This document shows positions 1 through 64,000 of a stretch of 64,000 nt of DNA, piece by piece; the first letter of the stretch is position 1; each line of letters opens with the position of its first letter. Source of the DNA: Methyloversatilis thermotolerans (GTDB lineage: Bacteria; Pseudomonadota; Gammaproteobacteria; Burkholderiales; Rhodocyclaceae). A program made the position numbers and the translations under genes. The stretch is taken from positions 3,423,430-3,487,429 of the forward strand of contig NZ_KB889967.1 in assembly GCF_000372885.1 (NCBI RefSeq), given 5' to 3'. The notes beneath the pieces were generated by a model. The model was not told the origin of the DNA, did not search any database, and was given only the letters and a program-made list of their open reading frames with translations.

Positions 1-825
1 TTCGTACTTCGCGCCGGCGTCGCTGCCCAGCCGTTCGACCAGCCACGGCATGACGGATTTCAGCGTGGCGGGCAGCGTCCATGGCGGATTGATGATGAAC
101 AGCCCGCTGCCGAGCATGCCGAAGCCATCCGGCGAAGGCGTGCGCGTGGTCAGCGAAACATGCAGCCAGCTGTCGACCTTCATGCGCTTGAATTTCGCCG
201 GCAGATCGCGCGATTCCATCCTCTGCAACTGCGGATACCACACGCAGTAGGTGCCGGTCGGAAAGCGGGCCGCCGCATCGCGCAGCGTTTCGAAGGTGTA
301 GCGATAGTCCTCGCGCATTTCGTAAGGCGGATCGATCAGCACCAGCGCGCGTCGCGGCTGCGGCGGCAGCAGTGACCTCAGATTGGAGAAGCCATCCAGC
401 TTCTCCAGCCGCACGCTGCGTCCTGCGCCGGCGAAGTTCTCGCCGAGCAGGCGGTAGTCGGTGCTGTGCAGCTCGAACAGCTTCATCCTGTCCTGCTCGC
501 GCAGCAGTGCGCGGGCGATCATCGGCGAACCGGGGTAGGCGCGCAGTGCGTCTCCGTCATTGAATGCGCGCACGACGTCCACATAGGTGCCCAGCGCCGC
601 GGGCAGGTCCGGTGCATTCCAGAGACGACCGATGCCCTGCGCGTACTCGGCGTTCTTGGCAGCGTAGCCGCTGTCCAGCGCGTAGGCACCGGCACCCGCG
701 TGCGTGTCGATATACCAGTAGGGTTTGTCCTTCTGGTTCAGGTACTGGAGCAGTTCGACCAGCACGAAGTGCTTGAGCACGTCGGCCGGATTGCCTGCGT
801 GGAAGGCGTGGCGGTAGCTGAGCAT
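1..825 (-). CDS. rlmJ: 23S rRNA (adenine-2030 N6)-methyltransferase RlmJ, 3' end cut by window
   Basis: SAM-dependent methyltransferase that modifies A2030 of 23S rRNA. The reverse-strand reading opens with MLSYRHAFHAGNPADVLKH, the highly conserved RlmJ N-terminus, followed by the SAM-binding stretch DTHAGAGAYALD (about residues 41-52). The catalytic DPPYE motif of N6-adenine methyltransferases falls around residue 165. The frame stays open for 275 codons to base 1. The E. coli enzyme has 280 residues, so only a few C-terminal residues should be missing. The ATG at 825 is chosen because the family begins exactly there. The next gene on the same strand ends at 893, leaving a 67-bp gap with no clear signal. 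Confidence 0.95.
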   Translation of the reverse strand, partial: MLSYRHAFHAGNPADVLKHFVLVELLQYLNQKDKPYWYIDTHAGAGAYALDSGYAAKNAEYAQGIGRLWNAPDLPAALGTYVDVVRAFNDGDALRAYPGSPMIARALLREQDRMKLFELHSTDYRLLGENFAGAGRSVRLEKLDGFSNLRSLLPPQPRRALVLIDPPYEMREDYRYTFETLRDAAARFPTGTYCVWYPQLQRMESRDLPAKFKRMKVDSWLHVSLTTRTPSPDGFGMLGSGLFIINPPWTLPATLKSVMPWLVERLGSDAGAKYE

Positions 826-892
826 GGGGGCGCGTAGGAAGGGCGAGCGCAAGTATACGCCGGGTGTGCGGGAATCGCCGCCGCGGCCGGAT

Positions 893-2593
893 TCAGGCGG
901 CGATCGGCTCGCTCTGACCGGCAAGTCGGGCCTGGTTGCGGCCGTTGCGCTTGGCGGCGTACAGCGCCTGATCGGCTGCCTGCATCAGTTCGGACGGCGT
1001 CCTGCCCTGCTGCGGATAGAGCGCGATGCCTGTCGATATCGTGATCGAACCCAGTGCACTGCCATGGAAGGACAGTTCCAGCGCCTCGACCGCCGTGCGC
1101 AGCGTTTCAGCGCGGGCAAGTGCGACCTCGCGCTCGGCTTCCGACAGTACCAGCGTGAATTCCTCGCCGCCGTAGCGGGCGGCGATATCGGATTCGCGGG
1201 CGTGTTCGCGCAGCAATCGTCCGACCGCGCGCAGCACCGTGTCGCCCGCTTCGTGGCCGTGTCTGTCGTTGAATTGCTTGAAGTGATCGACATCGATCAT
1301 GAATACCGCGATCGACTGTCCCTTGCGCTGTGCGAGGGCGCACTCGCGTGCCAGCGACTCTTCCAGGTAGCGGCGGTTGAACAGGCCGGTCAGCGCGTCG
1401 CGTACCGACTGCTGCCGCAGCGTTTCGCGCAACTGCAGGTTGCCGATGGACAGTGCCACCTGTTCCAGCGTCTGCGCCATGTGGCTTTCGGCATGCAACC
1501 CCGTTGCGCTGCAGCCATGCAGCGTGATCAGGCCGATGACTTCTCCATGGGCGGTGATCGGCAGGCAGCGGCTGTCGGCGACATCCTGCGGGTGAAGATG
1601 TCCGCAGCATGTCGGGCCGGCCACCTCAGGCTGGTCGTAGGGCTGACCGCGACGCAGGCCCCAGCAGTCCCCGGGTTCGAAGAATTCCTCGTGCATCCGG
1701 TTGCCCCACTGACAGGCCAGACGCAACTGGTTGCGCGAGGATGCCGTCAGGTAGAGTGCGCCGGAAGAGGCATCGAATACGGTGGGCAGGTAATGGTTGA
1801 GCAGCGCCATGGCTTCGTCCAGGTCGCGCGAGGACTGCATGAAGCGCCCGAGTTCGGACAGCGCATGGCTGTGCTCGCTCTGTCTGGCCGCACGATCGAG
1901 CGCCTGGCGCAGTTCGGCATTGCGCGACTGCAGTTCGGCTTCCGCCTCGGCGTTCCGCTGTGCGGTGCTGCGCACCAGCCAGGCCACCAGTGCCACCAGC
2001 ACGACACTGATGAAGGTCGAAATGGCGAACGTGAGATAGGCGTGGCGTACCGCTGCGGCCTGGATGCTGAAGTGCGTGTCGAGGATGGCCTGTTCCGCGG
2101 TGCGGTAGTCATTCAGCAAGGTGCGCACTTTTTCCATGCGCCGCGGCCCCTGACCTTCGGCCACCTTCGCCAGGGCGGCCGCATGTTCGCCCCCGGCATA
2201 GAGCGTCATCTTCTCGTCCAGCTCGTTGAGCTTGTCGTCTATCGCCAGTTCGAGGTCGGGCACGCGCGCGGCGTGCGCCGGATGGCTGCTCATCTGGCGC
2301 ATGACCTCTTGCCGCAACTGGCGCAGCATGGCCAGTGCGCCGTGATAGTCCCGCAGGAAGTGCTGGTCTCCGGTCAGCAGATAGCCGCGCAGACTGATTT
2401 CCGCCTCCAGCAGGTTTTCCAGCAGAATACTGCTGGAGCGCAGTTTGAGGTGCGCCTGCTTCACCGGTTCCTTCTCGGCGACCAGGGTATCCAGACTGTG
2501 CCACACCCATGCAGCATTGACGGCGATCACGATCAGGCACGCCAGCCAGACCGTGCTGCGCCGGCGCAATCCGGCAGGAGTTTGGCGGAGCAT
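893..2593 (-). CDS. Membrane diguanylate cyclase, CHASE3-GAF-GGDEF
   Basis: Predicted inner-membrane c-di-GMP synthase of 566 residues. Order of parts: a first membrane segment (about 15-35), a periplasmic four-helix CHASE3-like sensor with the typical ILLENLLEAEISLRGYLLTG stretch (about 40-180), a second membrane segment (about 188-208), a coiled linker, a GAF-like domain (about 250-395) and a C-terminal GGDEF domain. The active site reads GGEEF near residue 475, so catalysis is expected. An RESD motif lies five residues before it, matching the RxxD inhibitory I-site, so product feedback is likely. The gene lies 16 bp downstream of a chemoreceptor gene on the same strand and may share its transcript. 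The input signal cannot be read from sequence. Confidence 0.93.
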   Translation of the reverse strand: MLRQTPAGLRRRSTVWLACLIVIAVNAAWVWHSLDTLVAEKEPVKQAHLKLRSSSILLENLLEAEISLRGYLLTGDQHFLRDYHGALAMLRQLRQEVMRQMSSHPAHAARVPDLELAIDDKLNELDEKMTLYAGGEHAAALAKVAEGQGPRRMEKVRTLLNDYRTAEQAILDTHFSIQAAAVRHAYLTFAISTFISVVLVALVAWLVRSTAQRNAEAEAELQSRNAELRQALDRAARQSEHSHALSELGRFMQSSRDLDEAMALLNHYLPTVFDASSGALYLTASSRNQLRLACQWGNRMHEEFFEPGDCWGLRRGQPYDQPEVAGPTCCGHLHPQDVADSRCLPITAHGEVIGLITLHGCSATGLHAESHMAQTLEQVALSIGNLQLRETLRQQSVRDALTGLFNRRYLEESLARECALAQRKGQSIAVFMIDVDHFKQFNDRHGHEAGDTVLRAVGRLLREHARESDIAARYGGEEFTLVLSEAEREVALARAETLRTAVEALELSFHGSALGSITISTGIALYPQQGRTPSELMQAADQALYAAKRNGRNQARLAGQSEPIAA

Positions 2594-2609
2594 GGACGCC
2601 CTTATCTCA

Positions 2610-4646
2610 TCAAATCACGAATCGGCTGACATTGCCCTGAAGGTCGCCGGCCAGGGTTTCCAGCCCCTCGGTCTGGCCGTCCGCCTTGCGGGTGATGTCA
2701 GCGTTCTGTTCGGCCATGCAGGCGATGCGTTCCACGCCTTGCGCCACGACCTGGCTGGCGCTGCTCTGTTCGCGCGTGGCCGCCGCGATTTCCCGCATCG
2801 CATCCGCGGTGCGTTCGCTGTGGCCGCTGATCACGCGCAACACCTCGCCGGCATCGGCCGCAAGTTGCATGCCGCTGTCAACCTGACCGCTCACTTCGGA
2901 AATGCGGCGCACCACCTTGTCGGCATCGGCCTGCACCGTGGTGACCATGTTCGCGATTTCCTGGGTGGACGCGGCGGTGCGTTCGGCGAGTTTGCGCACT
3001 TCGTCGGCCACCACCGCGAAGCCGCGCCCGGATTCGCCTGCACGCGCCGCTTCGATCGCCGCATTGAGCGCCAGAAGATTGGTCTGTTCGGCGATTTCCT
3101 GGATGATGCGGCCGACGTTGGAGATTTCGCGCGTGCGTCCCGCCAGCGCGGTCACGGCGGCCGATGCATCGCCAATCTCGGTCACGATGCGCTGCATGCT
3201 CTGCACCATGCTGTCCAGCTTCTGTTCGCCTTCGGACGCCGCGCTGCGGGCCTCGCGCGTGATGCTGTCGGCCACGCCGGCGCTGTCCGCGACATGGGTG
3301 ATGCTGACCGACAGTTCCTCGATTGCGGCGGCGAGTCCGGCGGCGGCCGTGCTCTGTTCGGTCGAACCATGCACCACCTCGGAGGACCCGGCGCGCAGCG
3401 TGCGCGCCGCTTCACCGACTGCGCGTGCCGCATCGGCGGTCGTGCTGATCAGCGCAGCCGTCTTGCGTGTCGCTTCATTCATCTGGATCGCGATCAGATC
3501 CAGTTCATTGTGCGTGGTGCCCGACACCACCGGCAGGCGCTGGCTGAAGTCGCCATTGCCCAGCCGGTTCATCGCAGCCGATACCGTCTGCAGTCGCGCT
3601 AGGCGGCTGCGGGTGAGCCACCAGGTCATGCCGGCGAGCAGCACGGCGGCCGAAACGCAGATCAGGATGAGCATATTGCGCAGCGCGATCGAATCACCGG
3701 TGAATTCGTGCACGTGCGAACCGGTGGCGACTATCCACTTCCATTTGTCGGAGGTGCGGAAGGCCACGATTTTCGGCGCATTGTCACCATCCGGGGTGGG
3801 CCAGTCATACACGACATGCCCGTTCTTCTTGTCGAGTTGCTCCTTGACCAGACCGGTCAGGACGGGGTTGTTCACCTCGGCGATGGTTTTGCCGGCCAGC
3901 GTCGGGTGCAGCACCATTTCACTCGATTCCGCATCCTTGCCGGCCTTGATGATGTAGACGTAGCCGGTTTCACCGGCCTTCAGGCTTCGCAGTGACGCGA
4001 AAAGCTGGTCGATTACCTGCTGCACCTCGACCCGCGACGACAGTGCGCCCACCACCTTGCCGGCCTCATCCTTGATCGGCTCCAGCGACGAGATGTAGTA
4101 CTTGCCGTTGCGCACCACCACACCTTTGTAGGCATCGCCGCGCAGCAGCGTCTCGGTGTCGGGCCCGCTCTTGATGGCAACACCGGCCTGGGAACGTCCC
4201 TCCGCGTCCTTGAGCAGGGTGGCCACGCGCACGAACTCGTCGCCCACGCGCACCATGACCGCCGGATCGGCGCCGATCAGGTCGCGTATGCCCTTCATGC
4301 GGGCTTCGTCACCATTGATCGTACTGCCGCCGACGCGTGCGATGCGCACCGCCGGATACTTGCCCATGGCCATGGTGTCGTCGCTGATGGTGACCTCGCC
4401 ATTCAGCGCGCGCTTGAAGGCTCCCATGCCCTTGTCCGCGGTCGTGATCGCGTTCTCGTAGCTCAGATCGAGCAGTTTGGCGACCGCATCGGCTTGTTCG
4501 CCGAGCTTGTCCTCGGTCATTTCAAGCGCGGTATGGTTGCTCGATATCGTCACCATGCCGATGAGCACTGCGAAAACGACGGCACAGAGCGCTCCGATGG
4601 ACAGAGAGAGCTGGCTGACAACCGACATACGGTTGAACGAAAACAT
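2610..4646 (-). CDS. Methyl-accepting chemotaxis protein with periplasmic Cache sensor
   Basis: Transmembrane chemoreceptor of 678 residues. It has an N-terminal membrane segment (about 10-35) and a large periplasmic region (about 36-318) of Cache type, containing GDEFVRVATLLKD and RNGKYYISSLEPIKDEAG. A second membrane segment (about 320-345) is followed by HAMP and a cytoplasmic signalling domain with the conserved hairpin tip [19 protein letters not shown] (about 525-545). I start at the ATG at 4646 because AGGAGG lies 7 bp before it; a longer frame to 4682 has no such site. A sigma-28-like promoter sits about 70-100 bp upstream. No C-terminal CheR-binding pentapeptide is visible (it ends SRFVI). 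The ligand is unknown; Cache sensors of this kind often bind small organic acids. Confidence 0.95.
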   Translation of the reverse strand: MFSFNRMSVVSQLSLSIGALCAVVFAVLIGMVTISSNHTALEMTEDKLGEQADAVAKLLDLSYENAITTADKGMGAFKRALNGEVTISDDTMAMGKYPAVRIARVGGSTINGDEARMKGIRDLIGADPAVMVRVGDEFVRVATLLKDAEGRSQAGVAIKSGPDTETLLRGDAYKGVVVRNGKYYISSLEPIKDEAGKVVGALSSRVEVQQVIDQLFASLRSLKAGETGYVYIIKAGKDAESSEMVLHPTLAGKTIAEVNNPVLTGLVKEQLDKKNGHVVYDWPTPDGDNAPKIVAFRTSDKWKWIVATGSHVHEFTGDSIALRNMLILICVSAAVLLAGMTWWLTRSRLARLQTVSAAMNRLGNGDFSQRLPVVSGTTHNELDLIAIQMNEATRKTAALISTTADAARAVGEAARTLRAGSSEVVHGSTEQSTAAAGLAAAIEELSVSITHVADSAGVADSITREARSAASEGEQKLDSMVQSMQRIVTEIGDASAAVTALAGRTREISNVGRIIQEIAEQTNLLALNAAIEAARAGESGRGFAVVADEVRKLAERTAASTQEIANMVTTVQADADKVVRRISEVSGQVDSGMQLAADAGEVLRVISGHSERTADAMREIAAATREQSSASQVVAQGVERIACMAEQNADITRKADGQTEGLETLAGDLQGNVSRFVI

Positions 4647-4716
4647 GGCGGGCCTCCTTTGGTTTGCTCCGGATCGCGCCATCCTGGCGATCCGGTCATG
4701 CCGGTCCGAGACCCTG

Positions 4717-4744
4717 TTTACGGCTGCCTGGCCATGAGACTTGA
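4717..4744 (-). promoter_or_regulatory. Sigma-28 (FliA)-type promoter for the chemoreceptor gene
   Basis: On the minus strand TCAAGTCT (4744-4737) is followed after 12 bp by GCCGTAAA (4724-4717). This resembles the flagellar sigma-28 consensus TAAAGTTT-N11-GCCGATAA. The second chemoreceptor gene in this window (28702) has a near-identical element, which supports the call. Confidence 0.55.
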
Positions 4745-4745
4745 A

Positions 4746-5621
4746 TCACGGTCCCGGGCTGGCCGAGCAGCCTTGCGCCGAAAGCCGGGCAAGTACGCCG
4801 TCCGGTCCGTTCAGGTGCGAGGCGCCGAAGGCCGAGAACACGCCGCCTTCCCTGAGCTCGGGCAGCAGGCGTTCGACGAAGCGCGGGTTGCGCCGGGTCA
4901 GCAGCGCATCGATCAGCGCCTGCGCCTGCGCCCGCATGTCCGGCGCCTCCCGCATCAGATCGCTGTTGATGCGCGCCAGCGCGGGCAGGTCGCCGGCCAG
5001 CCAGGCCTGCACCATGGGTTCGTTGCCGGCCTGCAGCCTGTCGTGCCGGCGCGCGGCATCGATCAGCAGATCGAGCAGCGTTGCTTCCGGCAACAGGGCG
5101 ATCGCGTCTATCTGCTCCTGCATCTGTTCCAGTGCGCGTACCGGCACACGCTGCGTCTGCGCGAACCGTATCAGGGTTTCGTCCAGCGTCGGTCCGCGGC
5201 TTTGCATGGGCTGATACAGCAGGATGAGTGCGGCCCATGGGCGCAGGCGTGCGCCGACGCGCGCGTCCACGCCGTGCAGTGCGAGCGCCTTCTCGATACG
5301 GGCCCACTTCGCCCGGCCGACCTTGCGCGGCAGCTCCTCGCGCTCGTAGCTGCTGGCGCTGGCATAGAGCGCCACTGCGCCGGCGTCGAGATTCAGCTCG
5401 GGCATGAATACGCGCGCCTGCGCGATCAGCGGTCGCAGCGGTTCGGCACGCGCCAGCACGCGCGGGTCGCCGATGTGCAGCGTGCCGAACAGATGGTTCA
5501 CCGGCGCATCGCCGCAGCGCACCGTCCACAGCACGCCACGCTCGAAATCGGCGGCATGCAGCGCGCCCGGCGGCAGCGCCGCGCACACCGCGCAGGCCAG
5601 GCTGAACAGGAGGCGGCGCAT
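4746..5621 (-). CDS. TraB/GumN family exported protein
   Basis: Secreted protein of 291 residues in the TraB/GumN superfamily (related to Tiki-type putative metalloproteases). A signal peptide MRRLLFSLACAV...LHAA is followed by a sequence giving WTVRCGDAPVNHLFGTLHIGD, the family's characteristic N-terminal LFGTLHxxD motif. The C-terminal FSAFGASHLNGPDGVLARL corresponds to the second conserved GAxHLxGxxGv motif. The start at 5621 shares one base with the stop of the upstream Nudix/ThiE-like gene (TGATG), so the two are translationally coupled. It is the last gene of a four-gene minus-strand operon. The cellular role of bacterial TraB/GumN proteins is poorly known. Confidence 0.9.
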   Translation of the reverse strand: MRRLLFSLACAVCAALPPGALHAADFERGVLWTVRCGDAPVNHLFGTLHIGDPRVLARAEPLRPLIAQARVFMPELNLDAGAVALYASASSYEREELPRKVGRAKWARIEKALALHGVDARVGARLRPWAALILLYQPMQSRGPTLDETLIRFAQTQRVPVRALEQMQEQIDAIALLPEATLLDLLIDAARRHDRLQAGNEPMVQAWLAGDLPALARINSDLMREAPDMRAQAQALIDALLTRRNPRFVERLLPELREGGVFSAFGASHLNGPDGVLARLSAQGCSASPGP

Positions 5622-6577
5622 CACAGCGCCTGCCGCCACGCGCCGCGTATCGCGGCAATGCCGTGCGCGCCGCACCGCTGAGCGCGCTCGAGGTGATCCG
5701 CGTCCAGCCCGCCTATTGCGAACACCGGCAGTGCGGCACCGTGTATCAGTCCGGCGAAGCACTCCCAGCCCAGCGCCTCCGCGTCCGGATGCGTGGCCGT
5801 GGGCAGCACCGGCCCGACCACCGCGTAGTCGAGGCCCAGCCGGCTTGCCTTCTCCAGTTCGTCCAGCGTGTGACAGGACGCACCCACCCACGCGAAATCG
5901 GGTCTGTTCGCGGTCTGCATGAGTCTGCCGGCCTTCAGGTGCAGACCATCCGCGCCCAGTTCGCGCGCCAGTGCGGCTTCGCCATTCAGCACCACCGGGC
6001 AGCCGTGTGCACGGGCAATGCGTATCGCCTCGCGCGCGAACGCGATTGCCGCTGCGTCAAGGGCCGGCTCGCGGATCTGCAGCAGCAGCGGCCCCTGCCG
6101 GCAGGCCACATGCAGGGCGTCGAGCTGCGCGGCGGCACCGATGGCGAAGGCATGGGTGATGGCCATGCGCTCAGGCAGACGCAGCGACTTCATGACCGGT
6201 CCGTTGGCAGGCAGCATGGGCTCCACCGTCAGGGCATCGGCGCGTTGCCAGGACAGCGCGCTGTGCACATGGTCCTTCACGTCGCCGCTCCAGCGTTCCA
6301 CGCGGAAGAAGTGCAGCCGCACGTGGGCATGCTCGTACTCGTGCGACAGCGTAATCCAGGGGGTGCATCGCTCGACCCTTATGCCCAGCTCCTCGTCCAG
6401 TTCGCGTTTCAGCGCATCCACAGGCGCTTCGCCGGGCTCCACCTTGCCCCCGGGAAACTCCCAGTAGCCGGGGTAGAAGGTACCGGGTGCGCGCTGGCCG
6501 AGCAGGAACTCCCGTCCTTGCGGGCCGTCGCGCAGGATGACGGCGGCCGCCACCGCAACCTGCTTGCGTGTGCTCAT
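5621..6577 (-). CDS. Nudix hydrolase fused to a ThiE/TenI-like domain
   Basis: 318-residue fusion. The N-terminal half is a MutT-type Nudix hydrolase with a complete Nudix box (G-x5-E-x7-REL-x-EE-x-GI, about residues 38-60), expected to hydrolyse oxidised nucleoside triphosphates. The C-terminal half (about 140-318) has the TIM-barrel pattern of thiamine phosphate synthase: LLLQIRE, LGADGLHLKAGRL, YAVVGPVLPTATH, PVFAIGGLDADH. Residues that carry ThiE chemistry are altered: the Lys after QLRE is Pro, the NDR motif reads NGE, and the Lys of PTxTKxDA is His, so real ThiE activity is doubtful. The start at 6577 overlaps the ATPase stop by four bases (ATGA). A longer frame runs upstream to 6799 but lies wholly inside the ATPase gene. 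Confidence 0.93.
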   Translation of the reverse strand: MSTRKQVAVAAAVILRDGPQGREFLLGQRAPGTFYPGYWEFPGGKVEPGEAPVDALKRELDEELGIRVERCTPWITLSHEYEHAHVRLHFFRVERWSGDVKDHVHSALSWQRADALTVEPMLPANGPVMKSLRLPERMAITHAFAIGAAAQLDALHVACRQGPLLLQIREPALDAAAIAFAREAIRIARAHGCPVVLNGEAALARELGADGLHLKAGRLMQTANRPDFAWVGASCHTLDELEKASRLGLDYAVVGPVLPTATHPDAEALGWECFAGLIHGAALPVFAIGGLDADHLERAQRCGAHGIAAIRGAWRQAL

Positions 6578-7470
6578 CGTCCGCTCCGTGAAGCGGAGGC
6601 GCCCGTCGCGTGCTGTCCGGCCCAGTCGCGCGCGAACTGCCAGGCGACCCGCCCGCTGCGCGCGCCGCGTTCCAGCGACCACAGCAGCGCCGCGCTGCGC
6701 GCCGCCTCGATCTCGCCGGCCGTCAGACCGAAGCGCTTCAGCCAGTGATTCACGATATCCAGGTAGGCCTCCTGGTCGAAAGGATAGAAGGACAGCCACA
6801 GCCCGAACCGCTCCGACAGCGACACCTTTTCCTCGATCGCCTCTCCCGGGTGTACCTCGCCGTCGACATGCCGGGCCTCCAGGTTTTCCGAGAAGTACTC
6901 GGGCATCAGATGGCGGCGATTGGACGTGGCGTAGATGAGCACATTGTCGAGCACTGCCGACACCGAGCCGTCCAGTATGCTCTTCAGCGCCTTGTAGCCG
7001 GGCTCGCCCGATTCGAAGGACAGGTCGTCGCAGTAGATGATGAAGCGCTCCGGCCGGCTGGCGATCAGGTCGGTAATGTCGGGCAGGTCGGTCAGATCGT
7101 CGCGGTCGACCTCGATCAGGCGCAGGCCCTTCTTCGCGTATTCGTTCAGCAGCGCCTTCACCAGCGAGCTCTTGCCGGTGCCGCGCGCGCCGGTCAGCAG
7201 CGCGTTGTTGGCCGGTCGCCCCTCGACGAACTGCAGGGTATTGGCCTTCAGCCGCGCCTTCTGCACATCGATGTCACGCAGGTCGGACAGGCGGAGCTTG
7301 TGCGGGTGGCTCACCGCTTCCAGGCGGCCGCGGCCGTTGCTGCGTCGCCAGCGGAAAGCGATGGCCTTCCAGTCCGGGGCCGCCGGTGGTGGTGGCAGCA
7401 GGTGTTCCAGCCGGTCGAACAGGGCGTGGGCGCGTGCGATCAGGCTTTCGAAACTGTCAGTGCTGGCCAT
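6574..7470 (-). CDS. DUF815 family AAA-type ATPase
   Basis: 298-residue cytoplasmic ATPase of the DUF815 family. It has a Walker A sequence GARGTGKSS (about residue 98), a Walker B-like strand RFIIYCDDLSFE, and a sensor-like IYATSNRRHL. The ATG at 7470 is used because AAGGA lies six bases ahead; two upstream in-frame ATGs (7488, 7476) lack one. The gene overlaps the small membrane gene before it by 14 bp and the Nudix gene after it by 4 bp, so the block is one operon. In beta- and gammaproteobacteria this family is widely found next to the Nudix/ThiE-like fusion. Its function is not established. Confidence 0.92.
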   Translation of the reverse strand: MASTDSFESLIARAHALFDRLEHLLPPPPAAPDWKAIAFRWRRSNGRGRLEAVSHPHKLRLSDLRDIDVQKARLKANTLQFVEGRPANNALLTGARGTGKSSLVKALLNEYAKKGLRLIEVDRDDLTDLPDITDLIASRPERFIIYCDDLSFESGEPGYKALKSILDGSVSAVLDNVLIYATSNRRHLMPEYFSENLEARHVDGEVHPGEAIEEKVSLSERFGLWLSFYPFDQEAYLDIVNHWLKRFGLTAGEIEAARSAALLWSLERGARSGRVAWQFARDWAGQHATGASASRSGR

Positions 7471-7594
7471 GGTCATCCTTCTTTTCATGATCGGGTTCCG
7501 CCGGTCTGGCCGGGTCCTTCTTGGGGAGTGTCCACCACAGGATGAATATGAACAGCGCCAGCGCGGTGCCGGCTTCGAGCAGGAATAACCACAT
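7457..7594 (-). CDS. Small single-pass membrane protein (45 aa)
   Basis: A short frame starting MWLFLLEAGTALALFIFILW at 7594 and ending in TGA at 7457-7459. Residues 2-23 are a hydrophobic, Trp-containing membrane segment, followed by a highly charged, His-rich tail (PKKDPARPAEPDHEKKDDHG). Membrane anchor plus polar tail is unlikely by chance, and the stop overlaps the ATPase start by 14 bp, as expected of a translationally coupled first operon gene. I do not recognise a named family. It may anchor or regulate the ATPase, which is inference only. Confidence 0.7.
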   Translation of the reverse strand: MWLFLLEAGTALALFIFILWWTLPKKDPARPAEPDHEKKDDHGQH

Positions 7595-7691
7595 GGGCAA
7601 GGCTTCCGTCAGTGAGCGCCGGCGGCGCGGTCAGGGCTCGTTATCATTGCGCACTCGGCGCCTGTGGGCGCGCCAATCTAAATAAATCCCG

Positions 7692-8984
7692 ATGTTCCAG
7701 CAAATCCGCCTGCGCGGGGCGAGTGCCCTGATCTGTCTGTCGCTGCTGATGGCGGCATGTTCCGGCACCCCCGTAACGGCGCCCCCGATCGAACAGACAC
7801 CGGTGGCCGCGCCGGCCTGTCCACCTGCGCCGGTCGTTCCGGACAAGGTGTGCCCGGCCTGCCCACTGTGTCCGGCCTGCCCGGTCTGTCCGGCGGTACC
7901 GGCGCCGGAAGCGAAACCGCAGCAGGCGCGCCTGCTGCCGGCCGACTGGAAGCAGCTCGATGGCTGGCAGGACGACGATGTGCGCGAGTCGCTGCCGGCC
8001 CTGCGCGCGTCCTGCAGTGCGCTGGCCAGCCGCGCGGGCTGGCGCGCCGCATGCAGCGCGCTGGAGGGGCTGGATGCCGGCGACCGCGACGCGGTGCGCG
8101 CCTTCTATGAAACGCACTTCCGGCCCTGGCAACTGCAGAACGGCGATGGCAGCGAGCAGGGCCTCATCACTGGCTATTACGAGCCGCTGCTCAAGGCCAG
8201 CCGGACGCGTGGCGGGGCTTACACGCATCCCATCCACGCGGTGCCGGATGACCTGCTGGTGATCGATCTTGCCAGCGTCAATCCGGACCTGAAGAACATG
8301 CGCTTGCGTGGCCGCATCGACGGGCGCAAGGTGGTGCCCTACTGGAGTCGCGCCGAACTGGACCAGCGCGCGGCCGATCTGGAGCGCAAGGTGCTGTTCT
8401 GGGCGACCGACGCGCTGGATGTGTTCTTCCTTCAGGTGCAGGGTTCGGGGCAGGTCGAATTGCCGGACGGCAGCCGGGTGCGCGTCGGCTATGCCGACCA
8501 GAACGGACATCCGTATGCGTCGATAGGCCGCTGGCTGGTCGACCAGGGTGAACTGAAGCTGGAACAGGCGTCCATGCAGGGCATACGCGACTGGGCGCGG
8601 GCCCATCCGGCGCGCGTGCCGCAATTGCTGGCGGCCAATCCGAGCTATGTGTTCTTCCGCGAACTGCCGATCGGAAAACAGGCGCCCGGCCTTCCCGAAG
8701 GGCCGCTCGGCGCACTTGGCGTGCCGCTCGCGGGTGGCCGGGTGATCGCGGTCGATCCGCGCAGCGTGCCGCTGGGCGCGCCGGTCTGGCTGGATACCAC
8801 CCGACCCAACAGCAGCCAGCCGCTGCGCCGGCTCATGATGGCCCAGGACACGGGAGGTGCGATCAAGGGCGGCGTGCGCGCCGACTTCTTCTGGGGCTTC
8901 GGCCCGGAAGCGGGCGCCCAGGCGGGCAGGATGAAGCAGCAGGGGCGGATGTGGGTACTGTTGCCGGATGGCATCACGCCCTGA
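7692..8984 (+). CDS. mltA: Membrane-bound lytic murein transglycosylase A
   Basis: Outer-membrane lipoprotein that cleaves the glycan strands of peptidoglycan; 430 residues. A lipoprotein signal ends in LMAAC with the lipidated Cys at residue 23. Residues 43-67 form an unusual Cys-Pro run, with Cys at 54, 57, 60, 63 and 66 spaced every three residues. The MltA domain follows (GLITGYYEPLLKASR, FFLQVQGSGQVELPDGS), and a C-terminal 3D domain has AVDPRSVPLGAPVW and the catalytic-Asp motif MAQDTGGAIKG. The gene is divergent from the DUF815 operon. E. coli MltA has 365 residues; the extra length is the linker after the lipobox. Confidence 0.95.
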   Translation: MFQQIRLRGASALICLSLLMAACSGTPVTAPPIEQTPVAAPACPPAPVVPDKVCPACPLCPACPVCPAVPAPEAKPQQARLLPADWKQLDGWQDDDVRESLPALRASCSALASRAGWRAACSALEGLDAGDRDAVRAFYETHFRPWQLQNGDGSEQGLITGYYEPLLKASRTRGGAYTHPIHAVPDDLLVIDLASVNPDLKNMRLRGRIDGRKVVPYWSRAELDQRAADLERKVLFWATDALDVFFLQVQGSGQVELPDGSRVRVGYADQNGHPYASIGRWLVDQGELKLEQASMQGIRDWARAHPARVPQLLAANPSYVFFRELPIGKQAPGLPEGPLGALGVPLAGGRVIAVDPRSVPLGAPVWLDTTRPNSSQPLRRLMMAQDTGGAIKGGVRADFFWGFGPEAGAQAGRMKQQGRMWVLLPDGITP

Positions 8985-9038
8985 TCACGAACGGAGCCGG
9001 GTCTTGCAGGCGGGCGCAAAGCTCGCGACAACACTCCC

Positions 9039-9226
9039 CGAACGAAGCCGGCGGCCCTGCACACGCCGCATCGCGGCCACAGGTCGCTCCCACAGAAGCT
9101 CGCCCTGTCCGCGAACGAAGCCGGCTTTTTGTGGGAGCGGGCGTGCCCGCGATGCAGCCTTGAACGAAGCCTGCGGCCTGAATGCGCCGCGTCGCGACCC
9201 TGGGGGCGCTACAGAAGCGCGCCATG
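9039..9226. repeat. REP-type intergenic repeat, degenerate copies
   Basis: Between mltA and the ZIP gene lie fragments of the same family as the 62.3-63.2 kb array: AACGAAGCC at 9041, 9114 and 9163, the inverted unit GTGGGAGCGGGC..GCCCGCGAT (9131-9152) and the complementary CGCTCCCACAGAAGC (9085-9099). The core resembles Pseudomonas REP elements. Copies are diverged, unlike the homogeneous distant array. The rest of this 275-bp gap shows nothing else. Confidence 0.8.
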
Positions 9227-9259
9227 ACCACGAGCGGCGCCGGACCGCGGTACGGGTAT

Positions 9260-10216
9260 TCAGCCCAGCGTGGTGTCGAGCACCATCATGACCATGAAAC
9301 CGGCCATCAGGCCGAGGGTCGCGACCTTTTCATGACCGTTGCGATGGGTTTCCGGGATGACTTCGTGCGACACCACGAACAGCATCGCGCCGGCAGCCAG
9401 GCCGAGTCCGCCCGGGTAGAACAGCGCGAAGGTGCTGGACAGCCCGACACCGATCAGCGCCCCCAGCGGTTCCATGAAACCGCTGACGATCGCGATCCCG
9501 ACTGCCTTGAATGGCGACATGCCGACGGCACGCAACGCGACGGCGACCGCAAGTCCTTCCGGAATGTCCTGTATAGCGATCGCCGTGGACAGCGGCAGGC
9601 CGACCGCCATGTCGGCTTGCGAGAAGGACACGCCCATGGCCATGCCTTCCGGCAGGTTGTGCAGCGCGATGGCATTGACGAACAGCCAGACGCGGCCCAT
9701 CCGTGTTTCCGGCCCGCAACTGCCGCAGTGTTCGTGCTCGTGCGGGGTCATGGCATCGAGCGCCATCATGAACCAGACGCCCAGGGCCATGCCGATCACC
9801 ACCACCGCCGCTCCACCGCTGCGCGATCCGGTCACCGTCTCGCCGGCATCGAGACCGGGCACGATGAGCGAGAACGACGACGCGGCCAGCATCATGCCGG
9901 CACCGAATCCGAGCAGCATGTCAGATCCGCGCTGACCGAGCGAACGCAGGCCGAGTGCGGGGAGCGCACCGATCGCCGTCGCGGCGAAACCGGCCAGTCC
10001 CGCCATCAGCCCCAGCCGCATGGCCTGGGGGGTACGCGTGTCGGCGAAGACCCAGGACAGCAGTGCCAGTACGACTGCGATGCCCATCATGAACATGAAC
10101 TGAAGCGCCGGGTCCATGCGCAACCAGGGGAACAGCGGGGATGGACGTGGCGAAGCGGCAGGTGTCGGATCCATGGCGATCATCGATGCTCGGGGCGTTC
10201 CCCGCATCATAATCAC
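9260..10216 (-). CDS. ZIP family divalent metal transporter (GufA-like)
   Basis: Inner-membrane metal-ion permease, probably zinc with possible iron or manganese uptake. About eight hydrophobic segments are visible. The signature helices are present: VNAIALHNLPEGMAMGV (metal-binding HNxPEG) and AIAIQDIPEGLAVAVALR, as in the GufA branch. A His/Cys-rich loop HEHEHCGSCG after the third or fourth segment is a plausible metal-sensing or binding loop. The start is uncertain: the frame opens with GTG at 10216, ATGs follow at 10210, 10207, 10183 and 10174, and none has a convincing ribosome site. It lies 5 bp after the symporter stop if the longest form is used. Confidence 0.9.
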   Translation of the reverse strand: MIMMRGTPRASMIAMDPTPAASPRPSPLFPWLRMDPALQFMFMMGIAVVLALLSWVFADTRTPQAMRLGLMAGLAGFAATAIGALPALGLRSLGQRGSDMLLGFGAGMMLAASSFSLIVPGLDAGETVTGSRSGGAAVVVIGMALGVWFMMALDAMTPHEHEHCGSCGPETRMGRVWLFVNAIALHNLPEGMAMGVSFSQADMAVGLPLSTAIAIQDIPEGLAVAVALRAVGMSPFKAVGIAIVSGFMEPLGALIGVGLSSTFALFYPGGLGLAAGAMLFVVSHEVIPETHRNGHEKVATLGLMAGFMVMMVLDTTLG

Positions 10217-10221
10217 CCGCG

Positions 10222-11502
10222 TCAGATTCTTGCCTCAAGATTCGCTTGAGCCTGCGCATCGTTCAGCGCGGAATCGTCTCCGGCGAGATGATCGACCACG
10301 ATGCTGCCGATGATGTCGCCCTCGACGTTCACCACGGTGCGCACCGCATCGAGCAGCCGGTCTATGGGCAGCAGGATGGCGATGGCTTCGGCCGGCAGGC
10401 CGACCGACTGCAGCACCATCACCATGGTCACCATGCCGGCGCTCGGTATGCCTGGCGCGCCCATGGCCGCCAGCATGGACATGCCGCATACCAGCATCTG
10501 CTGCCCCAGGCTCAGGTCTATGCCGACCAGACTGGCGATGAAAAGTGCGGCCGCCGCTTCATACAGTGCCGTGCCATCCATGTTCATGGTGGTGCCCACT
10601 GGTATCACGAAGCCCGCGGTGGCCGGACGCACGCCGAAATGGTCACGCGTGATGCGCATGGTGATGGGCATGGTGGCCGAGCTGGAACTGGTGGCGAGCG
10701 CGGTCAGGAAGGATTCGCGGCCGCCTCGCCACAGTGCGAGCGGGCTCACCCGGGCGATCAGCCACAGCAGGCCGGGCAGCACGACGAGGCCGTGGAACAG
10801 CGTGGTGCCCAGCACCACGGCCACGAAACGCGCCATGGTTTCCAGCAGCGCCACGTCCTGGGTCGCAATCAGTTTCGCGAGCAGCGCCGCAATGCCCCAG
10901 GGCGCCAGCTTCATGATGGCATTGACGATGAGCAACGAAAGGTCCAGCGCCTCTTCCATTGCGCGGCTGATCACCGTGTAGCGCTCACCCGCCTTCACCA
11001 GCGCGGCGCCCAGGATGAGCGCGAACACCACCAGCGCGACGATGTCGCCATTGGCCAGTGCGGAAAATGGATTGCGGAACAGCCCGGTCAGGAACTGCTG
11101 GACGAAGTCCGGAAACGGCATCTGTTTCGCCTGAAAGCCGGCCAGTGCGTCGGCGAACATGTCGACCTGCAAGCCTTCGCCCGGCCGGAACAGATTGGCG
11201 GCGCTGACGCCCAGTACCACCGCGATCAGCGACGTGAACAGATAGAACCCCACTGTGATGCGCCATACCCGCTGGATATTGCCATGCTGGCGCAACTGCG
11301 CCACGCCGACCACGATGGACGCGAACACCAGCGGCACCAGCACCATCTTGAGCAGGGCGATGAATACCGCGCCGATCAGGCCGGCCAGGTAAAGCGCCTG
11401 CGCGCGCAGCGCGCTGTCGCCGTCAAGCTGGCCGAGCGCGAGTCCGCCGACCACGCCGGCAATGGCGCCTATCAGTATCTGTGTGTTGAGCGAAAGACGC
11501 AT
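10222..11502 (-). CDS. Dicarboxylate/amino acid:cation symporter (DAACS family)
   Basis: 426-residue inner-membrane secondary transporter of the DctA/GltP/SstT superfamily. Key motifs are the serine-rich re-entrant loop ALATSSSSATMP (about 271-282) and PVGTTMNMDGTALYEAAAA (about 302-320), which forms the substrate and sodium site. The later LAAMGAPGIPSAG corresponds to the second hairpin. It should import a C4-dicarboxylate or an acidic/neutral amino acid with Na+ or H+. The exact substrate cannot be set from motifs. The gene is divergent from the protease gene at 11620, with 117 bp between them. Confidence 0.93.
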   Translation of the reverse strand: MRLSLNTQILIGAIAGVVGGLALGQLDGDSALRAQALYLAGLIGAVFIALLKMVLVPLVFASIVVGVAQLRQHGNIQRVWRITVGFYLFTSLIAVVLGVSAANLFRPGEGLQVDMFADALAGFQAKQMPFPDFVQQFLTGLFRNPFSALANGDIVALVVFALILGAALVKAGERYTVISRAMEEALDLSLLIVNAIMKLAPWGIAALLAKLIATQDVALLETMARFVAVVLGTTLFHGLVVLPGLLWLIARVSPLALWRGGRESFLTALATSSSSATMPITMRITRDHFGVRPATAGFVIPVGTTMNMDGTALYEAAAALFIASLVGIDLSLGQQMLVCGMSMLAAMGAPGIPSAGMVTMVMVLQSVGLPAEAIAILLPIDRLLDAVRTVVNVEGDIIGSIVVDHLAGDDSALNDAQAQANLEARI

Positions 11503-11619
11503 GTCGATGTCCGCATGATCGAGGTTGCCAACTTACCACCGGCGGCCTGCGCTGCGGGCGGAAACCAAGTGCTGTCTTCGCAGTCCGAACATGCGTCGAA
11601 TGAAACACCCGGAGCCGGA

Positions 11620-12300
11620 ATGAACAGGAGTGTGCAGAGCTTCGCCCGTTGTCTCGCCACGGCGGCGACGGCCTGCGGCGTGCTGACCGCGGGGCCGGTT
11701 GCCGCGATGAACGTGGCGGTGGCCATACAGACCACCGTGCGGGTGCAGGCGATGCGGCCGGATGGTTCGCTATCGATAGGCAGTGGCGTGGTGCTGCCGG
11801 GCGAGCGCGTGGTCACCGCCTGCCACGTCATCCGCGGCGCGCAGACGCTCAAGGCGAGCTACAAATATGTGGCCCAGCCGGCGACCGTGCTGCGGCGCGA
11901 TGAATGGCGCGACCTGTGCGTGCTGTCGGCGCCCGGCCTGTCGGCGCCGGCCGCGGTGATCGCGCGTGCCGGAGGGCTGAAGGCCGGCGACCGGCTGCTT
12001 GCCTTCAACGGCGCCTACGGGGTCGACGTGAGGCTGCTGGTCGGTGCGCTGGAGCGTACTTTCGACATGGATGGCGCGCCGGTCATGCAGGTGAGCGTGC
12101 CTTTCGCGATCGGCGACAGCGGCGGCGGGCTGTTCAATGCCGCGGGCGAACTGGTCGGCATCATGGCCTTCGTCGCCCGGACGCCCGGCGAGGAGCGCTA
12201 CGCCATTCCCATTGAATGGCTGGATGCCGACATCGACGCCAGCCGGCGCGAGCCGTTCTGGCAGGCCGGTCCGGAACTGCGGCCCGCCTTCCTGCAGTAG
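11620..12300 (+). CDS. Exported trypsin-like serine protease
   Basis: 226-residue secreted protease of the trypsin/S1 fold. A signal peptide covers about residues 1-30 (ends in GPVAA). The catalytic triad is readable: His69 in VVTACHVI, Asp98 in WRDLCVL and Ser167 in IGDSGGGLF. No PDZ domain follows, so this is a minimal protease and not a DegP-type chaperone. I start at the ATG at 11620, 5 bp after GGAGCCGG; the frame is open further upstream but only antisense to the symporter. The protein at 54107-55141 has the same CHV...DLC...GGG layout and looks like a paralogue with an added TPR tail. Confidence 0.88.
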   Translation: MNRSVQSFARCLATAATACGVLTAGPVAAMNVAVAIQTTVRVQAMRPDGSLSIGSGVVLPGERVVTACHVIRGAQTLKASYKYVAQPATVLRRDEWRDLCVLSAPGLSAPAAVIARAGGLKAGDRLLAFNGAYGVDVRLLVGALERTFDMDGAPVMQVSVPFAIGDSGGGLFNAAGELVGIMAFVARTPGEERYAIPIEWLDADIDASRREPFWQAGPELRPAFLQ

Positions 12301-12416
12301 ATGCTTCGTGGCGGGCCTCCGGCCGCAGTCATCGCGCGCGTGACGCGGCCGGCGCGCTGTCGACGTCCGCCACGCTGTTACCCTATCTCCCGAAACGAAC
12401 TACCGGTCCGCCTCCC

Positions 12417-15400
12417 GTGTCCCGCAAGTCCTATCGTCCCCTGGCCGCCGCGCCGGACGCCGCCATCCGCCTGCGCGGCGTGCGGCAGAACAATCTGAAG
12501 AACCTCGATGTCGACTTTCCGCTCGGCAAGCTGACCGTGGTGACCGGCGTGTCCGGCTCCGGCAAGTCCTCGCTGGTGTTCGACACGCTGTACGCCGAAG
12601 GCCAGCGCCGCTATGTCGAAACCTTCTCGCCCTACGCGCGGCAGTTCCTGGACCGCATGGATGCGCCGCAGGTGGACCGCATCGAAGGCGTACCGCCGGC
12701 GATCGCCATCGACCAGACCAATCAGGTGCGCACCTCGCGCTCGACGGTCGGCACCATGACCGAACTGAACGACCACCTGAAGCTGCTGTTCGCCCGCGTG
12801 GCCACGCTGCACTGCCGCTGTTGCGGCGAGCCGGTGCAGGCCGACACAGCGGACCGCATCGCGCAGCGGATCGCCGAACGCGCCGCCGCGGCGGGCGACC
12901 CGCGGCTGGCGGTGACTGCGCCGGTGACCGTGCCGGACAACTTCACCGACGCCGAGGTACAGGGCTGGCTGGAACGCCAGGGCTACACCCGCATCCACGC
13001 GCGCGACGGCACGGTGCTGCACGTGGTGCAGGACCGCTTCCGCGCCGGCAACGCCGGCGAGTCGCGCATCGCCGAGGCAGTCGAAGCGGCGCTGAAGCTG
13101 GGTCACGGCCGCATGCATGTGCAGGTGCTGGACAGCGAGGGCGGCGAGCGCTGGGCCTTCTCGAACACGCTGCACTGCGCCGACTGCGACATCGCCTACA
13201 GCCCGGCCATGCCGGCCACCTTCTCGTTCAATTCGCCGATCGGCGCCTGCGAAACCTGCCGTGGCTTCGGCCGCGTGATCGGCATCGACTTCGGCCTGGT
13301 CATTCCGGACGGCCGCAAGACGCTGCGCGGCGGCGCGGTGAAGCCCTGGCAGACCGAGTCCTACAAGGAGTGCCAGACCGACCTGGAAAAACTCGCGCCG
13401 AAGTACGGCGTGCCGCTCGATGCAGCGTTCGACGAGCTGTCGGCGGAGCACCGGCAGTGGGTGCTCGAAGGCGACCCGAAGTGGAAGAGCTGGCAGAAGT
13501 CCTGGCCCGGCACCTGGTACGGCGTGCGTCATTTCTTCGAGTGGCTGGAAACCAAGGCCTACAAGATGCACATCCGCGTGCTGCTGTCGCGCTACCGGGC
13601 CTACACCGAGTGCCCGGCCTGCGGCGGCAGCCGGCTCAAGCCCGACGCCGCGCTGTGGAAGATCGAGGGGCAGTCGATACACGATCTGATGCGGCTTCCG
13701 GTGGTGAAGCTGCGCGCGATGATGGACGCGCTCGACCTGCCGCCGCCGCTCGATTCGGCCACCGAAGAACTGATGGCGGAAATCCGCACCCGACTGGGCT
13801 ATCTCTGCACCGTCGGCCTGGGCTATCTGAATCTCGACCGGCAATCGCGCACGCTGTCCGGCGGCGAAGTGCAACGCATCAACCTCACCACCGCGCTCGG
13901 CACTTCGCTGGTGAATACGCTGTTCGTGCTGGACGAACCGTCCATCGGCCTGCACCCGCGCGACATGGAACGGGTGATCGGCGTGATGCAGCGGCTGAAG
14001 GACGCCGGCAACACGCTGGTGGTGGTCGAGCACGACCCGCAGATCATGCGTCACGCCGACCGCCTGCTCGACATCGGCCCCGGCGCCGGCACGCGCGGCG
14101 GGAACATCGTGTTCGACGGCGCACCGGCGGCCATGGCCGGCGCCGACACGCTGACCGCCGACTATCTGGCCGGCCGTCGCAAGGTGGATGCCGCGCTCGG
14201 CAGCCGCCGGCCGGTCGATGATGTGACGCCGCGCCTGCTGCTGCGCGGCGCCCGTGCGCACAATCTGAAGAATGTCGACATCGCCATCCCGCTCGGCCGC
14301 CTGGTCGCGGTGACCGGCGTGTCCGGCTCCGGCAAGTCCACGCTGATCCAGGACGTGCTGCATCCGGCGCTGCTCAAGCACTACGGCCGGCCGACCGAAA
14401 CGGCCGGCGAGCACGACGCGCTCGAGGGGCTGGAACACATCGCCGACGTGGTGATGGTAGACCAGTCGCCGATCGGCAAGAGCGCGCGCTCCAATCCGGT
14501 TACCCATGTCGGCGCCTTCGACCCGGTGCGCGAACTGTTCGCGCTGCAGGCGGAGGCCAAACAGCGCGGCTATACCGCCGGCACTTTTTCGTTCAACGCC
14601 GGCAAGGGGCGCTGCCCGACCTGCGGCGGTACCGGTTTCGAACACGTCGAAATGCAGTTCCTGTCCGACGTGTACCTGCGCTGCCCGGACTGCGACGGCA
14701 CCCGCTACCGCGCCGAAGTGCGCGAAATCCGGCTCGACGGCCGCAGCATTTCCGACGTGCTGGCGATGACCGTGCGCGATGCGCTGGACTGGCTGCGCGA
14801 TCTGGCCGACCTCGAACCCAAGCTGCGCCGCCACGCGGACAACGCGGTGGCCGGCCTGCAGGCGCTGGTCGATGTCGGTCTCGACTACGTGACGCTGGGC
14901 CAGCCGGTGCCCACGCTGTCCGGTGGCGAGGCGCAGCGGCTCAAGCTGGCCGGTTTCCTGGCCGAGGCGGCGAACGTGAAGGGCGCCGAGGCGGGCAGGA
15001 AGGCCGACAAAAAGGCCGACAGCGGCAAGCTCTTCCTGCTCGACGAGCCGACCACCGGCCTGCACTTCGACGATATCGCGCGCCTGCTCGGCGCCTTCGC
15101 CAGGCTGCTCGACGCCGGCCACACGGTGCTGGTAATCGAACACAACCTCGACGTGATCGCCGCGGCCGACTGGCTGATCGACCTCGGTCCGGAAGCGGGC
15201 GAGGACGGCGGCCAGCTCGTGTTCGAAGGCACGCCGGCGCAGATCACGGCGTGCGTCACCTCGCACACAGGGCGGGCGCTGGCGGAGTACCGGCTGGCGG
15301 AGGTCTTTGCCCCTCACCCCGACCCTCTCCCCGTGATCGGGGAGAGGGAGAAGCGCGGGACTTCGGCTTCCAAGATCGGGGAGAGGGAGACGAGCGGGAC

Positions 15401-18155
15401 ACCCGCTTCCCTGAGCGTGCCGCGGAACGGACGTTCGGGCGACGGTTCGCTCCCTCTCCCGCATCAGCGGGAGAGGGTCGGGGTGAGGGAAGAGCCTGCA
15501 AGCTACGACCACGCTTCCAGCTTGCGCGCGCGCGCTGCGCACAGCATCGTTGTGCACCGGGCGCGCGAGCACAATCTGAAGAACATCGAGGTCGACATTC
15601 CGCGCGAGCGCTTCACCGTGGTGACCGGCGTATCCGGCTCCGGCAAGTCCACGCTGGCTTTCGACATCGTGTTCGGCGAGGGCCAGCGACGCTACCTCGA
15701 ATCGCTGAACGCCTATGCGCGCCAGTTCGTACAGCCGGAGAGCAAGCCGGACGTCGATGGCGTGTTCGGCATTCCACCGGCGGTGGCGATCGCCCAGCGC
15801 ACCAGCCGGGGCGGCCGCAAGAGCACGGTGGCGACGCAGACCGAGATCTATCATTTCCTGCGCCTGATGTACGTGAAGCTGGGCGTTCAGCACTGTCCGG
15901 ACTGCGGCTGCGCAATCGCGCCGCAGAGCGAGGACGCGATGGTGGCGCGCATCCTGCGCGAGCGGCGCGGCCAGCACATCGGTCTGCTGGCGCCGCTGGT
16001 GATCAACCGCAAGGGCTATTACACCGAACTGGCGCGCTGGGCGAAGTCGCACGGCCACACCCATCTGCGTGTCGATGGCGAATTCCTGCCCACCTCGCCG
16101 TGGCCGCGGCTCGACCGCTTCAAGGAACACACGATAGAACTGCCGATCCGCGATTTCGTCGTGAACGAACGCGACGAGCGCACGCTGCGCGATGCGGTGC
16201 GCCAGGCGCTGGAACACGGCAAGGGCGTGCTGCACCTGATGTCGCCGCTGGACCGGCTGGGGCAGCCGGATGCGCCGCTGCCCGCGGTGGAGGTGTACTC
16301 GACCCAGCGCGCCTGCCCGAGCTGCGGCACCGGTTTCGCCGAACTGGATCCGCGCCTGTTCTCGTTCAACTCGAAACATGGCTGGTGTCCGAAGTGCATG
16401 GGCACCGGCCTCAAGCTGCCGGGTTTCGATGCGGAACAGACGGGCGAGGAAGCCACCTGGAACGAGTGGCAGCAGGACGAGCCAGAAGAATGCCCGGCCT
16501 GCCACGGCGAGCGGCTGAATCCGGTGGCGCGCAACGTGAAGCTGTTCGGCCAGTCCATCGCCCGGCTCACGGCGCAGCCGGTATCGGCGCTGCAGTTGGC
16601 GATTGCCCGCTGGTCGCTCGAAGGCCGCGAAGGCGAAATCGCGCGCGACGTGATCGCGGAACTGAACAGCCGGCTGCATTTCCTGAGCGAGGTCGGCCTC
16701 GGCTATCTGTCGCTGGATCGTGCCGCGCCCACGCTGTCCGGCGGCGAGGCGCAGCGCATCCGGCTGGCGGCCCAGCTCGGCTCGAATCTGCGCGGCGTGT
16801 GTTACGTGCTGGACGAACCGACCATAGGCCTGCATCCGCGCGACAACCAAGTGCTGCTCGACACGCTGGTGAAGCTGCGCGACAAGGGCAATACGCTGCT
16901 GGTGGTCGAGCACGACGAGGACACGATCCTGCGCGCCGACCACGTGATCGACCTCGGCCCGGGCGCCGGCCGGCTCGGTGGCGAAGTGATCGCCGAAGGA
17001 CACGCCAGCGATCTGGCGAAGCAGCCGGAATCGATCACCGGCCGTTTCCTGGCGCGTCCGCTGGAACACAGCTTCAAGGCACGCCGACCGGTCGCCGACG
17101 ACACGCCTTCGCTCGTCGTGCGCGGCGCCACGCTGCACAACCTGAAGGGCATGGATGTGCGGGTGCCGCTCGGTCGGCTGGTCGTGATGACCGGCGTGTC
17201 CGGCTCCGGCAAATCGTCGCTCGCGCGCGACGTGCTGCGCGATGGCGTGGCACAGCGGCTGGGCGACCCGAAGGCGACACTCACCGGCTGCCGCGACATC
17301 GAAGGCTGGGGTGCGCTCGGCCGCGTGCTCGAAGTCGACCAGACGCCGATCGGCAAGACGCCGCGCTCCTGCCCGGCGACCTACATCGGCTTCTGGGATG
17401 CGATACGCAAGCTGTACGCAGACACGCAGGATGCGCGCGAGCGCGGCTTCACCGCCGCGCGCTTCTCGTTCAACACCGGTCCCGGCCGCTGCCCGGTGTG
17501 CGAGGGACAGGGCCTGCGGCAGATCGAAATGTCCTTTCTGCCGGACGTGCGGGTGCTGTGCGAAGCCTGCAATGGCGCCCGTTTCAACTCGGAAACGCGG
17601 GCGGTCATCTGGCGCGGCAAGAGCATTGCCGACGTGCTGGCGATGAGCGTGGACGAGGCAGTGGAGTTCTTCGCCGCCCACCGCAAGCTGGCCGACACGC
17701 TGAAGCTGATGCAGGAAGTAGGGCTGGGCTATCTGACGCTGGGCCAGCACAGCCCGACGCTATCCGGCGGAGAGGCGCAGCGCATGAAGCTGGTGACCGA
17801 ACTGGCCAAATCACCGTCCGATGCGAACGACCCTGCGAGCGCGCGGCGCGGTCGCGGCAATCCGCACACGCTGTACGTGCTGGACGAACCGACCACCGGC
17901 CTGCACATGGCCGACATCGCCAGACTGATCGGCGTGCTGCACCGGCTGGTCGATGCCGGCCATTCAGTGGTGGTGATCGAACACGACCTTGACCTGATGG
18001 CCGAGGCGGACTGGATCATCGATCTGGGTCCGGAAGGCGGGGGCCAGGGCGGACAGGTGATCGCCGCGGGCGCACCGGCGGATATTCTGTCCGCTGCAGC
18101 GCATTCGCACACGGCGCGCGAGCTTGCGCGCTTCCGCACGGCACGCGCCGGTTGA
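12417..18155 (+). CDS. uvrA: Double-length UvrA excinuclease subunit (two fused UvrA units)
   Basis: DNA damage-recognition ATPase of nucleotide excision repair, 1,912 residues instead of about 940. It is two complete UvrA units in one chain, with four Walker A sites all reading GVSGSGKS (near residues 45, 635, 1072 and 1592). Each unit has its own signature motif LSGGE(V/A)QR, the mid zinc module (CETCRGFG/CPACGGSR; CPKCMGTG/CPACHGER), the C-terminal zinc finger (CPTCGGTG..CPDCDGTR; CPVCEGQG..CEACNGAR) and a domain in the UvrB-binding position. The GTG at 12417 is used because the conserved sequence begins just after it. Long UvrAs are known in Burkholderiales and may coexist with a standard UvrA. 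The linker (about 965-1025) is translated from a palindromic repeat element. Confidence 0.92.
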   Translation: MSRKSYRPLAAAPDAAIRLRGVRQNNLKNLDVDFPLGKLTVVTGVSGSGKSSLVFDTLYAEGQRRYVETFSPYARQFLDRMDAPQVDRIEGVPPAIAIDQTNQVRTSRSTVGTMTELNDHLKLLFARVATLHCRCCGEPVQADTADRIAQRIAERAAAAGDPRLAVTAPVTVPDNFTDAEVQGWLERQGYTRIHARDGTVLHVVQDRFRAGNAGESRIAEAVEAALKLGHGRMHVQVLDSEGGERWAFSNTLHCADCDIAYSPAMPATFSFNSPIGACETCRGFGRVIGIDFGLVIPDGRKTLRGGAVKPWQTESYKECQTDLEKLAPKYGVPLDAAFDELSAEHRQWVLEGDPKWKSWQKSWPGTWYGVRHFFEWLETKAYKMHIRVLLSRYRAYTECPACGGSRLKPDAALWKIEGQSIHDLMRLPVVKLRAMMDALDLPPPLDSATEELMAEIRTRLGYLCTVGLGYLNLDRQSRTLSGGEVQRINLTTALGTSLVNTLFVLDEPSIGLHPRDMERVIGVMQRLKDAGNTLVVVEHDPQIMRHADRLLDIGPGAGTRGGNIVFDGAPAAMAGADTLTADYLAGRRKVDAALGSRRPVDDVTPRLLLRGARAHNLKNVDIAIPLGRLVAVTGVSGSGKSTLIQDVLHPALLKHYGRPTETAGEHDALEGLEHIADVVMVDQSPIGKSARSNPVTHVGAFDPVRELFALQAEAKQRGYTAGTFSFNAGKGRCPTCGGTGFEHVEMQFLSDVYLRCPDCDGTRYRAEVREIRLDGRSISDVLAMTVRDALDWLRDLADLEPKLRRHADNAVAGLQALVDVGLDYVTLGQPVPTLSGGEAQRLKLAGFLAEAANVKGAEAGRKADKKADSGKLFLLDEPTTGLHFDDIARLLGAFARLLDAGHTVLVIEHNLDVIAAADWLIDLGPEAGEDGGQLVFEGTPAQITACVTSHTGRALAEYRLAEVFAPHPDPLPVIGEREKRGTSASKIGERETSGTPASLSVPRNGRSGDGSLPLPHQRERVGVREEPASYDHASSLRARAAHSIVVHRAREHNLKNIEVDIPRERFTVVTGVSGSGKSTLAFDIVFGEGQRRYLESLNAYARQFVQPESKPDVDGVFGIPPAVAIAQRTSRGGRKSTVATQTEIYHFLRLMYVKLGVQHCPDCGCAIAPQSEDAMVARILRERRGQHIGLLAPLVINRKGYYTELARWAKSHGHTHLRVDGEFLPTSPWPRLDRFKEHTIELPIRDFVVNERDERTLRDAVRQALEHGKGVLHLMSPLDRLGQPDAPLPAVEVYSTQRACPSCGTGFAELDPRLFSFNSKHGWCPKCMGTGLKLPGFDAEQTGEEATWNEWQQDEPEECPACHGERLNPVARNVKLFGQSIARLTAQPVSALQLAIARWSLEGREGEIARDVIAELNSRLHFLSEVGLGYLSLDRAAPTLSGGEAQRIRLAAQLGSNLRGVCYVLDEPTIGLHPRDNQVLLDTLVKLRDKGNTLLVVEHDEDTILRADHVIDLGPGAGRLGGEVIAEGHASDLAKQPESITGRFLARPLEHSFKARRPVADDTPSLVVRGATLHNLKGMDVRVPLGRLVVMTGVSGSGKSSLARDVLRDGVAQRLGDPKATLTGCRDIEGWGALGRVLEVDQTPIGKTPRSCPATYIGFWDAIRKLYADTQDARERGFTAARFSFNTGPGRCPVCEGQGLRQIEMSFLPDVRVLCEACNGARFNSETRAVIWRGKSIADVLAMSVDEAVEFFAAHRKLADTLKLMQEVGLGYLTLGQHSPTLSGGEAQRMKLVTELAKSPSDANDPASARRGRGNPHTLYVLDEPTTGLHMADIARLIGVLHRLVDAGHSVVVIEHDLDLMAEADWIIDLGPEGGGQGGQVIAAGAPADILSAAAHSHTARELARFRTARAG
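15311..15489. repeat. MITE/REP-like element inside uvrA, 21-bp perfect inverted ends
   Basis: Bases 15311-15331 and 15469-15489 are perfect inverted copies of one another (21 bp, beginning CCCTCACCCCGACC). Each end carries its own hairpin (CTCTCCCC-GTGATC-GGGGAGAG and CTCTCCC-GCATCA-GCGGGAGAG). Between them lies a direct repeat of about 39 bp starting GATCGGGGAGAGGGAGA (15336 and about 15375). The element is read through in frame and encodes the familiar repeat-derived peptide PHPDPLP...GERE. Such elements are usually intergenic. Confidence 0.88.
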
Positions 18156-18360
18156 CGCGTATGCCGGGCGCCGTCGTTGCGCCGTGTCCTGACAGCCTTC
18201 TTCCTCGATTCCTACGTGAACGTTTCGCTGGCTGCCCCAGACTGCGCGCCATCTGACGAGGAGCCGGCGGATACGATTTGAAGCAGCTTTGCTACATGCG
18301 GGCGTCACTCGCACGGCAGCGGCAATCGTTGCTCTCCTTGTCCTTACAGGAGACGAGAGC

Positions 18361-18795
18361 ATGAAGAGAAGCATGGTGATTGCAGCACTCGCAGCCGCAA
18401 GTGCGTGGCCAGTCCAGGCCGCTGACGTGGGCGTGTCCATCAGCATCGGCCAGCCCGGCTTCTACGGGCATATCGACATCGACGACGCCTATCCGCGGCC
18501 GCAGCTCATCTATCCGCAGCCGGTCGTGATCGTCCGGGGTCCGGCGCTGCCGCCGCCCATCTACATGCATGTGCCGCCGGGCCACGCGAAGGAGTGGCGC
18601 AGGTACTGCGGCCGCTACGGCGCCTGCGGACGACCGGTGTATTTCGTGCAGGATCGCTGGTACAACACTGTTTACGCGCCGGCCTACCGCGAGCGGCATC
18701 GCCCGCACGATCACGATGAACACCGCGGTGGCCCGCACGGCAAGCGCGGCGGCCCGCACGACAGGAGGGGTGACGAGCGCGGCCGGGGCGGGTGA
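18361..18795 (+). CDS. Small exported protein with Arg/His/Gly-rich tail
   Basis: 144-residue protein of unknown function. A signal peptide MKRSMVIAALAAASAWPVQA is clear. The mature part has a Pro-rich stretch, then HVPPGHAKEWRRYCGRYGAC and a short VYFVQDRWYNTVY motif, ending in a strongly basic RHRPHDHDEHRGGPHGKRGG-type tail. Similar small periplasmic proteins with a WxxxCxxYxAC core are common in betaproteobacteria but uncharacterised. The ATG at 18361 has AGGAG 11 bp upstream. The preceding 205 bp after uvrA hold no recognisable signal. The His- and Arg-rich tail could bind metal or polyanions; this is inference. Confidence 0.75.
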   Translation: MKRSMVIAALAAASAWPVQAADVGVSISIGQPGFYGHIDIDDAYPRPQLIYPQPVVIVRGPALPPPIYMHVPPGHAKEWRRYCGRYGACGRPVYFVQDRWYNTVYAPAYRERHRPHDHDEHRGGPHGKRGGPHDRRGDERGRGG

Positions 18796-18826
18796 ACAGC
18801 GAACTCTCCGGAAGTGGCGTTGAACA

Positions 18827-18901
18827 GGGAAAAAATCCCGTATTTGTCGGGAAAAGATCCCAATATGGACCCATTCCCTGGGCTTGGTGGGAAATTTTCC
18901 C
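18827..18901. promoter_or_regulatory. Three GGGA-N5-TCCC palindromic sites (candidate operator)
   Basis: The 181-bp gap before the PepSY gene contains GGGAAAAAATCCC (18827-18839), GGGAAAAGATCCC (18849-18861) and GGGAAATTTTCCC (18889-18901). Starts are 22 and 40 bp apart, close to two and four helical turns, so bound dimers would lie on one face of the DNA. The pattern is AT-rich within a GC-rich genome. It suggests a dimeric transcription factor or response regulator that I cannot name. Confidence 0.6.
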
Positions 18902-18976
18902 GAAATATCGATAGACTGTGATTGTTGCGTCGCAAGAATTGCGGCTGTGCGCACAGCATCTACCAAGGAGAATCCC

Positions 18977-19498
18977 ATGAAATCCATGCACCTCATCGCA
19001 TCTGCCCTGCTCGCTGCCGGTATCGCAGCGCCGGCATCCGCCGACCATCACATGCCCAAGACCAATGCCGGCCTCGAAAAGTGCATGAAAGCCGCGCTCA
19101 AGGCCAAGTCCGGCACCATTGTGAAGGTCGAGCTGAAGAACGAGAAGGGCGAAGGCTACAACTATGAATTCGACATCGAAACGCCGGATGGCAAGGCCTG
19201 GGATGTCGAATGTGCAGGCAAGTCCGGCAAGGTGACCGAAATCGAGGAAGAAGTCACCAAGGATCATCCCAAGTTCGCGGGTGCCAAGGTGAACGAAGCT
19301 GCGGCGCGTGAAATCGCACTGAAGAAGGTGCCGGGCGAGATCGTCGAAGTCGAGTACGAAATCGAATCCGACGGCAAGGGTTCCTACGAGTTCGATATCA
19401 AGACCGCGGACGGCAAGGAAGTGAAGCTGGAAGTGGATACCGAAAGCGGCGAGATCACGTCGCAGTCGGATGAGGCCTGGCAGATCGGCAAGGAATGA
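18977..19498 (+). CDS. Periplasmic PepSY-domain protein (two PepSY repeats)
   Basis: 173-residue exported acidic protein. A signal peptide [22 protein letters not shown] precedes two PepSY-like modules (about 30-90 and 98-168), each with the pattern AL...[22 protein letters not shown] or [22 protein letters not shown] followed by KxxxLEVD-type strands. PepSY modules are thought to bind or inhibit extracytoplasmic proteases, or to act in metal-stress sensing. The ATG has AAGGAG 7 bp upstream. Three spaced GGGA-N5-TCCC sites lie in the promoter region and a strong hairpin terminator follows, so it is a tightly regulated single-gene unit. Confidence 0.88.
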
Positions 19499-19534
19499 TG
19501 CAGCGCTGTCTTCGACAGCGAGCCGATTGAAGAA

Positions 19535-19560
19535 GGGGCGGTCGACACCGCCCCTTTTTT
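19535..19560 (+). terminator. Rho-independent terminator after the PepSY gene
   Basis: A perfect 8-bp stem GGGGCGGT-CGAC-ACCGCCCC is followed by six T. It lies 37 bp after the stop of the PepSY gene. Confidence 0.92.
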
Positions 19561-19695
19561 CGTTCACCGGCCGGAAATGGGCCGATCTGGTGCAAAGTCC
19601 GCACCATATCTGTGATTTTTCAGGATTTTCTCAACTTCCGGCCGGTGCGGTCGTTCAGGGAGCGAAATGCCTTCCAATCCTGAGCGGAGCCCCCG

Positions 19696-22275
19696 GTGAC
19701 CGGAACTGAAACCTTGCTGCCCCATATGAGGGGCGTGCTCGCCTGCGAGCGCGAACTTGCCGAGCTGCGGCTGACCTGGCGCCTGATCGAAACCACCGCC
19801 AAGATGGTGTGTCCGGCCGAAGCCAAGACCATATTGCCGGCCATGGCCAGTACGCGTGAAGCGTTCGGACAACTGGAATCGGATCTTGTGCGCGCGCTCG
19901 CGGCGGAGAATGTGCGCAAGGTGGCGCTGCAGTTGTCGGCGCGGGCACAGGCGGTGGTCGACGTCGTCGTGCGCAATCTGTACGAGCGCACTGCCGATGT
20001 CGGTTTCCTGTCGACCGACGCAGACATCTGTCGCTTCCTGATGGAGGATGCCGGAGACCGCGAACTGCTCGAAGCGCGGCTGCACGAATACATCCGCAAA
20101 TACACCGTCTACGACGGCATTTTCGTGCTCGATCACCGGGGCGATGTGGCAGCGGCGATAGGCGGGGCAAGCAGTGCGCGTCTGGAGCATGCGCTGTTCG
20201 AACGCGCGCTGCACGCGCAGGGGCATGTCGAGCATTTCGGCCACAGCACGCTGTTGCCGGATCGCGAGCGGGCGCTGCTGTACGCGCACCGTATCGAATG
20301 CGAGGGGCGGGCGCTCGGTGTGCTGGTGCTGTCCTTTCGTTTCGACAACGAAATGGCGGGCATTTTCGCCACCTTCCGCCGGCCGCGCGACCGCGCCGTC
20401 ATGCTGTTGCTGGATGCCGGCGGACGCGTCATCGCCAGCAGCGATCCGGACCATGTCCCCTTGGGCCGCAGCCCGGATAACGAGAGGGACGCTTCAGGCG
20501 GCGGACTGGTGGAGTTCGGCGGTCGCGAATACATCGTGTGTACCCGTGAAGCCACCGGTTACCAGGGCTATGCCGGCCCGGGCTGGCGCGGCCAGGTCAT
20601 GGTGCCGGCCGACACCGCCTTCCGCGACGAGAAGGTGGCGGGCGACGTCCCGGCCGACGGGTCCGACTGGGCTCTGCAATCCGGCGAGCTGATGGCGATC
20701 GAGGCCCAGGCAGGCGCGATCAAGGACGCGCTGAACCGTGTCGTGTGGAACGGCCAGGTCATGGCGGGCGGACGCCGCGGCGATTCGCTGAAACTGAAAT
20801 CCATGCTGCAGCAGATCAGCGAAACCGGCGAACGCATGCGCGCCGTTTTTTCAGGAGCGCTCGCCACGCTGTCCGACACGGTGCACAGCACCACGCTGCT
20901 CGATCTTCAGTTCGTGTCGCGGCTCATGATGGATGTGATGGACCGCAATCTGTACGAACGCGCCAACGACTGCCGCTGGTGGTCGCTCGCGCCCGCGCTG
21001 CGTGCCGGTCTTGCGGGCGGACGGCCGGACGCGCACATGCTCGGCCGGCTGCTGGACGACATCAACCGGCTCTACACCGTCTACGACAGGTTGTTCGTGT
21101 TCGACGAACAGGGCTGCATCGTGGCGTGCAGCAATCTGTCCGGTGCGGCGGAGCGCACACTGGGTCGGCATGTCGATGCTGCGCTGCTCGATGCGGTACG
21201 GCGCCTGCCCGATACGCAGTCCTATACGGTGACTGCGTTCGAGCCGACGCCATTGCATCGCGGCGAACATACTTACATCTACTGCGCGGCGGTGCGCGCG
21301 CCGGACGACGACGCGCGCGTGGTCGGTGGCATTGGCATCGTGTTCGAATCCGGCCGCGAATTCCGCGCCATGCTGGGTGAGCTGTTGCCGCAGCGCGAAG
21401 GGGTATGGGCTGCCTTCTGCGAACCGGACGGCAGGGTGATCGCCAGCACCCGGGCCGACCTGCCGCCGGGCGCCCGGCTTCCGCTGGGCGGGCTGGCGCA
21501 GGGGCTGGCCGCGGGTGCGAGTCGACACGCGGTCGACGAACTGGCTGGCACACGTCACAGCATAGGCATCGCCGCCTCTGCGGGTTACCGCGAATACAAG
21601 ACCACAGGCGACTACCGTAACGATGTGCTGGCGGTGGTCGCCATGCCCTTGCCCGGGGCTCGCAGTGCAAGTGTGTCGCTGGACGAACTGGCGGCCGCCT
21701 ATGAGGTGGACGTGAGAGAGGGTGAAGGCGAGGAATTCGCCCTGTTTCGTCTCGACGACCGCCATCTCGCGGTCACCGCACAGCGCGTGCTGGAAGCGGC
21801 CGAGCCAGACCGTGTGCGTTGCTTCGGCAGCGGCGAAGGACTGGTCGCCGGTGTGCTGCAACTGGATGAAGGCGTGCGCGCCGAACATGTGCCGGTGATC
21901 CATCTGCGTGCCTTCTTCGACCTGCCGCTGCAGCCCGGTCGAGGTCACGTGGTGGTGACACAGTGCGCGCGCGGCCGCCTCGGCCTCATCGTCGACGACC
22001 TGCTCACCGTAGCCGAATTCGGGCCGGACAACGTGCGCCCGGTTCCGGACATGCTCACCGCACGCTTCCGCTGGCTGGAACGCCTCATCATCACCGGGCG
22101 CGACCGGCCGCTGGCGACCGTGCTGGATCTGGATGCGCTCTACGACATGCTGCGTGAGCGCATGCGCGGCGAGCTGATCGATCCGGCCCTGCTCGAACAG
22201 GCCGGTCATGGCGGCGCACAGCCGCCTGTGCCGTCCCTTACGCCACGACTGGCGAGCGCTGCGTCAGGCGGGTGA
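19696..22275 (+). CDS. CheW-domain protein with duplicated Cache-like sensor modules
   Basis: 859-residue signalling protein with no transmembrane segment or signal peptide visible. The first 650 residues hold two related sensor modules. Each has an RNLYER motif (about residues 94 and 418) and, about 40 residues later, YTVYD-x-(I/L)FV-x-D (about 135 and 459), followed by a PAS/Cache-like sheet with (G/D)GRVIAS. The C-terminal part (about 675-835) is a CheW-like domain (GLIVDDLLTVAEFGPDNV) that would dock to a CheA kinase. The start is GTG at 19696, preceded by GGAG at 6-9 bp; no better start exists. Its 3' end overlaps the convergent flavoprotein gene by 38 bp. It probably couples a cytoplasmic signal to chemotaxis arrays without being a classic receptor. 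Confidence 0.85.
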   Translation: MTGTETLLPHMRGVLACERELAELRLTWRLIETTAKMVCPAEAKTILPAMASTREAFGQLESDLVRALAAENVRKVALQLSARAQAVVDVVVRNLYERTADVGFLSTDADICRFLMEDAGDRELLEARLHEYIRKYTVYDGIFVLDHRGDVAAAIGGASSARLEHALFERALHAQGHVEHFGHSTLLPDRERALLYAHRIECEGRALGVLVLSFRFDNEMAGIFATFRRPRDRAVMLLLDAGGRVIASSDPDHVPLGRSPDNERDASGGGLVEFGGREYIVCTREATGYQGYAGPGWRGQVMVPADTAFRDEKVAGDVPADGSDWALQSGELMAIEAQAGAIKDALNRVVWNGQVMAGGRRGDSLKLKSMLQQISETGERMRAVFSGALATLSDTVHSTTLLDLQFVSRLMMDVMDRNLYERANDCRWWSLAPALRAGLAGGRPDAHMLGRLLDDINRLYTVYDRLFVFDEQGCIVACSNLSGAAERTLGRHVDAALLDAVRRLPDTQSYTVTAFEPTPLHRGEHTYIYCAAVRAPDDDARVVGGIGIVFESGREFRAMLGELLPQREGVWAAFCEPDGRVIASTRADLPPGARLPLGGLAQGLAAGASRHAVDELAGTRHSIGIAASAGYREYKTTGDYRNDVLAVVAMPLPGARSASVSLDELAAAYEVDVREGEGEEFALFRLDDRHLAVTAQRVLEAAEPDRVRCFGSGEGLVAGVLQLDEGVRAEHVPVIHLRAFFDLPLQPGRGHVVVTQCARGRLGLIVDDLLTVAEFGPDNVRPVPDMLTARFRWLERLIITGRDRPLATVLDLDALYDMLRERMRGELIDPALLEQAGHGGAQPPVPSLTPRLASAASGG

Positions 22276-23410
22276 GCATGGCCGCGCGTTCGCGGATGCG
22301 GCCGCCCTGCAACACGAATCCGAGCACATCGTCCGATGCGTCGGCGAGAAAGACGCCGCGCAGACCGTCAGAGTCATCCGCCTCGACGACCCACCGGCCG
22401 GCATCCGCAGGGGCGGGCGCACACATCAGTGTCGGGCAGGCGGGGGTCTTGATCGTGACCGGCATGGGTGGGTAGTGCACCGCCGTGGGCGTGCCGCACA
22501 GCGTGGCCGCGAGCGCCCGCGCACCATGCATGATGGGCAGCAGGAAAGGTTGCAGCCGGCCGTCGATCTGCACACAGTCGCCCAGCGCGAACACATGGGG
22601 CGCCGAAGTGCGCAGGCAGTCGTCGGTCACAATGCCGGCCGCGGTCGCGATGTCGGCGCTGCCCGGCAGACCGGCCTCCACATGCAGACCGATGGCGGAT
22701 ATGACGACATCGACTTCTTCCTCGATCGCACCCGCGCCGACGCGGTAGCCGCCCGGACCTCGCACCACGCGGTCCGGTGCCTGTCCCAGGTGCAGCGCGA
22801 CGCCGGCGCGCGCGAGCGCGCCCGCAATGCGCTGCGATGCGAAGTCCGGCAGCAGGCGGTGCAATGGCCGCGATGCGCTGTCGAACAGTGCGACCGCATG
22901 GCCGCCGGTGCGCAGATCGAGCGCCAGTTCGCAGCCGACCAGCCCGGCACCGATCACTGCCACCCGCGCATCGAGCCCGAGACGGGCGCGCAAGCGACGG
23001 TAGTCGTCCAGGGAATTCACCGCGATCGCGTCGGCGCCGCCGTCTCCGCTCACCTGCAATGGCCGTGGCGAGGCGCCGGTGGCAAGCACCAGTGCCTCGT
23101 AGCGCAGCATGCCGCGGTCGGTGTGCAACAGCCGCGACGGTACGTCGATGGACAGCGCGCGCGTGTGCACGAGCAGCCGGACGTCCAGCGCCTCCGCCAT
23201 GGCCGCGGCGTTCTGGCTCACCAGGGCCTGTACCGGACGCTGGTCCGCGTGCGCGGTGGACAAGGCCGGCTTGGAATACACATCGCCACTGTCCGCGGTC
23301 ACGATGGTGAGCGCACGCCGCGCATCGCGGCGGCGCAGTTCGCGCACCAGGGACAGCGCCGCGTGACCGCAGCCGACGACGACGATGCCGGCGTCGCTCT
23401 CAGGCGGCAT
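22238..23410 (-). CDS. FAD/NAD(P)-dependent oxidoreductase, rubredoxin reductase-like
   Basis: 390-residue two-dinucleotide-binding flavoprotein. The FAD site is IVVVGCGHAALSLV at the N-terminus, the NAD(P) site is VAVIGAGLVGCELA (about 149-162), and the second FAD motif is APHVFALGDCVQIDG (about 282-296). Size and layout match rubredoxin-NAD+ reductases of the AlkT/RubB group. A rubredoxin gene lies in the same operon, so it most likely transfers electrons from NAD(P)H to that rubredoxin. The ATG at 23410 overlaps the OsmC-like stop by 11 bp (coupled translation). It is the last gene of the five-gene sigma-54 operon. Confidence 0.88.
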   Translation of the reverse strand: MPPESDAGIVVVGCGHAALSLVRELRRRDARRALTIVTADSGDVYSKPALSTAHADQRPVQALVSQNAAAMAEALDVRLLVHTRALSIDVPSRLLHTDRGMLRYEALVLATGASPRPLQVSGDGGADAIAVNSLDDYRRLRARLGLDARVAVIGAGLVGCELALDLRTGGHAVALFDSASRPLHRLLPDFASQRIAGALARAGVALHLGQAPDRVVRGPGGYRVGAGAIEEEVDVVISAIGLHVEAGLPGSADIATAAGIVTDDCLRTSAPHVFALGDCVQIDGRLQPFLLPIMHGARALAATLCGTPTAVHYPPMPVTIKTPACPTLMCAPAPADAGRWVVEADDSDGLRGVFLADASDDVLGFVLQGGRIRERAAMLTRLTQRSPVVA

Positions 23411-23945
23411 CGACGCGCTCGATGCTGAACGGGATGGGATTGCGCATCGTATTGGCGACCGGGGAGAAGTAGTTGGCGGTCTTCACGATGTCATCCATCT
23501 CCTCGGCCGAGCCCTCGCCCTCCACGATCACCTTGACGCGGATGTTCTGGAAGCCCATCTGCTCCGGCTTGCGCTCGGCGCCGCCGGCACCCCACGCGGC
23601 GGTGTTGCCGATGTCCGCCTCAAGGAACACCTCCAGCCGGCTGAGCCGGATCTGGCGATAGGTCGCGACCGCGGTGATGCCCACGGCGAGGCAGCCACCG
23701 AGCGCCGACAGCACGATCTCGCCGGGCGCCGGCGCGGTGTTCTCGCCGAACAGATGCAGCGGTTCGTCGACCACCACCGGGTTGTGGATGCCGACGAAGC
23801 TCCACGAGCGGTACTGACCCTGCATCACGGTGTGCACCTTGTTGATGCCCTTGCGCTCGGGATTCTCACGCCCGGCGGCGGCGAACTTCAGCAGACCTTC
23901 GCGATCGATCGGGCGCAGATAGGTCTTGACGGTTTCGGTACTCAT
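23400..23945 (-). CDS. OsmC-like peroxiredoxin-family protein
   Basis: 181-residue cytoplasmic protein of the OsmC/Ohr fold (FGENTAPAPGEIVLSALGGCLAVGITAVA, then ANYFSPVANTMRNPIPF). The first reactive Cys is present in LGGC. The position normally held by the second Cys (CPVxNTL) is Ser in FSPVANT, so a classic two-cysteine peroxidase cycle is not expected. It begins 33 bp after the binding-protein stop and overlaps the reductase start by 11 bp. Within an electron-transfer operon it may scavenge peroxides formed by the flavoprotein, or bind a thiol or acyl intermediate. Both ideas are inference. Confidence 0.85.
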   Translation of the reverse strand: MSTETVKTYLRPIDREGLLKFAAAGRENPERKGINKVHTVMQGQYRSWSFVGIHNPVVVDEPLHLFGENTAPAPGEIVLSALGGCLAVGITAVATYRQIRLSRLEVFLEADIGNTAAWGAGGAERKPEQMGFQNIRVKVIVEGEGSAEEMDDIVKTANYFSPVANTMRNPIPFSIERVDAA

Positions 23946-23978
23946 TGCATGCTCCTGTGGGTGAGGGGGCGGACCGGC

Positions 23979-25313
23979 TCAGAGGCTGGCCTGCAGGGAT
24001 TTGAGATAGGCATCCGGCTTGGCCGGATCGAAGGTCTTGCCCAGAATCGTGTGGGTGCGATAAGTGTCGCCCGGCGGCGCCAGGCCCAGTTCGGCCATGC
24101 GCTTGCGCGCGTCGGTGGCGAGGAATACGCGCTCGGCGATGTCGCGGAAGTTCACGTCGCCCTTTACATAGCCCCAGCGCTTCATCTGGGTGAGCATCCA
24201 CACCGCCATCGAGTGCCAGGGGAAGGGGTCGAAGGCGATGCGGTTCGGTTCGTTGCGCACCTGTCCCAGCCCGTCGGCGAAGCGCCCGGTCAGCACCTGT
24301 TCCACCACGGTCAGGGGCTGGTTGAGGTAGTTGGCCGGGGCGATCAGGTCGGCCACCTGCTTGCGGTTCTCCGCCTTGTTGGCGTAGGCGGTGGCGCGTA
24401 TCAGCGCGCGCACCAGGGCGGCGAAGGTGTTCGGATTGGCGCGCACGAACTCGTCGCTCGCCGCGAAGGCGCAGCACGGGTGGTTGTCCCAGATTTCGCT
24501 GGTGAGCAAGTGGATGAAGCCGACGTTGTCATAGACCGCGCGCTGGTTGAAGGGCTCGGCAACGATGAAGCCGTCGATCGCACCCGAGCGCAGGTTGGAC
24601 ACCATGTCGGGCGGCGCCATCACGCGCAGTTGCACGTCGCGGTCCGGATCCAGGCCGTGCGCGGCCAGATAGTGGCGCAGCAGGAAGTTGTGCATCGAGT
24701 AGTCGAATGGAATGGCGAAGCGCATGCCCTTCCAGTTCTTCGGATCGCGGTTCTCGCGGTGCTTCGTGTGCAGCGTGATCGCGTTGCCATTGGTGTTTTC
24801 CATCACCGGCATCACCATCGGCACCGAGGTCGAGCCCAGGCCCATCGATATCGCCAGCGGCATCGGTGACAGCATGTGCGAAGCGTCGTACTCCCTGGAC
24901 AGCACCTTGTCGCGCACCACCGCCCAGCCCGCCGTTTTCTGAAGGTCGACCTTCAGCCCCTCCTTGTCGTAGAAGTGGGCGGCGCCGGCCAGGATGATGG
25001 GTGTGGCGCAGGTGATGGGCAGGAAGCCCACCTTGAGGTCCTTTTTTTCCAGCGGCAGCTTTTCGTCCGCCATCGCTTCCAGCGCGGAAAACGGGAACAG
25101 GGCCGACAGGGCGGCCATCGCGCCGGACGCCCCTACCGCGCGCAGGAAGCCGCGACGCTGTCGCGCGTCCGGCACGATCGCGCGCAGCGCGGCCGACTGC
25201 AGGATGCCGGCATCGAGCGAGGTGGCGCGGGCGTGTTCGGCTTCCGAGGCATGGCGGCCGCAGCGGCAGCCGGCATGGGCGTGGGGCGTATCGTCGGATC
25301 GATCAGATGGCAT
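23979..25313 (-). CDS. Tat-exported NrtA/CmpA-like substrate-binding protein
   Basis: 444-residue periplasmic binding protein of the nitrate/bicarbonate/sulfonate (NrtA/CmpA/SsuA) superfamily. A long N-terminal stretch with HAHAGCRCGRH precedes a twin-arginine signal RQRRGFLRAVGASGAMA. The mature part has KVGFLPITCATPIILA, MAPPDMVSNLRSGAIDGFIV and EIWDNHPCCAFAASDEFV, typical of this group. The start at 25313 is chosen because GGGAG lies 7-8 bp upstream. No permease or ATPase gene is nearby, so either the transporter is encoded elsewhere or the protein acts as a sensor or periplasmic binder. The ligand is unknown. It sits 60 bp after the rubredoxin gene in the sigma-54 operon. Confidence 0.87.
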   Translation of the reverse strand: MPSDRSDDTPHAHAGCRCGRHASEAEHARATSLDAGILQSAALRAIVPDARQRRGFLRAVGASGAMAALSALFPFSALEAMADEKLPLEKKDLKVGFLPITCATPIILAGAAHFYDKEGLKVDLQKTAGWAVVRDKVLSREYDASHMLSPMPLAISMGLGSTSVPMVMPVMENTNGNAITLHTKHRENRDPKNWKGMRFAIPFDYSMHNFLLRHYLAAHGLDPDRDVQLRVMAPPDMVSNLRSGAIDGFIVAEPFNQRAVYDNVGFIHLLTSEIWDNHPCCAFAASDEFVRANPNTFAALVRALIRATAYANKAENRKQVADLIAPANYLNQPLTVVEQVLTGRFADGLGQVRNEPNRIAFDPFPWHSMAVWMLTQMKRWGYVKGDVNFRDIAERVFLATDARKRMAELGLAPPGDTYRTHTILGKTFDPAKPDAYLKSLQASL

Positions 25314-25373
25314 GGCGGAACTCCCGGGTCGAAGAGGTGCGAGGTATCGTTGCGTGATGCGAGCGGGAGGCAC

Positions 25374-25553
25374 TCAGAAATCGAGTGGCTCGAAGTCGGT
25401 CTTGGTGACGCCGCACTCCGGGCAGTACCAGTCATCCGGGATGTCCTCGAACGCGGTGCCGGGTGCGATGCCGCCTTGCGGATCGCCTTGTTCCGGGTCG
25501 TAGATCCAGTTGCACACCTTGCATATCCAGGCACGCGTGACAGTCGTGTTCAT
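25374..25553 (-). CDS. Rubredoxin
   Basis: 59-residue one-iron electron carrier. Both Cys pairs are present: CKVC (residues 11-14) and CPEC (44-47), with the conserved [10 protein letters not shown] and [14 protein letters not shown] segments of rubredoxins. A single iron is held by the four Cys. The ATG at 25553 is 11 bp after the stop of the acyl-CoA dehydrogenase-like gene. It probably shuttles electrons between the rubredoxin reductase-like flavoprotein (22238-23410) and the operon's first enzyme. Confidence 0.95.
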
Positions 25554-25564
25554 GGTGGCTCCGG

Positions 25565-26710
25565 TCAGGCGGGAACGGCGGCGCGTGCCGCTTCGATGCG
25601 CGCGATCTCCCGGCGCAGGTGCTTGGTGGCCGGTGTGACGATGGCGATGAAATAGGCTTCGCGCAGGCGTCGCTGTGCCGGGCTGCGCAGCAGGTAGCCC
25701 TTGGCGCCCATGTGCAGCATTGCCGCCTGCGCGGCGCGCAACGCCAGTTCGCCGCCCGCCAGCCTCAGCTTCAGGATGTCCAGAACGTCGGCGCTGCCGG
25801 CATCGACCTGCAGCGCCAGCGCCCGCGCCTGCTCGCGCGCCGCGTCCAGCGCGATGCGCAGCGGGCCGACCTGATCGTCCAGATACTGGTTCACATGGGC
25901 ATGCGTGCGGTTGGACTGTTCCATCAGGCGGATGCAGGCTTCGACCAGGCCCAGTCCCATGCCCATCTGGCCGTGGATCATGCCGGGCTTGATGCGTTTC
26001 ACATACTCGGCCGATTGTTCGGGGTGGGCGAGCACATGGGCATCCGGCACGAAGGTGTCGCGGAAATGGCAGGCCAGCGTGCGCGTGCCCTCCAGTCCCA
26101 CGAAATGTGCGCAGTCCACCAGGCGGAAACCCTCCTGCGCGCAATCGATGAGCATGAACATGAGTCCGTCCTGCGTGCCGTCGCGCAGTACCGGACAACC
26201 GGTCACGAACACGTGGTCGGGACCGAGGTTGGATACCCAGGGCAGCACACCATTGACGCGGTAGCCACCGTCGACCCGCACGGCCGAGAGCCGGTAGTCC
26301 TCGATGCCATCTCCCGACTTCAGCGTGTTGGACAGACCGGTGCCGGCGAGCCGTTCGCCGCTGAGGACGCGCGGCAGCAGGCTGCGCTTGAGCCCTTCGT
26401 TGTCGGACTGCTGGATGTAGCGTGCGCAGGCGGTCTGGCACCACACGGTGAAGGCGGTGGATACGCATTCGCGAGCCACCTCGTCCATCACGTCTATCAC
26501 ATGGGCGAGGCCCGCATCCGGGCCGGCGTGTGCCGCGCCCCGGTAGCCGCCCGCCGCACCGAGTGCACGCAGGAACTGCTCGGGGTATTCCGCCTTCTGG
26601 TCGATGTCCAGCACCTTGGGGGCGAGCGACGAAGCGATCAGTGCGCGTATGGCCGACAGGTCATCGGCAGCGGCGGGGAAGGCGCGTTCGGCAAGTGCGC
26701 TGGCGGACAT
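25565..26710 (-). CDS. Acyl-CoA dehydrogenase-fold flavoprotein
   Basis: 381-residue member of the acyl-CoA dehydrogenase superfamily (N-terminal helical, middle beta and C-terminal four-helix domains). Recognisable are [36 protein letters not shown] (middle domain) and [21 protein letters not shown]. The superfamily also contains flavin-dependent monooxygenases (DszC, SfnB and nitroalkane oxidase types). With rubredoxin and its reductase as operon partners and no other beta-oxidation gene, a redox enzyme acting on a non-CoA substrate is at least as likely as a true dehydrogenase. The start ATG has AGGAG 8 bp upstream. It is the first gene after the sigma-54 promoter. Confidence 0.85.
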
Positions 26711-26750
26711 TCAACTCTCCTGCGTGACGATCTGTGTTGCAGACGCTTTC

Positions 26751-26765
26751 GCAAGTGCCGTGCCA
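26751..26765 (-). promoter_or_regulatory. Sigma-54 (-24/-12) promoter of the rubredoxin operon
   Basis: The minus strand reads TGGCACGGCACTTGC, matching the sigma-54 consensus TGGCAC-N5-TTGC at every conserved base, with correct GG-GC spacing. The predicted start near 26740 gives a leader of about 30 nt to the ATG at 26710. A sigma-54 activator gene ends 71 bp upstream. Confidence 0.9.
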
Positions 26766-26836
26766 GACTGGAAAGTTGTTGCGGATCAAGCGGTTGTCGA
26801 TTCCGCCTGCCCGGGCGCGCGGGTGCCAATGTTCAC

Positions 26837-28456
26837 TTATTGTTTACACAATGTCGACTTTATCGATGCCACGTCTATCCCCAGCACCTGTATCCGGTAA
26901 TTCAACTGACGCAGCGTCAGATCGAGGCTGCGCGCCGCGCGCGACTTGTTGCCTCGGTGCTGCTGCAGCGCCTGCGCGATGCGCGCCGCTTCGTCGGATG
27001 CCACCGGCTGATAGTCGCGGATGACCGAGTGCGCGAGGCCACCGGGACTGCGCGCAACCGATGCCGCCTGCGCCGGTGCTTCGTTGGCGAGCACGGCCGC
27101 GATGTCGGACGCGCCGACCAGGTCGCTGCGCGTGAGCAGCACGACACGTTCGACCACGTTGTAGAGCTGACGGATGTTTCCGGGCCAGTCGTGGGTTTCC
27201 AGCAGGGCGAGCGCATCGGCCGGCACGGTGATGTTGCGCTGGTGGCGCTGGTTCAGTTGCGACACGAACACCCGCACGAGCTGGCGGATGTCGCCCGGCC
27301 GCTCGCGCAGTGCCGGCAACCGTATCGGGATCACGTTGAGCCGGTAGAACAGGTCGAGCCGGAAGCGGCCGCCCTGCACCAGGGCCATGAGGTCCTGGTG
27401 GGTGGCGGCGACGATGCGCACATCCACCGGTATCTCGACACGTCCACCCAGCCGCTCGATCACGCGCTCCTGCAGCGCGCGCAGCAGCTTCACCTGCACC
27501 GGCAGCGGCAGATCCCCGATCTCGTCCAGGAACAGCGTGCCGCCGCTGGCCTGCTCCAGCCGGCCGATGCGCCGCTCGCTGGCGCCGGTGAAGGCGCCCT
27601 TCTCATGGCCGAACAGCTCCGCCTCGAACAGCGTTTCGGGAATGGCCGCGCAATTCACCTTCACGAAGGGCTGATCGCGGCGCAGGCTCTGCAGGTGCAG
27701 CGCGCGCGCGAACAGCTCCTTGCCGGTGCCGGATTCTCCCAGCAGCAGCACGGTGGCGTCGGTGGGCGACACCTGTTCGAGCTGGCCGAGCGCGGCGCGC
27801 AGCGCGGGCGAATCGCCGACGATGCCCCAGTTCGCGCCCGGCGACGCGCGATGTTCGAGCGCGGCCTTCAGGGTGCGGTTCTCCTGCTGCAGATCGGCCG
27901 TGCGCTTCTCCACCAGTTCGTGGATGCGGTAGATCTGGCCCATCAGTTCCGCCACCGTGCGCAGCACCTCGATGTCGGCGCCCAGAGCGCGCTTGCGCGA
28001 ACGCAGCCGGTGCACGCCCAGCACGCCTATGGTCCTGCGGTTGGCGCGCACCGGCAGCGCGATGAAGGACACGGTTTCATCCGGCAGCGTGCTGCGCGCG
28101 ACCGCGCGAGCGAGATAGACCGGCTCGTCGTCGATGTCCTGCACGATCTGCAGCTCGCCGGTCTGCATCACGCGGCCGCTCACACCCTCGCCCGGCGCAT
28201 AGCGGCCGCGCGCGACTTCCGCCCGCGTCAGTCCGTAGGCCACGCGTATCGCAAGTTCTCCGGTGGCCGCGTCGGGCATCATGAAGCGGCCGCGGTTCAG
28301 TCCCAGCAGTTCCGACATGAGGTGAAGGATTTCACGCACCGCGCGATCCGGCGCCAGCCCTTTGCCGACCAGCCGTATGCTTTCCCGCAGCAGCAGTTGT
28401 TCCTGTTCCACGAGGTGTTCGTGGTCGGTGGAGGATGCGTTGCGGGTGCGGGTCAT
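26837..28456 (-). CDS. Sigma-54-dependent transcriptional activator, GAF-AAA+-Fis
   Basis: 539-residue enhancer-binding protein of the NifA-like layout. An N-terminal GAF domain (about 15-190, with GEGVSGRVMQTGELQIVQDI) is followed by a coiled linker and an AAA+ domain with Walker A GESGTGKE, the sigma-54 contact loop GAFTGA and [12 protein letters not shown]. The C-terminal Fis-type helix-turn-helix is NKSRAARSLDLTLRQLNYRI. It lacks the Cys pattern of oxygen-sensitive NifA seen in the gene at 60670. The ATG at 28456 is preferred since earlier in-frame codons give a low-complexity, non-conserved leader. It is on the same strand and directly upstream of the operon, which it very probably activates. 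The GAF domain would sense the inducer. Confidence 0.9.
   Translation of the reverse strand: MTRTRNASSTDHEHLVEQEQLLLRESIRLVGKGLAPDRAVREILHLMSELLGLNRGRFMMPDAATGELAIRVAYGLTRAEVARGRYAPGEGVSGRVMQTGELQIVQDIDDEPVYLARAVARSTLPDETVSFIALPVRANRRTIGVLGVHRLRSRKRALGADIEVLRTVAELMGQIYRIHELVEKRTADLQQENRTLKAALEHRASPGANWGIVGDSPALRAALGQLEQVSPTDATVLLLGESGTGKELFARALHLQSLRRDQPFVKVNCAAIPETLFEAELFGHEKGAFTGASERRIGRLEQASGGTLFLDEIGDLPLPVQVKLLRALQERVIERLGGRVEIPVDVRIVAATHQDLMALVQGGRFRLDLFYRLNVIPIRLPALRERPGDIRQLVRVFVSQLNQRHQRNITVPADALALLETHDWPGNIRQLYNVVERVVLLTRSDLVGASDIAAVLANEAPAQAASVARSPGGLAHSVIRDYQPVASDEAARIAQALQQHRGNKSRAARSLDLTLRQLNYRIQVLGIDVASIKSTLCKQ
26839..26852. promoter_or_regulatory. Palindrome, possible activator-binding site
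   Basis: ATTGT-N4-ACAAT lies about 75-85 bp upstream of the -24 element and inside the last codons of the activator gene. Position and symmetry suit an upstream activator site. The motif does not match a binding site I know. Confidence 0.4.
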
Positions 28457-28606
28457 GGGCGCGGATGTGCGTGGGAATCCGCGCCAAGCATAACGCTGTC
28501 CGCCGCAGGTCCGGAGCGGGCAGGGAAAGTGCGTACGTGGCATCGCGTTCCACGCCGGGCCGGCGCACACTGCCCGGTGCATTTTTCGTACGCGTAAAAA
28601 ATTCGG

Positions 28607-28633
28607 TCAAGTCGAGCGAACGGGCGCCGTAGA
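28607..28633 (+). promoter_or_regulatory. Sigma-28 (FliA)-type promoter for the chemoreceptor gene
   Basis: TCAAGTCG (28607-28614), an 11-bp spacer, then GCCGTAGA (28626-28633), close to the flagellar consensus and about 70 bp before the ATG at 28702. The chemoreceptor gene at 4646 has TCAAGTCT..GCCGTAAA in the same place. Confidence 0.55.
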
Positions 28634-28701
28634 AGCTCGTGGATTCAATGCCTTGTACACCATGAGGCGAAACAGCCCACGAACCCCGAGGTGTTCCAAC
28701 C

Positions 28702-30336
28702 ATGCAGATACGTAATCTTTCCATCCGCGCCCAGCTCGGCTTCCTCGCGCTCGTCACCTGCGGCCTGCTGGGCGTGGCGCTGGCCGGTGCGCTGTGGCAG
28801 ATGAAGGTCAGCGGCACGCGTCTGTCCGCTTTCATCGACAACGAACTGGCGGTCGAGCGCCATGTTGTGCAGGCCTATGCCCAGGGCCTGCAGATGGGGC
28901 AGGCGCTGCGCAACATCCTGCTCGATCCGGCCAACAAGAAGGCTTACGACAATCTCGACCGCGCACGCAAGGCCTTCGATGAGGCGCTGCCCCTCATCCG
29001 TCAGCACGCCACCCTGCTTGATGGCGGAGCGGATGCCGCTGCCCGCATGGAGGCACTGGCCAAGGCCTGGGTGCCGCTGCAGGCGCAGGTGGTCGCGCAG
29101 GTTCAGCCGGGCGATGTGGCCACTGCACGCGACACCCTGGTGCGCGCGGAAACGCCCGCCTGGCGGGAAATGCGCGCCGAACTGATGAAACAGAGCGAAC
29201 ACCTGCAGAAACTGGCGCTGGCGATGCGCTCGGATTCGGCGGCGGCACTGGAACGGGGCATGTTCGTCGTGGCCGGGCTCGGTCTGGTCGCGCTGTGCGC
29301 CTGTGTCGGCGCATCCCTCATGGTCGTCCGCTCGGTGCTCGGCCGTCTTGGCGGCGAACCCGCCTACGCCGCCGAAGTGGCGCGACGCATTGCCGTCGGC
29401 GATCTGCAGCAGCCGGTTGTCTGCGGGCGCGGTGCGAGCCAGAGCATGCTGGCCGCGATGAAGGACATGCAGGACTCCCTGCAGGCCATGATACGGGGCA
29501 TACGCGCCGAAGCAGCGCGCGTGGTCAGCGCGTCGGAAGGTCTGCACGCGGATCAGGGGCAGGTGGCCAGCGCATCCGATATGCAGAGTGAAGCCACGCA
29601 GTCCATCGCTGCGTCGGTGGAACAGATGACGGCCAGCATTGCCGTCGTGGCCGACCACGCGACCGAAGCCAACCAGCTCGGCATCAACACCGAGGCGGAA
29701 GTGCGTGCCAGTGTTGTCGTGATCAACGAAGCGGTGGATGCGATCAGCCGCGTCGCCGAACGGATGACGGCGTCTGCCGCGGTGGTGGCCGAACTGGCCG
29801 AAAGCGCAGCGAGCATTTCGCAGATCACCGGGGTGATCGAGGAAATCGCCGATCAGACCAATCTGCTCGCGCTGAATGCCGCGATCGAGGCGGCGCGTGC
29901 CGGTGAAACCGGACGGGGTTTCGCCGTTGTGGCCGACGAGGTGCGCAAGCTGGCCGAGCGCACCGGCAAGTCGACGCGACAGATCACGGAAATGATAGGC
30001 CGGGTGCAGGCCAATACGCGCGAAGCCATCGCCAGCATGGAAGAAGGACGAGAACTGGCCGGACGCGGCGCCGACAGCGCCGGCCGGGCGCGCGAGGCGC
30101 TGGCGTCGCTGGAACATGGTGCCACGCGGGTGAGCGCTGCGGTGGGTGCCATCAACGACGCGCTGTCCGAACAGCGCCATGCCAGCACCCAGATCGCGCA
30201 GGGCGTGGAACGCATTGCCGGCATGAGCGACGAGGCGCGCGCATCGACCAGCCGCTCGGCCGCGCGTGCCGAGGAACTCAAGCAGCTTGCCGACGGACTG
30301 GAACACACGGTGAGCCGCTTCCGCATCGCCGGCTGA
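28702..30336 (+). CDS. Methyl-accepting chemotaxis protein with four-helix periplasmic sensor
   Basis: 544-residue chemoreceptor. It has a membrane segment (about 10-32), a short all-helical periplasmic domain (about 33-190) containing [20 protein letters not shown] as in TarH-like four-helix sensors, and a second membrane segment (about 192-214). A HAMP region follows, then a signalling domain with the tip [20 protein letters not shown] (about 385-405). It ends in SRFRIAG without a CheR-tethering pentapeptide. A sigma-28-like promoter stands about 70 bp upstream, tying it to the flagellar regulon. The ligand is unknown; the NILLDP motif is frequent in four-helix sensors. Confidence 0.95.
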
Positions 30337-30339
30337 GCC

Positions 30340-30360
30340 GCGCGCCGGGGCACGGCGCGC
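30340..30360. terminator. Hairpin between convergent genes
   Basis: GCGCGCCG-GGGCA-CGGCGCGC forms a perfect 8-bp stem in the 26-bp gap between the chemoreceptor and glycosyltransferase stops. No T tract follows on either strand, so it would be a weak or Rho-assisted bidirectional terminator. Confidence 0.45.
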
Positions 30361-30362
30361 GC

Positions 30363-31580
30363 TCAGTCGTCCGCCGCGAGCGCGAGTGCGAGGATGCGCT
30401 GCGCGACGTGCGGCCAGGCCAGCTCGCGCGCAGCAGCAACGGTGTTCGCTTCGTAGCTCGCCTGCTCGCCGGCACTCATTCCGATGAAGCGGCACAAGGT
30501 TTGCCGCACCCCTTCGACGTCGGTCCGGGCGGGCATCAGGCCAACGCCGTAGTCGGCCACCAGTGCCCCGCTTTCCGCCGCATCCGCGCACAGGGCGAGC
30601 CGTCGGTGCGCGATCGCCTGGCACAGTACGCCCGATGCACCCATGAAATCGCGGTAACAGGCCCAGACTGCGTCGGCTGCCGCGAAATGGCGCGTCACCG
30701 CGTCGTCGTCCAGGAAGTGCTCGTGCCGCATCACGGTCAACTGCGGCTTCGCCAGCAGGGCGGGCGAATCGAAAGGATGTTCCTCGTCGTGCGAGGTGCG
30801 GATGCCGGCGAACACGAGGGTAAGCGGGCGATCGAGAGTCATCCGGTCGATCGCGGCACCCAGCGTGTCGACATGCTTTCGGCGTATCGCCTGCATGCCG
30901 AATACCAGCAGCACACGCGCGTCCTCCGCCATGCCCAGCGCGCGCCGCGCGGCTGTCCGGTCCAGGTGCGCGGGGGCGACCGGCCACAGACCCCAAGGCA
31001 CATAGTGGCCCTTGTCCGGCCACGCCATGTTCAGGCGCACCCACTCGAGCAGCTTTCGCGAGTGCACGATCAGGGTGGTCTTGTGCAGGCGCAGACGGTC
31101 CAGCCGCAGCAGACGCTGCAGCCGGTGCCGCGTCCAACTGAAGCTGTAGTGTTCGGTGAATGCCGTCCGGTGTCGATACAGACCCAGGCAGCGTGCCACG
31201 GCGAGCGGCCAGGTGCTCTGCTGGTTGTCCGGCTTGAAGTCCGTCCAGTACACCAGATCGTAGTCGGCAGGGCGCGTATTGAGCGCGATCCAGAACAGCG
31301 CGAGCAGTATCGGCGCGCGCTGCAGCGCATGCCAGGCTGCGCGCGCGACGCCGCCGCCGGGTGGAGCCAGCGTGGCCAGGCTGATGAGCCGGTAGGGGGC
31401 ATCGGCGGGTGTCGCCAGCGCGGGCTGCGCGGGTGCGAGCACGGTCACCTGCGCGCCATTCAGCGCGAATCCGCGCGCGAGGTCGTGCGGAAAGGTGGAG
31501 TAGTGCCCCAGCCTGTGCATGAAAGGACCGACGACAAGAATGCGTTTCTGCAACGGTGCGGAGCGGTCTTCGGACGCCAT
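30363..31580 (-). CDS. Glycosyltransferase (GT-B, group 1-like)
   Basis: 405-residue cytoplasmic or membrane-associated sugar transferase. The N-terminus ILVVGPFMHRLGHYSTFPHDLARGF and the later ARVLLVFGMQAIRRKHVDTL...LTLVFAGIRT are the two Rossmann-like halves of a GT-B enzyme. FMGASGVLCQAIAHRRL corresponds to the donor-binding E/GASG region of group 1 transferases, though the usual EPFG motif is replaced. The ATG at 31580 is used; the frame is open to 31688 but that part overlaps the upstream methyltransferase. An 8-bp gap to that gene implies co-transcription. Donor and acceptor are unknown; no polysaccharide cluster surrounds it. Confidence 0.75.
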   Translation of the reverse strand: MASEDRSAPLQKRILVVGPFMHRLGHYSTFPHDLARGFALNGAQVTVLAPAQPALATPADAPYRLISLATLAPPGGGVARAAWHALQRAPILLALFWIALNTRPADYDLVYWTDFKPDNQQSTWPLAVARCLGLYRHRTAFTEHYSFSWTRHRLQRLLRLDRLRLHKTTLIVHSRKLLEWVRLNMAWPDKGHYVPWGLWPVAPAHLDRTAARRALGMAEDARVLLVFGMQAIRRKHVDTLGAAIDRMTLDRPLTLVFAGIRTSHDEEHPFDSPALLAKPQLTVMRHEHFLDDDAVTRHFAAADAVWACYRDFMGASGVLCQAIAHRRLALCADAAESGALVADYGVGLMPARTDVEGVRQTLCRFIGMSAGEQASYEANTVAAARELAWPHVAQRILALALAADD

Positions 31581-31588
31581 GGCAGGGC

Positions 31589-32221
31589 TCACGGTTTGTG
31601 CGCTTCGAGATTCAGGCTGACCGGAAAGGAGCGGTCGCCCAGATGGATGGGCCGTGAAGCCCAGTCTTCGAAATCGTGGTGCGCGCACGCGTGGGGATGC
31701 CAGTCGGCGATCCCGACAAAGCCCGCCCGCAGCAACTGATCGGCGAGGAAATCGCGATTGAATGCCACGTAGTGAATGTTGTGGGCGTAGTCCTGTCCAC
31801 CCACCAGCGGCGCGGCGATGGCCCGGATGTCGCGGCCGGCGGCCTCATACAGGCGCACGATGCGGTCGAAATCCGGCACCGACAGGCGCAGCAGACCGCC
31901 CGGCCTCAATATGTGCGCCATTTCCTTTAGCGTGGCGACGATGCGCGGGCGCATCACATGTTCCAGCACATGGCACATGTACACCATGTCCAGCGCAGCA
32001 TCGGGAATCATCGTCAGCCGCGTGATGTCGCGGCGGACGAAATGGACATGCGGCAGCGGACGCGCGTCGAGCTTGATGAAACCCGGCGCATCGACGTCGC
32101 TACAGCCGATGTGCAGCAACCGCCGCCCGTCCGCCGTCGCCGGCAAGCCCGCGAGCCGGCGACGCCAGCGCCACGCGCGGACGGCGGAGCGGACACGGCG
32201 GGCGGCGGCGGGAAGATTCAT
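31589..32221 (-). CDS. SAM-dependent methyltransferase
   Basis: 210-residue class I methyltransferase of the Methyltransf_11 type. The SAM-binding strand reads LLHIGCSDVDAPGFIKLDAR, followed by the acidic post-II strand, DMVYMCHVLEHV (family motif with HVLEH) and LKEMAHILRPGGLLRLSVPD. This HVLEH..L(R/K)PGG pattern is common in methyltransferases of glycan and lipopolysaccharide biosynthesis. With the neighbouring glycosyltransferase it probably decorates a surface carbohydrate. The ATG at 32221 is used as the first start whose product begins close to the domain; a longer frame runs to 32428. The 230 bp between it and the tRNA terminator hold nothing I recognise. Confidence 0.8.
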   Translation of the reverse strand: MNLPAAARRVRSAVRAWRWRRRLAGLPATADGRRLLHIGCSDVDAPGFIKLDARPLPHVHFVRRDITRLTMIPDAALDMVYMCHVLEHVMRPRIVATLKEMAHILRPGGLLRLSVPDFDRIVRLYEAAGRDIRAIAAPLVGGQDYAHNIHYVAFNRDFLADQLLRAGFVGIADWHPHACAHHDFEDWASRPIHLGDRSFPVSLNLEAHKP

Positions 32222-32451
32222 CGCGCGGCAGGCGTCAACTGGGGTGGCAAGGGTCGGGGCACGAACCGCAGCAATGTGCGGCAGCAGGCATGCGGTCGGA
32301 CTGCGCACAGCCGTCGCAGATAGTACATTGACGTGAGCGCACTGCGTCACCGCCGCGCCGGGACAGGCGCAGGGCTGCGAAGATGGGCGGAGCCGAACTC
32401 CGGTCGACCCGGAAGCCGGCGACACCACGGCTTCATCGGGCCTGCAAAAGC

Positions 32452-32479
32452 AAAAAGGCCAACCCCGAAGAGTTGGCCT
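32452..32479 (-). terminator. Rho-independent terminator after tRNA-Met
   Basis: On the minus strand AGGCCAAC-TCTTCGGG-GTTGGCCT is an 8-bp stem followed by a T run (TTTTT, then GCTTTTG). It lies 16 bp after the tRNA 3' end. Confidence 0.9.
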
Positions 32480-32495
32480 GAGTGCTTGAATCTAG

Positions 32496-32572
32496 TGGTG
32501 GTGATGGGGGGACTTGAACCCTCGACCTACGGATTATGAATCCGTCGCTCTAACCAGCTGAGCTACATCACC
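32496..32572 (-). tRNA. tRNA-Met (anticodon CAT)
   Basis: 77-nt tRNA on the minus strand. The acceptor stem GGTGATG pairs with CATCACC and is followed by discriminator A and an encoded CCA. The D arm is GCTCAGCTGGTTAGAGC, the anticodon stem-loop ACGGA-TTCATAA-TCCGT has anticodon CAT, and the T arm carries GGGTTCAAGTCCC. It is an elongator form because the acceptor stem is fully paired, unlike initiator tRNA. A tRNA-Ile2 with lysidine-modified CAT cannot be fully excluded from sequence. It has its own promoter and terminator. Confidence 0.95.
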
Positions 32573-32588
32573 ACGCGAAAGGCGGTGG

Positions 32589-32617
32589 ATTTTCGTGGAG
32601 CGGCGGGGACTTGTCAA
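32589..32617 (-). promoter_or_regulatory. Sigma-70 promoter of tRNA-Met
   Basis: On the minus strand TTGACA (32617-32612), a 17-bp spacer and GAAAAT (32594-32589) precede the tRNA 5' end by about 16 bp. Confidence 0.75.
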
Positions 32618-32676
32618 GGACGGCGGTGGCGCCGGACAATTGCGGGCTTGCCCCGAACAACGCTGGAGAGTCCGCG

Positions 32677-33843
32677 ATGCAGCGGGATCTGGAATTCGAT
32701 GTGGTGGTGGTCGGTGCCGGCCTGCCGGGCCTGGCGCTGTGTGCGGCGTTGCGGCGTGCGCAGATTTCGGTGGCCCTGGTCGAGGGCCGCGTGCCGGAAT
32801 GGCCGGTGGGTGGCTGGGATGCGCGGGTCTATGCCTTCAGCCCGGGCAGCGCGCGGTTTCTCGACGGCGTGGGTGCCTGGGCCCACCTCGATCGCTCGCG
32901 GCTGCAACCGATGAAGCGCATCGAGGTGTTCGGTGATCGCGGCGCGCGGCTGGATTTTTCCGCTTTTGACGTGGGGGTGCCGGAACTGGCCTGGATAGGC
33001 GAATCCAGTCTGATCGCGCGCGAACTGTGGGAAGGCGTGAAGCGGCAGGCGAATGTCACGCTGCTGTGCCCGGCGCGGCCGCAGGCGCTGCACGCGAGCG
33101 ATGGCCGCAGCCGGCTCACGCTGGAAGATGGACGGGTGCTGGATGCCGCGCTGGTGGTCGGTGCCGACGGGGTCAATTCCTGGGTCAGGGCGCAGTCCGG
33201 ACTGGATGCACGCTTCACCGACTACCGCGAGCAGGGCGTGGTAGCCAATTTCCGGTGCGAGAAGCCGCACCTGGGCACCGCCTGGCAGTGGTTCCGCAAC
33301 GACGGCGTGCTGGCTTTCCTGCCTCTGCCCGATCAGCACATGTCCATGGTGTGGTCCGCGCCGGAGGCGGTGGCGCACGAACTGCTGCAATATGAGCCGG
33401 CGACACTGGCGGCGCATGTGGCCGCCGCGGGCGAACATGTGCTGGGCCGGCTCGAGCTGGTGACGCCGGCCGCCGGCTTTCCGCTGCGCCTGATGCAGGT
33501 GCCGCAGGTGATCGCGCCCGGGCTGGCGCTGATCGGCGATGCGGCGCACGCCATCCATCCACTGTCCGGCCATGGCGTAAACCTGGGATTCGCCGATGCG
33601 CGCGTGATGGCGGAGGTGATTTCCGGCGTCGACCGGTCGGTGCTGGGCGACGTGCGCGTGCTGCGCCGCTACGAGCGGCGGCGCGCCGAGGAAGTGAAGG
33701 CGATGCAGCTCACCACCCATGCGCTGCACGAACTGTTCCGGCCGCAGTGGCCGGCACTTTCCTGGCTGCGCAATACCGGGCTGAACCTGACGCGCCGGCT
33801 GCCGGTCGTACGCAACGCATTGGTACGCTATGCGCTCGGCTGA
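32677..33843 (+). CDS. UbiH/UbiF/Coq6-family FAD-dependent hydroxylase
   Basis: 388-residue aromatic-ring hydroxylase of ubiquinone biosynthesis type. The FAD-binding GxGxxG is in VVVVGAGLPGLALCAALR, the DG motif is LVVGADGVNSWVR, and the GD motif is LIGDAAHAIHPLSGHGVNLG (ubiquinone hydroxylase signature). The family hydroxylates the quinone ring with NADPH and O2 at the inner membrane. Which ring position it acts on (UbiH, UbiF/Coq7 replacement or UbiM-like) cannot be set from motifs. The ATG at 32677 has GGAG 8 bp before it; the frame opens earlier at 32611 without a site. It is followed by dsbC after 51 bp. Confidence 0.88.
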   Translation: MQRDLEFDVVVVGAGLPGLALCAALRRAQISVALVEGRVPEWPVGGWDARVYAFSPGSARFLDGVGAWAHLDRSRLQPMKRIEVFGDRGARLDFSAFDVGVPELAWIGESSLIARELWEGVKRQANVTLLCPARPQALHASDGRSRLTLEDGRVLDAALVVGADGVNSWVRAQSGLDARFTDYREQGVVANFRCEKPHLGTAWQWFRNDGVLAFLPLPDQHMSMVWSAPEAVAHELLQYEPATLAAHVAAAGEHVLGRLELVTPAAGFPLRLMQVPQVIAPGLALIGDAAHAIHPLSGHGVNLGFADARVMAEVISGVDRSVLGDVRVLRRYERRRAEEVKAMQLTTHALHELFRPQWPALSWLRNTGLNLTRRLPVVRNALVRYALG

Positions 33844-33894
33844 GCCGACCGATTACATCAATGGGTGCCACAGGCACCCCGACGAGGAAAACAC

Positions 33895-34608
33895 ATGTCC
33901 ATCAAGCACACCGCAGCCATCGCCTGCGTTCTCGCCTCTTCGCTGGCCTGGGCCGGTCCGGAGGACACCATCAAGGCCGCGGTCGAAGCCACGCTGGGCG
34001 GCGGCGCCAAGGTCGAGGGGGTGAGCAAGACGCCGTATCTCGGCCTGTACGAGGTGCGTGTCGGCGGCGAGATCATCTACACCGACGAAAAGGCGAACTA
34101 CCTGCTGCTCGGTGAAATCCTCGACGCCAAGACCCGGCAGAACATCACGCAGGCACGTCAGGCGCAGTTGTCGGCAATCAATTTCGCCGAGTTGCCGCTG
34201 GAACTGGCGATCAAGCAGGTGCGCGGCAATGGCAAGCGCGTCATCGCCACCTTCGAGGATCCGAACTGCGGCTATTGCAAGAAGCTGGCGAAGGAACTGC
34301 AGTCGCTCAATGACGTGACCGTCTACACCTTCCTGACGCCGGTGCTGGGCCCGGATTCGCAGAAGAAGTCGGAAGCCATCTGGTGTTCGCTCGACCGGCA
34401 GAAGGCCTGGACCGACTGGATGACCGCCAATGTGGCGCCCGCTGCGCAGCAAGCTTCGTGCGACCTGAGCGGTCTGCAGAAATCCGCGGCGCTCGGCGAG
34501 AAGTACCGGGTGCGCGGCACGCCGACCATATTCCTCAGCAATGGCGAGCGCATACCCGGCTATGTGCCGGTCGCCCAGCTCGACAAGCGCATGAGTGCGG
34601 TGAAGTGA
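33895..34608 (+). CDS. dsbC: Thiol:disulfide interchange protein DsbC
   Basis: 237-residue periplasmic disulfide isomerase. A signal peptide (1-20, ending in LAWA) precedes the N-terminal dimerisation domain (about 21-85, GLYEVRVGGEIIYTDEKANYLLLGEI). The thioredoxin-like domain has the active-site Cys125-Gly-Tyr-Cys128, a second structural Cys pair (IWCS..ASCD) and the cis-proline loop RGTPTIFL. GAGG lies 8 bp before the ATG at 33895. Correct disulfides formed by this enzyme could matter for the Cys-containing secreted protein encoded nearby, which is inference. Confidence 0.95.
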   Translation: MSIKHTAAIACVLASSLAWAGPEDTIKAAVEATLGGGAKVEGVSKTPYLGLYEVRVGGEIIYTDEKANYLLLGEILDAKTRQNITQARQAQLSAINFAELPLELAIKQVRGNGKRVIATFEDPNCGYCKKLAKELQSLNDVTVYTFLTPVLGPDSQKKSEAIWCSLDRQKAWTDWMTANVAPAAQQASCDLSGLQKSAALGEKYRVRGTPTIFLSNGERIPGYVPVAQLDKRMSAVK

Positions 34609-34666
34609 GCTGAGCGACGCGACGCGGGCGGTCCGGCAAGCGGCCTGGCCTGTGCGCCCACGCCGC

Positions 34667-35440
34667 TTACTGGACCGTGCACGATGCGTCGGCGTCGCTG
34701 CCCAGTCCGGTGCTGCCGCCCAGCCCGCCGGCACCCGGGCGCGGCGCCGTGGACGAGGGCAGTGCGCCATCCAGTCCCGGGTTTTCGTTCAGCGACTGTG
34801 GTGCGCTCTTGCTGCCGATGACGATGCCCGATTGACCGACTTCGAAGGTCTTGCTGCCGCCATCGTTCTTCACCTCGATGCTGCCCTCCTCGACATCCAG
34901 CACCAGCGCCGGTTCGCTGCCGCGCTCTTCCTTCGCGTCCTGCAGCGCCTTGATGCAGGCGGGTTCTTCCTTGGTCGTTTCGTCGCACAGCAGCAGGCCG
35001 AACCGGGTGCCGCGTATGCCTATCGTTGCGGTCACCGTACTCGCGCGGTAGCCCTGTCGATTGCGTTTGCCGATCAGCCCGGTCACCGCGCGCAGGCCGC
35101 CCTTGACCAGGCTGTACAGCAGGCTGTCGCTTTCCGGTTTCGCCTCGTCGAAGGCATAGCCGTCGATGCGGATCTGGCTGCGCGGCCGCAGCGCCAGCGT
35201 CGAGCCGTCGCCGAATTCGATGCGCGCCACCGTGGCCTTCTCGGTACTGATCACGTCACCCGAATACACCGCCGAATCGCGCGCAAGGATGCGCGTCTTG
35301 TTGTCCGGGGTCTGCACATACATGGTGCCCGACAGATAGCTCACGCGACCCGCCGCCTGCGACGATGATTGTTGCGCATGGACGCATGTGCCGGACAGCA
35401 GCAGGCCCAGCAGCACAAGCGGAAGGCGGAGCGGACTCAT
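34667..35440 (-). CDS. Exported FecR-domain protein
   Basis: 257-residue periplasmic or surface protein with a signal peptide (1-22, LLGLLLSGTCVHA) and a FecR domain (about 28-200): GRVSYLSGTMYVQTPDNKTR, ARIEFGDGSTLALRPRSQIRID, and ASTVTATIGIRGTRFGLLLC. There is no sigma-factor partner and no N-terminal cytoplasmic anti-sigma domain, so it belongs to the exported FecR-like group. It starts 35 bp after the giant two-partner secretion protein gene, with AGGAG 8 bp before its ATG, and is the last gene of that operon. A role in assembly or anchoring of the giant protein is possible but unproven. Confidence 0.85.
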   Translation of the reverse strand: MSPLRLPLVLLGLLLSGTCVHAQQSSSQAAGRVSYLSGTMYVQTPDNKTRILARDSAVYSGDVISTEKATVARIEFGDGSTLALRPRSQIRIDGYAFDEAKPESDSLLYSLVKGGLRAVTGLIGKRNRQGYRASTVTATIGIRGTRFGLLLCDETTKEEPACIKALQDAKEERGSEPALVLDVEEGSIEVKNDGGSKTFEVGQSGIVIGSKSAPQSLNENPGLDGALPSSTAPRPGAGGLGGSTGLGSDADASCTVQ

Positions 35441-35475
35441 GAGGTTCTCCTGGGTAAGGTTGCCATGCGCTGGGC

Positions 35476-38400
35476 TCAGCGGCACTGCAGCCGGCTGGCG
35501 CGGAAGTCGCGCAACGGCTGATCCGGCTGCGGACCAGCCGCGGTGGCAATGCTGCCGACGGCTTCCACCGTGTCGGCGACGTTGAGCGTCGGCACGCGCG
35601 GCGTGGCCGGCGGCGTCGGCGGATCGATGCGCGGTGGCTTGAACACTTCGGGCAGCAGCGGGGGTACGACGGTGATCGGCGTCGTACCGGGATCGACCGG
35701 CGCGGGCTCGACCGGTGCTTCGCCACCACAGTTGCTCACGCAGGCCGGATGCAGCAGCACCAGCACATTCGCCGAGCGGCCCAGCTCGTCGCCGCTGGCC
35801 GCCTGCAGTACCAGTGCGCCGGCGGCGATGTCGGAAGCACTTACCAGTTCGCGGCTTTCGCCCTGCACCGGTTGCACGTTACCGAGGCGCGTGATGGCCA
35901 GCACACCATCGAGCAGCGTGCCGCCATCGCGCACCACGATGCGGTCCTGCGACGACGCGGCCAGGTCGAATTCCATGCGGCCGGCGCCGGTCTGGGTGAG
36001 CGAACCTTCTATCGTGAGCGTGCCGATGCCGGCCGCGCCACCCGGTCTGAGCACACCGGCATTCACCACCTCGCCGTACAGGGTTCCGCCGCCGTCGATG
36101 ATGCCGCTGCTGTCCAGCGTGCCGGTGTGCAATAGCGCCGCACCCGACGCGAGCGTGATGCGGCCGGCATTGCCGCGGGACAGCGCGAGCGCAAGCAATC
36201 CTTCGCGCACATCCAGCGTACCGGCGCCGGTGTTGTCGACGAGCGCGCCATCGGCGAAGCGCGTGCCGCCGCTGCCGGTCTTGATGACCAGGCCGCGATT
36301 GATGAGCACGGTGCCGCTGCCCTCCACGCTGCTGTCGCCGACCAGGGTGACCACACCGCTGTTGTCGATCAGGCTGCCATCGAGCATCTGCAGGCCGTCC
36401 GCTGCCGCGGCGGCCGCGGCCAGACCTTGGGCGACCTCCGCGCTGCCGCCGGTTTCTATCGTCAGGCTGCCGCCGTTCTGCACCCGCACATCGGACAGCA
36501 CATGGCCGCCGGACGCGCCGCCTATCCGGAACTCGCCACCTTCGCCTATCGCCAGCCGGCCGCCTTCGATGCGCCCGGCGCCGTTCCAGTCCATGCGCCC
36601 GAACACATTCATCTGGTGACCGTCGACCAGTGCCAGCGTGGCGCCGCCGCCCAGCACGAGGTCGCCGCCGACGACCGAAGGCTGACTGGCGAGGTTCAAA
36701 GTCGGGTCGGCGTTGCCCAGCGCAAGCGTCGCGTCACTCAATGTGAGCCGGTTGCCGGCGCCGATGTGCAGGCCGGCGATCTGGTGGCTGCCGCTGCTCA
36801 GCGTCACCTGCGCGCCGCCGGCGAAATCGATGAACACCAGATCGGTCAGGCCGGGCAGCACATCGCTGCTCCAGTTGGCGGCATCCAGCCAGCTCAGCGT
36901 GCCGGCACCGCCATCCCAGCAGATGCCGCCGCACTGCACCGGCTGGTAGCGCAGTTTGAGGCTGCCGGTGCTGCTGGCCGTGGTGTAGCCCTCCGGCAAT
37001 GTCGTGGTCTGGAAGCCGCCGCTCACGCCGCCGGATGCGGTGACGATGTCGGCATCCAGCGGCACGCGGTCGTAGCCGCTGTCCTCGACCACCTGCAGCG
37101 CGCCGGACAGCGTGGTGCTGCCAGCGGTGCGCAGCAGGCCGGCGCCGTCGTCATCGACATGCGTGATGAGTACACCGCCGGCGGACTGGCTGAAGCTGCC
37201 GCCGAGCTGCAGCGTGCCGTCGACCAGTTCCAGCGTGCCGCTGTTCAGGATGTCCGCATCGAGCAGCGTGCTGGCGTCGTTCCGCTTTACCAGCAGGCCG
37301 TCGCCGGTGTTGTCTATCGTGAGCGTGCCGGTTGGCGTCCACGCCACATCGGCCAGGTCCGCCAGCGCGGTGGTGTCGCTGCCGAGGTTCAGGGTGCCGT
37401 GATTGGTGATGCGGTTCGCAAGATTCAAATGCACATTGCTCACCAGCGTGAGCGTGCCGTCGTTGACGATGTGCAGGCCGGACAGATCGGCGTACTGAGC
37501 GCCGCCGAAGCTGAGGTCGGCGCCCTCTGCGACGGTGAGCAGACGCTGGCCTTCCGGCGGCAGCGCGTACAGCGGGCCGCCGGCAATGTCGTAGCCGCTG
37601 ATCAGGCCGCTGGCGATGACGCCATCGCTCACGGTCGAACCGCTGCCGGTCAGCGTGAGCGTGCCCAGGCCACCCAGGCTGGTGTATTGACCGCCGGTCC
37701 AGCCCATGTCGAGCCGGCTCAGGCGGGTGGCTCCGTTGAAGTTCACGATGCCGCCGCGCAGCACCAGAGGCTGGATGAACTGCAGTGCCGGCGCGAAATC
37801 GACCCGCCCGTCGGTGACACGGGTGTGCCCGGTCGCCGCGATGCCGTAGCCACCATTCACGACAAGCTGCGCACCGGCGAACTCGACCGTGCCGGCGCCG
37901 CTCACGTCGCTGCCTGCGGCCAGCGTGCGCTGGCCGGCGCCGAAGGCCAGCGTTGCACCCGAGGCGACGGCATACACCCCGCTGTCGCCGTCGCCGCCCG
38001 AGACACGGATGTCCAGACGACCGGCATTCACCTGCACGACGCCGTGGTTGTCGAAGCGGTAATCGCCTTCCATGCGCTGTTCGTTCGCGCCGTTCTTGAT
38101 CACCGTGCCGAAGTTCTCGAAGCGCGAGTCGCTGCCGCTGTGGCTGCCCACGGCCAGGGCATTGCCGCCGCTGATGTCGAGGATGCCGGTCGCCGCGTTG
38201 ATCAGCGCGCCGCCATCGCCGTCGCTGGTATCGTAGAAATGCAGCAGCGCGCCGTCGACCAGGTCGATGCGGCCGCTGTTGTGCCAGACCACACTGATGC
38301 CGAAGCCCTGGCCGCCACCGCCCGTGGCCGTGGTGTGCCCGGCGGTGGTGAAGCGTCCGCCGCCGTCGATATCGGCACGGTCGCGCCAGTCGAATTCGCC

Positions 38401-41400
38401 GGTAACGGTGACTTCGCCATGGCTGCGCAGCGTGACGTTCTCGCCACCGGACAGCGTCAGCCTGTCCATCGTCACGACGCCATCGAACTGGCTGAAGCCA
38501 CCGCTTTGCTGCAGGTGGGCGAAGCTGGCCGGACCGGCCACGGCGAGCGTGCCGCCGGTGAGCAGCACATCGCCCTGCAGCGACGAGGCGAGGCTGGCGT
38601 TGGTGCCGCCGGTGAGCGTGAGTGTTCCGCCAGCTATCGTCAGCGTGCTGCCGGTCGCTGTGTTGAGCGCCGCAATGCGCTGGTCGCCGCTGGACAGCAG
38701 CACCGAGGCGCCGCCATCCAGCGCGATGAATACCAGATCGTTCACGCCGGGCAGCACATCGCCGGTCCAGTTCGCGGCATCGGTCCACAGGTTGGTGCCG
38801 GCGCCACCGTCCCAGCAGATGCCACCGCACTGCACGCGGGCGAAGCTCACGCGCGCGGCATCCGCCGTGTAGCGCAGGCTGTAGTCGGCACCCGGCAGGC
38901 GGGTCGAGGTGAAGCGCCCGCTCACGCCTTCGCCCGCGCTCACCACATCGACCTGCAGGTTGGTGGTGGCCGTGCCCGGCGATTCCGACACTTCGAGATG
39001 TCCGGACAGGCTGGCGCTGCCGCTCACTGCCAGGCGATCGGACTGGCCGGTGGCATTGCCGCCGACCGTCACCACGAGCTGGCCGTCATCGCCCTGCACA
39101 TAGTGACCCGATACCGTCAGCGTGCCGGTGACATGAACACCGGATTCCGTGTCGCCGACCTGCAGCGTGCCCTGGTTGATCAGCGTGCCATTGCTGCCGA
39201 CGTCCAGGGTGCCGAAGCCCTGCATCGTGCTGCCGGCATTCACGGTGAAGCCGCCGGTGCGGCGCAGCGTCGCGCCGCGGTCGATGAAGGTGTGACCGGC
39301 GTGGCTGAAGCTGCCGCCGATTTCCAGCGTGGCGCCGGCGATGATGTCGATCTCGCCGGTGTGGGTGAAACTGCCGCCACCGGGCGCATTGGCGTAGCCG
39401 ATGCCGAAGCGCAGGCTGCCGCTGCCGACCTCGATGCGGCCCGCGTTGCTCACCAGCGCGTAATTCGCGGTGCCGCCCGGTATGCCCAGCGTGCCTATGC
39501 TGGTTTCGCCGCCGCCGTCCTTGCGGATGAGACCGCCGGCCAGATTGTTCAGCGTGAGCGTACCGGTGCCGACCGAGCGGTCGCCCATCGAGAAATTGCC
39601 CGCTATCGCGAAGCGCCCGGCGTTGTCCAGCCGCGCATTGCCGACGATGTCGACATGACCTTCCTGCCAGTCCAGCGTGCCCAGATTGGTGAGCGAACCG
39701 GCGCCGAAGCGCTTGTAGCTGCCGCTCTGCACGTCGTCGCTGCCGGTGGTGCGCAAGGTGAGCGTTGCCGCCTCGGCGATGCGCAGATGGCCGGTCAGCG
39801 TACCGCGCAACCATTCGCCCGCGCCGGTCAGCGTGAGGGAAGCCGGGCCGGTCAGCGTGCCGCCGGTCCACGTGAAGGCATTCGTGGCGGAATCGGCATT
39901 CACCGTGACGCTGCCGCCGGATTGCGCGATCGACCCGGCGAGCAGACCCGCCTGCAGCACGACCTGGGCGCTGCCGGCGATCTCCAGATGCGGGATTGCT
40001 GCAGCGGACTGCACGGTGAAGCGCGCGTTGTCCTGCACCCGTACCGTGTAGTCAGCCCCCGCGACGACCGCTGCAGTGCTGGCGGTCGTACCGACCGCGT
40101 TGCCGATGAACTCCAGCCGGCCCGCCCCGCCGAGCTGGCCGGTGCTGTCCAGATGGTAGCTGGCGCTGCCACCATAGCGCGCGGTGGCTTCTGCCGCGTA
40201 ATCGACCGCGCCGGCCACGGTACTGCCGCCGGTCAGCGTCAGCACGCCGCCCAGGTGACGCAGCACGGCCCCCTGGCGGACTTCGGTGAAGCGCGAACTG
40301 CTGCTGTCGTCGCCGTCGTAATCCAGGCGGGCGCCGGCATCGAGCACCATGCGTCCGCTGCCTGTCATGCTGCCGCCGGTCCAGCTCGAGCCGTTGCCGG
40401 TGAGCGTGATCGTGGCGCTGCCGGCCAGCGTGCCGGCGCTCAGGAGCAGCCGCTGCAGGGTGGTCGCGGTATCGGCGATCAGTGTGCCGCCGGCAAGCAG
40501 CACGTCGCCGGCGAGCGAGGAGGTGGCCAGCCCCTGGGCGCCGCCGGTGAACCGCAGCGTGCCGCCGCTCAGCAACAGCGTGTTGCCGGCCAGCGTGGTG
40601 AGCGCGGCGATGCTGTGGTCACCGGAGGACAGTTCCACCGTGACGCCGCCATCGAGCGCGATGAACACCAGGTCATTCACACCCGGCAGCACGTCGCCGG
40701 TCCAGTTCGCCGCATCGAGCCAGCTCAGCGTGCCGGCGCCACCGTCCCAGCAGATGCCGGCGCACTGGATGCCGGTGTAATTCAGGATGAACTGCTGCGT
40801 GCTGCTCGACACATTGAAACCATCGGGCAGTGATTGCGTGCGGAACTGTCCGCTGACCGCCGACGCGCTGACGAAGGGCGTACTGCCATTCACCGGCGTG
40901 TAACCGTCCAGCATGCTCACCACCAGGGCGCCATCGATCGCCGCCGTGCGGTCGACCAACAGCGCATCGGTGCCGCTTGCGCCGCGCTCGACCAGCAGAC
41001 TGCCATCGGAGGCCTGCGTGAACACGCCGGCGATGCGCAGCGTGCCGGTAGCGCCCGCGCCGCCCGGCGCCACGATGCCGCGATTGAGCAGGCCGGTGCC
41101 GCCCACGGTGAGCGTGCCGAAACCGGATATGGTGCCGGTATTGGTGAGCGCACTGTTCTGGGTCGAGAATCCGGTGCCGTTCAACAGGTGCAGCGTGCCC
41201 GCGTTGGCCGAGAAGCCATCGGCCAGGATGGATCCCTGGGCGACCGTGAATTGCCCGTTGTTCACCAGCCGCGTCGGCTGCCAGAAACTGAACCGGCCGC
41301 TGCCCTGCTTGACCAGCGTGCCGTCATTGACGAAGCGGCCGGCGGTACCGCTGTACCAGGTGCCGGCGCCGCTGCCGCTGCCGCTGTCGAGATAGAACAG

Positions 41401-44400
41401 CGCGCCGTCGGCATTGATGAAGTCCGCGCCATCGCTCAGCATCAGGTAGCCGGAACTCTTGTACAGCGCGCTGCCGCCGGACGCGTTGGTGTGACGCAGC
41501 GAGCGACCGGCCAGTCCGAAGCTGCCGTTGCCGCTGATCTGCAGCACGCCGCTCACCGTGAGGGTGCCGCTGCCGGTCACATTGCCGCCGGTCCACTCGT
41601 AGCGTCCGGACAGTTCGTTGCTGCCGTTGCCGGCCAGACTGCCGCCGCTCTGGCGCACGATGCCGGCGAGGTTCACGCCGTCGTCCAGCGTCAGCGTGCC
41701 GCCGCTGATCTGCAGCACACCGGCGCCGGACACGACGACGCCGGCCAGCGCGCGACTGGCGCCGCCGGTGATGTCCATTGTCCCGGCATCCGCGATCTCG
41801 ATCTGGCCACCGAGCTGATGTTCGGTCTGGCTGCCGGTCAGCGTGATGCGTCCGGCATCCACCCGCAGGCGACCGCTCTGCGCGAGCGCGACCTGTCCGG
41901 ATGCGCCGAAATCCAGGCGGCCGCTGCCGGTCTTGATCAGCGTGCCGGTATTGACGAAGCGACCCGCCGCGCCGCTGTCCTGGTCGATGTACTGCACGCC
42001 GCTGCCCGCCACGTCGAACGTGAGCGTGCCGCCGTTGCGGAACTCGCTGCCCTCGTCGAGTACCAGACTGCGCTGGATGGTCGCGGCGATGCGGCTGTCA
42101 CCACTCGCGTTGCGGTGATCGAACACGGTGCCGCCGCGCAGGTAGACCGGGTTGCTGCCGGTCTGGCTCAGCACGCCGCGCTGCTGCAGCGTGCCTCCGC
42201 CGGTGATGACGCCGCCGGTCCAGCCGAAATCGCCGTCGACCGAAACGCTGCTTCCGGTGTCCACCCGCAACGTACCGGACGACATTTCGAGCCGGCTGCC
42301 GATGGCCGATGCATTGCCGAGTACCAGTGTGCCGCCGGCGAGCGTGAGCACACCGTCTCCGGTCGCGGTAAAGCCGCTCAGCGTGCTCGAGGTGCCGGCC
42401 CGCACCAGCACACGCGCATCGCCGGCGATGCCGAGCTGGGCCAGCGTGATGTTGCTGCCGCCCAGATCGACCTGGCCCGCACGAATGTCGAAACTGCCGA
42501 TCTGGCTGAACGCAAGATTGCCGTAGCTGCCGAAATCGAGCCGGCCTGCGCCGGTCTTGATCAGCGTGCCGGTGTTTTCGAACAGGCCGGCGCTGCCGCT
42601 GTCCTGATCGATGTACAGGATGTTTTCAGCATTCGCTGACTCCAGCGTGAGCGTGCCGGTGTTGCGGAAGATGGCGCCGTTCTCGATGTTGAAGCCGCTG
42701 CTGGAGCTGTTGCTGATGCGGCTGTCGCCCGAGTCGTTCGTGTGCGCCAGCGTCAGCCCGTCGCGCAGATAGACGGTGTTGTTGCCGCTCTGCTCGAAGC
42801 GACCGGCCACGGTCAGCGTGCCGGCGTTTGCCGCGTCGGCGGCGCGCAGCGAGCCGCCGGTCCAGGTGAAGCGGCCATTCAGCGCCGCCGAGCCGGCGAG
42901 CACCAGGTTGCCATTGGACAGCAGGTAGTCGGTGTCGATGCGGGCGCCCTGTGCCAGCGTGAGCGTGCCCGCGGACTGCTGGATCCGGCCGGCGCCGGTG
43001 AAGCGCGCTGTCTCGCCCGCGCTTGCAGCGGCGCTGCCGGAAAGTTGCAGCGCGGTGTCGGCCGCGAGCGTGGTGCGGCCATTGAATTCGTTGCCGGCTC
43101 CGGTCAGCGCGACGCTGCCTTCGCGGATGTCCAGCACGCCGTCCTGCTGCAACCGGGTCGGGCTGTACACCGACAGCGTGCCGGACCCGCTCTTGATCAG
43201 CGTGCCCTGATTGTTCAGCGTGCCGCCACTGCCGCCGGTGTAATAGGTGCCGAAGCTGCCGCCGCCGGTGTCCACCGTCAGCACGGCGCCGGCTTCGTTG
43301 ATCAGTTGCGCCTCGCTGCCGGTCAGGTAGAAGTAGCCGCCGGTCTTGGCGATGCGGCTGTCGCCGCTGGTGTTGGCATGGGCGAGCACCGTGTTGTCCA
43401 GGCCGAACGACGCGTTGCCGCCGCCCACGGTCAGTACACCGCCGACCGCGAGGCGACCGCCGCCGGCTATCGTGCCGCCAGTCCATTCAAGTCTGCCGCT
43501 GCTGTCGGTGCTGCCGGCGACATTCAGCGTGCCGCCACTGAGCGCGATGTCCGAGGCCAGCGTGGCGAGGTTGAGGTTGAGCGTGCCGGACACGAGTTCG
43601 ATGCGCGTCTGACCCTGGTCCGCGTTGAGATTGGCGGTATGACCGGCGACGCGCAGCAGCGAGGAGGGCAGCAGCAGGGCGGCGTCGTAATTCACCGTGC
43701 CGCCGCTGATGGCGATGGCGTCGAAGGCCAGGCCCGCACCGGCGAAGGTGGAGGTGCCGTTGTACTGCAGGAAGCTGCCGATATGGCCGTCGCCACGCAC
43801 CGTGAAGCGCGCGGAGCTGCCATTCAGTGTCACCGTGGCGAGGTCGACCGGTGTGAGTGCGGTGAGCTGGCCGCTGCCGCTCAGCGTGAGGTTGCCGGCG
43901 ATCTCCAGTTCGTTGGTCACGGTCAGCGAACCGCCAGTGATGCTCAGATGCTCCTGCGATATGAGCTCCGCCACCGTCCAGTTGCCGGATGACACGGTGA
44001 CCGTCGGCGTATAGCCGATGCGGTCGATCAGCACCGTCATTGCTTCGCCATTCGGCGCGACGCCGAGCGACCAGTTGGTGCCGGTGGCCCAGTCGCCGCT
44101 GGAATTGGATATCCACTCGTTCACCTGCCCGTCCAGCGCGTCGCCGCGCGCGATGAGGAAGGTGCCGACACCATAGAAGCTGCCGTAGCCATAGCCGGTC
44201 GGGGTATCCAGGCTGGCGAACGCGCTGCCGCTGGCGCGGACGTTGTAGCGGATGAGCGGGAAGGCTTCGCTGCTGTCCGGCTCGAAGCCATCGACATGGC
44301 GCACGAGCAGGCGGCCGCCAAAGGCCAGCGTGCCATCGACATCGAGCGCGCCATGCCCGCTGCCGCGATCGAGGCCGCCGATATCCATGCTCAGCGTGCC

Positions 44401-47400
44401 GTCCGCGGTCTGGGTCAGATTACCGGTGAGCAGCAACAGTCCGCGGCCGACCTCGAGCAGACCGGCGTTGGTGAGCGTGCGGCCGCTCATCGAAATTTCG
44501 CCGGCGCCGACGATGCGTCCGGTGTTCAGGATATTGCTGCCGGAATGGAAGCCGCCGCCATCCAGTTGCAGCGTGCCGCTATTGGTCCAGCTCGCGCCGC
44601 TGTTCCATGCGTTGAGGGAAATCTCCTTGCCGGCACTGGCGGCGAGGATGGTGCCGGCATTGCTGCCGTTGTCCGAGAAGTAGATGTACCCGCCATTGGT
44701 GCCGGTGACGGTGACGCCTGCGCCGATGGACAGCGGGGAATTGGAGCTGTAGCCGAGGTAGTTGTTGGCGCGCACGGCGTCGTGCGAACCGGCGAACAGG
44801 ATGGTGCCATTGCCGCCGATGGACCATGCGCCGGAAGTGCCGCGCAGGAAGGTGGAACTGCCATCGGAAGCCAGCGTGACCGTGCTGCCGTCCAGCACCA
44901 GCGCGCCGGCCACCTGCAGATCGCCGCCATTGCTCACCACGATATTCCCGGCGCCGGCGCGGTTGCCGGTGGCCGACAGCGTCACGTTCGACAGCGTGCC
45001 GCCGCTGGCATTGAGCCGTTCGCCCAGCACCAGATCCAGGCTGTCCAGCCGGCCGCCGGACAGCGTGCTCACCAGACTGTCCGAGATCAGCGTTCCGCCG
45101 CGTATCGTGCCCCCGCTGAGCGCAAAGCCACCGGTGCGCAGTTCGCTGCCGATGTTGATGGTGCCGCCACTCATGACGAGCCGGCCATTGATGACTGAAT
45201 CTCGGCTCAGGGTGAGCGTGCTGCCGGTCACTTCGATGTTCTCGTTGGAGAACAGCGATGCCAGGCGGATTTCGCTGTAGCGGGTGCTGCTGCGTATCGT
45301 GATCGTCAGGTCGCCCGCGCGATCGATGATCACCTCGTTGCCGTCGGTCGGGATGAGGCCACCGGCCCAGTTCGCCGCCACGTCCCAGTAGCCGGAGCTT
45401 TCCGATATCCAGTTGCTGGCAATGGTGCCGGTGGCGAAGCTCAGCGCATTCGAGAACGTGTTGGCGCTCAGTTGCAGCGCGCCGGTGTCGATGCGTGCGA
45501 AGCGTCCGCTCAGACAGCCGTCGCTGCCACAGGACAGCACGGTGTAGCGATCGTTGGCGCCGAACTTGACGTCGTCGGCGGGCAGCATGACCAGCGCGCC
45601 ACCCATCTCAGCGCTGCCGCTGACCACCAGCTTGTCCTGGTCGGCCGCGGCAGTGCCCAGCACATCGGCTTCGAGCACGCCTTCGGCGGTCTGTTCGAAC
45701 TGAGCGATCAAGGTGAGCGTGCCGGCGCTGCCCTGGCCGCCCGGGCGCACGGTGCCTGCATTGCTGAACAGCGCGCCGCCCAGATTCAGCGTGCCGCCAC
45801 CCTGGACGATGCCGGTATTGTTCAGTGCCGCAGCGCCGGTCTGCAGTGTCGCGCCCGCCGTCACGTCGATCAGCCCCGCGTTGAGCGGGAACTGGCTGGT
45901 GATGAGCGTGCCGCTCTCCACCTTGAGCGTGCCGGTATTGGTCAGCGGCATGGCCAGCGTGGCGGTGGCACTGCCGGTCTTGCGCAGCAGGCCCGCGTTG
46001 TCCATGCGCCCGCTGCCTTCGTGGGTGATCTGCGGCGCCCCGGCCAGTTCCAGCTCACCGGCGGACAGGATGGCGAGGCGGCCGCCGGTCTGTATCTGCA
46101 GCGCACCGCTGGTGTTCTGTGCGAGCGTCGTCCCGGCGATTTCCAGCGTGCGGCTGAGCGCGCGCAAAGAACCCGACAGGATGCGCGTTGCGCCGGACAG
46201 ACGCGTGGTGCCGGCGCCGGCCATGCTGCCACCGCTCCAGTCCATGTCGGTCCGTATATCGAGCACGCCGCTGCCGGTGATGCTGCCCGAAGTGAAACGC
46301 AGCCGTCCGGCGCCGGCAATGCTGCTGTTGCCGGAAGTCGTGAGTGTGGCGCCCGACAGCTCGAGCGATCCGGCGGCGATCTGCAGCGTGTCGTTGGCAT
46401 CGAGTACGAAGCTGCCGGAATCCAGCCGCAGCGAACCACTGCCCGAGGTCGTGAGCACGGCGCCGCCGATGCGGCTGCCCGCCGTGTTGCCGACCAGCGA
46501 CAGGATGCCGCTGGTGGCGGTGACGTTGCCGCGCAGGTCGAGATAGCGCAGATAGGCGGTGCCATCGCCGCTGCGCTCCACATTGCCCAGCGCGACCAGC
46601 GTACCGCTGCCGCCATTGCTGGTCGAGCGCTGTATGGCCACGTTCTCGCCCAGCGTGAGCGTGCGGCCGGCGGCGACTTCCAGCGTGCGGTCGAGCGTGC
46701 GTGTGCCGCTGCCGGTCAGCGTTGCCGAGGTGTCAAGGCGCGTGGTGCCGGTACCCGACATGCTGCCGCCGGTCCAGTCGAAGCCGGCGCTGACGGTAAG
46801 CGTGCCGGCACCGCCCAGGGTGCCGGATTCGATGCGGAACTGTCCCGTGCCCTGGACGGTGGCGCTGCCGCTGCTGGCGAGCGTGGCACCGCTCAGATCC
46901 AGGCGGCCGGCGGTGATGGCGAGCTGCTGCCCGTCGCCCAGCGTGAACAGGCCCGAATCCAGACGCAGCAAGCCGCTGTCGCGGGTGGCGGCGCGCAGGC
47001 CATGCAGGCTGCTGCCCTGGGTGTTGCCATGCAAGGAAAGCGTGCCGCTGGACGACGCGATGGTGCCCGACAGGTCCAGGTACTGGAGGTAGGCGGTGCC
47101 GCTGCCGCTGTCCTTCACCACCTCGCCCGATGCGATCAGTGCGCCGCTGCCGCCGTTGCTGGTCGAGCGCTGCAGCGACACATTGTCGCCCAGGCTCAGG
47201 GTGACGCCTTGCGCCACCTCGAAACGGCGATCCACATAGCGTGCGCCGCTGCCACTCAGCGCGCTGTCGCGCAGCAGCCGCGTCGTGCCGCTGCCGGCCA
47301 TGCTGCCGCCCAGCCATTCGAAGCGCGATGCGATGTTCACCAGCCCGCTGCCGGCCAGCGTCGCACCACTGGACAGTTGCAGTATGCCGTCGCCGGCAAA

Positions 47401-50400
47401 GGTGGTGTCCGCGTCCGCGGAAATGACGCCGGAATCCAGGTGCATCCGCCCGTCGCCTTCCAGCGTGAACTGTCCGGCGATGCGGTTGCCCGCATTGCTG
47501 TCCGACTGCAGGCGCAGCGTGGTGCCGCTGCCCAGCGAAATCACGGAACCGGCGTCGGCAGACAGCAGCACGCTGCCGCCGCTGCCGGACGCCATATGGA
47601 TGTAGCCGTTCGCGCCATCGGTGAGCAGACGTCCGCCGGTCGCGATGTGCAGCGCGCCGCTGTCGCCGCCGTTCTGGCGGATCTGCAGGAAATATCCGGT
47701 GCTGTTGCTGAACAGCAGCTCGCCGCCGACCACCATGCGGCGGTCAAGATAGCGGTATGCCGAGCTGCCATCGACATGGCCGTGGCCGGTGAGCGTGGTC
47801 GTGCCGGAGCCCGCCATGGTGCCGCCACCCCAACTGAAGTCGCCGCTCAGCACGATGTCGGCGCTGCCGCCCAGCGTACCGCCATCCATGCGCACCGGGC
47901 CGGCCAGGGTCAGTGCAGCGGCGGCTTCCAGCGTGGCGCCGCTGCTGATGCGCAGGCGGCCGCTGCCGTCGATGACCGTGCTGGCCGAGGTGCGCATCAG
48001 CCCGGAATCGAGGTGAACATCCCCGGTGCCGCCCAGCGTGAAATGACCGCCGATGAAGTTGTTGCCGCTACTGTCGGCTTGCAGCGTGAGGTCCGCGCCG
48101 CTGGCCGCATCGATGCGCGCGCCTTCGTCGGCGCTGAACAGCGCACTGCCGGCGCTGCCGGCCGCCATGTAGATCATGCCGGCTGCGGCGTCGGTGGACA
48201 GCCGCCCGCTGGCGGCGATGTGCAGAGTGCCACCGGCGCCGATCTGCAGGTAGTAGCCGCTGCTGTTGCCGAACTGCATGGAGCCGGTCACCACCATGCG
48301 GCGGTTCAGCAGCTTGTAAGCCGCCGTGTTGTCGATCACCGCATTGCCCGCCAGGGTGGCGGTGCCGCTGCCGGACAAGGTGCCGCCCGACCAGATCATG
48401 GGGCCGTTGATCAGTACGTTGCCGCTGCCGCCCAGCGTGCCGCCCTCGAAGCGGAACTGCGTCGAAATGGTCGAGGCGTGATCGAAGTTCAGGGTCGTGC
48501 CACCGCTGATGCGCAGCAGACCGGTACCGCCGACGGTGGTGGGGGCGGCTGTCGTGAACAGGCCGGAGTCGATGTGCAGTGCGCCGGCGCCGTCGAGCAC
48601 GAACTGCCCGCCCAGCGTGTTGCCTGCGTTGCCGTCGCCGCGCAGTGTGAGCGTGGTGCCTTCGCCGACCGTGATCGCCGAACCGGCGGCGGCGGAGAAG
48701 GCTGCGCTGCCGCCGCTGCCCGCCTGCATGTAGATGAGGCCATTACTGGCGGTGGACAACCGTCCGCCCGCCGCCAGATGCAGTGCGCCGCCGTTCTCGA
48801 TGCGCAGGTCGTAACCGGCCGAATTGCCGAAGGTGAGATGGCCGGACACTTCGATCCTGCGGCTTGCGTATTTGTAGGCGGAGGTGTTGTCGATGACGGC
48901 GTCGCCGATCAGGCGGGTGGTGCCGCTGCCGCCGAAGCGGCCGCCACGCCAGTCGAAACCGCTGGCGATCGTCAGCGTGCCGCCGCCGTTGATCGTTGCG
49001 CCGCCGCTCATGCGCAGCAGGCCGTCACCGCCGAAGGTGGCGTTGCCGTCGACATGGATCGCGCCGCTGTCCAGATGCAGCACGCCGCTTCCATCGAGAT
49101 CGAAGCTGCCCGCAAGCTGGTTGCCGCTGTTGCTGTCGCTGCGCAGCGTGAGCATGGTGCCGTCGGCCACTGCGATGCGCCCGCCCGCGTCGGCGCTCAG
49201 CGTCGTCGTACCTCCGGTGCCGGCCTGCATGTAGATGAAGCCGTTCGTCGTGCCGGTGGCGAGCGTGCCGGTCGAGCCGATGTGCAGATGCCCGCCGTTG
49301 CCGATGCGAAGGTCATAGCCGGTCGGGTTGTCCAGCGTCAGCGTGCCGTCGATGCGCAGCGTGCGCTGCAGGTAACGATAGGCGCTGCTGTCGTCGATCA
49401 GGCCGTTGCCGCTCAGCACCGTGCTGCCACTGCCGTCCATGCTGCCGCCACGCCAGTCGAACAGCGTAGCGACCGTGAGCACGTGGCTGCCACCGATCGC
49501 GCCTGAATTCGCAAGACGCAGTGAGCCGCTGCCGCTGATGGTCGTATCGGCGCCGGTATTTATCCGACCCGCCGCCAACAGAAGCAGGCCGTTGCCGGTG
49601 GTGGTGAAGCTGCCGGCGATGAGATTGCCGGCCGCGTTGTCGGACGACAGGTTGAATGTGCTGCCGTCGCCCAGAGCCAGGCTGGCGCTGCCTTCAGCGC
49701 TGAACAGGGCGGTGCCGGAGGACGCGGCCAGGCGCAGGAAGCCGTCGGCGGCCGCGGTACCGACGCTGCCGCCGGCACTGATGTTCAGTTGTCCGCCATC
49801 GCGCACGTACAGGTCGTAACCGGCGCTGTTGGCGAGTTCGAGCTGGCCGGTCACGTTGAGCCGACGGTCGAGGTAGCGGTAGGCGACACTGTTGTCGATC
49901 AGGCCGCTGCCGGTCAGCGTCGTGGTGGCGCCGCTCAGCATCTGGCCGCTCTGCCACAGCAGGCCGCCCAGCGTCAGTGCGGCATTGCCACCGAGGTTGG
50001 CGGCCAGCGTCAGGCGTCCGCTGATGGACGATGCGCCGCCATTGAAGGTGAGTGTGCCCGATGTCGCGCTGTAGTCGCCGTCGATGTGCGTGCCATCGCT
50101 CGCGTTGAAGGTGACGCCGCCCGTGACGGTGCCGGCGTCGATGTCGATGCCGGCGCCCGAGTCATAGCGGCTGCCGCGCAGGTCGACGGTCGAACTGCTG
50201 CCAGCGCGGATCAGGATGCCGCCGGCCGCCGTCTGCAGCACCGGCAGCACGATGTCGGCGCGCTGGTCGCCCACCTGCACACCGTTGCTGTAGCCGGTCT
50301 GCAGCGTCATGCTGCCGCTGCCCTGGGTCACGATGCGCAGCGCAGCACCGTGCGCACCGCCGGTCACCAGATCGATGCCGGCGCTGGCACCGCCTTCCGC

Positions 50401-52242
50401 GGTGCCGAGATTGCGCGTCTCGATCAGCAGGCTGCTGTCCGCCGCCAGCGTGAGCTGACCGCTTGTTTCGCCACTGGCATTGCCGCTGCCTGTGTAACTG
50501 AAGGCCTGATCACCGACGGTAACCGAGCGCTGCGCGCGCAGCACGATGTCGGTGGTTTTGCTCTGTTCCTCGATCTCGCTCTCGAACAGCACGGTGGGAC
50601 CGAGCGCGCCGGCATCGATGCGGCCGTCGTCGCCGAAACTTGCGTTGCCATCGATTGATCCGTCGCCGCTTCCGCCCTGGATCACGATGGCCAGCGGGTC
50701 GAGCAGCAGGGTGCCGTTGCGGCCGCGGGCCGCCGAGGTGTCGGTGCGTCCGCGATAGAGCAGGGCGACCTTGCCCGATACCTCCACCTGGCCGCCGTTG
50801 CCGCCATCACGGCCGCCACGCGCCCAGATATTGCCGTGGAAGGCCGTGACCTGATCGCCCCACACCACCACCTTGCCGCCATCGCCTTCCTGCAGTGCGT
50901 CGACCAGCAGTCGCGCGCCGGAAGCCACCTGCGTCGTCTGCGCATTGCGCACCGCCGGATTGGCGCCCTGCCAGTCGCCGCCGATCAGCAGCGAACCGCC
51001 GCCGCGGTCGCCGGAGGCATCCAGCTCGGCTTCTGCACCGATGCGTACCGTTTCGCCGGTAACCACGATGTGGCCGCCCTGGCCTGCATCGACCGGCGGG
51101 GTGCCGGGCGATAGCGGGCCGGCGGCGGTGGCCGGAAGTTCGATGTCGGCGGGGGCGGCTGGCGCTGGCGCGGGCGCCGGAGCCGGCAGTCTGCCCACCG
51201 ATCGCAGCGTGCCCTCGACCACCGCCCGATGTTCGGCCGCGATATCGATGCGGCCACCGCGCATGCCGCTGGTGTCGATCACCGCGCCTGCCTCGACCTT
51301 CACTTCCGGTGCCGCGATGTCGACCTGGCCGCCATCGCCCTGGCTGGTGCGCGCGGTCGTTTCCGACTGCGCGGTGAGCGTGACCGATTTCGACGCCTTC
51401 AGCACGATGCGGCCGTCCGCCGTCCGTTCCGCGCCGGTGGCCTGCACCTTGCCGCCCTGCACGAGCGCGGCGCCGAACATGCCGGCATTGCCGCTGCGTG
51501 CGATGATCTGTCCCAGGTTGACCGCCTCGCCGCCCGCCTCGATGCGCACGCGCAGAGCCGGCTGGTGAGGATCTGCGATGTCTACGCTCTTGCCGGCGGC
51601 GAGCACGATGTCGCCGTTGTCCGCGGTGATCAGTCCGGTGTTCTCGATGTCGGTCGCGATCAGCAGCAGCGGGCCACCCGTGGTTTTCAGCGTGCCCTCG
51701 TTGCGCAGCTTGCCGGCGGCGCCTTCGGCAGTGAAGCGCAGGCGGCCGCTGGCGAAGTCCTGATTGCTGATGTTCAGTGTCGAGGCCACCAGCCCGGCGG
51801 TGTCGACGCGTGCGCCGGCACCGAACAGGATGCCGTTGGGGTTGATCAGGAACACCTTGCCGTTGGCGATCAGCGAACCCAGGATGTGCGAGGGGTCTTG
51901 CCCGACCACCCGGTTCAGCACGCTGGAGTTCGCGTCCGGCTGGATGAAGCGGGTGACTTCGCCCGCCTGTATCGAGAAGTGCTTCCAGTGGATGATGGAC
52001 TTGTCGCCCGCCGTGATGTTCAGCGTATTGCCCTGCTGCTGCACCTCGACCGGCCCCTGGATCACCTGATGTCCGCTCGGATTGGCGATGACCAGACCGG
52101 GCATGGCTGCGGCCATGGCGGCGACCAGCCGGCGCAATGCCCGGCTGCCGCGTCCCTTGCCGCGGCGGCTCGTTTCCTCCGGCGCGGGCATATAAGTGCC
52201 CTGCGCATCGGAATACACCAGGGTGTAGCGACCTTTGTTCAT
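35476..52242 (-). CDS. Giant two-partner secretion exoprotein (TpsA, filamentous haemagglutinin type)
   Basis: 5,588-residue secreted protein, about 560 kDa. The N-terminus has an extended signal region MNKGRYTLVYSDAQG...LVIA (cleavage near 53). A TPS secretion domain follows (about 54-330), with GNTLNITAGDKSIIHWKHFS and the hallmark NPNGILF at 134-140. The rest is beta-helix repeat with very high Gly/Ser/Thr. From about 700 to 1,900 a 165-190-residue unit with SAYRYLDRR is repeated; from about 2,250 on, units carry a GxW..A.NW..G..P motif. The last 1,750 residues are three super-repeats each headed by QCxGICWDGGAGT. The C-terminus is proline-rich, with CVSNC and a final LQCR. It lies 141 bp after its transporter gene. 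Likely an adhesin or matrix fibre; ligand unknown. Confidence 0.93.
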   Translation of the reverse strand: MNKGRYTLVYSDAQGTYMPAPEETSRRGKGRGSRALRRLVAAMAAAMPGLVIANPSGHQVIQGPVEVQQQGNTLNITAGDKSIIHWKHFSIQAGEVTRFIQPDANSSVLNRVVGQDPSHILGSLIANGKVFLINPNGILFGAGARVDTAGLVASTLNISNQDFASGRLRFTAEGAAGKLRNEGTLKTTGGPLLLIATDIENTGLITADNGDIVLAAGKSVDIADPHQPALRVRIEAGGEAVNLGQIIARSGNAGMFGAALVQGGKVQATGAERTADGRIVLKASKSVTLTAQSETTARTSQGDGGQVDIAAPEVKVEAGAVIDTSGMRGGRIDIAAEHRAVVEGTLRSVGRLPAPAPAPAPAAPADIELPATAAGPLSPGTPPVDAGQGGHIVVTGETVRIGAEAELDASGDRGGGSLLIGGDWQGANPAVRNAQTTQVASGARLLVDALQEGDGGKVVVWGDQVTAFHGNIWARGGRDGGNGGQVEVSGKVALLYRGRTDTSAARGRNGTLLLDPLAIVIQGGSGDGSIDGNASFGDDGRIDAGALGPTVLFESEIEEQSKTTDIVLRAQRSVTVGDQAFSYTGSGNASGETSGQLTLAADSSLLIETRNLGTAEGGASAGIDLVTGGAHGAALRIVTQGSGSMTLQTGYSNGVQVGDQRADIVLPVLQTAAGGILIRAGSSSTVDLRGSRYDSGAGIDIDAGTVTGGVTFNASDGTHIDGDYSATSGTLTFNGGASSISGRLTLAANLGGNAALTLGGLLWQSGQMLSGATTTLTGSGLIDNSVAYRYLDRRLNVTGQLELANSAGYDLYVRDGGQLNISAGGSVGTAAADGFLRLAASSGTALFSAEGSASLALGDGSTFNLSSDNAAGNLIAGSFTTTGNGLLLLAAGRINTGADTTISGSGSLRLANSGAIGGSHVLTVATLFDWRGGSMDGSGSTVLSGNGLIDDSSAYRYLQRTLRIDGTLTLDNPTGYDLRIGNGGHLHIGSTGTLATGTTNGFIYMQAGTGGTTTLSADAGGRIAVADGTMLTLRSDSNSGNQLAGSFDLDGSGVLHLDSGAIHVDGNATFGGDGLLRMSGGATINGGGTLTIASGFDWRGGRFGGSGTTRLIGDAVIDNTSAYKYASRRIEVSGHLTFGNSAGYDLRIENGGALHLAAGGRLSTASNGLIYMQAGSGGSAAFSAAAGSAITVGEGTTLTLRGDGNAGNTLGGQFVLDGAGALHIDSGLFTTAAPTTVGGTGLLRISGGTTLNFDHASTISTQFRFEGGTLGGSGNVLINGPMIWSGGTLSGSGTATLAGNAVIDNTAAYKLLNRRMVVTGSMQFGNSSGYYLQIGAGGTLHIAASGRLSTDAAAGMIYMAAGSAGSALFSADEGARIDAASGADLTLQADSSGNNFIGGHFTLGGTGDVHLDSGLMRTSASTVIDGSGRLRISSGATLEAAAALTLAGPVRMDGGTLGGSADIVLSGDFSWGGGTMAGSGTTTLTGHGHVDGSSAYRYLDRRMVVGGELLFSNSTGYFLQIRQNGGDSGALHIATGGRLLTDGANGYIHMASGSGGSVLLSADAGSVISLGSGTTLRLQSDSNAGNRIAGQFTLEGDGRMHLDSGVISADADTTFAGDGILQLSSGATLAGSGLVNIASRFEWLGGSMAGSGTTRLLRDSALSGSGARYVDRRFEVAQGVTLSLGDNVSLQRSTSNGGSGALIASGEVVKDSGSGTAYLQYLDLSGTIASSSGTLSLHGNTQGSSLHGLRAATRDSGLLRLDSGLFTLGDGQQLAITAGRLDLSGATLASSGSATVQGTGQFRIESGTLGGAGTLTVSAGFDWTGGSMSGTGTTRLDTSATLTGSGTRTLDRTLEVAAGRTLTLGENVAIQRSTSNGGSGTLVALGNVERSGDGTAYLRYLDLRGNVTATSGILSLVGNTAGSRIGGAVLTTSGSGSLRLDSGSFVLDANDTLQIAAGSLELSGATLTTSGNSSIAGAGRLRFTSGSITGSGVLDIRTDMDWSGGSMAGAGTTRLSGATRILSGSLRALSRTLEIAGTTLAQNTSGALQIQTGGRLAILSAGELELAGAPQITHEGSGRMDNAGLLRKTGSATATLAMPLTNTGTLKVESGTLITSQFPLNAGLIDVTAGATLQTGAAALNNTGIVQGGGTLNLGGALFSNAGTVRPGGQGSAGTLTLIAQFEQTAEGVLEADVLGTAAADQDKLVVSGSAEMGGALVMLPADDVKFGANDRYTVLSCGSDGCLSGRFARIDTGALQLSANTFSNALSFATGTIASNWISESSGYWDVAANWAGGLIPTDGNEVIIDRAGDLTITIRSSTRYSEIRLASLFSNENIEVTGSTLTLSRDSVINGRLVMSGGTINIGSELRTGGFALSGGTIRGGTLISDSLVSTLSGGRLDSLDLVLGERLNASGGTLSNVTLSATGNRAGAGNIVVSNGGDLQVAGALVLDGSTVTLASDGSSTFLRGTSGAWSIGGNGTILFAGSHDAVRANNYLGYSSNSPLSIGAGVTVTGTNGGYIYFSDNGSNAGTILAASAGKEISLNAWNSGASWTNSGTLQLDGGGFHSGSNILNTGRIVGAGEISMSGRTLTNAGLLEVGRGLLLLTGNLTQTADGTLSMDIGGLDRGSGHGALDVDGTLAFGGRLLVRHVDGFEPDSSEAFPLIRYNVRASGSAFASLDTPTGYGYGSFYGVGTFLIARGDALDGQVNEWISNSSGDWATGTNWSLGVAPNGEAMTVLIDRIGYTPTVTVSSGNWTVAELISQEHLSITGGSLTVTNELEIAGNLTLSGSGQLTALTPVDLATVTLNGSSARFTVRGDGHIGSFLQYNGTSTFAGAGLAFDAIAISGGTVNYDAALLLPSSLLRVAGHTANLNADQGQTRIELVSGTLNLNLATLASDIALSGGTLNVAGSTDSSGRLEWTGGTIAGGGRLAVGGVLTVGGGNASFGLDNTVLAHANTSGDSRIAKTGGYFYLTGSEAQLINEAGAVLTVDTGGGSFGTYYTGGSGGTLNNQGTLIKSGSGTLSVYSPTRLQQDGVLDIREGSVALTGAGNEFNGRTTLAADTALQLSGSAAASAGETARFTGAGRIQQSAGTLTLAQGARIDTDYLLSNGNLVLAGSAALNGRFTWTGGSLRAADAANAGTLTVAGRFEQSGNNTVYLRDGLTLAHTNDSGDSRISNSSSSGFNIENGAIFRNTGTLTLESANAENILYIDQDSGSAGLFENTGTLIKTGAGRLDFGSYGNLAFSQIGSFDIRAGQVDLGGSNITLAQLGIAGDARVLVRAGTSSTLSGFTATGDGVLTLAGGTLVLGNASAIGSRLEMSSGTLRVDTGSSVSVDGDFGWTGGVITGGGTLQQRGVLSQTGSNPVYLRGGTVFDHRNASGDSRIAATIQRSLVLDEGSEFRNGGTLTFDVAGSGVQYIDQDSGAAGRFVNTGTLIKTGSGRLDFGASGQVALAQSGRLRVDAGRITLTGSQTEHQLGGQIEIADAGTMDITGGASRALAGVVVSGAGVLQISGGTLTLDDGVNLAGIVRQSGGSLAGNGSNELSGRYEWTGGNVTGSGTLTVSGVLQISGNGSFGLAGRSLRHTNASGGSALYKSSGYLMLSDGADFINADGALFYLDSGSGSGAGTWYSGTAGRFVNDGTLVKQGSGRFSFWQPTRLVNNGQFTVAQGSILADGFSANAGTLHLLNGTGFSTQNSALTNTGTISGFGTLTVGGTGLLNRGIVAPGGAGATGTLRIAGVFTQASDGSLLVERGASGTDALLVDRTAAIDGALVVSMLDGYTPVNGSTPFVSASAVSGQFRTQSLPDGFNVSSSTQQFILNYTGIQCAGICWDGGAGTLSWLDAANWTGDVLPGVNDLVFIALDGGVTVELSSGDHSIAALTTLAGNTLLLSGGTLRFTGGAQGLATSSLAGDVLLAGGTLIADTATTLQRLLLSAGTLAGSATITLTGNGSSWTGGSMTGSGRMVLDAGARLDYDGDDSSSSRFTEVRQGAVLRHLGGVLTLTGGSTVAGAVDYAAEATARYGGSASYHLDSTGQLGGAGRLEFIGNAVGTTASTAAVVAGADYTVRVQDNARFTVQSAAAIPHLEIAGSAQVVLQAGLLAGSIAQSGGSVTVNADSATNAFTWTGGTLTGPASLTLTGAGEWLRGTLTGHLRIAEAATLTLRTTGSDDVQSGSYKRFGAGSLTNLGTLDWQEGHVDIVGNARLDNAGRFAIAGNFSMGDRSVGTGTLTLNNLAGGLIRKDGGGETSIGTLGIPGGTANYALVSNAGRIEVGSGSLRFGIGYANAPGGGSFTHTGEIDIIAGATLEIGGSFSHAGHTFIDRGATLRRTGGFTVNAGSTMQGFGTLDVGSNGTLINQGTLQVGDTESGVHVTGTLTVSGHYVQGDDGQLVVTVGGNATGQSDRLAVSGSASLSGHLEVSESPGTATTNLQVDVVSAGEGVSGRFTSTRLPGADYSLRYTADAARVSFARVQCGGICWDGGAGTNLWTDAANWTGDVLPGVNDLVFIALDGGASVLLSSGDQRIAALNTATGSTLTIAGGTLTLTGGTNASLASSLQGDVLLTGGTLAVAGPASFAHLQQSGGFSQFDGVVTMDRLTLSGGENVTLRSHGEVTVTGEFDWRDRADIDGGGRFTTAGHTTATGGGGQGFGISVVWHNSGRIDLVDGALLHFYDTSDGDGGALINAATGILDISGGNALAVGSHSGSDSRFENFGTVIKNGANEQRMEGDYRFDNHGVVQVNAGRLDIRVSGGDGDSGVYAVASGATLAFGAGQRTLAAGSDVSGAGTVEFAGAQLVVNGGYGIAATGHTRVTDGRVDFAPALQFIQPLVLRGGIVNFNGATRLSRLDMGWTGGQYTSLGGLGTLTLTGSGSTVSDGVIASGLISGYDIAGGPLYALPPEGQRLLTVAEGADLSFGGAQYADLSGLHIVNDGTLTLVSNVHLNLANRITNHGTLNLGSDTTALADLADVAWTPTGTLTIDNTGDGLLVKRNDASTLLDADILNSGTLELVDGTLQLGGSFSQSAGGVLITHVDDDGAGLLRTAGSTTLSGALQVVEDSGYDRVPLDADIVTASGGVSGGFQTTTLPEGYTTASSTGSLKLRYQPVQCGGICWDGGAGTLSWLDAANWSSDVLPGLTDLVFIDFAGGAQVTLSSGSHQIAGLHIGAGNRLTLSDATLALGNADPTLNLASQPSVVGGDLVLGGGATLALVDGHQMNVFGRMDWNGAGRIEGGRLAIGEGGEFRIGGASGGHVLSDVRVQNGGSLTIETGGSAEVAQGLAAAAAAADGLQMLDGSLIDNSGVVTLVGDSSVEGSGTVLINRGLVIKTGSGGTRFADGALVDNTGAGTLDVREGLLALALSRGNAGRITLASGAALLHTGTLDSSGIIDGGGTLYGEVVNAGVLRPGGAAGIGTLTIEGSLTQTGAGRMEFDLAASSQDRIVVRDGGTLLDGVLAITRLGNVQPVQGESRELVSASDIAAGALVLQAASGDELGRSANVLVLLHPACVSNCGGEAPVEPAPVDPGTTPITVVPPLLPEVFKPPRIDPPTPPATPRVPTLNVADTVEAVGSIATAAGPQPDQPLRDFRASRLQCR
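35740..40773 (-). repeat. Three super-repeats in the C-terminal third of TpsA
   Basis: The motif QC(A/G)GICWDGGAGT..W.DAANW recurs with its Cys near 40770, 38835 and 36940, giving units of about 1.9 kb (two full, one shorter terminal). Each unit opens with the same segment (DVLPGVNDLVFIALDGG in the first two, DVLPGLTDLVFIDFAGG in the last) and closes with a Gly/Ser-rich sheet region. Confidence 0.85.
47230..49900 (-). repeat. SAYRYL-type repeats in the N-terminal third of TpsA
   Basis: Five clear copies of (S/T)(S/V/A)AY(R/K)(Y/L)..R lie near 49880, 49375, 48870, 48320 and 47750, followed by a degenerate one at 47240 (ARYVDRRFEV). Spacing is 500-570 bp (165-190 codons). Each copy continues into NS(A/T/S)GY.L.I..GG.L.I...G and a Gly-rich segment. 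Confidence 0.8.
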
Positions 52243-52383
52243 GCTGACCTCAAGTTTCCGGTTTCCGGGCCGATGAGCGCATCGGGATGCTGCTCGCGCG
52301 CGGCGCGCCGGAACGGAAGGATTTCGGCCTCACCGGCAACCTTGCCGATGCGGCATTCATTGAACGGAACCGCCTGACAGACG

Positions 52384-53967
52384 CTAGAAGGTCAGGCTGA
52401 ACGATGCGTGCACGCGGTGGCTGCCGGAGTCGTATCTGCCGGCTCCGTCCATCAATTGAGCGTAGTCGACGCGCCCCGACAACCACGTGGAATAGTTGAC
52501 GCGCAGGCCGATGCCGGCCGACAGAACGCCATAGGATGTGACTTCGCCCGGTTCTGCGCGCGCGCGGTACAGGTGTGCGCCATCCGCGAACAGCACGCCG
52601 CGCATCACCCAGGTGTCCGCGGCGATCCATGCTGGCGTATCGAGGTCGGCACCGATACGCCAGCCGCGGTCGTCGGCGAGCACGCGCTCGCGCAGGCCGC
52701 GCACCGAATCGGCGCCGCCGACACCGAACTGTTCGCCCGATACCAGTGCGTCATTGGTGTACTGCGCCTGCGCCTGCAGCCGCAGCCGCCAGTCGCGCGG
52801 CAGCAACTGCAGCCAGGACGCGCCGGCGCGCACGATGACGAAACGCGCGTCTGCCCGCGCGCGAAGCGCGGCGAAGTCCTCGTCACGACCATGCTCGCCA
52901 CCGGGGATGTTGCGGGCGATGCTCACATTGACCGCTGCTTCCCGCATGTCATTGCGCCAGTTGCCGTACCAGCCCAGGCTGACCGGATGCGTGATGACAC
53001 GCGGCACCAGATTGCCCGGCACATTGTCCAGCGTGAGGCTGCTGTCGAAGTCGCGCCAGTCGAGCGACAGACTGATGCGCTGGGAAAGTTCGCCGTCGCG
53101 CGGCAGATGCCAGTTGTGACGCGCACCGAAGATGCGGCCGGCGCCCGACACGCTGGCGGTCGAATTCAGTATCTGTACCTGTCCGGAGTTGACGCTGGAA
53201 TAGCCGGCGATCAGGTCGATCGAATTGCCGCTTTCATAAAGCGGGATGCGATAACCAAGACCGAAAATCGTCACGTCGGCTGGTTGCTCGACCGAGGTGG
53301 TGTACTGGAAGGTGGCGACATGGTCGCGATTGAACAGATTGGCGTGCTGCAGGCCGACGGCCACGCGGTGCGTGCCGGTCGAAGGTGTGCCGCTGTTGTC
53401 CACCGTGATGAAGCGGCGCAACGGATTGTCGTCGGCGACCGATACCGTGGCGGCGATCTCGCCTGGCTTGCGTCCGGACCGGAACACCACGTCGCTCTGC
53501 TTGGAACTGTTCTCGTTGGCCAGCGACAACTGGCGCGCCACGTCGGTGGTGTTGGGCATGCGGCCGTCCGCCAGACCGGGCAGACTGCGCCGGATGTTGT
53601 CATCGTCGTGATGACGGGCGCCCTGCAGCGTGATCTCGGTGAGCCGTGGTTCCAGAACCTCGAGGATGACGGTGCCGTCGCTCAGCTCCTGTTCCGGCAC
53701 GCTGACCTGTGCAGCGCCGAAGCCGCGCCGGTGGTAGGCGGTCTGCAGCGCGGTGCGCGCCGCTTCGATCTGGCTGAAACCGACCTCGCGGCCGGTATAG
53801 GGGGCGAGCAGTGCGTCGATTTCCGAGGGGCGGAATACCGAACCGCCGGCGAGCGAATAGGCGCGCACCTCGAAACGCGGTCCGTCCGCCGCCTCTTCCG
53901 CATGTGCGACCACTGCTGAAAGCTGTACCGCACAGATGAGTGCGCACAGCACGCCGATTCTGACCAC
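52384..53967 (-). CDS. Two-partner secretion transporter (TpsB, FhaC/ShlB family)
   Basis: 527-residue outer-membrane beta-barrel that exports the neighbouring giant TpsA. A signal peptide (1-23) is followed by POTRA domains (about 30-185): SEIDALLAPYTGREVGFSQI, YHRRGFGAAQVSVPEQELSDG and the second domain TEITLQGARHHDDDNIRRSLP. The barrel has the conserved loop motif VRGLRERV in GGADSVRGLRERVLADDRGW, as in FhaC's VRG[F/Y] lid loop. It ends in HASFSLTF, a C-terminal Phe as expected of outer-membrane proteins. It is the first gene of the tpsB-tpsA-fecR operon. Confidence 0.94.
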   Translation of the reverse strand: MVRIGVLCALICAVQLSAVVAHAEEAADGPRFEVRAYSLAGGSVFRPSEIDALLAPYTGREVGFSQIEAARTALQTAYHRRGFGAAQVSVPEQELSDGTVILEVLEPRLTEITLQGARHHDDDNIRRSLPGLADGRMPNTTDVARQLSLANENSSKQSDVVFRSGRKPGEIAATVSVADDNPLRRFITVDNSGTPSTGTHRVAVGLQHANLFNRDHVATFQYTTSVEQPADVTIFGLGYRIPLYESGNSIDLIAGYSSVNSGQVQILNSTASVSGAGRIFGARHNWHLPRDGELSQRISLSLDWRDFDSSLTLDNVPGNLVPRVITHPVSLGWYGNWRNDMREAAVNVSIARNIPGGEHGRDEDFAALRARADARFVIVRAGASWLQLLPRDWRLRLQAQAQYTNDALVSGEQFGVGGADSVRGLRERVLADDRGWRIGADLDTPAWIAADTWVMRGVLFADGAHLYRARAEPGEVTSYGVLSAGIGLRVNYSTWLSGRVDYAQLMDGAGRYDSGSHRVHASFSLTF

Positions 53968-54034
53968 CGCTGACCCCGCCCGGATGTAAGGACTTTTATC
54001 CGTTGAAGTCTAGTGCTTTCGCAGCCCGATGACT

Positions 54035-54052
54035 GTAGTACTTAAGGCCTAC
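54035..54052. promoter_or_regulatory. 18-bp imperfect palindrome upstream of tpsB
   Basis: GTAGTACTTAAGGCCTAC has outer arms GTAG/CTAC and an inner CTTAAG. It is centred about 75 bp before the tpsB start in an otherwise featureless 139-bp gap. It could be an operator for the secretion operon. No clear -35/-10 pair was found. Confidence 0.35.
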
Positions 54053-54106
54053 GCAACATGGCCGGAACCGCGGGCAAACCGTACGGGTACACCGTTGCGG
54101 AATGTA

Positions 54107-55141
54107 TCAGCGGTCGCGATGCTCCAGCAGATCATCGAGCCTGCGGGCCAGTTCGGCGTTGGCACCGACCAGTTTCATGCGCATTTCGCTGGCCTGTTCC
54201 GCCGAACCGGACAGGCTCAGCGCCAGCGCCATGTGGAAAAGTACGTCCGGATGATCGGGCATCCCGGCCAGCGCCCTCTGCAGCGGCGCGATCGCGTCCT
54301 GGTAGCGCGCGCCGCGCACCAGTGTCGCGCCGGCCTGGTGCCAGGCGTCCGGATTGTCGGGCTCTGCGCGTGTCCAGGCGAGTGCCGTGTCGGCTGCCTG
54401 CTGCCAGCGCGATTGGGCGGTAAGCCGCGCGACGCGCAGGAACCAGGGTTGTTCCGCGTCCGGCCTTTCCCACAGCGCAAGCCCGGTCAGAGGTCCGATG
54501 TCGCGTTCCGGCAGGCTGCGCAGCGCGCTCACCCGGTCGGCGGGCATGGCGAAATAGCCGCCGCGATGACCGGCGTTCAGGAAGGTGGTGATGCCGATGA
54601 GCTGCCCCTGGTCGTCGAACAGACCGCCGCCGCTGCCGCCCAGCGTGAAGCCGCTGGAGGTTTCGAAGATCGCGCTGCCGCCGTGCGGATGCAGAGTGGA
54701 AATGCGGCCCGGCGCGAAAAAGGCTTCCATCCCTCCCGGGTAGCCGTAGAAGAAGGATCGTTCGCCCGGCTTCACCGATGCCGAATCGCGCAGCGCGACC
54801 ACGCGCAATGGCATGGGGGCGGTGCGCAGCAGGCACAGGTCGTTGTCCATGTCGGCCTTCTGCCCGAATACCGGGAACACCAGGGCGCCCTTGGCCACTT
54901 CGAGCCTGGCCGCGTGGCGGGTCACGTGGCAGTTGGTCACCACCTCGTTCTCGGCGACCACGACGCCGGAACCGAAGTAGCTCTTGCCCGCGGCGTCGGC
55001 CACCCGCACCTGGACCACGCTGATGGACAGTCCGGTGAAGAAGGCCGAACCGAATTCTCGCGGCGCATCGGCGGCCATGGCGGCAGGGTAAAAAGCCGGC
55101 GAACACAGCAACGCGGACAGCAGCAGGGTCAGGCGCGGCAT
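54107..55141 (-). CDS. Exported trypsin-like protease with C-terminal TPR region
   Basis: 344-residue secreted protein. A signal peptide (1-24, ending AAMAA) precedes a trypsin-fold domain with His72 (VVTNCHVT), Asp101 (DNDLCLLR) and Ser170 (LGGSGGGLF), so the triad is complete. From about 240 on, helical repeats DNPDAWHQAGATLVRGARYQDAIAPLQRAL and HPDVLFHMALALSLSGSAEQA are TPR units, usually protein-binding. GGAG lies 6 bp before the ATG at 55141. The protein at 11620-12300 is its smaller relative without TPRs. Its position 139 bp upstream of the two-partner operon on the same strand allows, but does not prove, a link to processing of the giant exoprotein. Confidence 0.88.
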   Translation of the reverse strand: MPRLTLLLSALLCSPAFYPAAMAADAPREFGSAFFTGLSISVVQVRVADAAGKSYFGSGVVVAENEVVTNCHVTRHAARLEVAKGALVFPVFGQKADMDNDLCLLRTAPMPLRVVALRDSASVKPGERSFFYGYPGGMEAFFAPGRISTLHPHGGSAIFETSSGFTLGGSGGGLFDDQGQLIGITTFLNAGHRGGYFAMPADRVSALRSLPERDIGPLTGLALWERPDAEQPWFLRVARLTAQSRWQQAADTALAWTRAEPDNPDAWHQAGATLVRGARYQDAIAPLQRALAGMPDHPDVLFHMALALSLSGSAEQASEMRMKLVGANAELARRLDDLLEHRDR

Positions 55142-55214
55142 CGTAAGCTCCGGTGGGAATGGCGGCATCGGTGATCGGAGCGGCCGACCGCCGCGAAAGT
55201 TCAGTCTGTCCGGT

Positions 55215-55775
55215 TCAGCCGTCCAGTTCTTCACCGATGGCAAAGAAGGCGCCGCCCGCCACATGATGCAAGGTACGCAGCGCGTCATCCTGCGGACCGA
55301 AGTGCCAGCGACCGTCGCTGAACACGCGCTCGTCCGCGCGTGCGGCCACCACCTCGCCGATGAACAGGTCGTAACGGCTCTGGTTGTGGGCTTCCGGCAG
55401 CAACACGCATTCGAGCCAGGCGATGCAGCCGGCGACGCAGGGCGCCGCGACCCGCTGCGACGGCTCGGCCGCGACACCCAGTTCGACGAACTTGTCGCCC
55501 TCGCGGCCACTTCGATTGCCGGCGGCCACCGTGACATCCAGCATGCGGCGCGGCGGCACATTGATGACGAATTCGCCGGAGCGCTCGATCAGTTCGCGCG
55601 TGTAGGTGGCCTTGTCCAGCACCACCAGCAATTTGGGCGGTTCGAAATCGAGCGGCATGCACCAGGCCGCCGCCATCAGATTGCGCCGGCCATCAGCGGC
55701 CGCGCTCACCAGCACGGTGGGCCCATGATTCAGCAGACGATAGGCCTTGGCCAGCGGAACGGCTTGCATGCTCAT
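55215..55775 (-). CDS. Flavin reductase-like FMN-binding protein
   Basis: 186-residue protein of the flavin reductase (FlaR/PheA2-like, DIM6/NTAB) family. Motifs are GPTVLVSAAADGRRNLMAAAWCMPLDFEPPKLLVVLD near the N-terminus, SGEFVINVPPRRM in the middle, and RYDLFIGEVVAARAD, the GeV strand typical of the family. It should bind FMN; family members reduce flavin with NAD(P)H or act as FMN-dependent oxidoreductases. No two-component monooxygenase gene lies directly beside it. GGAG stands 8 bp before the ATG. It ends 73 bp before the protease gene and begins 25 bp after glnS, so it may be read through from glnS. Confidence 0.85.
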   Translation of the reverse strand: MSMQAVPLAKAYRLLNHGPTVLVSAAADGRRNLMAAAWCMPLDFEPPKLLVVLDKATYTRELIERSGEFVINVPPRRMLDVTVAAGNRSGREGDKFVELGVAAEPSQRVAAPCVAGCIAWLECVLLPEAHNQSRYDLFIGEVVAARADERVFSDGRWHFGPQDDALRTLHHVAGGAFFAIGEELDG

Positions 55776-55800
55776 GACGGACTCTCCGGAAACGCCGTGC

Positions 55801-57588
55801 CTACTTGCCCGCCGGCGCCGACCAACTGTCCTTCAGCGTCACCGCGCGATTGAACACCGGCGCGCCCGCTTTCGAGTCGACACGGTCGGCGACGAAATAG
55901 CCGTGGCGCTCGAACTGGAACTTGTCGTCCGGCGCGCACGCGGCCAGACCGGGCTCGACCCAGCCGTGCACCGACCTGATCGAATCGGGGTTCATCACGG
56001 TCAGGAAATCGCGGCCGCCTGCATCCGGATGTGCTTCGGTGAACAATCGGTCGTACAGACGGATTTCGGCGGCCAGACCCTGGCTTGCGCTGACCCAGGT
56101 GATGACGCCCTTCACCTTCACGCTGTCGGCACCCGGCGTGCCGCTCTTGGTATCCGGCACGAGGGTGGCGAGTACCGCGGTGACGCGGCCGTCGCTGTCC
56201 TTTTCGCAGCCGGTGCACTCGATCACATAGCCGTACTTGAGCCGCGCCCTGTTTCCGGGAAACAGCCGGTGATAGCCCTTGGGCGCTTCTTCCATGAAGT
56301 CGTCGCGCTCGATCCAGACTTCCGGCGTCAGGTTGAAGCTGCGCGTGCCGCGCTCCGGGTGATGCGGATGCACCGGCGCCGAGCAGGGCTCCTCGTCACG
56401 CTCACCGAACACTTCTTTCCAGTTCGTGAGCTTGAGCTTGAGCGGTTCGAGTACCGCCATCGCGCGCGCCGCACGTCCATCGAGATCGTCGCGCAGCGCG
56501 CCTTCCAGCGTCGAGTATTCGATCCACGAATCGGCCTTGGATACACCGATGCGCTCGGCGAACAGTTGCAGCGCTTCGGGCGTGTAGCCGCGGCGGCGCA
56601 GACCGACGATGGTGGGCATGCGCGGGTCGTCCCAGCCGCTGACATGCTTCTCGGTCACCAGTTGCATGAGCTTGCGCTTGCTGGTGACCACATAGGTGAG
56701 GTTCAGACGCGCGAATTCGTACTGCCTGGGCAGCGGATGAGCCAGCAGGCCGCCCTCGGCCAGTCGTTCCAGCACCCAGTCGTAGAACGGACGCTGGTCC
56801 TCGAATTCCAGCGTGCAGATCGAATGCGTGATGCCCTCGACCGCATCTTCCAGCGGGTGGGCATAGGTGTACATCGGGTAGATGCACCACTTGTCGCCGG
56901 TGTTGTGATGGTGAGCATGCTTGATCCGGTAGATGGCCGGGTCGCGCATATTGATATTGGGGCTGGCCATGTCGATCTTCGCGCGCAGCACCATGGCGCC
57001 ATCCGCATGCCGGCCGTCGCGCATTTCGCGGAACAGCGCCAGCGATTCTTCGGCCGGCCGATTGCGCCACGGCGAATCCTTGCCCGGTTCGGTCAGCGAA
57101 CCGCGGTTGACCCGCATCTCCTCCTGCGTCTGCTGGTCGATGTAGGCATGGCCGGCGGTGATCAGGTATTCCGCCGCGCGGTACATGAAGTCGAAGTAGT
57201 CGCTGGCGAAATACAGGTGCGACGCACCGAAGGCGTCCCAGCCGAAACCCAGCCACTGCACCGCGTCCTTGATCGATTCGACGTATTCGACGTTCTCCTT
57301 TTCCGGATTGGTGTCGTCGAAACGCATGTGGCAGACGCCGCCGTAGTCGCGGGCCAGGCCGAAGTTCAGGCAGATGGACTTGGCGTGGCCCACATGAAGA
57401 TAGCCGTTGGGCTCGGGCGGAAAGCGGGTGCGTATTTTCGCCGGATCGGCTTCGCCAGCGGCGTGGTGGGCAGCGTCGCCCGGGCTGCGCGCCCAGCGGC
57501 GGCTGGCGTAGGTGCCGTTGGCCAGATCCTTTTCGATCACGGCACGCAGGAAATTGGACGCCGGGGCTGGGGTATTGCGTTCGGACAT
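55801..57588 (-). CDS. glnS: Glutaminyl-tRNA synthetase
   Basis: 595-residue class I aminoacyl-tRNA synthetase charging tRNA-Gln. The ATP-binding HIGH-type motif is PEPNGYLHVGHAKSICLNFG and the KMSK-type loop is VVTSKRKLMQLV. It carries GlnRS-specific stretches MRFDDTNPEKENVEYVESI, and the C-terminal beta-barrel anticodon domain is intact. It is about 40 residues longer than E. coli GlnRS, mainly at the N-terminus and an internal insertion, as in other betaproteobacteria. The gene is divergent from the leuA leader promoter. Confidence 0.96.
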   Translation of the reverse strand: MSERNTPAPASNFLRAVIEKDLANGTYASRRWARSPGDAAHHAAGEADPAKIRTRFPPEPNGYLHVGHAKSICLNFGLARDYGGVCHMRFDDTNPEKENVEYVESIKDAVQWLGFGWDAFGASHLYFASDYFDFMYRAAEYLITAGHAYIDQQTQEEMRVNRGSLTEPGKDSPWRNRPAEESLALFREMRDGRHADGAMVLRAKIDMASPNINMRDPAIYRIKHAHHHNTGDKWCIYPMYTYAHPLEDAVEGITHSICTLEFEDQRPFYDWVLERLAEGGLLAHPLPRQYEFARLNLTYVVTSKRKLMQLVTEKHVSGWDDPRMPTIVGLRRRGYTPEALQLFAERIGVSKADSWIEYSTLEGALRDDLDGRAARAMAVLEPLKLKLTNWKEVFGERDEEPCSAPVHPHHPERGTRSFNLTPEVWIERDDFMEEAPKGYHRLFPGNRARLKYGYVIECTGCEKDSDGRVTAVLATLVPDTKSGTPGADSVKVKGVITWVSASQGLAAEIRLYDRLFTEAHPDAGGRDFLTVMNPDSIRSVHGWVEPGLAACAPDDKFQFERHGYFVADRVDSKAGAPVFNRAVTLKDSWSAPAGK

Positions 57589-57729
57589 GTTGGGCAGCGG
57601 AGAAATCTGAGGATGAGTGTCGTTGCCAGAGCATGAGCGGCAGCCGTCAGGCTGTCCGCTCGATGCAGGGCTCAGGCCGTAGCCTGACGAAAGAACACAA
57701 TTCTAGCTGCTTGCCGGCGAAATTCAGGC

Positions 57730-57758
57730 TTGACAGCTTTTTGCGGCTTGCCTATGGT
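57730..57758 (+). promoter_or_regulatory. Sigma-70 promoter of the leu leader/leuA transcript
   Basis: TTGACA (57730-57735), an exact 17-bp spacer and TATGGT (57753-57758). The expected start (57764-57766) coincides with the ATG of the leucine-rich leader peptide, so the transcript would be leaderless. Confidence 0.8.
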
Positions 57759-57765
57759 CTAGCCC

Positions 57766-57849
57766 ATGCCCTCGCACCAGACCCAACTGCCCTTCCTCCC
57801 CTCGACGCTGCTCGCGTCGGGTCTGCTGCTGCGCCCCGCGCGCACATAA
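57766..57849 (+). CDS. leuL: Leucine-rich leader peptide upstream of leuA (27 aa, candidate leaderless)
   Basis: A 27-codon frame with seven Leu residues, including STLLASGLLLR, where CTG CTC and CTG CTG CTG fall close together. This is what ribosome-mediated attenuation of leucine genes needs: stalling when Leu-tRNA is scarce. The predicted transcription start falls on or within 2 nt of its ATG, so it would be translated as a leaderless mRNA, as known for the rhizobial trp leader. A hairpin (57879-57900) follows 30 bp after the stop. The leuA gene starts 211 bp downstream. No ribosome-binding site precedes the ATG, consistent with this reading. Confidence 0.65.
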   Translation: MPSHQTQLPFLPSTLLASGLLLRPART

Positions 57850-57878
57850 AACTTCCCCCTCCTGTCGTGCAGTGCCTG

Positions 57879-57900
57879 CCTCCGGTCGATGGACCGGGGG
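57879..57900 (+). terminator. Hairpin in the leuA leader (possible attenuator arm)
   Basis: CCTCCGGTC-GATG-GACCGGGGG folds into a 9-bp stem (one T-G pair). No immediate T run follows, so it may be an antiterminator or part of a Rho-dependent attenuator instead of a classic intrinsic terminator. Confidence 0.45.
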
Positions 57901-57932
57901 GGTGAATTCCGTTTTCCCGGAGCATTCCCATC

Positions 57933-58010
57933 ATGTTCGAGCTGTATCAAACCTTGCCGATGCTGCGACTGCGCAGCGGTTGTCAGGCCGAGAAACCCGT
58001 GGCCGCCTGA
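57933..58010 (+). CDS. Second short frame in the leuA leader (25 aa)
   Basis: A 25-codon frame beginning [18 protein letters not shown], with GGAG 10 bp upstream and four Leu among residues 4-13. Its 3' part contains a perfect inverted repeat TGTCAGGC (57981-57988) / GCCTGACA (58005-58012) with inner GGCC pairs, which overlaps the stop codon. Translation of this frame would open that hairpin. It may be a second upstream peptide in the leuA control region, or chance; no family is recognised. Confidence 0.4.
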
Positions 58011-58059
58011 CAGCCCTGCATTCCGGCCACTTTTCCTTGAATCCAAGCCGGAGCCCATC

Positions 58060-59766
58060 ATGTTGAAGCAGCCGAATACCAAGTACCGTCCCGTTACCCC
58101 TGTTCCACTCGCCGACCGCCAGTGGCCGTCGCGCACCCTCACCCGCGCACCGATCTGGATGTCCACCGACCTGCGCGACGGTAACCAGGCCCTGTTCGAG
58201 CCGATGAACGGCGAGCGCAAGATGCGCATGTTCAGGATGCTGGTGGACATTGGCTTCAAACAGATCGAAGTCGCCTTCCCGTCGGCGTCGGACACCGACT
58301 TCAGCTTCGTGCGCACGCTGATCGAAGGCGGCCACATTCCGGACGACGTGACCATAGAGGTGCTCACACAGGCGCGCCCGCACCTTATCGAACGCACCAT
58401 CGAATCCTTGCGTGGGGCCAGGCGCGCCATCGTGCATGTCTACAACGCGACCTCGCCTACCTTTCGCCGTGTCGTGTTCGACATGAGCCGCGACGAGGTG
58501 AAGCAGCTCGCGGTCGATAGCACCTTGCTCATCAAGCGCCTGACCGACGCGCGGCCTGAAACCGAATGGACCTTCCAGTACAGCCCGGAAACCTTTACCG
58601 CGACCGAACTCGATTTCGCGAAGGACGTGTGCGACGCCGTGGTTGATGCCTGGGGCGGGACGCCCGAGCGGCCGGTCATCCTGAACCTGCCGGCGACGGT
58701 GGAGATCGCCACGCCCAATCACTACGCCGACCAGATCGAATGGATGCACCGCAATCTGGCCAGGCGCGACGCCATCATCCTCAGCGTGCATCCGCACAAC
58801 GACCGCGGTACCGCTGTAGCGGCCGCGGAACTGGCGGTGATGGCCGGCGCCGACCGCATCGAGGGCTGCCTGTTCGGCCACGGCGAACGCACCGGCAATG
58901 TCGATCTGGTGACGCTGGCGCTCAATCTCTACACGCAGGGCATCGACCCGGGTCTCGATTTCTCGCGCATCAACGACATTGCGCGCACGGTCGAGCAGTG
59001 CACCGGCATTCCGGTGCACGCCCGCCATCCCTACGCGGGCGACCTGGTGTTTACGGCCTTTTCGGGTTCGCATCAGGACGCGATCCGCAAGGGCCTGGCT
59101 GTACAGCAGCCGGACGCGCTGTGGGAGGTGCCCTATCTGCCGGTCGATCCGGCCGACCTCGGCCGCACCTACGATTCCATCATCCGTGTGAACAGCCAGT
59201 CCGGAAAGGGCGGCGTCGCCTTCCTGCTCGAAAGCGAATACGGCATATCGTTGCCGCGCCGACTGCAGGTCGAGTTCTCGGGCGCGGTGCAGCAGATCGC
59301 CGACAGCAGTGGCCGCGAAGTGTGCGCCGCCGATATCTGGAAGCTGTTCGCGCAGAATTACTTCGAAGCCGATGCGCCGCTCGACTATGTCACCCATCAC
59401 CTGTACGAGATCGGCGACGAACAGGGCATGGACCTGGTCGTGAGGGTGCGCGGCGTGGAGTGCCGTCTTTCCGGACGCGGCAACGGACCGATCGCCGCCG
59501 CGCTGGACGCGCTCGCACTGCCGGTACGTCTGCACGATTACGAAGAGCGCGCCATCGGTCACGGTGCCGATGCGGCCGCCATCGCCTTCGCGGAATTCGT
59601 GATCGAAGGCGTGCCCGGTACGACCTTCGGTGCCGGCATGCACCGCAACATCGTGACCGCTTCGGTGCTCGCCCTGATCAGCGGCCTGAATCGAGGCATC
59701 GCCAAGCTCGACCCGGCCGCTGCGCTCAAGCTGCTGGACGGTTGCGCTGCTCCCGCGACGGAGTGA
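58060..59766 (+). CDS. leuA: 2-isopropylmalate synthase, long (type 2) form
   Basis: 568-residue first enzyme of leucine synthesis, condensing acetyl-CoA with 2-oxoisovalerate. The catalytic segment is [20 protein letters not shown] near the N-terminus, and the metal-binding HxH is [38 protein letters not shown] signature follows, and the C-terminal allosteric (leucine-feedback) domain covers about 435-568. The N-terminal [20 protein letters not shown] is typical of the long LeuA2 class shared with actinobacteria and many proteobacteria. GGAG lies 6 bp before the ATG. The 300-bp leader carries a leucine-rich peptide and hairpins. Confidence 0.96.
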
Positions 59767-59788
59767 GTGCGGCCGCGCGCGGCGCGAT

Positions 59789-60211
59789 TCAGTCCGCGTC
59801 GCGCTTGCTGCCGCATACCTGCGGCTGCAGTGCCTGGCCCCAGCGGCGCGACAGGCGGCGTGACAGCCACCATCCGCTGCCCAGTCCGGTCATGCCCGCG
59901 ACCAGCATGCCGGCTTCCGGTCCGCCGGACGCGCCGTACAGCCCCATGCCGAGCAGCAGACCGGCCAGAGGCACGACATAGGCGAGCAGTGCGGCGGTCG
60001 CGGGTACGCCATCGTCAACATTCAGCGTGATGTGGTCGCCGGCGCGCAGGCGCGCAGCAAGCCCGGCATCGACCTCGATCCGGTGCACTGCGCTGCTTCC
60101 GCTGCCGCAAGCCGATTGCGACCTGCAGCTACCGCATGCTTCGGGCGATTCGGTGCGCACGGTCAACCGTGCGCCCTGGATGCCGAGCACTTGCGCAATA
60201 CGTTCGCTCAT
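59789..60211 (-). CDS. RseC-family (SoxR-reducing) membrane protein
   Basis: 140-residue protein of the RseC/MucC family. The N-terminal soluble part has a Cys cluster (EACGSCRSQSACGSG), followed by two membrane segments (about 75-95 and 100-118) and a basic tail. In E. coli RseC works with the Rsx complex to keep SoxR reduced; relatives also accompany rpoE operons. Here neither rpoE nor rsx/rnf is adjacent, and the gene stands alone, convergent with leuA and divergent from nifA. Rnf-type complexes supply electrons for nitrogen fixation in several bacteria, so the proximity to nifA is suggestive only. Confidence 0.85.
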   Translation of the reverse strand: MSERIAQVLGIQGARLTVRTESPEACGSCRSQSACGSGSSAVHRIEVDAGLAARLRAGDHITLNVDDGVPATAALLAYVVPLAGLLLGMGLYGASGGPEAGMLVAGMTGLGSGWWLSRRLSRRWGQALQPQVCGSKRDAD

Positions 60212-60669
60212 CGATGCAATCCTCCCTGCTCGGGACCGAAGCAGACTGCGTGCCAACGAAGCACGCCGGCCAGTTGGGCCGGGCGGTGAACTGGACGAAA
60301 AAGTGGCTGTGTTGGCTCCGCGACAAACGCGACAAACCTTGCATTCAAGCGGTCTGCGCACCGTTTTGTGACGCGCTGCACCAACATTGACAGCGGAATA
60401 TGTGCGGGCGCCGGAGGCATTTCGACAGAAGGGCTTATAGACGCCTTTCCTCGACACCGGGCAGGAGCCTGATTCTCGGTACAAGGTTTGCTTTGTGACA
60501 ACTGGCCCGCGGAGTCGACATCCGTCGGCCTTACCGGTGGTGGCATGCGTGGAGGCGGAGAGTACGCCGGTAATTCCCCGACAGAAGAAGCAGAGCAGGG
60601 GCAGCGAACAAAAGGGGAAGGTGCGTCCGGAACGGACGCCCGTGAAACGCATGACCTGGGGGCTGTGCC
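60212..60669. other. Intergenic region between the RseC-family gene and nifA
   Basis: 458 bp without a supported gene. It holds TTGACA at 60387-60392 without a convincing -10 at 17 bp, an AT-poor stretch, and a perfect 6-bp stem GCGTCC-GGAAC-GGACGC (60623-60639) some 30 bp before the nifA ATG that could affect its translation. No NifA-type TGT-N10-ACA site and no clean sigma-54 promoter were found. Short frames here show no coding character. Confidence 0.5.
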
Positions 60670-62313
60670 ATGGCGGCAATCGGCAGTGATGTGAACGTTC
60701 GGGCGAACGTCGAACTGGTGACCGTGTACGAACTGAGCAAGATACTCAGTTCATCACTGGACATGGGCAAGACCTTGCGTGAGGCGCTGAACCTGCTGAC
60801 GCATCACCTCGAGTTCCGGCGCATGATGATCGCGCTGGCGGACGACGACGGCGAGGCGCTGAGCCTGGCTGCGGCTGTGGGCCTGACCACCAAGGAATGG
60901 TCCAGCGGACGCTACCGGTCGGGTGAGGGCATCATCGGGCGCGTGTTCGCGTCCGGCTCGCCGGTCGTGGTGCCCGACATATCGATGGAACCGCTGTTCC
61001 TGAATCGCACCGGCGCGCTCGACCAGCAGACCGACGAGGCGATCGCCTTCATCTGTGTGCCGATGCGCGCCGGCAGCGACATGCTGGGCGTGCTCTGCGC
61101 CGACCGTGTCGCATCGCGTCACGGCAGCTTTGGCAACGACGTGCGCGTGCTGTCCATGGCGGCCAATCTGATCGGGCAGTCTGTTGCCCTGCAGCGTGTG
61201 GTCAATGACGAACATGAACGCCTGCTGCATCAGGCCAAGCAGATCCGCCGCGAAAGTCGCGGTCGCGTCAAGCTGGACAATGTGATCGGCAGCTCCGCAC
61301 GCATGCAGCAGGTGTTTTCCGAGGCGCACCAGGTTGCGCCGACCCGATCCACCGTGCTGTTGCGGGGCGAGAGCGGTACCGGCAAGGAAGTGATCGCCCG
61401 TGCCATTCACGAACTTTCGCCCCGAAAGAGCGCGCCCTTCATCAAGGTGAATTGCGCGGCGCTGTCCGAGTCCCTGCTCGAATCCGAGCTGTTCGGTCAC
61501 GAGAAGGGATCGTTCACCGGCGCCACCAGCGAGCGCAAGGGCCGGTTCGAGCTGGCCGACAGCGGCACCCTGTTCCTGGACGAGATCGGTGACATATCCC
61601 CGGCCTTCCAGACCAAGCTGTTGCGCGTGCTGCAGGAGCGCGAATTCGAGCGCGTCGGCGGCAGCAAGGCGATCAAGGTCGATGTGCGCCTGATCTGTGC
61701 CACCAACCGCAATCTGGAAAAGATGGTGGCCGCCGGCACCTTCCGCGCCGATCTCTATTTCCGCATCAACGTGGTGAGCATCTTCCTGCCACCTCTGCGC
61801 GAACGCCGCGACGATCTGCCCGCGCTGGCACAGCATTTCGTCGACCGCTTCAATCGCGAGAACGACCGCCAGATGCGGATCGCGCCCAGCGGTCAGGCGG
61901 TGATCATGCACTGTTACTGGCCGGGCAATGTGCGCGAGCTCGAGAACTGCATCGAGCGTACCGCCACCATGGCACATCACGACGCCATCGAGGCCTCGGA
62001 TTTTCCCTGTTCGGCCAATCGCTGCCTGACCCAGGTGCTGCATTTCGTCAAGAAGGACGACGCGGTGGCGCCAGTCGAAGCAACCGTCGGCGCAGCCGAG
62101 GATGACGCGGAATCCTGTAGCCCGTCCGGAATGACACTACCGGTCCGTCCGGCGGTCGGCGGCGAGAAGCCGGATGGCGAGCGCGAACGCCTGATCTGGG
62201 CGATGGAGCAGTGCGGGTGGGTACAGGCCAAGGCGGCGCGGTTGCTCAACATCACGCCGCGCCAGATGGGCTACGCGCTCAAGAAGTACGACATCGAGGT
62301 GCGTCGCTTCTGA
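60670..62313 (+). CDS. nifA: Nitrogen-fixation activator NifA, oxygen-sensitive type
   Basis: 547-residue sigma-54 enhancer-binding protein. An N-terminal GAF domain (about 20-185) is followed by an AAA+ domain (about 210-450) with Walker A GESGTGKE near 235 and a sigma-54 contact loop GSFTGA (GAFTGA variant) near 280. The Fis-type HTH at the end, [21 protein letters not shown], is the NifA signature. Cysteines at 415, 427, 447 and 452 give exactly C-x11-C-x19-C-x4-C, the pattern of oxygen-sensitive NifA of Herbaspirillum and rhizobia. The Shine-Dalgarno is weak (GGGGG). No other nif gene is in the window; it is followed directly by a repeat array. Confidence 0.93.
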
Positions 62314-62325
62314 CCTGTGTGCCGC

Positions 62326-63174
62326 AGGAGCGAGCGCAGCTCGCGATTCCACCCTCAAGCGAAGCCCGCGGCCTTGAACGAAGCCTGCGGCCTGCATAGC
62401 CCGCATCGCGGCCAGAGGCCGCTCCCACAAAAGCTCGGCCAGGCCGGGAACGGAGCCAAGGTTTCGTGGGAGCGGGCTTGCCCGCGATTGCGGCCTGGAA
62501 CGAAGCCTGCGGCGTGCAAATGCCGCATCGTGGCCAGAGGCCGCTCCCGCAAAAGCTCGGCCAGACCGGGAACGGAGCGAAGGTTTCGTGGGAGCGGGCT
62601 TGCCCGCGATTGCACCCCCGAACGAAGCCCGCGGCCGGCATAGGCCGCTCCCGCAAAAGCTCGGCCAGGCCGGGAACGGAGCGAAGGTTTCGTGGGAGCG
62701 GGCTTGCCCGCGATTGCACCCTCGAACGAAGCCCGCGGCCGGCATAGCCCGCATCGCGGCCAGAGGCCGCTCCCACAAAAGCTCGGCCAGACCGGGAACG
62801 GAGCGAAGGTTTCGTGGGAGCGGGCTTGCCCGCGATTGCACCCCCGAACGAAGCCCGCGGCCGGCATAGCCCGCATCGCGGCCAGAGGCCGCTCCCACAA
62901 AAGCTCGGCCAGACCGGGAACGGAGCGAAGGTTTCGTGGGAGCGGGCTTGCCCGCGATTACACCCTCGAACGAAGCCTGCGGCCGGCATAGCCCGCATCG
63001 CGGCCAGAGGCCGCTCCCACAAAAGCTCGGCCAGGCCGGGAACGGAGCGAAGGTTTCGTGGGAGCGGGCTTGCCCGCGATTGCACCCTCGAACGAAGCCC
63101 GCGGCCGGCACATTCCGCATCACGCCCAGAGGCCGCTCCCACAGAAGCGCGCCATGGCCGCGGAACGCCCCGCA
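62326..63174. repeat. Tandem array of 122-bp REP-containing units
   Basis: Six near-identical units plus a partial one. The marker GTGGGAGCGGGCTTGCCCGC begins at 62467, 62589, 62693, 62815, 62937 and 63059, so spacing is 122, 104, 122, 122 and 122 bp; the short unit lacks 18 bp. Each unit has a palindrome GCGGGC-TT-GCCCGC, the box AACGAAGCC and an inverted REP half CCGCTCCCAC. Copies differ at only a few bases. A more diverged half unit starts the array (62326-62376). The core matches Pseudomonas-type REP. All frames across it are repeat artefacts. The 900-bp gap between nifA and the next gene has nothing else. Confidence 0.93.
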
Positions 63175-63212
63175 TTCCAGGCCGGAGCGAGCATCGCATC
63201 GCGACGCCCCTG

Positions 63213-63455
63213 TCACCATTCCTTGCGCATGCCCCAGGGATGCGAGCCGGGCACCAGCTCGGCGGTGATGCCCTTTTTCGCGATGTCGTCCAGCGTGCGG
63301 TAGAACGTCGCTTCATGCATCAGCGTGCCGCTCTTCGAATACAGTGCGACGTATTTGGACGGCATGTCGACCTCTACCGTGAGATCGCCTCCTGCGTCCT
63401 GCACACTGCGCGCGTTGCCGTTCCAGTCGATGAAATAGCCGGTTTCAGAAGTCAT
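63213..63455 (-). CDS. Small conserved-looking protein of unknown function (80 aa)
   Basis: 80-residue soluble protein beginning MTSETGYFIDWNGNARSVQD and ending HPWGMRKEW, with no signal peptide or membrane segment. A good ribosome site (AAGGAG, 6 bp) precedes the ATG at 63455. It starts 10 bp after the stop of ohr, so both are on one transcript. I do not recognise a family. Balanced composition and coupling support a real gene; a role in peroxide response is only suggested by its neighbour. Confidence 0.65.
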   Translation of the reverse strand: MTSETGYFIDWNGNARSVQDAGGDLTVEVDMPSKYVALYSKSGTLMHEATFYRTLDDIAKKGITAELVPGSHPWGMRKEW

Positions 63456-63465
63456 CTCCGCTCCT

Positions 63466-63900
63466 TCACGCCAGCGCGGGATCTTCGAGCACCGCGGATG
63501 CGCTCACTGTCACGTTGTTCTTGGTTGCATCGGTGTAGGGGCAGACCTTGAGTGCCCGTTCCACCAGGCTGTCCGCGGTCGGCTGATCGATGCCGTTCAG
63601 GATGACGGTGAAGCGCAGCGCCATGCGATAGGCCTCCTCGAAGTTCTTGAACAGCGAAATTTCCGCCTCCACCATGCAGCCCTTCAACGGCAGGCGGTCC
63701 GCGCGCGCGATGTGGCGCACCGAATGCTCGAAACAGGCGGCATAGGCCGCCGCGAAGAGCTGTTCCGGATTGGCGCCCGGCTTGCTGCCGCCCATGGATT
63801 CAGGCGCTGCGAGCTGCAGCTTGAGCTGGCCGTCCTCGCTCTGGACGCGACCGTTGCGGCCGCCCTGACTGAATATGCGTGTGCTGTAGATGAGGTCCAT
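63466..63900 (-). CDS. ohr: Organic hydroperoxide resistance protein Ohr
   Basis: 144-residue peroxidase of the Ohr subgroup of the OsmC/Ohr fold. Both reactive Cys motifs are present: AAACFEHSVRH (peroxidatic) and VCPYTDATKNNV (resolving), and the N-terminal IYSTRIFSQGGRNGRVQSEDG matches Ohr enzymes. It reduces organic and fatty-acid hydroperoxides using lipoylated proteins. This contrasts with the OsmC-like protein at 23400, which lacks the second Cys. The 80-aa gene follows after 10 bp. No OhrR regulator gene is visible within the window. Confidence 0.95.
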   Translation of the reverse strand: MDLIYSTRIFSQGGRNGRVQSEDGQLKLQLAAPESMGGSKPGANPEQLFAAAYAACFEHSVRHIARADRLPLKGCMVEAEISLFKNFEEAYRMALRFTVILNGIDQPTADSLVERALKVCPYTDATKNNVTVSASAVLEDPALA

Positions 63901-63927
63901 GAAAAATCTCCTGGCGGGGTGGAAGGT

Positions 63928-64000
63928 TCAACTGGAACAACTGAGCGGCGCGGAGCATGCGCTGTCCGCCGGCGGTTGCGCGTAGCGCGCGAGAGCGGGC
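63928..64000 (-). CDS. Possible 3' end of a further gene
   Basis: From the window edge a frame reads ALARYAQPPADSACSAPLSC and ends at TGA (63928-63930), 27 bp before ohr. Only about 24 codons are visible, too few to assign a product. Confidence 0.3.
   Translation of the reverse strand, partial: PALARYAQPPADSACSAPLSCSS

Follow-up and report, generated by a model that had tools for sequence, protein, structure and literature searches.

Gene content and organization of the locus

Five tightly packed genes and, directly upstream, a sigma-54-dependent activator gene lie in the window (the whole 64-kb stretch of DNA analysed), all six on the minus strand and where the first-pass annotation had placed them. 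The activator (P0006, 539 aa; 26837..28456) combines GAF (PF01590), AAA+ (PF00158) and Fis-type HTH (PF02954) domains. A -24/-12 (sigma-54) promoter, TGGCACGGCACTTGC, lies at 26751..26765 on the same strand, and the first gene of the operon encodes an acyl-CoA-dehydrogenase (ACAD)-fold flavoprotein without the catalytic Glu (P0001, 381 aa; 25565..26710), as judged from family profiles, a predicted structure and alignments. After 11 bases comes a rubredoxin (P0002, 59 aa; 25374..25553), which passes the cut-offs of PF00301 and NF045768 (95.3 bits against 90), and after another 60 bases a periplasmic binding protein of the CynA/NrtA/CmpA type (P0003, 444 aa; 23979..25313), assigned from family profiles and comparison with CynA, in which a Tat-like signal, RRGFL, was noted by eye. 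An OsmC-family protein with a single invariant cysteine, Cys85 (P0004, 181 aa; 23400..23945; Pfam/NCBIfam and alignment), follows 33 bases further on. Its gene overlaps by 11 bases that of a flavoprotein resembling NADH:rubredoxin reductase (P0005, 390 aa; 22238..23410), which is made up of Pyr_redox_2 (PF07992) and a C-terminal rubredoxin-binding domain (PF18113) and scores 295.6 bits with the NorW model, below its cut-off of 392. Each of the six gene families is backed by Pfam or NCBIfam profile matches; thus coordinates, strands and profiles bear out the layout first described.

The perfect -24/-12 promoter reported ahead of the first gene is also real as a pattern: TGGCAC-N5-TTGC occurs exactly once in the window (shuffle mean 0.18), although this single site is by itself only suggestive, because 17 of 100 shuffles also contain at least one. 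A site with at most one mismatch is kept in 57 of the 65 related loci that have an activator gene, close strains included, whereas the opposite strand gives one in 4 of the 65. The scan began 1.6 kb upstream of the called start of the flavoprotein and ended 150 bases into the gene. The best NCBIfam model for the activator is NifA (TIGR01817), but its score of 458.7 bits is below the cut-off of 528.85 and nitrogenase regulation was therefore set aside. P0006 is 38-44% identical, over 318-440 residues, to activators beside cyanase in seven flavoprotein-free genomes. Some flavoprotein loci carry activators that are 52-60% identical to these cyanase-adjacent proteins, which made up the comparison set in place of authentic CynF.

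The flavoprotein and its putative redox partners

The predicted structure of P0001 (pLDDT 92.5) has the ACAD fold; its ten leading PDB hits are all of the dehydrogenase type (TM 0.82-0.84) and the nearest PDB sequences are true dehydrogenases, as would be expected of an ordinary acyl-CoA dehydrogenase operon acting on a short acyl-CoA. However, where dehydrogenases have the catalytic Glu, all 70 flavoprotein sequences have Thr359-Pro360 (the Glu aligns to Thr359 without gaps and to Pro360 in the gapped alignment). In all 70, Glu and Asp are missing from the whole of residues 352-362 and from the alternative position 247, where the residue is Ala, Leu, Gly, Met, Ser or Asn. These positions come from alignments to dehydrogenases, and we take the corresponding catalytic positions to be MCAD-376 and IVD-254. 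Furthermore, the family does not keep the Arg-x-x-Phe-Gly stretch seen in the aligned dehydrogenases, and the twelve largest neighbour clusters (at least 14 loci each) include no beta-oxidation or ETF genes, the recurrent neighbours being anion transporters and cyanase. An ordinary dehydrogenase is thus very improbable, and the first-pass view that a standard fatty-acid role is unlikely is strengthened; a pocket with canonical CoA-binding residues and dehydrogenase activity, one of the findings it had named as counting against it, is contradicted by the loss of the catalytic Glu in every sequence compared. No export signal is visible in the flavoprotein.

Two other functions were set aside. 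With the DszC and HsaA equivalog models, P0001 reaches 21.3 and 35.2 bits against cut-offs of 850 and 450, and oxidation of a sulfone or thiophene, as by SfnB/DszC, was dropped because of the very low DszC score. AlkB-like alkane hydroxylation was dropped, since the AlkB family is not found among the identified recurrent neighbours of the flavoprotein loci; the NorV family is not found there either.

Because the ORF picker loses small genes, rubredoxin and OsmC were recounted by tblastn, which found them in 80 and 83 of 100 related loci, respectively. The 20 loci without rubredoxin include nearly the whole methanotroph/Azonexus branch that carries SBP8, a second binding protein described below, as well as the alphaproteobacterial SBP8 loci L014, L015, L018 and L019. 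Ohr/OsmC peroxidases have two catalytic cysteines. In the OsmC protein of the operon, Cys85 is invariant (79 of 79 sequences), the second conserved cysteine is absent from its expected place in the SPVAN stretch, and Ser161 and Asn165 are present in all 79; P0004 therefore lacks the cysteine pair by which these peroxidases are recognized.

Conservation of the gene set and its link to cyanase

Among 369 genomes of the same class, cyanase is present in 13 of the 13 that have the flavoprotein, the window genome included, compared with 38 of the 356 others (Fisher 1.6e-12, phylogeny ignored). In close relatives (e.g. L037 and L043) a single run of genes reads activator, flavoprotein, rubredoxin, CynA, permease, ATPase, cyanase, OsmC and reductase; the window operon itself has no permease, ATPase or cyanase. 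Thus, the earlier remark that no permease accompanies the operon is true here but describes a local feature. Conservation as a block, the check proposed for the original reading, is strong: the set is syntenic across relatives and not scattered. The 80 relatives' loci were the best 80 of 586 (L023 and L084 being one place), so that gene-content fractions describe close relatives.

The cyanase link also speaks for a rival reading, a cyanide monooxygenase such as reviews postulate, in which the reduced flavoprotein and O2 would oxidize CN- to OCN- with electrons from NADH via rubredoxin, for cleavage by cyanase. Cyanide is the main rival substrate: the chemistry would take one step, no importer is required for HCN, in keeping with the loci that have the cyanate-type transporter only (the window clade included), and a rhodanese gene, found in 14 of 100 loci and lying no farther than 8.5 kb away in 8 of the 73 well-flanked ones, would fit cyanide defence. 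Cyanase is missing, moreover, from 8 of 40 flavoprotein genomes, including two Neisseria and two Halomonas, and such branches may put the enzyme to another use. This observation, together with the patchy distribution of the flavoprotein (13 of 369 genomes), would suit oxidation of some other small cyano-, thio- or nitrogen compound, such as an isothiocyanate, an organic thiocyanate, cyanamide or a sulfonate-like anion, with cyanate as one product or a co-handled nutrient.

Binding proteins, transporters and thiocyanate hydrolase

In five cynABDS loci from flavoprotein-free genomes, the protein in the CynA position shares 58-62% identity with P0003 (20 of the 38 cyanase-positive, flavoprotein-negative genomes were fetched as controls). 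By sequence P0003 falls with these CynA proteins, grouping in the CynA clade of a binding-protein tree (31 of 42 SBP8 and 29 of 57 CynA rows); two distant NrtA rows lie inside the clade on long branches. The window genome also has a separate cynABDS cluster (G000:C1:877442-881064), whose CynA is 60% identical to P0003.

Another binding protein, SBP8, accompanies the flavoprotein in 32 of the 73 well-flanked loci. Its relatives (E<=1e-60) occur in only 16 of the 369 genomes, at 17 places: 8 with the flavoprotein, 7 beside scnC (thiocyanate hydrolase) and 2 elsewhere. Among the 8, one is a split gene (G241) and one a divergent copy found afterwards (G324). The binding proteins beside scnC form one clade among the SBP8 rows (SH-aLRT 99), and the fork that nests this clade within SBP8 has a support of only 90. 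A NitT/TauT ABC transporter behind scnABC has been reported (PMC5328954). SBP8 is present in 7 of 9 scnC genomes and in none of 10 nitrile-hydratase genomes, and a nitrile hydratase link was set aside on that count (24 genomes had PF02979 matches; 5 with only weak matches entered neither tier). That thiocyanate hydrolase loci share this transporter suggests import of an anion, with SCN- as the first candidate, and argues against cyanide, for which OsmC or AhpD partners would also be unneeded except against peroxide; a cyanide monooxygenase is accordingly rather improbable. The same distribution speaks against the other small compounds, although SBP8 belongs only distantly to the SsuA/TauA/SaoX superfamily, below every cut-off, as such a compound might lead one to expect; we consider them unlikely.

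On the flavoprotein tree (74 rows, near-copies omitted and loci labelled by the content of the fetched stretch; two unrelated acyl-CoA dehydrogenases from the flanks of L018 and L090 were excluded), transporter type changes repeatedly, with six changes forced for SBP8, as though a single enzyme worked with either transporter. SBP8 is absent from the window genome (E<=1e-60), so that what points to thiocyanate is drawn from relatives whose flavoproteins are about 35-61% identical; the window genome also has no ScnC-type NHase_alpha subunit (PF02979). Cyanase is present in 6 of 9 scnC genomes, and scnC co-occurs in only 1 of 13 flavoprotein genomes. In the genus that includes Thioalkalivibrio ALJ16, scnC was found in 0 of 30 genomes, with the controls equally silent.

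A candidate route from thiocyanate to cyanate

Taken together, we think the chances about even that the operon encodes an inducible pathway that oxidizes thiocyanate (SCN-), a pseudohalide, to cyanate (OCN-) for cyanase. The binding protein would hand the captured anion to an ABC importer of the CynBD type (encoded elsewhere in the window genome, and within the operon of close relatives), electrons would pass from NADH through the reductase and rubredoxin to the ACAD-fold flavoprotein, and the reduced flavoprotein with O2 would oxidize SCN- at sulfur. The OsmC cysteine might then accept the oxidized product, releasing cyanate and keeping the sulfur as a persulfide, to pass to rhodanese in some relatives; alternatively, OsmC may only remove leaked peroxide. 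Finally, cyanase would split cyanate to ammonia and CO2, and the GAF activator, whose GAF domain may sense the inducer as the first-pass annotation supposed, would turn the operon on via sigma-54. In its most specific form, which we put forward tentatively and hold to be somewhat unlikely, the flavoprotein would be a rubredoxin-fed thiocyanate monooxygenase yielding hypothiocyanite, and the single-Cys OsmC would hold Cys-S-SCN, whose hydrolysis would give cyanate and a cysteine persulfide for rhodanese.

In favour of thiocyanate are the links of the flavoprotein to cyanase and of SBP8 to scnC, the transporter switching and the invariant Thr359-Pro360. Against it count the lack of SBP8 in the window genome, of cyanase in a fifth of flavoprotein genomes and of rubredoxin in a fifth of loci, the rarity of scnC in flavoprotein genomes, the closeness of the model to ordinary dehydrogenases and the modest fork support. 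The first-pass annotation, which proposed a sigma-54-controlled redox operon for a small, possibly nitrogen- or sulfur-containing compound, was right in kind but missed the cyanate and thiocyanate-hydrolase links.

In the open-access literature searched, we found no paper on the five-gene set, or tying the flavoprotein or OsmC to cyanate or thiocyanate. The consulted text of PMC2907700 names a CynS and does not mention this operon, and OsmC, cyanase and acyl-CoA dehydrogenase appear in PMC5596200 in unrelated contexts. Thiocyanate is a nitrogen source for a number of heterotrophs (PMC5328954), an uncharacterized enzyme was initially proposed for its conversion to cyanate (PMC5778177), and a cyanide monooxygenase step is drawn in reviews with its enzyme undemonstrated (PMC11049912). 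For the enzyme step, these genes offer a concrete candidate with wide conservation, of relevance also to the treatment of mining and coke wastewater. If the proposed reading is true, it would supply the gene for a step shown in reviews with no enzyme, and a new reaction would be added to the ACAD fold. Were the monooxygenase/OsmC chemistry correct, it would also be a third enzymatic thiocyanate route beside the hydrolase and the copper dehydrogenase, and an ACAD-fold oxygenase would be supplied with electrons in a new way.

Comparison with known systems

Group D flavin monooxygenases (DszC, HsaA and HpaB-like) use the ACAD fold beyond acyl-CoA oxidation, but with a flavin reductase as partner, whereas the partner of the window flavoprotein is a rubredoxin. 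Rubredoxin and rubredoxin reductase feed AlkB or flavorubredoxin (NorVW); the electron pair here is of the same families, but its terminal partner is an ACAD-fold protein. The cynFABDS cluster of Pseudomonas pseudoalcaligenes CECT5344 is alike in its CynA-type binding protein, ABC transporter and cyanase (here in relatives), and in its sigma-54 promoter and sigma-54 Fis-type activator; the account of it in PMC6627978, as far as consulted, describes no flavoprotein, rubredoxin or OsmC. Thiocyanate hydrolase loci (scnABC, Thiobacillus thioparus type) have an SBP8-type ABC transporter, as do many flavoprotein loci, but their enzyme is a cobalt hydrolase that yields COS and ammonia (PMC5328954). 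Finally, thiocyanate dehydrogenase (TcDH) is a Tat-exported copper enzyme, in contrast to the flavoprotein with rubredoxin and no visible export signal found here, yet its product is cyanate, as proposed for this pathway, and ABC genes and a regulator of the sigma-54 type are likewise present in its loci (PMC5328954).

Operon and promoter

The six genes described in the first-pass annotation (22238-28456) lie on the minus strand and belong to the families named there, and the C-terminal domain of the reductase is of the rubredoxin-binding type. The -24/-12 promoter proposed for the operon is likewise an exact match to TGGCAC-N5-TTGC, which occurs once in the window; shuffled versions of the window held a mean of 0.18 matches, and 17 of 100 shuffles reached the count of one. 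The site gains weight because it is conserved: when 65 related loci that include an activator gene were scanned, 57 had a match with at most one mismatch upstream of, or close to, the start of the flavoprotein gene (22 exact), whereas the opposite strand of these stretches gave such a match at 4 loci (one of them exact).

Chemotaxis-type genes lie on either side of the operon, at 19696-22275 (+) and 28702-30336 (+), and may be unrelated to it; one encodes a CheW-like domain together with a weak Cache match below threshold, the other a methyl-accepting chemotaxis signalling domain. Elsewhere in the window, 12216-18155 (+) encodes a UvrA-like protein of 1979 residues that, by eye, resembles a head-to-tail fusion of two UvrA copies.

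Conservation of the gene set

Searching genome contigs with a profile of 19 homologues returned 586 relatives, the best 80 of which were taken as loci and joined by 20 from plasmid records and whole genomes. Across these 100 loci, tblastn found rubredoxin in 80 and OsmC in 83. Neighbours were counted from clustered open frames within 8.5 kb of the flavoprotein in the 73 loci flanked by 5 kb or more on each side: OsmC (61), sigma-54 activator (56), CynA-type binding protein (44), reductase (42), cyanase (36), a second binding-protein family, SBP8 (32), DUF302 protein (18), rhodanese (8) and AhpD-type protein (5). In relatives of 66-70% identity (Azonexus L035 and L037, Dechloromonas L040 and L041, L043 and Tepidiphilus L044), activator, flavoprotein, rubredoxin, binding protein, transporter genes, cyanase, OsmC and reductase run in one direction. 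Separate permease and ATPase genes were called in L037, L043 and L044; an ATPase-containing frame was the only transporter frame called in L035, L040 and L041. The window operon looks like the L037-type run minus permease, ATPase and cyanase. These counts and runs support conservation of the gene set and its activator as a block across genomes.

A small DUF302 protein is often encoded downstream of the flavoprotein (L093:11137-11517 and 25 other loci). Neisseria carries a reduced set of AhpD-type protein, flavoprotein and rubredoxin (L111:9299-11892, L109:9193-11595, L017:7258-9329).

Flavoprotein and OsmC

The predicted flavoprotein model (pLDDT 92.5, from 57 sequences) has an acyl-CoA dehydrogenase fold, and its closest structures are true dehydrogenases. 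In the aligned stretch, where dehydrogenase MRDAKITQIYEGTNQIQR stands opposite 18 flavoprotein residues, the catalytic Glu faces Thr359 (ungapped) or Pro360 (the program's gapped alignment), both invariant in 70 of 70 sequences, and none of the 70 has Glu or Asp within residues 352-362. At the catalytic position of isovaleryl-CoA dehydrogenase, all 70 have Ala, Leu, Gly, Met, Ser or Asn. Trp158, Ser160 and Cys82 (70/70) are invariant. The dehydrogenase Arg-x-x-Phe-Gly stretch is replaced by a T-H-x-H-V-N-like one (Asn274 70/70, His272 64/70), so the flavin may be FAD or FMN.

Cys85 of OsmC is invariant (79/79), and the SPVAN stretch, the expected place of the second peroxidase cysteine, has no conserved Cys in the 79 sequences; OsmC thus differs from standard two-cysteine peroxidases. 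Nine loci lacking OsmC (L017, L021, L058, L059, L061, L062, L079, L109, L111) have a CxxC-containing AhpD-type protein instead, which suggests a replaceable thiol function. Against this, L064, L066, L067 and L068 have neither protein in the available stretch, and L090 has both.

Link to cyanase

Members of the cyanase cluster are genuine cyanases (TIGR00673, 178 bits against a cut-off of 113 for the L094 member). Among 369 same-class genomes, 13 have a flavoprotein relative (E<=1e-60) and 51 a cyanase, and all 13 flavoprotein genomes have cyanase (Fisher 1.6e-12, not corrected for kinship). Cyanase was also found in 32 of the 40 genomes behind 41 of the best 80 loci; it was not found in the other eight (L061, L062, L070, L079, L090, L091 and Neisseria L109 and L111), some of which are metagenome bins of unstated completeness. 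In 20 control cyanase loci from flavoprotein-free genomes, tblastn found flavoprotein, OsmC or rubredoxin in none; five have a full CynABD transporter, with a CynA-position protein 58-62% identical to the operon's binding protein.

The Methyloversatilis genome (G000) carries cynABDS away from the operon (G000:C1:877442-881064); directly upstream of its cynA, no -24/-12 site appears even when two mismatches are allowed. Immediately upstream of cynABDS is a DJ-1/PfpI family gene (L118:8669-9379); this superfamily includes isonitrile hydratases and also transcription regulators.

Possible link to thiocyanate

SBP8 accompanies the flavoprotein in methanotrophs, Thioalkalivibrio, Halomonas and Rhodobacteraceae, among others. 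Nitrile-hydratase-type alpha subunits, searched for in the 369 genomes, were matched in 24, ten in a first tier and nine in a second, with five weak matches left out of both. Two second-tier proteins reach the cut-off of TIGR03887, the thiocyanate hydrolase gamma model, and the one of them that was compared with the PDB has ScnC of 2dd4 as its best match; the only first-tier protein tested reaches that of the nitrile hydratase model. At seven of the nine second-tier (scnC) loci, the adjoining ABC transporter binding protein matches SBP8 best (54-57% identity); the remaining two sit on contigs of 5 and 8 kb, in genomes with no SBP8 elsewhere. PMC5328954 describes a NitT/TauT ABC transporter behind scnABC.

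In the reverse search, SBP8 relatives (E<=1e-60) occupied 17 places in 16 of the 369 genomes: seven near the flavoprotein in flavoprotein genomes, seven beside scnC and three others. In G241, one of the first seven, the flavoprotein gene is putatively split, with residues 2-116 encoded next to OsmC on the contig that carries SBP8, and residues 114-373 at the start of a different contig. SBP8 adjoins a divergent flavoprotein and OsmC in G324 and is an orphan in G032; in G247 (L180:5666-10579) it lies, together with permease, ATPase and cytochrome c genes, where a contig ends, and could mark a thiocyanate dehydrogenase locus cut off there. At preset thresholds, 13 of the 16 SBP8 genomes have flavoprotein or scnC, against 8 of 353 others, and none of the 16 has nitrile hydratase. 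The scnC-linked proteins form one clade (support 99) among the SBP8 sequences, with support of 90 at the nesting fork.

G000 itself has no SBP8 at E<=1e-60. The flavoprotein tree mixes SBP8 loci with CynA-only loci, with six forced changes for SBP8; one enzyme family thus appears to occur with both transporters, and on this basis the thiocyanate clue is extended to the window.

Proposed function and known systems

Electrons usually pass between such partners from NADH through reductase and rubredoxin to the flavoprotein; tblastn did not find rubredoxin in 20 of the 100 loci. The reduced flavoprotein, with O2, could oxidize thiocyanate or cyanide. If thiocyanate, capture of an S-oxygenated product by a thiol could, in the chemistry proposed here, free cyanate and leave persulfide sulfur; cyanase would convert cyanate to ammonia and CO2. 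OsmC might either remove peroxide or carry sulfur. The first-pass annotation stands as an observation, and its general interpretation, an inducible redox pathway acting on a small N- or S-containing compound, is supported in part. The function put forward here is a specific one that can be tested; its main weakness is that the substrate rests on genome context in relatives.

Our open-access literature search returned no paper with both cyanase and rubredoxin, and none in which acyl-CoA dehydrogenase occurs together with thiocyanate, cyanate and nitrogen source. PMC5778177 mentions an uncharacterized enzyme initially proposed to convert thiocyanate to cyanate, and PMC11049912 states that cyanide monooxygenase has had no experimental demonstration. 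Sigma-54 activation of cynFABDS is already known (PMC6627978), and the operon's activator shares 38-44% identity, over 318-440 residues, with the activators that neighbour cyanase in seven genomes lacking the flavoprotein.
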